26,161 nucleotides of DNA from a virus: the IMG/VR virus record IMGVR_UViG_3300027977_000172, positions 1-26,161 of that record, one strand, 5' to 3'. Of the stretch, positions 1-26,161 are shown piece after piece. The notes beneath the pieces were generated by a model. That model did no database searches, was not told the origin of the DNA, and was given only the letters and a program-made list of their open reading frames with translations. The position numbers and the translations under genes are program-made. Numbering within the stretch: the stretch's first letter is position 1; each line of letters starts with the position of its first letter.

Positions 1-2
1 AG

Positions 3-122
3 GCTAAAGAAGGTGAAGAAGATGCTGACAAAGATAAATCTAGTAATTCAAAGTCAGATAAGCCGGCTATGCCACCTCTGCCGCCAGGTATAGGTCCGCG
101 TGTCGCACCATCTAAGAATTAG
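3..122 (+). CDS. C-terminal fragment of an unidentified protein
   Basis: Only the last 39 codons are inside the window, ending with TAG at 120-122. The reading frame is open from base 3. The visible part is a charged, low-complexity linker rich in Lys, Asp, Glu and Ser, followed by a Pro-rich tail (MPPLPPGIGPRVAPSKN). Such tails are usually disordered and do not identify a family. The pattern of acidic/Lys linker plus Pro/Ala basic tail resembles the end of the gp51-like protein at 24899-25198, but this may only be shared composition. A hairpin terminator follows at 150-176, so this gene ends a transcription unit. Function unknown. Confidence 0.6.
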   Translation, partial: AKEGEEDADKDKSSNSKSDKPAMPPLPPGIGPRVAPSKN

Positions 123-149
123 ATTTCATCTAATAAACTGTTTTAATAT

Positions 150-176
150 AAAGCGGGCCACAGTGTCCGCTTTTTG
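150..176 (+). terminator. Rho-independent terminator after the left-edge gene
   Basis: AAAGCGGG (150-157) pairs with TCCGCTTT (166-173) with one G-T pair, and CAC/GTG extends the stem inward. A run of five T follows. It separates the left-edge gene from the late sigma factor unit. Confidence 0.8.
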
Positions 177-224
177 TATTTTGAAACTTCTGCAATTTAT
201 AGAGTATAAAATAAGATATACTAA

Positions 225-659
225 ATGATAGACGATTTATTCACTGAAAACTACGATATGATAAATGAAATAGAGATTGCTAAACCCCTTAAAAAGGCTA
301 GAAAAAGTAAAGAGTACCTTAATAATAAGGATTTGTATGACGAAATAGTCAAATCAAAGGAACAAGGTGAACTAACAACAAATGCTCAAAAGATGCTTGT
401 GTTGTTAGCAGAACGTGCTATAAACAAGCTTAAATATGTTAGTGAAGATGATAGAAATGATTGCTTAGCTTTTGGTATATTGGACCTTTTAAAATACTGG
501 AAAAGTTTTAATCCAAAGTACACTAATGCATTTGCATACTTTACTGAAATTGCAAAAAGAGGCTATGCCAAAGGGTGGAATAAACTATATCCTAAAAAAT
601 ATGAAGGTACAGTTAGCATAGAAGGTGGCATAGATTCAGAAGGAATTTATTCAATTTAA
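225..659 (+). CDS. 55: gp55-like late-transcription sigma factor
   Basis: In T4, gp55 is a minimal sigma factor that directs host RNA polymerase to the short TATAAATA late promoters. This 144-residue protein (T4 gp55 is about 185) keeps the layout: a YLNNKDLYDEI segment like VNNKELLQAI of T4, a helical middle containing DDRNDCLAFGILDLL, and the sigma-2-like stretch FNPKYTNAFAYFTEIAKRGY, which corresponds to the NPHAYITQACFNAF part of gp55. The C-terminal tail is shorter than in T4. The stop overlaps the next start (TAATG at 657-661), so it is translationally coupled to the head-completion nuclease. Candidate target promoters with AAATATATA or TATAAATA occur elsewhere in the window. Family assignment is from remembered motifs; function is inferred. 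Confidence 0.7.
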   Translation: MIDDLFTENYDMINEIEIAKPLKKARKSKEYLNNKDLYDEIVKSKEQGELTTNAQKMLVLLAERAINKLKYVSEDDRNDCLAFGILDLLKYWKSFNPKYTNAFAYFTEIAKRGYAKGWNKLYPKKYEGTVSIEGGIDSEGIYSI

Positions 660-1126
660 TGTCTGTTAAGAACTTAACACCCAGAAAAGGTCAATTTAAA
701 CAGGGTTATTACGAACAGATAAACAATAAGTACGTAGGACCCTTACCTATAATTTATAGATCCAGCTGGGAATATAAATTTATGGTTTACTGTGACAAGA
801 GCGAGGGCATAGTAAAGTGGAGTTCTGAATCAATGCGAATCAAGTATTATAATCCAATCGATAAAAAATATCATCATTATTATCCTGACTTTTATATGGA
901 GGTTTTAAAAGATGGCGAATTAAAAAAGTACATTGTTGAGATAAAGCCATCGTCATTACTAAAAAAACCAGTACAGCCAAAACGTATGACCGAGCAGGCT
1001 TTTAATAATTATAAATATACTGCACGTGAATTTACAAAAAATTATTACAAAACAGAAGCTGCCAAAAAGGTTGCGCAGGAAATGGGCATGCAGTATATAA
1101 TATTAACAGAAAAAAGCCTTAAGTAA
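659..1126 (+). CDS. 4: gp4-like head completion nuclease
   Basis: In T4, gp4 (also called gp50) acts after DNA packaging, making the filled head competent for tail joining, and belongs to a TnsA/restriction-like nuclease fold. The 155 residues match T4 gp4 in length (150). Visible motifs are IIYRSSWEYKFMVYCD near residues 31-45, SSESMRIKYYNPIDKKYHHY, then YPDFYME and VEIKP. The D of PDF and the E-x-K of VEIKP are the expected metal-binding residues of this fold. The gene overlaps the sigma gene upstream by one base and the next gene downstream by one base (TAATG both times), suggesting a tight operon. Assignment is fairly secure. Confidence 0.75.
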   Translation: MSVKNLTPRKGQFKQGYYEQINNKYVGPLPIIYRSSWEYKFMVYCDKSEGIVKWSSESMRIKYYNPIDKKYHHYYPDFYMEVLKDGELKKYIVEIKPSSLLKKPVQPKRMTEQAFNNYKYTAREFTKNYYKTEAAKKVAQEMGMQYIILTEKSLK

Positions 1127-1791
1127 TGAGCGAGTATATTTTAGAAATAAAAAACTTTGTCAAGAATGCAAGAGGTTTAAATAATGCTAAAGCTGCGGCT
1201 GACAAATGGTTTTTATCTAAAAGTAATGCAAAAGACGAAACTGCTATAGTAAAAGATAATAGCAGCTTTATGCCAGGTAAAATTTATATTTTTAAATATA
1301 GGCCAAAGCCTGACAAAGGGTCAGAAACTCAACAAGCTCCTGTATATAACGCAGTAGTTCTTTCACTTGGGCATAAAGATGGCTTTGATATAGGCATTGA
1401 TCTTAATTATTTACCTGATAAAGAAAAGCTTTCACTTCTTAATTTTTTATATAAAAGTTTTGAAAAAAAGATACTTGCTGCAGAAAATAGTAAACCCATT
1501 TTAGCTAACAGCCAACCTCCTATTAAAGAATTTAATGAAGAACTTTTAGTTAAACTTGCAGGTAAAATGGGTATTGAATATGCGATTAGAAAGTATGAAA
1601 CAAGTGAAAGAAAAGGCACATTTCTACTTTCTTATGAATCCTGGAAATATATACCCCTTTTAAATTTGAATAAAGGTAATGCTAGTCTCATAAAGATACA
1701 GCAGGCTTTTCCAGCTTACCTTAAAAAGAAGATGGCACAAAAGAAGACGTCCGGTAAAAGTAAATATATAACAAATAAAAAGAATAAGTAA
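1126..1791 (+). CDS. Unidentified protein between gp4 and portal, possibly DNA-end protector-like
   Basis: A basic 221-residue protein. Residues about 49-96 read MPGKIYIFKYRPKPDK, then VYNAVVLSLGHKDGFDIGIDLNYLP. This resembles a motif in T4-like phage proteins of the type 'PGKxYxFxYxPK...PLVLxxxxxGxxGxNLxYLP' that I recall being annotated as DNA end protector (gp2), but I am not sure of that link. The C-terminus is very Lys-rich (KKKMAQKKTSGKSKY), consistent with nucleic acid binding. It sits between the head-completion nuclease and the portal, two bases before the portal start, so a head-completion or packaging role fits the context. No T4 gp53 LysM-like features are seen. Confidence 0.5.
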   Translation: MSEYILEIKNFVKNARGLNNAKAAADKWFLSKSNAKDETAIVKDNSSFMPGKIYIFKYRPKPDKGSETQQAPVYNAVVLSLGHKDGFDIGIDLNYLPDKEKLSLLNFLYKSFEKKILAAENSKPILANSQPPIKEFNEELLVKLAGKMGIEYAIRKYETSERKGTFLLSYESWKYIPLLNLNKGNASLIKIQQAFPAYLKKKMAQKKTSGKSKYITNKKNK

Positions 1792-1793
1792 AT

Positions 1794-3413
1794 ATGGCAG
1801 GTTTCCTGGACAGATTTGGTCCCTTTAGTAGAAATTTCTCTATATCAAGGTCACTTCAGGATTTAAGTAGTCTTGGAATGAAGTATGACGACATGATTAT
1901 ACGAAATTCACAGGCTATTGGCGTTACTGAAGATAGATTCGGATATACAAGAATAAATCCTTATGGTTTAGAAAATGAAGACTATTGGTACCCGTTTGCG
2001 GCTCTTTCAATGTCTGATACAACTCTTAAAAAGAGTATCAGTTTTTTTATACAACAATATCCACAGAAGCGAATTGAATTAAGAAAATTTGCTACACAAG
2101 ACGAAATTGAAGATATTCTTGATACACTTTGTGATGAAGCAATAGTATATGATAGTAAGAACTATTTTGCTTATCCAGATTCATCTCATATAGGATTAAA
2201 TGAAGATACACAAAAATATATTATTACAGCCTATAATCAGATATATCAATATTTTGGTTTTGCACAAGACCAATCAGGTTGGTATTATTTTAGAAAATGG
2301 TTAATAGATGGTTATCTTGCATTTGAAATTATTTACAATGATACTCAAACAGAAATTATAGGTTTTAAAGAAATTGATCCTGTTACTTTAGTACCAGCAG
2401 TAGATAGAGAAACCAATAAAAAAATCTGGTATCAACACAAAGATAATCCAGTTAAACAAAGAAAGCTTTTTGATTCACAGATAATCTATCTTTCATATTC
2501 ATCTGTTGCTACAAATGAGCGCGTTTCTTATGTAGAAAGACTGGTGCGTGCTTTCAATTTACTACGTATAATGGAGCATACTAGAGTAATCTGGGCCACA
2601 ATGAACGCTTCATATAGAATGAAGTTTTTAATACCAGTAGGCGGTAAATCTAAAACAAGAGCAAGACAGTCTCTAAGTCAGTTAATGAGTAATTACAGAG
2701 AAGTTGTAGATTTTGATTTTGATTCAGGGTCAATGCAAGTAAATGGCAAACCTATGATGAGCTTTAACAAGGAGTATTGGTTGCCATCTAAAGATGGTGA
2801 ATCACCTGAAATTGAAACTCTAGCAAATGATGGACCAGATTTAAGTGATACAGATGCTTTAAAATATTTTCATGATAAGTTAAAGTTAGCATCGAAGATT
2901 CCTTTTAGTAGATTTGACAAAGATAGTCCAGCTACCTATGAGATGACAGCAGAAGGTCTTGTTCGTGAAGAAATTAAGTTTAGTAAATTTATAAATCGTT
3001 TACGTTCTTCGTTTCAAGAAGTATTAGTTAAACCTCTTTATGTTCAAATATGTCTTAAATATCCTGAGCTCCAAAAGGATCTAAGCATGAAGTCAATGAT
3101 TTCAATTCAATATAACAGAGATAATATGTTTGAGGAGATTAAGAATATGGAAATTATGTCAAAGCGCTTAGAGTTCTTAGGTTCATTAAAAGACCTTACT
3201 TCAACAGATGCTGAGGGTAATGAAGTACCTTATTTTGATCTTGACTTCCTTATTAAGAAATACTTGAAAATGGATCCTAACGATCTAGATCAAAATAGAA
3301 TTTCTGTTGAAAATAAAGCAAAAGCAAATGCTGCAGGTGAACCTGGAGCTGAGCCTGGAGGAGAAGAAGGCGGAGAAGAAGGCGGAGAAGAAGCAGGTGG
3401 CCTGGAACTTTAA
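1794..3413 (+). CDS. 20: Portal vertex protein (gp20)
   Basis: The portal forms the dodecameric ring at the unique head vertex. It starts prohead assembly and DNA passes through it. At 539 residues it is close to T4 gp20 (524). Supporting stretches are LCDEAIVYD near residues 112-120 (compare VSDAIVYED in T4), WYYFRKWLIDGY, IIGFKEIDPVTLVPAV, MMSFNKEYWLPSKDGESPEI (compare NMSMTEDYWLQRRDGK) and LKLASKIPFSRF (compare MALRVPLSRIP). The C-terminus is an unusual Gly/Glu tract (EPGGEEGGEEGGEEAGG) made by short tandem GGAGAAGAAGGC-type repeats, with no T4 equivalent that I know of. It starts two bases after the preceding stop. A 70-base leader with two promoter-like elements follows. Confidence 0.92.
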   Translation: MAGFLDRFGPFSRNFSISRSLQDLSSLGMKYDDMIIRNSQAIGVTEDRFGYTRINPYGLENEDYWYPFAALSMSDTTLKKSISFFIQQYPQKRIELRKFATQDEIEDILDTLCDEAIVYDSKNYFAYPDSSHIGLNEDTQKYIITAYNQIYQYFGFAQDQSGWYYFRKWLIDGYLAFEIIYNDTQTEIIGFKEIDPVTLVPAVDRETNKKIWYQHKDNPVKQRKLFDSQIIYLSYSSVATNERVSYVERLVRAFNLLRIMEHTRVIWATMNASYRMKFLIPVGGKSKTRARQSLSQLMSNYREVVDFDFDSGSMQVNGKPMMSFNKEYWLPSKDGESPEIETLANDGPDLSDTDALKYFHDKLKLASKIPFSRFDKDSPATYEMTAEGLVREEIKFSKFINRLRSSFQEVLVKPLYVQICLKYPELQKDLSMKSMISIQYNRDNMFEEIKNMEIMSKRLEFLGSLKDLTSTDAEGNEVPYFDLDFLIKKYLKMDPNDLDQNRISVENKAKANAAGEPGAEPGGEEGGEEGGEEAGGLEL

Positions 3414-3423
3414 TTAAAATTAC

Positions 3424-3464
3424 AAATATATAAATCAAGAAATTCGCAAAAAGCCAAATATATA
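3424..3464 (+). promoter_or_regulatory. Candidate late promoter(s) upstream of protease-scaffold
   Basis: The 70-base gap between portal and protease has two close matches to the recurrent element: AAATATATAAAT (3424-3435, which also contains TATAAAT) and AAATATATA (3456-3464), the second 19 bases before the ATG at 3484. T4 late promoters read TATAAATA. The assignment rests on recurrence before late genes and on the gp55-like gene in this window. Confidence 0.4.
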
Positions 3465-3483
3465 CAAAAATTAAAAATCCAAA

Positions 3484-5145
3484 ATGACAAACAATAAAGT
3501 GTTATTAGTACTCGAGAGGTCATCAACAGAACTTAAAGCCACAAACAGCGGAGGTTCTTATGTCCTCGAGGGCATTTTCGGTGAGATAGGCATTAAAAAT
3601 CGTAATAATCGAATTTATGATGAAAACGAATATTTACCACAAATTGAAAATTTGCAAAATAAAATTAAAAGCGGTAAGCTATTAGGTGAATTAGACCATC
3701 CTGCTACTTTTGATATTTCATTGAAAAATGCATCACACGTTATAGAAGATCTTAGCTATAATAAAGATACAAAACAAGTAATGGGTAGAATTAGATTATT
3801 AAATACTAGCTCTGGGCGTGAAGCACAGGCTTTAGTCGATGCAGGTGTGCCTATTCATATTTCTAGCCGTGCTGCCGGTGTCGTAGAAAAAAACGGACAT
3901 GTTAAAATTAAGGAACTTTTTACCTATGACCTTGTAGCTACACCAGGTTTTGAAAATGCAGAACTTAAAAGAGTTAATGAATCCTATGGATTTGATGATG
4001 ATGGTGATGTTCAACTTTTTGAATTACCTGGCAATTTTAATTACGATAAATATAACATAACAGAAAATAATAATAGTAATATGTCCGAGTACATTAAAAA
4101 TGAAGACTTTAACAAGTATACCAAGTATCTAGCTACTGAGATGTCAAAAATCAATGATCAGCTTAAAGGACTTAAAGAGGGCAAAAGTAATGATGCCAAC
4201 GAAGGTATAGTTAAATACACAGAGCACATCGCTGAAAAATTAAATCAGCTTCACGCTTATACTGAATCTTTAGCTATAAGTCTTGACAATTCTATACAAC
4301 ATAGTGACCATATAGCCGAAAGATCTAATAAAATGCTAGGGTATATGGAGCATGTCGCAGAAAAATCTGACAGAGGAATCCAGTACACAGAATCAGTAGC
4401 AGAGAGATTAGATCAAACTATTCAATACAGCGAGAATATTGCTGAGAATGCAAACAAGGTTATTGAGTTCACTAATTATTTAGCAGAAAATCTAAATAAT
4501 TCAATCGAACATAGTGATTACGTTACAGAAGGTTTGAATAATGTAATTAAGTTCGCTGATTATTTAAAAGAAAATATCGAAACTGTAGGAAATTATAGCA
4601 ATTATGTAGGTGAAAATCTAAATAAGCTTAATAAGAGACTTACTGGTGTAACAGAAGATGATAAACAAGTTCAAGTATCTAATACAGGATCTGCATCTGC
4701 TCCAGCACCAGCTGAAAACTACAAACAATCTATTACAGAAAAATTAGAAATTTTAATAGAAGCTGCTAAGAAGCCAACAGCAGCAAATAAGTATGAGCAA
4801 AATCAAACTCTTAATGAATCTGCCTCAAGATCTAAAGTTAATGTACCTGTTTTCATTTCAAAAATGCCAGCACAGTACAAGCCACTTTGGAATAATCTTA
4901 CAGAATCTAGAAAGAATGAGATTCTTGCTGAATCTACGCGTTACAGTCTTGTAACAGAATACCAAATCAATAATTTCTGGCAAACAAGAGACTTAAGAAG
5001 CAAGCAAGTCGAAATTGAAAGAATTAATGAAACAATATCAGCTGTTAAACAATCAACTGAAAACAAAGCATATTCAGTAAATGAGAACTATCTTGAAAGT
5101 TTCAAGAGTCAGCTTGAGAATAGATTTGCAAAGTACAGTAAATAA
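3484..5145 (+). CDS. 21: Prohead protease (gp21) fused to a scaffold-like repeat domain
   Basis: Residues about 25-165 are a gp21-type prohead serine protease, which cleaves prohead proteins after (I/L)-x-E. Visible are YVLEGIFGEIG, GELDHP with the likely catalytic His72, and IHISSRAAG with the likely nucleophile Ser at 127/128, then FTYDLVATPGF. T4 gp21 is only about 212 residues. Here the frame continues to 553, with a linker, ten 14-residue repeats (245-384), an Ala/Pro linker (about 400-410), and a charged helical C-terminus. I infer that the extra part replaces the separate scaffold protein (gp22). The repeats and tail contain many I/L-x-E sites, so self-processing is likely. An in-frame ATG at 4081 behind an A-rich leader could make the scaffold part alone. 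The major capsid gene follows after 29 bases. Confidence 0.88.
   Translation: MTNNKVLLVLERSSTELKATNSGGSYVLEGIFGEIGIKNRNNRIYDENEYLPQIENLQNKIKSGKLLGELDHPATFDISLKNASHVIEDLSYNKDTKQVMGRIRLLNTSSGREAQALVDAGVPIHISSRAAGVVEKNGHVKIKELFTYDLVATPGFENAELKRVNESYGFDDDGDVQLFELPGNFNYDKYNITENNNSNMSEYIKNEDFNKYTKYLATEMSKINDQLKGLKEGKSNDANEGIVKYTEHIAEKLNQLHAYTESLAISLDNSIQHSDHIAERSNKMLGYMEHVAEKSDRGIQYTESVAERLDQTIQYSENIAENANKVIEFTNYLAENLNNSIEHSDYVTEGLNNVIKFADYLKENIETVGNYSNYVGENLNKLNKRLTGVTEDDKQVQVSNTGSASAPAPAENYKQSITEKLEILIEAAKKPTAANKYEQNQTLNESASRSKVNVPVFISKMPAQYKPLWNNLTESRKNEILAESTRYSLVTEYQINNFWQTRDLRSKQVEIERINETISAVKQSTENKAYSVNENYLESFKSQLENRFAKYSK
4216..4635 (+). repeat. Ten 14-residue (42-base) coding repeats in the scaffold domain
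   Basis: Residues 245-384 divide without gaps into ten 14-residue units, for example YTEHIAEKLNQLHA, HSDHIAERSNKMLG, YTESVAERLDQTIQ and FTNYLAENLNNSIE. The consensus is aromatic or His, S/T, D/E, x, I/V/L, A, E, x, L, N/D, x, x, I/hydrophobic, x. The DNA copies have diverged, so this is an old protein-level repeat and not a recent duplication. A possible further unit precedes it (YTKYLATEMSKIND, residue 212 on). Fourteen residues is two heptads, consistent with a long helical rod. Confidence 0.85.
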
Positions 5146-5174
5146 AACAAACAAAATAAAAAAACATAAATAAA

Positions 5175-6938
5175 ATGTTACAAGTAATTAACGAAGCGGA
5201 AGTTAAAGCAACTTGGGCTCCAATTATCGAAAGTGCTACTGGTATCAGTACACCTAGTAAATTAGATTGGATGTCTAAATATTGCCACTTCCATAAATTA
5301 GCAGAAGATTCAGGGATGTTAAATGAGAGCATCTACAACTACGTTCACATGAACCCCGGAATGAACGTACCAGGTATGGGTCCAGTTTTTGCACCCGGTG
5401 CACCTGGTCTTAACGTTGACTTCCAAACTCAAACTAGAGGTTCTGGTGATAAGCCTTTCAGCTTACTTCCATTATCTATGCAGGTTGCTGCACAAACAGT
5501 AGGCCTTGACCTTGTTCCTGTAGTACCAATGGGCGGTCCTTTCGGTATGTTAACATATCTTGATTTCCCTTATGCAGGTGGTTCACTTGAAACTCTTTCT
5601 GTTGCTAACGGCGGTTTCGGAGGAGCAGATGGTCGTACTGCACCAACAATGATTAAAGTTGACTGGGAAGCAGCTTTCAATACTTCATCAGACTATGAGC
5701 CAGGCGATATTTTCTATATCACTAATGGTGTTGTTGGAACTCCTAAAGTACCTTATCGTTTTACAGTAGTAGGACGTTCACGTATTGACGGTTTCATCAT
5801 TTTCAAAGTTGATACTAACGAAGACACTTCTACTTATTCATTCTCTAACGCAACATGGAGTACAGGAAATCTTGTAGGTTCTGCGTATACTTTAGCAGAT
5901 ATCTTTAGTTCAACTGGTACATGGTATCTTTCTAGTACAGCAGCTTCTGCAAACAATGTATTAAGCGGAACTATCGCAGCTGTTGCAAAAAGCCCAGAAC
6001 TTGTAAAAGCTCTTGAAGATCATGTCTCAGGTTTCTCTGGTCGTGGTTTTGCAACAGGAGATGTTACATCTAACGATCCTTACTTAAGAGAAGAAGGTGA
6101 AGCTACTAAAGAAAACCTTTTAGGTCTTAAATTATTCAACAAATCTGTTTCAGCAGGTACTGTACAAGTTGCAGCTGGTGTAACACGTGAACAAGTTCAA
6201 GATCTTAAGCAATACGGCATTGATGCAGTTGCTCAAGTTGAAGCTGTATTAATTAACGAATTAACACAGACTATTAACAAGAACATTCTTGAGCGTTTAT
6301 TCCGTCTTGGAGCTACTAATGCTGATCAAATCAACAGTATCGATGGTACTAACCTTAACTTATATGTTGCACCTTCTGGTACTAACACATTTAACTTAGG
6401 TAAAGGTGCTTACTCTAATAGTAATGTAACTATTGCAACTGCTGCATCAGTTCCTACTTCAGGTGATAATTCAGGTACTTTACAACGTAAGATTATGAGC
6501 AAGATTCTTGCTGCCGCTAACTTGATCGCTATTCGTGGTCGTCGTGGAGCAGCTAACTTTGCTGTAACTAACGGTCAATTAGCTTCTGCATTACAAGACA
6601 TCGCTGGTTTCGTACCATATCCATTAAGCAACACTGTTAGCCAGTCAGCTGGTTCATTGTTCCCAATTGGTTCTATTGCAGGTGTTAATATCTATGTAGA
6701 TCCTAACATGAGCTGGACTGATACTCGTATCTGTATTGGACGTAAAGGTGATGCTAACTCTCCAGGTTTGGTATTTATGCCTTACTTAATGGCTGAGTCA
6801 GTACAAACTATCGCAGAAGGTACAATGGCTCCTAAAATCGCTATTAAATCTCGCTATACTTTAGTTGAAGCAGGTTTCTTTCCGCAAATCTACTATTTAA
6901 CTTTAGGAGTGAAATTCTCAAGCTACAGTATGATCTAA
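5175..6938 (+). CDS. 23: Major capsid protein (gp23)
   Basis: A 587-residue capsid protein of the T4 gp23 HK97-type fold (T4: 521). The N-terminus EAEVKATWAPIIESATG parallels the LLNKWKPLLEGEG start of gp23. PFSLLPLSMQVAAQTVGLDLVPVVPMGGPFGMLTYLDF parallels the 'AIPNLIAFDICGVQPMNSPTG' region in parts. GFSGRGFATG lies mid-protein. The C-terminal half has GRRGAANFAVTN, FPIGSIAGVNIYVDP and AIKSRYTLVEAGFFPQ. The N-terminal segment probably is a propeptide: GMLNES has an L-N-E site at residues 49-51, where T4 gp23 is cut after Glu65 by gp21. Codon use is cleaner and more GC-tolerant than its neighbours, as expected of a highly expressed gene. It starts in an A-rich leader (5146-5174) and ends at a strong terminator. 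Confidence 0.92.
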   Translation: MLQVINEAEVKATWAPIIESATGISTPSKLDWMSKYCHFHKLAEDSGMLNESIYNYVHMNPGMNVPGMGPVFAPGAPGLNVDFQTQTRGSGDKPFSLLPLSMQVAAQTVGLDLVPVVPMGGPFGMLTYLDFPYAGGSLETLSVANGGFGGADGRTAPTMIKVDWEAAFNTSSDYEPGDIFYITNGVVGTPKVPYRFTVVGRSRIDGFIIFKVDTNEDTSTYSFSNATWSTGNLVGSAYTLADIFSSTGTWYLSSTAASANNVLSGTIAAVAKSPELVKALEDHVSGFSGRGFATGDVTSNDPYLREEGEATKENLLGLKLFNKSVSAGTVQVAAGVTREQVQDLKQYGIDAVAQVEAVLINELTQTINKNILERLFRLGATNADQINSIDGTNLNLYVAPSGTNTFNLGKGAYSNSNVTIATAASVPTSGDNSGTLQRKIMSKILAAANLIAIRGRRGAANFAVTNGQLASALQDIAGFVPYPLSNTVSQSAGSLFPIGSIAGVNIYVDPNMSWTDTRICIGRKGDANSPGLVFMPYLMAESVQTIAEGTMAPKIAIKSRYTLVEAGFFPQIYYLTLGVKFSSYSMI

Positions 6939-6958
6939 TCATAGCTTTAAGCTAATTT

Positions 6959-6987
6959 AAAAAGCGCTCCATTGGAGCGCTTTTTTT
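6959..6987 (+). terminator. Strong terminator after the major capsid gene
   Basis: AAAAAGCGCTCC (6959-6970) pairs with GGAGCGCTTTTT (6974-6985) around a tiny loop, with seven T in a row. It ends the capsid transcription unit 21 bases after the stop. Confidence 0.9.
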
Positions 6988-6994
6988 ATATCCT

Positions 6995-7005
6995 AAGATA
7001 TATAC
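6995..7005 (+). promoter_or_regulatory. Candidate late promoter upstream of coiled-coil protein
   Basis: AAGATATATAC lies between the capsid terminator and the ATG at 7028, matching the recurrent (A)A-x-ATATATA element seen before other late genes. Spacing to the start codon is about 23 bases. Its position directly after a terminator supports a new transcript start here. Confidence 0.3.
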
Positions 7006-7027
7006 ATTGTCAAAATAAAAATCAACT

Positions 7028-8227
7028 ATGAAATTAATAATTCCACAATTAGATCAGTATATTTTAAAATGCAAATCAAGTAATATGGAACCTGTTTATG
7101 AAAATTTTATATTCGAAAATAATGAACTTGAAATAGACAGAGCATCGTTTGAAGCATATTATCAATATAAGCATGGTTCAAGTGTATTAAGTATACTTGA
7201 ATTTCAAAATATACAATCATATTCAGAATTTATTAGTGAAGATGGTGGTGAAGAATCACAAGAATCTGAAAATAACGAATTCATAGAATCTGAATCTAAC
7301 ACAGATGAAATAACTGAAGCAAAAGATGACAATAGTATAATAATCGATTTTATGTTTAGAAGGCCTAGGATTATTAAAGCATATAAAAAGATATTAGAAT
7401 TACAAAAGAAAAATATCGATGCAATTGATGTTAACAGGCAATTCAATAGTATTAATGATAAGATAGAAGATCTTGAAAAAAAGATTAAATCAGGCCGGAT
7501 ATCAGATACTGAAAAGCAAAAATTAGTTGACCAGCTTATTTTATTAAATACTCAAAAATCTAAGGGTGTAGATTCAGTTCAGAAAAAATCGTCAGCTATT
7601 AGAGAAAGAATAAGTAAGGCAATTGAAGACCTTGAATATAATATATCAAAGCTTGCTACTTCAGAATATTTAAAAAGAGTTGCAGATAAGGAAAATGTTA
7701 AGACATCAATAGCAATGGCAGAATATAGATTAAAAGGAGCAGATGAGGATTCAAAGAATTCTATTGAAGCCGAAATAAAATCAAATGAAAAAGCTCTTTT
7801 AAATATAGAGGCGGAGTTAAAGAAAACTAATGCACTTGAAAAAGAAAGCGGTGAAATTGCTGAAATCAACGATGAAATAGAAGCTACGTACTCTTCTAAA
7901 ACAATGAGCGACGATGAAAAATTAAATAAAGTTCAGGAGTTAGAATTACAGAGACTTGATAAAACACTTTCTTTAGGTAAACAATTCGAGGATGCAGTAA
8001 AAGATCCAAGTAAATTAAAAGAGAAATTAAATGAACTCTTAGCCGATATTAAAATCGATACAAGAATTTCAACATATAAGGGATTTGAAGAAATGGTAGC
8101 TAATAAAAGGTCTGAAATAGAAGCAGGCACTTCAGCTGACAAAGATGGAACAGATTCAAGTGCACAAGAATCTATAAATGTATATGAGTCAATTGCTACA
8201 AGATTTAGCAGATTAATAAACAAATAA
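7028..8227 (+). CDS. Coiled-coil protein after capsid, possible prohead core/scaffold component
   Basis: A 399-residue, highly charged protein. Residues 1-70 are mixed, ending in YSEFISEDGG, where I-S-E (about residues 69-71) fits the prohead protease rule and the YxEFIxE shape resembles T4 internal-protein targeting peptides (YQEFIAEA). A strongly acidic Ser/Glu tract follows (about 71-100). Then comes a long coiled-coil region (about 115-310, with INDKIEDLEKKIKSG and AELKKTNALEKESGEI). The C-terminus, VYESIATRFSRLINK, is amphipathic and basic, like the last residues of the protease-scaffold (YLESFKSQLENRFAKYSK). The gene sits between two terminators directly after gp23. A prohead core or internal head role is inferred from this; no family was recognised. 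Confidence 0.6.
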   Translation: MKLIIPQLDQYILKCKSSNMEPVYENFIFENNELEIDRASFEAYYQYKHGSSVLSILEFQNIQSYSEFISEDGGEESQESENNEFIESESNTDEITEAKDDNSIIIDFMFRRPRIIKAYKKILELQKKNIDAIDVNRQFNSINDKIEDLEKKIKSGRISDTEKQKLVDQLILLNTQKSKGVDSVQKKSSAIRERISKAIEDLEYNISKLATSEYLKRVADKENVKTSIAMAEYRLKGADEDSKNSIEAEIKSNEKALLNIEAELKKTNALEKESGEIAEINDEIEATYSSKTMSDDEKLNKVQELELQRLDKTLSLGKQFEDAVKDPSKLKEKLNELLADIKIDTRISTYKGFEEMVANKRSEIEAGTSADKDGTDSSAQESINVYESIATRFSRLINK

Positions 8228-8249
8228 AGTATTAAAATTTATATTTATT

Positions 8250-8275
8250 AAAGCCTTCTACAGAAGGCTTTTTGT
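8250..8275 (+). terminator. Terminator after the coiled-coil gene
   Basis: AAAGCCTTCT (8250-8259) pairs with AGAAGGCTTT (8262-8271) with a two-base loop, followed by a T-rich tract (TTTTTG). It lies 22 bases after the stop. Confidence 0.85.
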
Positions 8276-8288
8276 TTTTAAAGAGGAA

Positions 8289-9122
8289 ATGCAAAGAGTA
8301 AAGATTATAAAACCTGAAAGGGTTCCGCTTAAGCAAAAGACGGTTACTGTAAAACCAAATATAGAAAATTCTAATGTTGAAAGGAATAACAGGCCGCCAG
8401 GCAACGGGGTAAGACCCCCGAGCAATGGGGTAAAGGACAGACAAGATCGATTTGTGAAATCTTTACAACCAAATAACCAGAAATTCAAAAACGAAAAACA
8501 AGAATTTCGAAAGTATGGTAAAATAGAACAGACATTAAAAGATAAAACCGTTTTCCTTATAGCAGGAGGGCCAAGTTTAAAAGATTTTGATTTTAATAGA
8601 CTTAGTGGTAAAAATGTAATAGCAATCAATAAAGCATTTATGTACTTACCTGAATACCAGTATTTATACTGGACGGATTCTAGATTTTATACCTGGTATA
8701 AGGATGAGATTAATAAGCAGGAATGTAAGAAATATACGCCATGTGTAAATCCAAATAATGTTTCTGAAAACATAACAGTATTGAAAAATTCAGGCGGTCG
8801 AATAATAGATTTGACGACACCTGATTCGATCACAGCGGGTAATAACTCAGGATTTGGTGCTATAAGTCTTGCTATAAAACTGGGAGCAAGTAAAATATAT
8901 CTACTTGGATATGATATGGGCTACACCGGTAATAAAACACACTTCCATGATGGTTACCCTTCTAATACAGCTAAACAAAGTGTATATAATAGTATGTTAA
9001 AATATTTTGAAGACAACGCAGATATAATAAAATCAGTTGTTAAAATTTATAACACTTCAGCGACTAGTAATTTAAAGTGTTTTGATTATTGTGATATTAA
9101 TATAGCGATTTCGACTTCTTAA
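8289..9122 (+). CDS. DUF115 / MptE-like Rossmann protein
   Basis: A 277-residue protein. Residues 1-80 are a basic, Pro/Asn-rich low-complexity leader containing a short duplication (RPPGNGV, RPPSNGV at 35-48). From about residue 87 there is a Rossmann-type domain with VFLIAGGPSLKDFDFNRL, where the G-G-P-S-L motif is typical of the DUF115/6-hydroxymethylpterin pyrophosphokinase MptE-like group and also resembles bacterial family-42 sialyltransferases. NSGFGAISLAIKLGASKIYLLGYDMGY (from about 186) is the second typical block. THFHDGY at 217-223 could be catalytic or metal-binding. The substrate cannot be told; a sugar or nucleotide transferase modifying a virion or host molecule is possible. 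The start has AGAGG six bases upstream, one of the few Shine-Dalgarno-like sites in the window. The 3' end overlaps the convergent gene by 26 bases. Confidence 0.6.
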   Translation: MQRVKIIKPERVPLKQKTVTVKPNIENSNVERNNRPPGNGVRPPSNGVKDRQDRFVKSLQPNNQKFKNEKQEFRKYGKIEQTLKDKTVFLIAGGPSLKDFDFNRLSGKNVIAINKAFMYLPEYQYLYWTDSRFYTWYKDEINKQECKKYTPCVNPNNVSENITVLKNSGGRIIDLTTPDSITAGNNSGFGAISLAIKLGASKIYLLGYDMGYTGNKTHFHDGYPSNTAKQSVYNSMLKYFEDNADIIKSVVKIYNTSATSNLKCFDYCDINIAISTS

Positions 9123-9618
9123 TCTTTTTACTGGTCTCGAACACTTTCAGATACTGCATGTGACCCTTTTGCTGTTTCAATAATACTCTCTGGCAAAAAT
9201 ATCTGAAATTTACACTTGAATCTAAAATTCTTTCATCGACCATTTTTTGCTTGCCGTAAGCTTTAAAGCAATCGCTGCAAAGAAAATTTACTATTTCAAA
9301 ATTACCAATTTCTGATTTTATTTCACAATCACAAATACAGCATTTCCAATCTAGCATTTTAGCGTCTTCTAGAATCTCATCATAAGATGAAACGCCCTTT
9401 GTATAATTATTATAATATAGCTTAAGATGGTCTTTATAATGAGTTTCGTATTCCACTATTCTTAATACTATTTGCAGAAATCTATCATCCTCGATTGCGT
9501 TTCTTTTTACAAGCTTATTCTCTTTGAAGAAATTAATTTGATAAGGCTTAAGGCAACTATATTTAATATGGCAAATTGTATCTTTACCACGGGATCTTTC
9601 TATCTTAAAAGGCTTCAT
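9097..9618 (-). CDS. Unknown protein with a four-cysteine zinc motif (only minus-strand gene)
   Basis: The 173-residue frame runs opposite to all other genes here. Its middle has CCICDC (Cys 93, 94, 96, 98) and CSDC (Cys 114, 117), which could form a CxxC...CxxC zinc knuckle of about 17 residues spacing. The N-terminal half is basic and aromatic (YNNYTKG), the C-terminus very Lys-rich (ETSKKIKKSKSLY). No HNH histidines are visible, so a homing nuclease is not supported. There is no alternative + strand gene across 9123-9618, and an A/T-rich 55-base gap separates it from the divergent clamp-loader gene, room for a two-way promoter. The 3' end overlaps the DUF115-like gene. Role unknown; zinc-binding DNA or polymerase interaction is a guess. 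Confidence 0.6.
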   Translation of the reverse strand: MKPFKIERSRGKDTICHIKYSCLKPYQINFFKENKLVKRNAIEDDRFLQIVLRIVEYETHYKDHLKLYYNNYTKGVSSYDEILEDAKMLDWKCCICDCEIKSEIGNFEIVNFLCSDCFKAYGKQKMVDERILDSSVNFRYFCQRVLLKQQKGHMQYLKVFETSKKIKKSKSLY

Positions 9619-9673
9619 AAATTATTTATTGAAACTTAAAATCTGATTATAGTATAACTAATAAATTACAGAT

Positions 9674-10642
9674 ATGTCTATACAAAATATACTTCTTACA
9701 GAGAGATACAGGCCATCAACACTGGATGATTTAATAATACCTGACAGAATCAGAACAAAATTATCTGAAGGTGTTTACCAACATTTACTTTTTTATGGTT
9801 CACCAGGCACTGGCAAGACCAGTGCAGCAAAGGCTTTATGTACTCAATTTGGCCATGATTACAGATATATTAATGCATCTGATGAAACCAGTGTCGATGT
9901 AATTCGCGAGAAAATTACTAAATTCTGTACAACAGCTTCTTTGACTTCAATTGAAGGTAGACTTAAAATTGTTATTTTAGATGAAATAGACGGTGTCAGC
10001 GACCAGTTTAATAAAGCGCTAAAAGCAACCATGGATAGTTTTTCTAAAAACACAAGGTTTATTGCGACTACAAATCACATTAATAAAATACCTGAAGCTG
10101 TACTTAGTAGATTTGAACAAATTAATTTTGATTTTACAAAGGACGAAGAAGTAGAACAGCTTAAGTCATATATGAAGCGCGTATATGAAATTGTAAAGAA
10201 AGAGGGTTCAGATATCGAAAAGCCTGCACTATTGGAATTAGTGAAGCGAAAGTTTCCAGATATGAGAAACACGTTAACAGTATTACAGGGTTACATTGCC
10301 GAAGGCAAAACACTTATAACAATAGATGATGTCAAGAAATTCCACGGTATTTATAAAGATGTGTATGAACTTATATTTAATTCAATAGACCCGGTTGAAA
10401 ATTATAAACTATTGATATCACAGTATAGTAACAGAGTAGATGATGTATTGGCAAGCCTTGGGGCAGACTTCATAGAGTATATCAGACTTGAAAAGCCACA
10501 ATTCGCCAAATTTATCCCACAGATTATTATCACAGTTGCTGAACATCAAGCGCAACGAACGCTTGTTATCGATCAAGCAATAACCATGCTATCATGCGTC
10601 TATAGTATACAATCTATAGTAAATGCAAATAATCTGCAATAG
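9674..10642 (+). CDS. 44: Sliding clamp loader, large subunit (gp44)
   Basis: An AAA+ ATPase that opens and loads the gp45 sliding clamp at primer ends. Its 322 residues match T4 gp44 (319). LLTERYRPSTLDDLIIP at the start matches the EQKYRPSTIDECILP motif of T4. Walker A is GSPGTGKT (residues 42-49), Walker B ILDEID (101-106, with D103 and E104), sensor 1 is the ATTNH block near 131-135, and the arginine-finger motif is SRF (145-147) in place of the usual SRC. KRKFPDMRNTLTVLQGY (around 216-232) matches the KKNFPDFRKTIGEL part of gp44. The start codon lies in an A/T-rich divergent gap. RNase H and the probable small loader subunit follow. Confidence 0.92.
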   Translation: MSIQNILLTERYRPSTLDDLIIPDRIRTKLSEGVYQHLLFYGSPGTGKTSAAKALCTQFGHDYRYINASDETSVDVIREKITKFCTTASLTSIEGRLKIVILDEIDGVSDQFNKALKATMDSFSKNTRFIATTNHINKIPEAVLSRFEQINFDFTKDEEVEQLKSYMKRVYEIVKKEGSDIEKPALLELVKRKFPDMRNTLTVLQGYIAEGKTLITIDDVKKFHGIYKDVYELIFNSIDPVENYKLLISQYSNRVDDVLASLGADFIEYIRLEKPQFAKFIPQIIITVAEHQAQRTLVIDQAITMLSCVYSIQSIVNANNLQ

Positions 10643-10690
10643 TCTTTGAGTTTACAGAGATTATGTTTAAATTTACAAAAATAAAATATT

Positions 10691-11893
10691 ATGGCAGCTA
10701 AAAATCACACACTAGTAATTGACGGTACATATTTCATTTACAGCCGACTCTTTGTTTTACCGCGTCAAAAAATGCCAACTGGCTTTGGAGAATCTGTAGA
10801 CGTAGACTCCCGTTTCATGAGCACAGAAAATGAAATGAGTATTTTCATGAGAAAGCTGGCCATTGATTTTGCATCTGAAATGCGAAAGATTAAAAACATC
10901 ACTAGTAGAATTGTATTCACACTTGATAGCAAGTCTTGGCGTAAAGATCTTTTTCCAACAGCTGAATATAAAGCAAACCGTGAACAGGATAGTAAAATAC
11001 ACTGGGATAATGTAAGAAAGGTTGTTGATGACTTTATCAAATTAATCGCAGAACAGGGAGTTATACTTAATCGAGTACAAGGAGCTGAAGGCGATGACTT
11101 AGTATACGCATGGGCTACATATCTTAATAACAACGGTGAGAATTGTATAATATGGAGCGGCGACACAGACTTAATGCAACTTGTTAATTATAACAAATCA
11201 ACAAATTCATATACTATCTGGTATGATAACACCAGAACCAGGCTTTCAGTTTACCCAGGTTTTAATAAGTATCTTAACCAAGATGACGTTAATAAAAAAG
11301 ATGAATTTGAAGACATTTTCAATACAGATACTGTATTTCTGATTAGCAATCAAGTTAAAGAAGAACTTAAATACTTTATCAATTCAAATGGCCTTGCAGT
11401 TACTGAAACCTTCTGTGATGAATATGTTTTTACTAAAATATTAACAGGTGACAGGTCAGATAATATTAAGTCCGTGTACAGTGTTGAAAAAATAGGTAAA
11501 ACTGGTAAACCAAGAACATCTAGAATAAGTGATGAAAAGGCTAAAAATATACTTGAGATTTTCAAATCTAGGCACAATAGATTTTCAAGCATGTATTTAT
11601 TCGAAGAGTCATATAAGATAGAAATATGTAAGATTATAGCTTCTGAAATGAAATGCCCAGAATTTAAGCAATTTTTACCAAACCTTGAGCTTAATACCAA
11701 TCTAATACTATTACATACTTCTACTATACCTGAAACTTTACAAAATATCATGTTTGCGGAAATTGAAAAATTACACGAAAATAAAGACCTTAAAATTGCA
11801 AACATAGTATCAAAAGAAGGTATATTATATGGTACTAAATATATCAGTACAGAACATCAAAGTGGAAATCAAGGTCCAGTTAAACTATTCTAA
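10691..11893 (+). CDS. rnh: RNase H / 5'-3' flap exonuclease (T4 rnh-like, FEN family)
   Basis: Removes RNA primers and flaps from lagging-strand fragments. The 400-residue protein (T4 Rnh: 305) has the metal-binding acidic residues of the FEN/5'-exonuclease family in order: D11 in VIDGTYF, D79 in FTLDSKSWR followed by the basic YKANR, E133/D135/D136 in GAEGDDLVYA, D158/D160 in SGDTDLMQL, and D254/D257 in TGDRSDN, the start of the helix-three-turn-helix DNA-binding part. About 60 residues between the SGDTD and TGDRSDN blocks are an expansion compared with T4. Its stop overlaps the start of the next gene (TAATG at 11891-11895). Confidence 0.85.
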   Translation: MAAKNHTLVIDGTYFIYSRLFVLPRQKMPTGFGESVDVDSRFMSTENEMSIFMRKLAIDFASEMRKIKNITSRIVFTLDSKSWRKDLFPTAEYKANREQDSKIHWDNVRKVVDDFIKLIAEQGVILNRVQGAEGDDLVYAWATYLNNNGENCIIWSGDTDLMQLVNYNKSTNSYTIWYDNTRTRLSVYPGFNKYLNQDDVNKKDEFEDIFNTDTVFLISNQVKEELKYFINSNGLAVTETFCDEYVFTKILTGDRSDNIKSVYSVEKIGKTGKPRTSRISDEKAKNILEIFKSRHNRFSSMYLFEESYKIEICKIIASEMKCPEFKQFLPNLELNTNLILLHTSTIPETLQNIMFAEIEKLHENKDLKIANIVSKEGILYGTKYISTEHQSGNQGPVKLF

Positions 11894-12369
11894 TGGCTAA
11901 AAAGAAAAGAGAACTAAAAGAAAAAGTTAAAAAACCAAAGAGTGCTGAATACGATGGCACTCTTTTTAGTTTTGTTAAAATATTATTCAGCGACGATGCG
12001 GCTTATCAAAAACTTAGTCAATATGAAAAGGGCAAACACAGGTTTATGATACAGCGTTTCATGTCCATACAATATCCGACACTTGCCCATAAATTAAATG
12101 TTAACAAAACAAATCCGTCACATGTAGTTGATTGTTGGAAAGCTGTCGCAACTAGATATACAAGAACACCCAATTGGATATGGACAAGGGTCGACAGGTC
12201 AGAAAAGGTAAACGATAAGAAAATAGACATAGACCCAGAAGCGTTGAAATTTTATTTGAATAAATATCAAATAAGTAAAAAAGATTTTAGAGAAGCTTTG
12301 AAATTTAGTCCTGATTTAGTAATAAAAGAAATTGAAAGCATTGAAAAACAAATTAAAGCAGATGGGTGA
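11893..12369 (+). CDS. Probable clamp loader small subunit (gp62-like)
   Basis: A basic 158-residue protein translationally coupled to RNase H. The N-terminus is a Lys-rich tail, then LFSFVKILFSDDAAYQKL and KHRFMIQRFMSIQYPTLA (residues about 48-65). The 'FMIxRFxS' block is what I recall from distant T4-type phage proteins annotated as clamp loader subunit A (gp62). In T4 gp44 and gp62 work as a 4:1 complex and their genes are neighbours. The location two genes after gp44 supports this. Direct similarity to T4 gp62 itself is weak by eye. Alternatives are another replication accessory factor, such as a gp59-type helicase loader. Confidence 0.5.
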   Translation: MAKKKRELKEKVKKPKSAEYDGTLFSFVKILFSDDAAYQKLSQYEKGKHRFMIQRFMSIQYPTLAHKLNVNKTNPSHVVDCWKAVATRYTRTPNWIWTRVDRSEKVNDKKIDIDPEALKFYLNKYQISKKDFREALKFSPDLVIKEIESIEKQIKADG

Positions 12370-13021
12370 AGGCATTAATTATCCTAATCTTGATTTTCCG
12401 GCAGTTATTGATATAACACTTTATAAAAATAACTATTATGACAATTTACTCATAACAAAATTAAAACGGGACGCAGTTTACGAAGAACAACAGGGTGTTA
12501 AAGATACTTATCTAATCGGTGCTGACGATTTTAGAGAAGTTTTATATACATCTTTTATGAAAGAGATAGAAGCAGTGCGTTCATTGCCTTTATCAGACTT
12601 GCAAAAGAATGCTACAAGTCTTTATTTTCTTGATAAAATACTCACGAGTTATAATTCACTTAGATTTTTAAAAGTCAATGTTTCCAGAGAGGAGAATTTT
12701 TCAAGATTAAATAAAACAGAAAAGGTGCCTGTTATCTTTTTCAATTACAAGATTAGCATGTTGAATATCAGACTGCCTGAAATTTTTACAACCAAGCAAG
12801 TTAGAACCATTAATAAGTTTTTCATTGAAAACAGCATTGCCGTATATGATGAATTTTATGGCTACGATCACAGAATATATTTTAGGACTTCTGAGCTTCT
12901 AAGTTTTTTACTTTCAAGCGAAGAAAAGGATGGCGCAGCCGATCTATTACTGTCAATTATAGACAATAAGTCAGAATTAGACAACCCTCTTATTATGCTT
13001 GCTACCGATTTTGAAATTTAA
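12362..13021 (+). CDS. Unidentified protein downstream of clamp-loader genes
   Basis: I place the start at ATG 12362, which overlaps the upstream stop by 8 bases. An in-frame ATG at 12332 would add ten residues deep inside the upstream gene and is less likely. The 219-residue product starts MGEGINYPNLDFPAVIDITL. It is a mixed alpha/beta sequence with hydrophobic strands (KVPVIFFNYKISMLNIRLP) and a helical C-terminus (ELLSFLLSSEEKDGAADLLLSII). No signal peptide or membrane segment is visible. I do not recognise the family. Coupling to the replication genes suggests a replication or accessory role, but the next gene is structural, so context does not decide. Confidence 0.6.
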   Translation: MGEGINYPNLDFPAVIDITLYKNNYYDNLLITKLKRDAVYEEQQGVKDTYLIGADDFREVLYTSFMKEIEAVRSLPLSDLQKNATSLYFLDKILTSYNSLRFLKVNVSREENFSRLNKTEKVPVIFFNYKISMLNIRLPEIFTTKQVRTINKFFIENSIAVYDEFYGYDHRIYFRTSELLSFLLSSEEKDGAADLLLSIIDNKSELDNPLIMLATDFEI

Positions 13022-13026
13022 GCAAC

Positions 13027-13048
13027 TTGTCTATAAATATATAGACAA
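13027..13048 (+). promoter_or_regulatory. Palindromic late-promoter candidate with exact TATAAATA
   Basis: TTGTCTATA (13027-13035), AATA, TATAGACAA (13040-13048) is a perfect 9-bp inverted repeat enclosing TATAAATA (13032-13039), the T4 late promoter consensus. No T tract follows, so it is not a typical terminator. The ATG of the next gene is at 13061. The inner 18 bases differ in one position from an element at 23174-23191. Confidence 0.5.
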
Positions 13049-13060
13049 AGAAGTGCTTAT

Positions 13061-15004
13061 ATGACTAATTATATAGTTAATCAATTAGACGAATCTATTA
13101 TCATTAAACTTTCTGAACCTTATGAAAAGGTTGAGAAAGTTGTGGGATATGTTGATGAGGTTATCGGTGAAGATACAGTAAATAAATTTGAAAGATATTT
13201 TAGATGGTCACAAGACAATTCAAATTATTCAGATTGGATTTTAATGACCAATATCAATCTAGAAAATCAAATTATAGATCCCAAGAAGCCTTTCTGGATT
13301 GAATATAAGTATACTGTAATAGAACTTGAAACAGGTCATACCATGGAATTTATTTCAATTGCACTTGAAATAGTAACCGATAACGGAATAGTTCGCAATG
13401 TAAAACAGGTTAGCATAGACTGTTGTGAACCGGGCTCAATACCAACAGGATGTGCCAACTTAATTATACAAGAGTGCTGTGATGATGACAATACATTTAA
13501 TCCTTATAGTATGATGAGTAATACTATAGGCATGTTTACACAGCTTACAAACGTCACTAATAATATATTTGGCCACTGTGTCAAATATTTTAAAGTAGAT
13601 GCAGACCAAAGAAGCCGAGATGTTATATTAAAAGAATATTCTTTATATAATGTTAGTGCAATGAAAGAGATAAAAGTACTTGTTCCTGATAATAATTTTC
13701 CAGTAAATGAATTTCAGTTTAATCAATTTGGAATGGAATTTGAAAGTTTTGAAATTCATATTACCAGGGAAGAATTTCAAAATGCATTTGGTGCAAGAAC
13801 AAGACCCAATGAACGTGATTATATTTACTTTCCATTAGTTGATAGAATGTATGAAATTAATTCTATTGCTTTAGCTGACCCAATTTTCTATAAAGATATT
13901 TACTATAAAGCTACTTTACGTAAATACCAGGAGCGTGCAAATGTTACTGCAGATGAAATTATTACACAAGATCTTGATGCACTTACTCTTAGTGTAGATG
14001 AACTATTTGATGAGGAGGTAAAAGAAGAGACACTTAAAATAACAAAACCACAGCAGTATAAAACAATAGGCACAGGTGTAAATGATTTTGTTAGAAGTGA
14101 ACTTTCATCACAGCTTATAATTTCAGATTCTAAAATTAATAATAACTGGACTATTGTTTCTAAAAATTATTACGAATTCAATAAACTAAACCCAGGTGAG
14201 CTTGCAGTTAAATATAGACAGCCTGTTAAATTTGCTGATACTGAAGATAGAGCTTTCACATTTTGGTTTCAACCTGTTTTACCGGCCGAAAAGTCTTATA
14301 CTAATATAGATTCAATAACTGAATATGATGGCAAAGCAGCGTTGGTTATGTCGGCAGAAATGCCATGGCAAGCAGGCGACATTGTCCAAATTAACAACAC
14401 CGGTAATTATAATGGATATTACCGTATATTACAAATAAACACAGGTAATGAATTTGTAATAGATTTTAATTATGAAAGTATAAGTTCACCAGGAAGTGCA
14501 AGAGTTGTTTCAAAGGCATTTTTAATACATGGTTACGATGAACTGCCAAGTGGTTTCTCAGTTGAGTTAACAAGGCAGTATATGATAGTTTCAATAAACA
14601 ATCTTGACTATTTCTTTTTACACGGCATAACATTTGATAGTAACAAGTGGTATAGTACAGTAATCAATTTATCTAATCTTTTTACATCACTTTCAGTTTA
14701 TATTTATGAATTAGATAAACCGCTAAATAACATCAATCCTCAATTAGAAACAAGTGCACTTAAACTTTTATATAACAATTTAATTTTTATAAATGATAAA
14801 GTTTCTGTTGATTCAGGTGGCTACTGGTCTCTTGTCTCAGGGCCTATTAGATTAACAAACATTAGAATATTTAAGCGTATAATAGAAGAAGAAGCACACA
14901 ATATAGTATTAAATCAGTATGTTGTAAATGATACTCAATTAGCCGAATTAGTTGATAACGCTATACCTGAGTTACGTCTTTTACGTATACCTAATCCAAG
15001 ATAA
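13061..15004 (+). CDS. Structural protein, possible neck component (gp14-like segment) with a lectin-like C-terminal region
   Basis: A 647-residue protein with three visible parts. Residues 1-120 are beta-rich (FRWSQDNSNYSDWILM, like a fibronectin-type strand pattern). Residues about 120-142 form a Cys-rich patch (IDCCEPGSIPTGC, IQECCDDD). Residues about 150-295 contain FQNAFGARTRPNERDYIYFP followed by LVDRMYEINSI, resembling the 'RPxxGDxxYxPLxxRLFEI' block of T4 neck protein gp14. The C-terminal part (about 375-640) has RAFTFWFQPVLP, SVELTRQYMIVSINN and KWYSTVINLSN, a pattern like concanavalin/laminin-G-type jelly rolls. It lies just before the terminase genes, where T4 has gp13-14-15, supporting a neck or head-tail joining role. 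The lectin-like part is not found in T4 gp14 and could bind a surface glycan. Assignment is tentative. Confidence 0.55.
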   Translation: MTNYIVNQLDESIIIKLSEPYEKVEKVVGYVDEVIGEDTVNKFERYFRWSQDNSNYSDWILMTNINLENQIIDPKKPFWIEYKYTVIELETGHTMEFISIALEIVTDNGIVRNVKQVSIDCCEPGSIPTGCANLIIQECCDDDNTFNPYSMMSNTIGMFTQLTNVTNNIFGHCVKYFKVDADQRSRDVILKEYSLYNVSAMKEIKVLVPDNNFPVNEFQFNQFGMEFESFEIHITREEFQNAFGARTRPNERDYIYFPLVDRMYEINSIALADPIFYKDIYYKATLRKYQERANVTADEIITQDLDALTLSVDELFDEEVKEETLKITKPQQYKTIGTGVNDFVRSELSSQLIISDSKINNNWTIVSKNYYEFNKLNPGELAVKYRQPVKFADTEDRAFTFWFQPVLPAEKSYTNIDSITEYDGKAALVMSAEMPWQAGDIVQINNTGNYNGYYRILQINTGNEFVIDFNYESISSPGSARVVSKAFLIHGYDELPSGFSVELTRQYMIVSINNLDYFFLHGITFDSNKWYSTVINLSNLFTSLSVYIYELDKPLNNINPQLETSALKLLYNNLIFINDKVSVDSGGYWSLVSGPIRLTNIRIFKRIIEEEAHNIVLNQYVVNDTQLAELVDNAIPELRLLRIPNPR

Positions 15005-15005
15005 A

Positions 15006-15695
15006 ATGAGTGGAAAAAACAATTACAGAAAAAGATCAGACGAGATAAGATCTTCATTAGATGATATTTTAAATGACGACAGCGTAAACGCTTCTATTGA
15101 TTCAACACCTTTACCTCCTATTAGAACACAGCCAGCATTTGATTATGTTAAAAAGAAAGATGCTGCCAGCGAAAAGGCTAAAAAGACAATTAATTCTCTT
15201 TTAAAATTTTATCTTAGCGAGGAGATAATCGATAATGATGAATACGTTAAAGCTAAAATGAGAATTGAAGAGATGACTTTAGGTAGTCTTCTTTTTCAAA
15301 TGGAAACGGCTGAACGTGCAATAACAACTTTACTTCAACAAATAGATGACGGTGATGTTTCACCTCGTATGTTTGAGGTTTTAGGTACATTACAAAAGTC
15401 TATGTTAGATATCATCAAAAGCCAGACTATGTATATGATAGCAACCGAAGAGGGTGTTAAAAAGCTGGCAAGAGATTATGACGTTTATTCACAGCGCAAG
15501 CTTGCCAAGGACGAGGATAGTAAAAAGATACAAGCTGCAACAAACGTTAACAGGGGCACCAAGAACTTAATGATGCAAATACAAAATAACATCAATAAAC
15601 AAGAGGATTTAGATTCAATAGAAGCTGAACCTCTTAATACTGAAATGGATGACTTCCCCAGTGAAATAGATAATTTCGAGGACTATGACGAATGA
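15006..15695 (+). CDS. 16: Terminase small subunit (gp16-like)
   Basis: Regulates DNA packaging by the large terminase and helps DNA recognition. I start it at ATG 15006, one base after the preceding stop; the in-frame ATG at 14952 lies inside the previous gene and adds a hydrophobic stretch unlikely to be real. The 229-residue product (T4 gp16: 164) has a basic, Ser/Asp-rich N-terminal tail and a central helical domain. VSPRMFEVLGTLQKSMLDIIKSQTMY matches the pattern of [24 protein letters not shown] in T4. The acidic C-terminus (MDDFPSEIDNFEDYDE) is suited to contact with the large subunit. It overlaps the large terminase start by 11 bases, as is common for this pair. Confidence 0.78.
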   Translation: MSGKNNYRKRSDEIRSSLDDILNDDSVNASIDSTPLPPIRTQPAFDYVKKKDAASEKAKKTINSLLKFYLSEEIIDNDEYVKAKMRIEEMTLGSLLFQMETAERAITTLLQQIDDGDVSPRMFEVLGTLQKSMLDIIKSQTMYMIATEEGVKKLARDYDVYSQRKLAKDEDSKKIQAATNVNRGTKNLMMQIQNNINKQEDLDSIEAEPLNTEMDDFPSEIDNFEDYDE

Positions 15696-18117
15696 TTTTT
15701 TACCTACATCTTTTAATTCTGAACCTGAAACAGAACAGCAGGACAGAGTAGTCTGGTCGACGGCCGAGGTTCAGCGAATTATAGCAGCACTTGACGAGGG
15801 TTATAAAGTCAAGGGTACACCTTTTTACGAGGGTAACATGAGCTATAAGCGTGCTAATATTGTATTTGAATATACAGATGAGGAAATGGAGCATATCAAA
15901 CGATGCGCTTCTGATATTCTATACTTTGCTGAGCATTTTGCAACTGTTATGACAGACGAAGGTCTTCAGCGAATCAAACTGAGAGACTATCAAAAGGGCA
16001 TGTTGGTTAGCTTTGTAGAGAACAGGTTTAATGTATGTTTGGCGTCTCGACAAATCGGCAAATGCCTGGCACACGATACAGATATATATATAAGAAAAGA
16101 AGGTCGAGAATACATGATTAAAATGTACGAGCTCTGGTACTTAATGGTCAAGAATGCCGAACTACCATTTGCCAATCGATTAATCAACCGTATTAAATAC
16201 CATTTGTATCGAGCCCATTCTCGTCTAAATAAAATTTATGAATTATTAATAAATATTTTACTTTTTCTTATTCAGACTGTTGAAAAAATTGAATACAGGC
16301 ATTTTAGTCTTGACCAAGATGACATCAGTAAGAAAATATTAAGTTCATATAATTTACAGGGCTATGAAGTTATGACTGATTCTGGTTTCAAGCCCATGAG
16401 TCATCTTCATGTCACGCAGCCTTATGTAAACTGGAATATTAGAACCGCATCTGGTCTTTATCTAAATGCTGCAGATAATCATATAGTATTTAAACAAGGT
16501 CTTGTTGATACATTTATTAGAGATTTAAAGCCTGGTGATTTTATACATACTGTAAATGGTGTCGAGGCAGTTACTCATATTGAAAAAGGTCAACATTCAA
16601 TATCAATGTTTGATGTTACTGTTGATGATGAAAATCATAGATTTTATAGTAATGGCATATTATCGCATAACACTATTTGTTCTGCAATCTTTATTTCCTG
16701 GTATCTGCTTTTTAATTTTGATAAAAATGCACTTCTACTTTCAAATAAGGGCGGTACAACCAAGGAAATTCTTGATAAAGTAAAAGCCATTATAGAAAAT
16801 TTACCTTTCTTTTTAAAGCCAGGTATTTTAAAGAATGATGTCATGAACATGAAATTCGATAATGGCTGTCGAATGGTTGGTCAATCTACAACAGGTAAAG
16901 CAGGTATTGGTTTTACTATACATCTTCTTTTCCTGGATGAGTTTGCTCATATACATCATAGCTTTATAAATAGTTTTTATGAAAACGTTTATCCAACGCT
17001 TTCATCTTCAAAGGTATCACGTATTATAATTACCAGTACACCTAACGGCTATAATAAATTCTTTGAGATCTATGATGGCGCTGAAAAGAAACTCAATGAA
17101 TTTTCACCTTATCGCGTCGACTGGTGGCAGGTACCTGGTCGTGATGAAAAATGGAAATTACAGGAGGTTAAAAATCTCGGTAGCGAAGAGGCGTTTAATA
17201 GACAGTATGGAAACCAGTTCATGGCTTCCAGCAATCTTCTACTTACAGGTGCTTCAATTAAAAAACTGAGAACAGGACAAAAGAAATTTACATTTGTTGA
17301 ATTTGAAGAGTTTGAAAGAATTTCAATTGACGTGTCAAGATTTATGGTTTTCAGTCCTGATTATGTTGACGCCGATTTTAAAGATCGTAATAGATACTGG
17401 GTCTTTTGTATAGATATTGCAGAAGGCGTAGGAGGTGACTACAGTGTAATCAATATTTTTGAAATAGTACCCATGCAAAAGAAAGACTTTAATAGAATCT
17501 TGACACCGAGTTCTATTAATGAGTTCTTTGCACTAAAACAGGCAATTGTTTTTAGAAGCAATGAACACAGTGTAGAGGATTTATCAAAAATTTTATATAC
17601 ATTGGTAATAGATGTCTTCTATCAGGAGAACATCAAAATTGTAATTGAATATAATACCTATGGCTCAACTGTCATCAATCACTTAGCTACAGTCTTTCCT
17701 CAGCGAAATGAATTTGACGAGGAAATGGTTGTAAAATTTAAACACAGGCATGATGCCAGAAATACTAAGTTCGGTCTTAAAATTAAACGTGATAATAAAC
17801 CCATACTCTGTCAAAATCTTAAAAAATCAATTGAGCAAAATAGAATGTTTATAACAGATGATATGACAGTCAATGAGCTGAGTTCATTTGGTAGAACTAC
17901 AGCAGGTTTATACATGGGGCAAATGGGACATGACGATCATGTTATGACCTGTGTTTCAGCCACTGAATTTTTTGCAACAGTTGACTATTCAGACTTTGTC
18001 GAAGAGATACTTGATATCATAGACGAAGACCTGTATGATGCCATGGAAGCTGAACTTGAAAAGACGACCAAGGACAAAGACGGTAATATCTACTACGACA
18101 TTTACGACATAATTTAG
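15685..18117 (+). CDS. 17: Terminase large subunit (gp17) containing an intein
   Basis: The packaging ATPase/nuclease. The 810-residue precursor minus a 203-residue intein gives 607 residues, matching T4 gp17 (610). The ATPase domain starts with VVWSTAEVQRIIAAL. Walker A is split: SRQIGK before the intein, TICSAIF after it (compare SRQLGKTTV in T4). Walker B is LLFLDEF (D418, E419 of the precursor), and TSTPNG near 451 is the coupling motif. The RNase H-like nuclease has D577 in FCIDIAEG, E655 in VIEYNTYG and D750/D751 in GHDDHV. The protein can only be active after splicing because the Walker A Thr is the +1 extein residue. It overlaps the small subunit gene upstream and ends with TAG. Confidence 0.93.
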   Translation: MTNDFLPTSFNSEPETEQQDRVVWSTAEVQRIIAALDEGYKVKGTPFYEGNMSYKRANIVFEYTDEEMEHIKRCASDILYFAEHFATVMTDEGLQRIKLRDYQKGMLVSFVENRFNVCLASRQIGKCLAHDTDIYIRKEGREYMIKMYELWYLMVKNAELPFANRLINRIKYHLYRAHSRLNKIYELLINILLFLIQTVEKIEYRHFSLDQDDISKKILSSYNLQGYEVMTDSGFKPMSHLHVTQPYVNWNIRTASGLYLNAADNHIVFKQGLVDTFIRDLKPGDFIHTVNGVEAVTHIEKGQHSISMFDVTVDDENHRFYSNGILSHNTICSAIFISWYLLFNFDKNALLLSNKGGTTKEILDKVKAIIENLPFFLKPGILKNDVMNMKFDNGCRMVGQSTTGKAGIGFTIHLLFLDEFAHIHHSFINSFYENVYPTLSSSKVSRIIITSTPNGYNKFFEIYDGAEKKLNEFSPYRVDWWQVPGRDEKWKLQEVKNLGSEEAFNRQYGNQFMASSNLLLTGASIKKLRTGQKKFTFVEFEEFERISIDVSRFMVFSPDYVDADFKDRNRYWVFCIDIAEGVGGDYSVINIFEIVPMQKKDFNRILTPSSINEFFALKQAIVFRSNEHSVEDLSKILYTLVIDVFYQENIKIVIEYNTYGSTVINHLATVFPQRNEFDEEMVVKFKHRHDARNTKFGLKIKRDNKPILCQNLKKSIEQNRMFITDDMTVNELSSFGRTTAGLYMGQMGHDDHVMTCVSATEFFATVDYSDFVEEILDIIDEDLYDAMEAELEKTTKDKDGNIYYDIYDII
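16063..16671 (+). other. Intein (203 residues) inserted in Walker A of the large terminase
   Basis: The Hint-type splicing element runs from Cys127 to Asn329 of the precursor. Block A is CLAHDTDIYI with the nucleophilic Cys. Block B is LYLNAADNHIVF with His266; the usual Thr of T-x-x-H is Ala here. DLKPGDFI (280-287) is the GD turn. Block F is FDVTVDDENHRFYSNG, and block G is ILSHN with penultimate His328 and terminal Asn329, followed by Thr330 as the +1 residue. Only about 35 residues separate block B from block F, so no homing endonuclease is present. Instead, a helical, partly hydrophobic segment (about 148-222) lies between A and B. Insertion exactly at GK^T is typical of inteins that target conserved ATP-binding loops. 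Confidence 0.92.
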
Positions 18118-18141
18118 GTTATTAATGACAATAAAAGGGGT

Positions 18142-18378
18142 GTGAATAACCCACAATATGGTAAAAGCTGTAAAAATCATGCTGCATCGAAGACCAGAAT
18201 TTTAAAATGTCCAGACGGTGGTGAAATGGTATTTGATGAAGTTGGACCATTGAAGGAATATCTTTATGGCGTTAGTGTTAGTTATAATACATTGAGGCAA
18301 TATTCTAAAAAAGGTAAAAATTATTGCGGATATTTTCTTGAGGCCAAGAAGATATATAACAAAAATAAAAATAACTAA
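18142..18378 (+). CDS. Small NUMOD-like protein between terminase and sheath
   Basis: A 78-residue basic protein reading from GTG 18142, behind AAAAGGGG, a possible ribosome site; no ATG occurs before residue 29. It contains ILKCPDGGEMVFDEVGPLKEYLYG and LRQYSKKGKNYCGYFLEAK. The pattern 'F-D-x-V/I ... L ... NTLRxYxKxGK..YxGYFxE' resembles NUMOD1-type DNA-binding modules found next to HNH homing nucleases. No nuclease domain is present, so it may be a remnant of a homing element or a small DNA-binding protein of its own. It is in the same frame as the terminase, beyond its TAG stop. The family call is tentative. Confidence 0.45.
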   Translation: MNNPQYGKSCKNHAASKTRILKCPDGGEMVFDEVGPLKEYLYGVSVSYNTLRQYSKKGKNYCGYFLEAKKIYNKNKNN

Positions 18379-18383
18379 TAACA

Positions 18384-21300
18384 ATGGCATTATCAGCAGA
18401 ATTATTACAGTTCAAGAGTTCGGGAGTCTACCGACTTGAATTTGACAAGAGCCAGACAGCTACTATTCCTAGCGACCAAATAAGAATGGTGGTAGGTTTC
18501 TCTAAAGACGGCCCCTTCAACACGCCGGTATTCGTATCTGACTCTGGATTTTTCACCAATATTTATGGTGACATTGATAGAACACTTGAAAGAAAAGGTT
18601 CTTACTTTCACAGAACTGCACTTGCGGCACTTGAAAGAGGTCCAATTCTTGCGCTTAATTTACTGAGACTTAATAACGACTCAGAATCAGGTGACAAGGT
18701 TCAATATCAAACATTTTCAGTTAGCGCAACAGGTGTTAACGCAGCAGAGAAGTCTGCACTTTATTCAGGTTTCTACAACAAGGATAAATTCTGGTTTCCA
18801 CAAGATCTTCCTTTCTTAAATAACATTGGTTCAACAAACACAGGTGTTATTCAAGTTGTAAATCTTAAACAATCTCCAGTAACAGTCTTTATGCGTAAAG
18901 CACAAGACGTAAAAGCATTTGATGTGCTTGCTAAACAATGGTATGGTTCTGGTAAAGTACCAGCATTCATGAATGAATTTGATTATATTAGCGACTTCAT
19001 GATTGACGTGTTTATCGTTGATGGCGACTTTACAAACTATGCATCACTTGCAGTTGATCCAATCTTTGGAGCATTCTTTAATGTAAACGGTCTAATTAAA
19101 AGCAAACTTGACAACTTCTTAAATTCACCAAATGTAACTTATCTTGCTAAGTATACAGGATGTCTTATTCCTGACTTCATAGACTTGAACGGTAATAACT
19201 TGTTTATTCAAGACATGATTAACTTTGATACAGCTAAGACTGGTATTTTATCAGCAGTAAACAAAGAGGTATTTGATTCAGATTATATTATCAGCGGTAC
19301 TGAAGATGGTGTCGATTTAGTTGGTCACAATTTAGAAAATAAATTAAATAACGACTCAACTTTTACACAACTTGATTTTATCTCTTATAATAGAGGTTTA
19401 AAAGAAGATTACTATTACCAAGCTTCTGAAACAGGTGAAGTAGGAATTGATGTTAATACAGCAGGTGATATTTCTTTTTACCTTACTGCAAGCGGTGAAA
19501 GTACAGCAAGTCAAACGCCTCCTAGTGTGGCAACTGCTCAACTACCAGCTTCACTTGGAGCTAACATCGCAAACTATGTAGTTAAAATAAACAAGGATCA
19601 CCCTGATTATGCTACACTTTTAGAAGACAGGCTTTCAGCTAACGTTGCAGGTGTAGGAATTGGCCAGCGTGCAGTAGGTTCTTATGTTTTAGTTGATAAT
19701 GGATCAACATATAAATGGGCACCAGTTGTTTCATTGACTGAAGCATCAGGTTATCTATATGTTGGAGTTTCAATTGAAGTTACAGGATATGTTGTATCAC
19801 TTGAAGCATCACAAGTATGGTTTATTTACGAGCCAAGTGGTTCAGATTATGATGTATCAGCTACAGACTATTTTAAATTTGAGTACGGAAGTCAGACTTA
19901 CAAAGACTGGAGCGCAGGTGTTATTACCAGTGGCGATGTTGTAAGACTTGCATCTGCACAAGATACCAACGTGTATTTGAATATGACATGGGCACTTAAT
20001 AATAGCGTATATACAAATGACGGTTCAGCAGCAGGTGCATCAACAGTGCTTTCAGCAGCTTCAACAAATTATTACAATGTACCAGTTGTAGAAATTAAAG
20101 GTTATTCAGACGCTGCTCTTACTACAGCTATAAATTTACCTGACTATACAGGTAACAATTATGTTAACTCATCTGCAGTAGTACAAACAAATAAATTCAC
20201 AGTAATTTCTCTTATTGGCTCACTTAATGAGTCACTTACACTTGCAGCAGTATCACAAATTGCTTTACCAGGTAATGAAGTTTATCTTGATTACACTTCA
20301 GCTAACGGAAATATCAGCGTAGGACAATACTTAGTATCTAGTGAATTAGGTCCAAATGGAGAATCTCGCTTAACTAAAGTAAACAAGATTTCTAAGCAAA
20401 CTGTAAGTAGCATAACCGTTTTACATGTTTATACAGATCAGGATATTTTAATAACTAGCGGAACATCAGTAGAGCGATATAACACAATTGAATCTGTAAT
20501 AACAGAATATAAATTATTCTCTCTTGCTGGATTTACAATGAATCCTAACTATCATGTTCCTAACGGCACAGAAGATAGAATGAATGAAATTTTTAACGAT
20601 ACAATAGGCGGAGGTACAAATCTCTTTACCGGTCTTATCGATAAAGATCTTATTTCTTATCGTTACATTGTTGATTCATTTGGTTTAGGTATTGAGCCTC
20701 AATCTAAATACCAGTTAAGTTATCTTGCTAAGTCTCGTCAAAACGTGCTAGCAATTATTAATGCACCTTCAATGCAAGACTTCCGTGAATCTACTGATCC
20801 TAGATTTACTGACGACACCGGAACTCTTCGTACTCGATACATTGCAGAAGGTGGTAGATTAGATTTGAATCCTACAACCACTTATGGTTTACCTAGTATC
20901 GCTAATGGTTCTAGCTACAGTGCATATTATTCACCTTATCTAATAATAAGAGACAGAGGTAAGAATTTAGCAGTACCGCCTGCAGGTTATGTTTCTAATA
21001 ACTTTATTGACAAGTATACAAATGCTTTACCTTGGTCAATAGTAGCAGGTCCACGTAGAGGAGTAGTAGGAGGAAGAGGTCTTATTGGCTTAGAAGTTAA
21101 CTTTGATAAAAATGACAGAGATAATATCGAGCCATTTGGTTTAAATCCAATTATCTTCCAAAGAGGAATCGGAATTGAAATCCATGGTAATAAAACAGGT
21201 CAGCAAAATATCAAGTCTGCACTTTCTAGTGTACATGTTCGTGAAGTATTAATTTACATGCAAGATGGTATTGCTTCTATATTAAAGAACTATACATTTG

Positions 21301-21551
21301 AATTTAATACACCTCAAACACGTTTAGAAATTAAATCACTTGCAGATAATTTTATGCTAGGTGTTAAACGCGATAACGGTGTCTATGATTTTAAAAATGT
21401 AATGGATACGAGCAATAATACGCCTGACGTAATTGATGCTAATATCGGTATACTTGATACCTATGTAGAGCCAGTAAAAGGATTAGAAATACTAGTACAT
21501 AGAACAACTATCTTGAAGACAGGTTCTATCGCTACAGGTCAATTCTCTTAA
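18384..21551 (+). CDS. 18: Contractile tail sheath protein (gp18)
   Basis: Forms the contractile tube around the tail. The N-terminus has GVYRLEFDKSQTATIPSDQIRMVVGFSKDGPFNTPVFV, matching the start of gp18 sheath proteins in spread motifs (GVxxxExDxSxxxxxxxxxxxxxVGxxxxGPxxxPxxV). The C-terminal lock domain has PWSIVAGPRRGVVGG, FGLNPIIFQRGIGIEIHGNKT, SALSSVHVREVLIYMQDGI and EFNTPQTRLEIKSLADNFM. At 1055 residues it is about 400 longer than T4 gp18 (659). The extra length is a Ser/Thr/Ala/Gly-rich, beta-type region roughly from residue 300 to 740, probably an enlarged protruding domain on the outside of the sheath. The terminator follows 10 bases after the stop. Confidence 0.92.
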   Translation: MALSAELLQFKSSGVYRLEFDKSQTATIPSDQIRMVVGFSKDGPFNTPVFVSDSGFFTNIYGDIDRTLERKGSYFHRTALAALERGPILALNLLRLNNDSESGDKVQYQTFSVSATGVNAAEKSALYSGFYNKDKFWFPQDLPFLNNIGSTNTGVIQVVNLKQSPVTVFMRKAQDVKAFDVLAKQWYGSGKVPAFMNEFDYISDFMIDVFIVDGDFTNYASLAVDPIFGAFFNVNGLIKSKLDNFLNSPNVTYLAKYTGCLIPDFIDLNGNNLFIQDMINFDTAKTGILSAVNKEVFDSDYIISGTEDGVDLVGHNLENKLNNDSTFTQLDFISYNRGLKEDYYYQASETGEVGIDVNTAGDISFYLTASGESTASQTPPSVATAQLPASLGANIANYVVKINKDHPDYATLLEDRLSANVAGVGIGQRAVGSYVLVDNGSTYKWAPVVSLTEASGYLYVGVSIEVTGYVVSLEASQVWFIYEPSGSDYDVSATDYFKFEYGSQTYKDWSAGVITSGDVVRLASAQDTNVYLNMTWALNNSVYTNDGSAAGASTVLSAASTNYYNVPVVEIKGYSDAALTTAINLPDYTGNNYVNSSAVVQTNKFTVISLIGSLNESLTLAAVSQIALPGNEVYLDYTSANGNISVGQYLVSSELGPNGESRLTKVNKISKQTVSSITVLHVYTDQDILITSGTSVERYNTIESVITEYKLFSLAGFTMNPNYHVPNGTEDRMNEIFNDTIGGGTNLFTGLIDKDLISYRYIVDSFGLGIEPQSKYQLSYLAKSRQNVLAIINAPSMQDFRESTDPRFTDDTGTLRTRYIAEGGRLDLNPTTTYGLPSIANGSSYSAYYSPYLIIRDRGKNLAVPPAGYVSNNFIDKYTNALPWSIVAGPRRGVVGGRGLIGLEVNFDKNDRDNIEPFGLNPIIFQRGIGIEIHGNKTGQQNIKSALSSVHVREVLIYMQDGIASILKNYTFEFNTPQTRLEIKSLADNFMLGVKRDNGVYDFKNVMDTSNNTPDVIDANIGILDTYVEPVKGLEILVHRTTILKTGSIATGQFS

Positions 21552-21560
21552 TGACTTAAT

Positions 21561-21593
21561 ATAAAAGCCCAGGTTAAATCTGGGCTTTTATTT
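21561..21593 (+). terminator. Terminator after the tail sheath gene
   Basis: ATAAAAGCCCAG (21561-21572) pairs with CTGGGCTTTTAT (21580-21591) around a 7-base loop, with a T run in the 3' arm. It may reduce readthrough between sheath and tube. Confidence 0.88.
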
Positions 21594-21602
21594 AAAATAC
21601 AA

Positions 21603-21615
21603 CAATATATAAAAA
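21603..21615 (+). promoter_or_regulatory. Candidate late promoter upstream of the tail tube
   Basis: CAATATATAAAAA lies between the sheath terminator and the tube ATG at 21629, matching the recurrent AATATATA element. The spacing to the ATG is about 15 bases. Placement right after a terminator supports it. Confidence 0.35.
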
Positions 21616-21628
21616 TAAACAAATAAAA

Positions 21629-22183
21629 ATGGCAGGTTTACCACATTATAATAACTCTAGCGCAGCTACTCAAAAATATGAACCAGTACAAGGTAATCTC
21701 TTTGAAGTTACATTTTTCCCGCCAGCGGGTGTTACAGGTCAATCACTTTTACTTGAACATGTTAATACAGTCGGTGGTTTAAGTGCTCTTAACCCTACTA
21801 TAGATCCTGTTGGTCAAAAATATAAATTTGCAGACAGGAGCTATGCAGGAATGCCAGCACAAACATTTGTAGATGTTGCTATCAATTTTTCATTAAACTT
21901 AAATGATTCAAATCAGAATTATATCTACAAATCTATAAGAGACTGGTATAAAAAAATCTATGATCCAGCAACAGGTGCAATGGGTCTTAAGAAAGATTAT
22001 AGCGGATCAATTGTAGTCGTTATGTACGATCGTCAAGGAAACATCCACAGAAAGGTAACACTTCTTGATACTTTCCCAACGGGCAATCCAGCAGCATTTG
22101 ATAGTTTAGATTATAACGCACCAGATCCATTAACATTGGATATTACATTCCGTTGTGATAACTGGATAGATGAAAACAACTAA
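21629..22183 (+). CDS. 19: Tail tube protein (gp19)
   Basis: Builds the inner tube that the sheath contracts around. The 184 residues compare with 163 in T4 gp19. GNLFEVTFFPP near residues 22-32 corresponds to PNLFQVEISYL. INFSLNLNDSNQNYIYKSIRDWYKKIYDPATG corresponds to the VMNDEAHDARQKFVDW part. The end, TLLDTFPTGNPAAFDSLDY then DPLTLDITFRCDNW, corresponds to IKGLWPTNVGELQLDWDSNN and FEVTLALDYW. It directly follows the sheath, as in T4. The A-rich leader ends AAATAAAAATG. Confidence 0.92.
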   Translation: MAGLPHYNNSSAATQKYEPVQGNLFEVTFFPPAGVTGQSLLLEHVNTVGGLSALNPTIDPVGQKYKFADRSYAGMPAQTFVDVAINFSLNLNDSNQNYIYKSIRDWYKKIYDPATGAMGLKKDYSGSIVVVMYDRQGNIHRKVTLLDTFPTGNPAAFDSLDYNAPDPLTLDITFRCDNWIDENN

Positions 22184-22185
22184 AC

Positions 22186-22207
22186 AATCTAAATATATAG
22201 ATTATAA
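22186..22207 (+). promoter_or_regulatory. Candidate late promoter upstream of internal protein 1
   Basis: AATCTA (22186-22191) and TAGATT (22198-22203) form an inverted repeat around AATATA, giving AAATATATAG, then TATAAAA-like bases. The following leader is nearly the same as that of the second internal protein gene at 23180-23209. Confidence 0.4.
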
Positions 22208-22223
22208 AAACAAAAAAAACAAA

Positions 22224-23132
22224 ATGAAGTACATTAAAACATTTGAAAGCTTCTTGAATGAAAGCTATTTATTTGAAGCCGCTGCCAAAACAGCATACAG
22301 GGTTAAAGTTAAAAAGGGTGAACAAACACTGGCTTATCTTGCTGTAAAAGGTTCACCTAATTATAGTCTTGTTCCATCAGTTGCAAAGGCGATAGGTGCT
22401 AAAGAAACAGAAATATACTATATTAACCCACCTAAACCTACTATGGATTTAGCAATAGAGGAATTAACATCTGTTGGTAAATTTACCAATGTTAGTGATA
22501 AAGAGTTGTCTTCTGAAGGTTTTAAGATGGGCACATATAAGGGACATAAATTTTTAGCAGACATGGCTTCTGATGGCCATGTTCATTGGATTTTTCTCAA
22601 AAAAGATCTTGTAGACAAGCTAGCAAGCGAACTTGATTTCATGAACATGAATGAAAGCTATTTATTTGAAGCTAACGAGCTTAATGGCATAAAAAAGATG
22701 ACTGATATAATAATGAATAGCAGACAGTCAATGCTTACAAAAAAATATGAAAAATTTGTAAACATGACTCTTAAAGACAATAAAGTTTCAAAAATTGAAG
22801 ATTTAAACCCAGATGGATTAGAAGACTGGATGGTCGATTTAGAAGAACTAATTGATGATTATGGAGGACAAACAGGCATTAAAGAGTACGTTGAAATGAT
22901 AGAGCGTATAGAACAGCTTGAAAAGGCGATCAAAGACAGCGGTAATAAACAGGCTATAGGTGAATTAGATAAATTAATGAAACCATTTGTAAAACCAGGC
23001 AAAACGCTGGATGATATTAATGATGAAGAAAATGTAGCAGACATTCTTTTTATGCTTGAAGAAGACGATGAAGAAAGTCCATTTCTTAAATACGGTATCA
23101 AAATGCCAAAAGCGGTTAAGAAAAAGAAATAA
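22224..23132 (+). CDS. Probable internal head protein 1 with capsid-targeting peptide and duplicated junction
   Basis: I start it at ATG 22224, behind an A-rich leader; an in-frame ATG at 22170 overlaps the tube gene and is unlikely. The 302-residue product begins MKYIKTFESFLNES. In T4, internal proteins carry a similar N-terminal targeting peptide (MKTYQEFIAEA) cut by gp21 after (I/L)-x-E. Here L11-N12-E13 fits. Residues 14-139 form one alpha/beta part (AYRVKVKKG, GHKFLADMASDGHVHWIFLKK). At 142-150 MNESYLFEA repeats residues 12-19, with 25 identical bases, and a second, charged helical part follows to a Lys-rich end. I infer an injected or packaged head protein. The enzymatic role, if any, is unknown. 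Confidence 0.65.
   Translation: MKYIKTFESFLNESYLFEAAAKTAYRVKVKKGEQTLAYLAVKGSPNYSLVPSVAKAIGAKETEIYYINPPKPTMDLAIEELTSVGKFTNVSDKELSSEGFKMGTYKGHKFLADMASDGHVHWIFLKKDLVDKLASELDFMNMNESYLFEANELNGIKKMTDIIMNSRQSMLTKKYEKFVNMTLKDNKVSKIEDLNPDGLEDWMVDLEELIDDYGGQTGIKEYVEMIERIEQLEKAIKDSGNKQAIGELDKLMKPFVKPGKTLDDINDEENVADILFMLEEDDEESPFLKYGIKMPKAVKKKK
22255..22279 (+). repeat. 25-base direct repeat, copy 1 (targeting-peptide junction)
   Basis: The 25 bases from TGAATGAAAGC to TTTGAAGC encode NESYLFEA at the first cleavage-like site. The same 25 bases recur at 22648-22672 in the same frame, 393 bases (131 codons) later. Confidence 0.95.
22648..22672 (+). repeat. 25-base direct repeat, copy 2 (internal junction)
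   Basis: Identical to 22255-22279 and in the same frame. It encodes MNESYLFEA, joining the two halves of internal protein 1. The site reads M-N-E where copy 1 reads L-N-E. Confidence 0.95.
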
Positions 23133-23143
23133 CTTTAATTTTC

Positions 23144-23173
23144 AAAAAGGCCCTCTTACTGAGGGCTTTTTAT
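23144..23173 (+). terminator. Terminator after internal protein 1
   Basis: AAAAAGGCCCTC (23144-23155) pairs with GAGGGCTTTTT (23161-23171) with one bulged G and a five-base loop, followed by TAT. It lies 11 bases after the stop. Confidence 0.8.
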
Positions 23174-23196
23174 GTCTACAAATATATAGACTATAA
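23174..23196 (+). promoter_or_regulatory. Palindromic late-promoter candidate upstream of internal protein 2
   Basis: GTCTA (23174-23178), CAAATATA, TAGAC (23187-23191), then TATAAAA. The 18-base core differs at one position from 13029-13046 upstream of the neck-like gene. It begins directly after the terminator T tract and lies about 19 bases before the ATG at 23210. Confidence 0.5.
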
Positions 23197-23209
23197 AAAT
23201 AAAAACAAA

Positions 23210-23668
23210 ATGAAGTACATTCATACATTTAAAAACTTCTTAAATGAGGGTAAAAAATCTATAACTATTAAAAAATTATCTGATCCTACTGAACAGCTAG
23301 ATGAAGATTTACAGAAGATGGCCAATGATATTGAAAGCCTGATTGAGTCAATAAACAATGAATTTTATTCAAAGAAATTTAGAAGAACGTGTCTAGCCGA
23401 TGTGCTAAACCTTAGCGAATTACTACAAAGTAAAATAGAAGGTAAAACCTTTAAAAAGTCTAAACCTGTGATGGCAGACGACTTTAGAGGGTTTAGCAAT
23501 GATGATCTGGAAGAAAGATTTGAAGATGCAGCTGACAGTATTGATGTACGTATTCAACCAATGCTTGCTATTGAATCAATGGATATTAAACAAGAATGCC
23601 TAACTCTCATGGAACAATTTATCGATAAATGGGATATTATGATCGAAAAGGAAGATAAGAAAAATTAA
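23210..23668 (+). CDS. Probable internal head protein 2 with capsid-targeting peptide
   Basis: A 152-residue protein beginning MKYIHTFKNFLNEGKK, the same 13-residue targeting-type peptide as internal protein 1, with L-N-E ending at residue 13. The leader is also nearly the same as in that gene. The remaining 139 residues are a charged helical domain (LQKMANDIESLIESINNEFYSKK, ESMDIKQECLTLMEQFIDKWD) with no membrane segment. By analogy with T4 internal proteins it would be packed in the prohead, trimmed by the gp21-type protease, and possibly injected with the DNA. I do not recognise the mature domain. Terminators flank the gene on both sides, so it is its own transcription unit. Confidence 0.65.
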   Translation: MKYIHTFKNFLNEGKKSITIKKLSDPTEQLDEDLQKMANDIESLIESINNEFYSKKFRRTCLADVLNLSELLQSKIEGKTFKKSKPVMADDFRGFSNDDLEERFEDAADSIDVRIQPMLAIESMDIKQECLTLMEQFIDKWDIMIEKEDKKN

Positions 23669-23679
23669 TTATAAAAAGT

Positions 23680-23708
23680 AAGACCTGTCAGTTAACAGGT
23701 CTTTTTTA
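23680..23708 (+). terminator. Terminator after internal protein 2
   Basis: AAGACCTGT (23680-23688) pairs with ACAGGTCTT (23695-23703) around a 6-base loop, followed by a T tract. It lies 12 bases after the stop. Confidence 0.88.
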
Positions 23709-23718
23709 TGTCTGCTGA

Positions 23719-23753
23719 CCAATATATACTATGTTAGTATAATACTATAAATA
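23719..23753 (+). promoter_or_regulatory. Candidate late promoters upstream of the gp26 unit
   Basis: CCAATATATAC (23719-23729) matches the recurrent element, and an exact TATAAATA occurs at 23746-23753, 13 bases before GTG 23766. Either could serve the small gene and the gp26/gp51-like genes. Both follow the terminator at 23680-23708. Confidence 0.4.
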
Positions 23754-23765
23754 AATTTAAAATGA

Positions 23766-23936
23766 GTGGAAAAAGAAAAACTTACAGAACGTGTACAAGT
23801 CCTACTTTCAATAGAAGATCTACAAGATCTATATCTTATACTAAATAGAAAGTCTCTTGAAAAAAATATAAAACCCGAAACAGTTTCAAGCTGTATACGT
23901 AAAATAACAAAAAAATTCATTAACGAAAACAAGTAA
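23766..23936 (+). CDS. Small helical protein with GTG start, upstream of gp26-like gene
   Basis: The 56-residue frame starts at GTG 23766 and ends with TAA one base before the gp26-like ATG. It begins VEKEKLTERVQVLLSIEDLQ and continues with NRKSLEKNI and a basic end (CIRKITKKFINENK). The amphipathic, protein-like composition and the tight junction with the next gene support it. An in-frame stop (TGA 23763-23765) lies directly before the GTG, so no earlier start is possible. An ATG at 23762 reads a different frame of only 28 codons. No family recognised; a small baseplate assembly factor would fit the context. Confidence 0.6.
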   Translation: MEKEKLTERVQVLLSIEDLQDLYLILNRKSLEKNIKPETVSSCIRKITKKFINENK

Positions 23937-23937
23937 C

Positions 23938-24930
23938 ATGGCAGATGAAAATTTAAACCCAGATGAAATGAAAAAAATCATTGAAGAACAAGAAAAGCAA
24001 GTGCATATAGATGATCCTTATATTGCTACAGCAAATCAAATGTCCGAATCAGCAAAGACACAGGGCTTAGGTAAAGTTAATCTAGGAAGAAGAGATGGCG
24101 AAGATGTCAATTCAGATATCTTATTGGGCTACCACACTGTCTTTACAGAAGATATGCCATCAGGAGGCTTATTTTATCCAGTTGATGTAGAAATACAAAT
24201 CAGGCCAGCCAAAGTCGCAGAGATTAGACATTTTTCAACATTACAAGAGCGAGATCTTTTTGACATTGACGATAAGCTAAATAATATTATACAGAATTGT
24301 ACTAAAATAAAAACTAAAACCAGGGTAATGAGCTGGAAAGATATTTTAGAAGAGGATAGAATTTTCTTGATTCTTGCTATACGTGCTCTTACTTTTAGTA
24401 AAGGTGAAAATAAATTACAGGTAAAAAAGAATTGTGCTGATTGTAATACAGAAAACGAAATTGAAATCGCTAATAGAAATTTACAGTTCAATACAATACC
24501 TGAAGACTTGATGAAATACCATGATGAATTCGAAAGAGTACTTTCAATTCAAACCAAGTCTTGTGGCGTTATTAAAATGAAACCACCTACAATTGGTGTA
24601 ATGCAAGCTGTTACTAAATACATTCGTGAAAAAGAAAGAAACGGTGAAAACTGGGACAAATCACATATTCAAATACTTCCCTATATCAGACATGAGTGGA
24701 GAAACTTTACTGACAAAGATATATTTAATAGTGAAGTAGAATTCCAGGGATGGGGTGATACTAAGTATACACTTCATTATCGCTTGGCTGAACAGATTAA
24801 AGTAGGTGTTAAACCAGATGTAAGATGTAGTTGTAAAGCTTGTGGCGCTGAGGTCGCCGCAGCAATAAACTTTCAAGGCGGAATCAAAGATCTTTTCGTT
24901 GTTTCAGATATCTCTGGAGAACTTCTTTAA
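23938..24930 (+). CDS. 26: Baseplate hub assembly protein, gp26-like (T4_baseplate family)
   Basis: A 330-residue protein with an acidic N-terminus. Residues about 60-110 (YHTVFTEDMPSGGLFYP, VDVEIQIRPAKVAEI) and the block after them resemble the core of the T4 gp26 / T4_baseplate family: a glycine-rich turn, an 'IxIRP' strand, then helices with LIL-type repeats (IFLILAIRALTF). Two Cys pairs, CADC near residue 167 and CSCKACGAE near 301, suggest a zinc-binding site; phage homologues often have a C-x-x-C...ENEIEI strand exactly as here (NCADCNTENEIEI). T4 gp26 is about 208 residues, so this version is longer at both ends. The following gp51-like gene overlaps it, matching their shared role in hub assembly. 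Confidence 0.65.
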   Translation: MADENLNPDEMKKIIEEQEKQVHIDDPYIATANQMSESAKTQGLGKVNLGRRDGEDVNSDILLGYHTVFTEDMPSGGLFYPVDVEIQIRPAKVAEIRHFSTLQERDLFDIDDKLNNIIQNCTKIKTKTRVMSWKDILEEDRIFLILAIRALTFSKGENKLQVKKNCADCNTENEIEIANRNLQFNTIPEDLMKYHDEFERVLSIQTKSCGVIKMKPPTIGVMQAVTKYIREKERNGENWDKSHIQILPYIRHEWRNFTDKDIFNSEVEFQGWGDTKYTLHYRLAEQIKVGVKPDVRCSCKACGAEVAAAINFQGGIKDLFVVSDISGELL

Positions 24931-25198
24931 AACTAAATTCTATCTATATCATTACCTAAGGTTACAGTCTTCAGAAATTGAAGACTGGCCTTATTATGAA
25001 CTTGAGTATACCTTAGAAAACTTAAAAGACTTCTTGGAAAAGAAAAAGAAAGGTGAAGAAGAGGAAAATGATAAGTATAAAAATGACTCATCATATAGAA
25101 AGCAAAAAACTGATGTTGGCAAGTCAATAAATACACCAAAGATGCCAAGCGCTCCAAGGATTAGTGCACCTAGTTTTAGAGCGCCCAAAAAATTCTAA
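24899..25198 (+). CDS. 51: gp51-like baseplate hub assembly factor
   Basis: The 99-residue frame begins inside the gp26-like gene at TTG 24899; there is no ATG in frame, and the next upstream stop is at 24866-24868. A CTG at 24914 is another possible start. The segment NFFKTKFYLYHYLRLQSSEI with DWPYYELEYTLENLKDFLEK resembles short gp51-type chaperones of T4-like phages (helix, then acidic/aromatic 'WPYYExEY' block). An acidic/Lys-rich linker and a basic Pro/Ala tail (MPSAPRISAPSFRAPKKF) follow. In T4 gp51 catalyses baseplate hub assembly and is not in the virion. Overlap with gp26 supports the call. Start codon and family remain uncertain. Confidence 0.5.
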   Translation: MFQISLENFFKTKFYLYHYLRLQSSEIEDWPYYELEYTLENLKDFLEKKKKGEEEENDKYKNDSSYRKQKTDVGKSINTPKMPSAPRISAPSFRAPKKF

Positions 25199-25204
25199 TA
25201 TTTA

Positions 25205-26161
25205 ATGGCTTTCAGTGCAATTAAAAACCCATTCGAGAATCTTTCCATACAGAACCAGGAAAAAATGGTTAAAAGCTTATCTGAAATAAAGGACTACTTT
25301 ATTTCCGGTAATTCAATTGTCGAGTCTATTAATGAAATAGGTAATTACTTAAAAACATTTGTTAGCAACCAGACTAAAATACTGGACTTTTTAACTAAAA
25401 AGGATGCCAAGCAGCTTAGTTCTAAAGATCAGCAGGAAATGGTTAAAACAGCTAAGCTATTAGGGCCTGGTCTAAAATTAATTGTAGACGCTATACAGAC
25501 CTATTCTAAAATACCTGAAGAAGCAGTTGATAAATTTGTATTAGGTATAGAAAAAATAGGAGATGCATTTAAAAAGCTTTCATCTCTTAACAAGGCTATA
25601 GAAAGCGGCGCAGAAGCACTAATATCACTTGGTAAATCAATATTTTGGTTCGGTGTATTAATGATATTGTCATTACCTGTTTATTTATTAGCTGCAGTGG
25701 CCGGTCCAATTGTCATGTTGGTTGTAGCTGGTCTTGTTTGGTTATTTGTTAATACTGTTGGTAAATATGCCGATGATATTGAAAGTGGTTCTAAGAATCT
25801 TATGTATATGGCTGCTAGTATAATACTATTCGGTATTGCAATTCTAGTAGCAGCACAACTATATGGTCAAATATTGGCAGGCATTCTTGGTATTTTAGCA
25901 ATATACGCTGTCATAACCATGACAGTATTCTTTTTTACATTTATTTCAAAATACATTAAAGATATAAAAAGCGGTTCTAAGAATCTTATGTATATGGCTG
26001 CTAGTATAATACTATTCGGTATTGCAATTCTAGTAGCAGCACAACTATATGGTCAAATATTGGCAGGCATTCTTGGTATTTTAGCAATATACGCTGTCAT
26101 AACCATGACAGTATTCTTTTTTACATTTATTTCAAAATACATTAAAGATATAAAAAGCGGT
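25205..26161 (+). CDS. N-terminal part of a membrane-hairpin repeat protein, tape-measure candidate
   Basis: The gene starts at ATG 25205, six bases after the previous stop, and stays open for 319 codons to the window edge. Residues 1-130 are soluble and helical (NPFENLSIQNQEKMV, IGNYLKTFVSN). From about 135 come strongly hydrophobic units: a diverged 60-residue unit (GAEALISLGKSIFWFGVLMI...), then a 62-residue unit at 195-256 and an identical one at 257-318. Each has about two membrane-length segments (ASIILFGIAILVAA; LAGILGILAIYAVITM) and ends with a basic stretch (ISKYIKDIKS). A third copy starts at the edge. Phage tape measure proteins often have hydrophobic segments and repeats, and the gene follows hub assembly factors, so a gp29-type or hub-associated role is plausible but unproven. 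Confidence 0.6.
   Translation, partial: MAFSAIKNPFENLSIQNQEKMVKSLSEIKDYFISGNSIVESINEIGNYLKTFVSNQTKILDFLTKKDAKQLSSKDQQEMVKTAKLLGPGLKLIVDAIQTYSKIPEEAVDKFVLGIEKIGDAFKKLSSLNKAIESGAEALISLGKSIFWFGVLMILSLPVYLLAAVAGPIVMLVVAGLVWLFVNTVGKYADDIESGSKNLMYMAASIILFGIAILVAAQLYGQILAGILGILAIYAVITMTVFFFTFISKYIKDIKSGSKNLMYMAASIILFGIAILVAAQLYGQILAGILGILAIYAVITMTVFFFTFISKYIKDIKSG
25787..26161 (+). repeat. Perfect 186-bp tandem repeat (two full copies plus the start of a third)
   Basis: Bases 25787-25972 and 25973-26158 are identical over 186 bp; both begin GGTTCTAAGAATCTTATG. The repeat is in frame (62 codons). The last three bases of the window (GGT) are the first bases of a third copy. Synonymous positions show no divergence, in contrast to the diverged unit before it, which implies recent duplication, gene conversion or an assembly artefact. 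Confidence 0.95.

Follow-up and report, generated by a model that had tools for sequence, protein, structure and literature searches.

A probable tape-measure gene built from 62-residue hydrophobic modules, with a possible one-unit expansion, at the end of a T4-like phage contig

The window analysed here, which is the whole of the IMG/VR record IMGVR_UViG_3300027977_000172 (26,161 bp), ended inside a gene that probably encodes a tape-measure protein. The last part of this gene carried two identical copies of a 62-codon segment, and the duplicated stretch coincided exactly with a single unit of an array that is itself old and diverged. A modular tape measure with a real one-unit expansion was the best overall explanation, and it is put forward with modest confidence. 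The coordinates of the features are given in Table 1.

Table 1. Features of the window and, in the last row, of the closely related sister contig.
Feature	Position	Strand	Evidence or remark
T4-type prohead protease (S77)	3484-5145		
Tail sheath, 1055 aa	18384..21551	+	PHROG 34521 tail sheath, 4e-120; Pfam Phage_sheath_1C
Tail tube protein	21629..22183	+	PHROG 45 and 4542 tail tube, ~5e-10
gp26-like tail assembly chaperone / baseplate hub, 330 aa, end CTT TAA	23938..24930	+	PHROG 150 baseplate hub, 6.9e-11; Pfam T4_baseplate PF12322
gp51-like protein, +1 frame, overlaps gp26 stop; candidate frameshift extension	24899..25198	+	PHROG 634; same overlap in relatives
Probable tape-measure gene, 5' part (319 codons), truncated by contig end	25205..26161	+	Open-ended ORF; complete 1128-aa version in sister
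Hairpin unit 1 (predicted), diverged, ~60 aa, end KYADDIESG	25610..25786	+	Unit profile match; boundaries approximate
Hairpin unit 2 (predicted), copy 1, 62 codons, SKNLMYMAAS...KDIKSG	25787..25972	+	Identical to 25973-26158; two hydrophobic segments
Hairpin unit 2 (predicted), identical copy 2	25973..26158	+	Exact repeat; missing from sister contig
GGT (3 nt), contig end	26159..26161	+	Continues repeat, not sister exit; sister has GGC here
Complete homologue of the probable tape measure, 1128 aa	L002:10001-13387 (sister)		Sister contig ORF

The repeat at the end of the window was a perfect direct repeat of 189 bp, in which positions 25787-25975 were equal to 25973-26161, and the spacing of 186 bp was exactly 62 codons. 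An exact match of this length was far beyond a chance origin. Tandem Repeats Finder located the repeat at 25775-26161 with a period of 186, 2.1 copies, 98% matches, and a score of 753. The repeat was in frame with the open ORF, which ran to the contig end without a stop. Hence, the original prediction of a perfect in-frame 186-bp tandem repeat with two identical 62-codon copies was verified, and the diverged unit of about 60 residues that it placed before them agreed with the sequence. The profile match of this first unit corresponded to residues 138-197 of the sister ORF, in a numbering with two residues ahead of the Met, whereas the register of unit 2 was set at the nucleotide breakpoint. 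The expected start of a third copy was present, but it amounted to only 3 nt (GGT), and the contig and the record terminated there. Of the last 20 bases in the flanks of the breakpoint, 12 were alike (AAAGTGG/AAAGCGG), which has a probability of 0.005 by chance. The identity of the two copies had been ascribed to very recent expansion or to ongoing homogenisation. Ongoing homogenisation was rejected because the remaining units of the array were strongly diverged, with nucleotide identities of 25-54%. A very recent expansion was consistent with the data provided that copy 2 is real, but the sister contig was single-copy.

The identity of the repeat protein was evaluated from its gene neighbourhood and its homologues. 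The gene order was sheath, tube, gp26, gp51, and repeat gene, and the terminase was also located upstream. The PF12322 match of the gp26-like protein reached 38 bits against a cut-off of 24.5, and the match of the gp51-like protein to PHROG 634 (hub assembly catalyst, 0.00068) covered profile positions 60-119 of 121. Genes for such chaperones commonly lie ahead of the gene for the tape measure (PMC3556154). Vladimirov et al. (2022), cited in PMC10274946, identified the chaperones for tail assembly in T4-like phages; these are described there as one short and one longer gene, and the genes meant are read as 26 and 51. Homologues of the repeat protein were found at the corresponding position in the Chryseobacterium phages MA9V-1 and MA9V-2 and in the Sphingomonas phage PAU. 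The homologues of MA9V-1 and MA9V-2 had 1082 residues each, and the tails of these phages are 170.34 nm (PMC10537231) and 166 nm (PMC13414440) long, respectively. The resulting values of 0.157 and 0.153 nm of tail per residue matched an alpha-helical ruler, which the tape measure of phiCbK also obeys (PMC3556154); the two phages are close relatives and represent one independent point of length against tail, and the ratio belongs to the homologues rather than to the window phage. The tape-measure identity on which the original prediction was built was supported by the synteny, the chaperone pair, and the agreement of length and tail in the homologues.

The repeat protein had no match in PHROGs, Pfam, or PDB, nor to T4 gp29; no family match for a holin or transporter was obtained for it, and a scan of genome contigs found no relatives. 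The lack of a match to any tape-measure family, T4 gp29 included, and the number of hydrophobic segments across the homologues (11 to 24), which was large for a tape measure, would fit some other large tail protein, membrane-bound or injected, from a gene adjacent to that of the tape measure. However, the gene lay directly after the gp26/gp51 pair, the chaperones of T4-like phages as far as the citation in PMC10274946 describes them, and the ratio of length to tail in the two homologues was that of a ruler. Moreover, tape measures diverge past recognition, as in the case of T4 gp29 (PMC2147016), so membership of the protein is compatible with the missing family match, and five transmembrane helices are predicted for the diffocin tape measure (PMC10996793). 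A neighbouring membrane or injected protein was regarded as unlikely, and the repeat protein was considered a likely tape measure.

The gp51-like +1 frame overlapped the gp26 stop in the window (region 24877-25198) and in all relatives examined. The last 17 gp26 codons had zero synonymous change among the window, L011, and L013, whereas 40% of the conserved codons were unchanged overall. The stop context CTT TAA was shared by the window, L007, L011, L012, L013, and the L011-like contigs, and it varied in the other relatives. These features of the sequence suggest a candidate programmed +1 frameshift in the tail chaperone pair. Alternatively, gp51 may be initiated inside the overlap at TTG or ATG, and such starts were present there in some relatives. 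A title cited in PMC10274946 reports that T4-like phages rely on a mechanism distinct from frameshifting, and a frameshift in the present phages would depart from it. In L025 (Prevotella phage Lak-B5), the gp51-like +1 frame at ~7795-8189 was open only when an in-frame TAG was read as an amino acid. Lak phages have a recoded genetic code, which fits this TAG.

Other genes of the window were also inspected. Two different proteins encoded between the tube and gp26 genes, starting at 22224 and 23210, had near-identical starts (MKYIKTFESFLNE / MKYIHTFKNFLNE), and the two starts were ~86% alike over 71 nt. The shared start peptide is reminiscent of the capsid-targeting propeptide of the T4 internal head proteins, and a T4-type prohead protease (S77) is encoded at 3484-5145. 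Among the head genes, positions 8289-9122 matched the PHROG 'alpha-2,3-sialyltransferase' (6e-41), and the Pfam match (MptE-like) was only sub-threshold.

The array was characterized in the complete sister protein, which had a strong 62-residue period over residues 130-620. The mean BLOSUM62 score at lag 62 was 0.759, whereas the best-lag mean for shuffles was -0.37 +/- 0.06. Each array unit contained two hydrophobic stretches, and the hydropathy profile of the 1130-residue sister ORF had 15 peaks, which are predicted helices of transmembrane length. The hairpins claimed for the repeat, for which a membrane prediction had been proposed as a check, were thus backed by the hydropathy and the 62-residue period as hydrophobic two-helix units. 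Insertion of these units into a membrane is predicted from the hydropathy and from an ambiguous charge bias, as K and R numbered 38 in the between-unit loops vs 9 in the within-unit loops (24 units), and the between-unit loops were longer and also richer in acidic residues. The predicted structure was mostly helical, but its mean pLDDT of 42 was too low to indicate the fold.

The number of units differed among the relatives. The unit profile gave five units for the sister (L003) and L012, six for L011, and eight for L013, with a marginal ninth match in the last. In the unit tree, units 2-5 of L013 formed one clade (support 0.965), with units 3 and 4 being 88% identical, and across the four phages the last units grouped with one another (0.998). 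This grouping indicated that the L013 lineage had separately expanded the inner array, at the position that is duplicated in the window (unit 2). Tandem Repeats Finder detected 186-, 192-, and 222-bp repeats in this gene of L011, L013, and L007, and the L007 (LR756500) homologue had 1801 residues and 24 hydrophobic peaks. The differing unit numbers and the L013 expansion at the same place in the array indicate that growth by single units is recurrent in this family, whatever the status of the window copy. Three near-identical contigs from different IMG/VR datasets (L011, L022, and L023) all had six units, indicating that the copy number was not generally labile. A second type of tandem repeat, with a period of 309 bp (103 residues) and 75% matches, was observed in the C-terminal part of another homologue (L012:12231-12945), and the sister protein contained diverged copies of this C-terminal repeat 282 bp apart.

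The reality of the second copy was explored by comparison with the sister contig, IMGVR_UViG_3300028553_000043 (48,350 bp), which was the one close relative from the IMG/VR protein search. The sister had 3 mismatches in 19.4 kb relative to window positions 6591-25974; the mismatches, at 6717, 7627, and 7630, fell in the region 6591-15941, and the two contigs were identical over 15205-25974. In the sister, unit 2 occurred once and was followed by GGC GCA GAA leading into a diverged unit 3, and the exit sequence after unit 2 was GGCGCAGAA. As far as the sequences tell, the window and the sister are nearly one phage, and copy 2 is what separates them. The junction pattern of the tandem copies had no match in IMG/VR, in which the nearest records were perhaps outside the search scope, and the exit-pattern search was uninformative since it used GGTGCTGAA and not GGCGCAGAA of the sister.

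The question of assembly raised by the original prediction was justified, as the contig stopped at the repeat and the sister was single-copy. A contig end no more than 3 nt from a unit boundary has a probability of ~2% by chance, and with this end so close to the end of the repeat, no read-through proved copy 2. Contig breaks were therefore modelled with k-mer unitigs. The single-copy genome gave no break at any k tested, genomes with at least two copies broke at most k unless k exceeded the repeat, and no modelled contig ended at 26161; the exact end presumes an extra repeat-resolution step, with or without a true duplication. If unit 2 were single-copy, a graph loop, formed for example by chimeric reads joining similar unit boundaries, would have been walked once before the contig broke. 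Such an artefact would agree with the termination 3 nt beyond copy 2, with the straight assembly through a single copy in the nearly identical sister, and with the breakpoint flanks, which shared GG only and partial similarity, as is frequent in chimeras. However, the k-mer graph of a single-copy genome had no break here, and the loop requires reads that span the junction. The artefact is hence a distinct possibility, although its likelihood is put below even. It is quite improbable, on the other side, that both phages have at least two copies and that the sister assembly collapsed them. Exact 186-bp tandem copies are longer than the k-mers commonly used, and an assembler can collapse them; the contigs are otherwise nearly identical, but the sister passed through the locus unbroken, though any k <189 should have broken a multi-copy locus there. 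The contig end suggests a graph loop with support from some reads, which may derive from true variants or from chimeras. The duplication is thus either a copy-number change of very recent date or a loop in the assembly graph, with a slight lean to the real variant, and the chance of a fresh exact duplication in the window is estimated as even or a little better.

In the favoured reading of a modular tape measure with a real expansion, the gene would be the tape measure of a T4-like (jumbo-type) phage, probably with a host among the Bacteroidota, to which the hosts of the relatives (Chryseobacterium, Tenacibaculum, and Prevotella) point. The protein would consist of an N-terminal helical part, the tandem 62-residue two-helix modules, and a C-terminal part that contains separate repeats. 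Unit 2 would most likely have been doubled via recombination or slippage between equivalent points of neighbouring diverged modules; an exchange between such equivalent places would add exactly one unit and keep the frame. If real, this would be a very young expansion by one unit, adding 62 residues and, provided that the protein is helical, ~9 nm of tail. The array would be stretched inside the tail tube during assembly and would help to set the tail length. During ejection, these hydrophobic modules could insert into the inner membrane of the host, where they could form the lining of the DNA path. That near-identical natural phages differ by one whole hairpin module of the tape measure, so that tail length and the number of membrane helices shift together stepwise, is proposed tentatively.

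Tape measures tolerate changes in length, and the natural evolution of tail length is mostly inferred. A tape measure with internal repeats, as found here, is already known. Within the searches made, the apparently new feature is that the repeat unit itself would be a hydrophobic two-helix module, the number of which varies among relatives. One gene family would then represent a modular ruler, with a unit number that varies from relative to relative and perhaps even between phages that are nearly identical. If this is true, tail length is coupled to the membrane-crossing part, and the relatives with 5, 6, and 8 units form a natural series for both roles. Furthermore, a likely tape measure is pinpointed for a group of jumbo phages whose corresponding gene carries the annotation hypothetical.

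The window protein was compared with known systems. As in T4, genes of the gp26/gp51 type adjoined the tail genes, but genes 26 and 51 of T4 are separate and on opposite strands, whereas in the window gp51 overlapped gp26 in the +1 frame, and T4 gp29 (590 aa) had no detectable similarity to the window protein. MA9V2_061, MA9V1_009, and PAU gp97 shared with the window protein a homologous C-terminal region (E down to 1e-14), the hydrophobic array, the position in the tail cluster, and a similar size; they differed in a weaker period (~60 residues), with no recent duplication seen, and they are annotated merely as hypothetical protein or gp97. The diffocin tape measure CD1366 is likewise a ruler of a contractile tail with several predicted transmembrane helices, for which membrane insertion or a pore has been proposed, but its helices number five, and a modular tandem array is not mentioned in the excerpt of PMC10996793. 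The tape measure of TP901-1 is also a large tail protein with internal tandem repeats and hydrophobic segments, and the loss of its repeats or of its first hydrophobic region shortens the tail (PMC5099701). In TP901-1, the aromatic-marked repeats of 11/18 aa are separate from the two hydrophobic regions (PMC5099701), whereas in the window family repeat and hydrophobic region coincide, as the two-helix hydrophobic module (62 aa) recurs in 5 to 8 recognisable copies.
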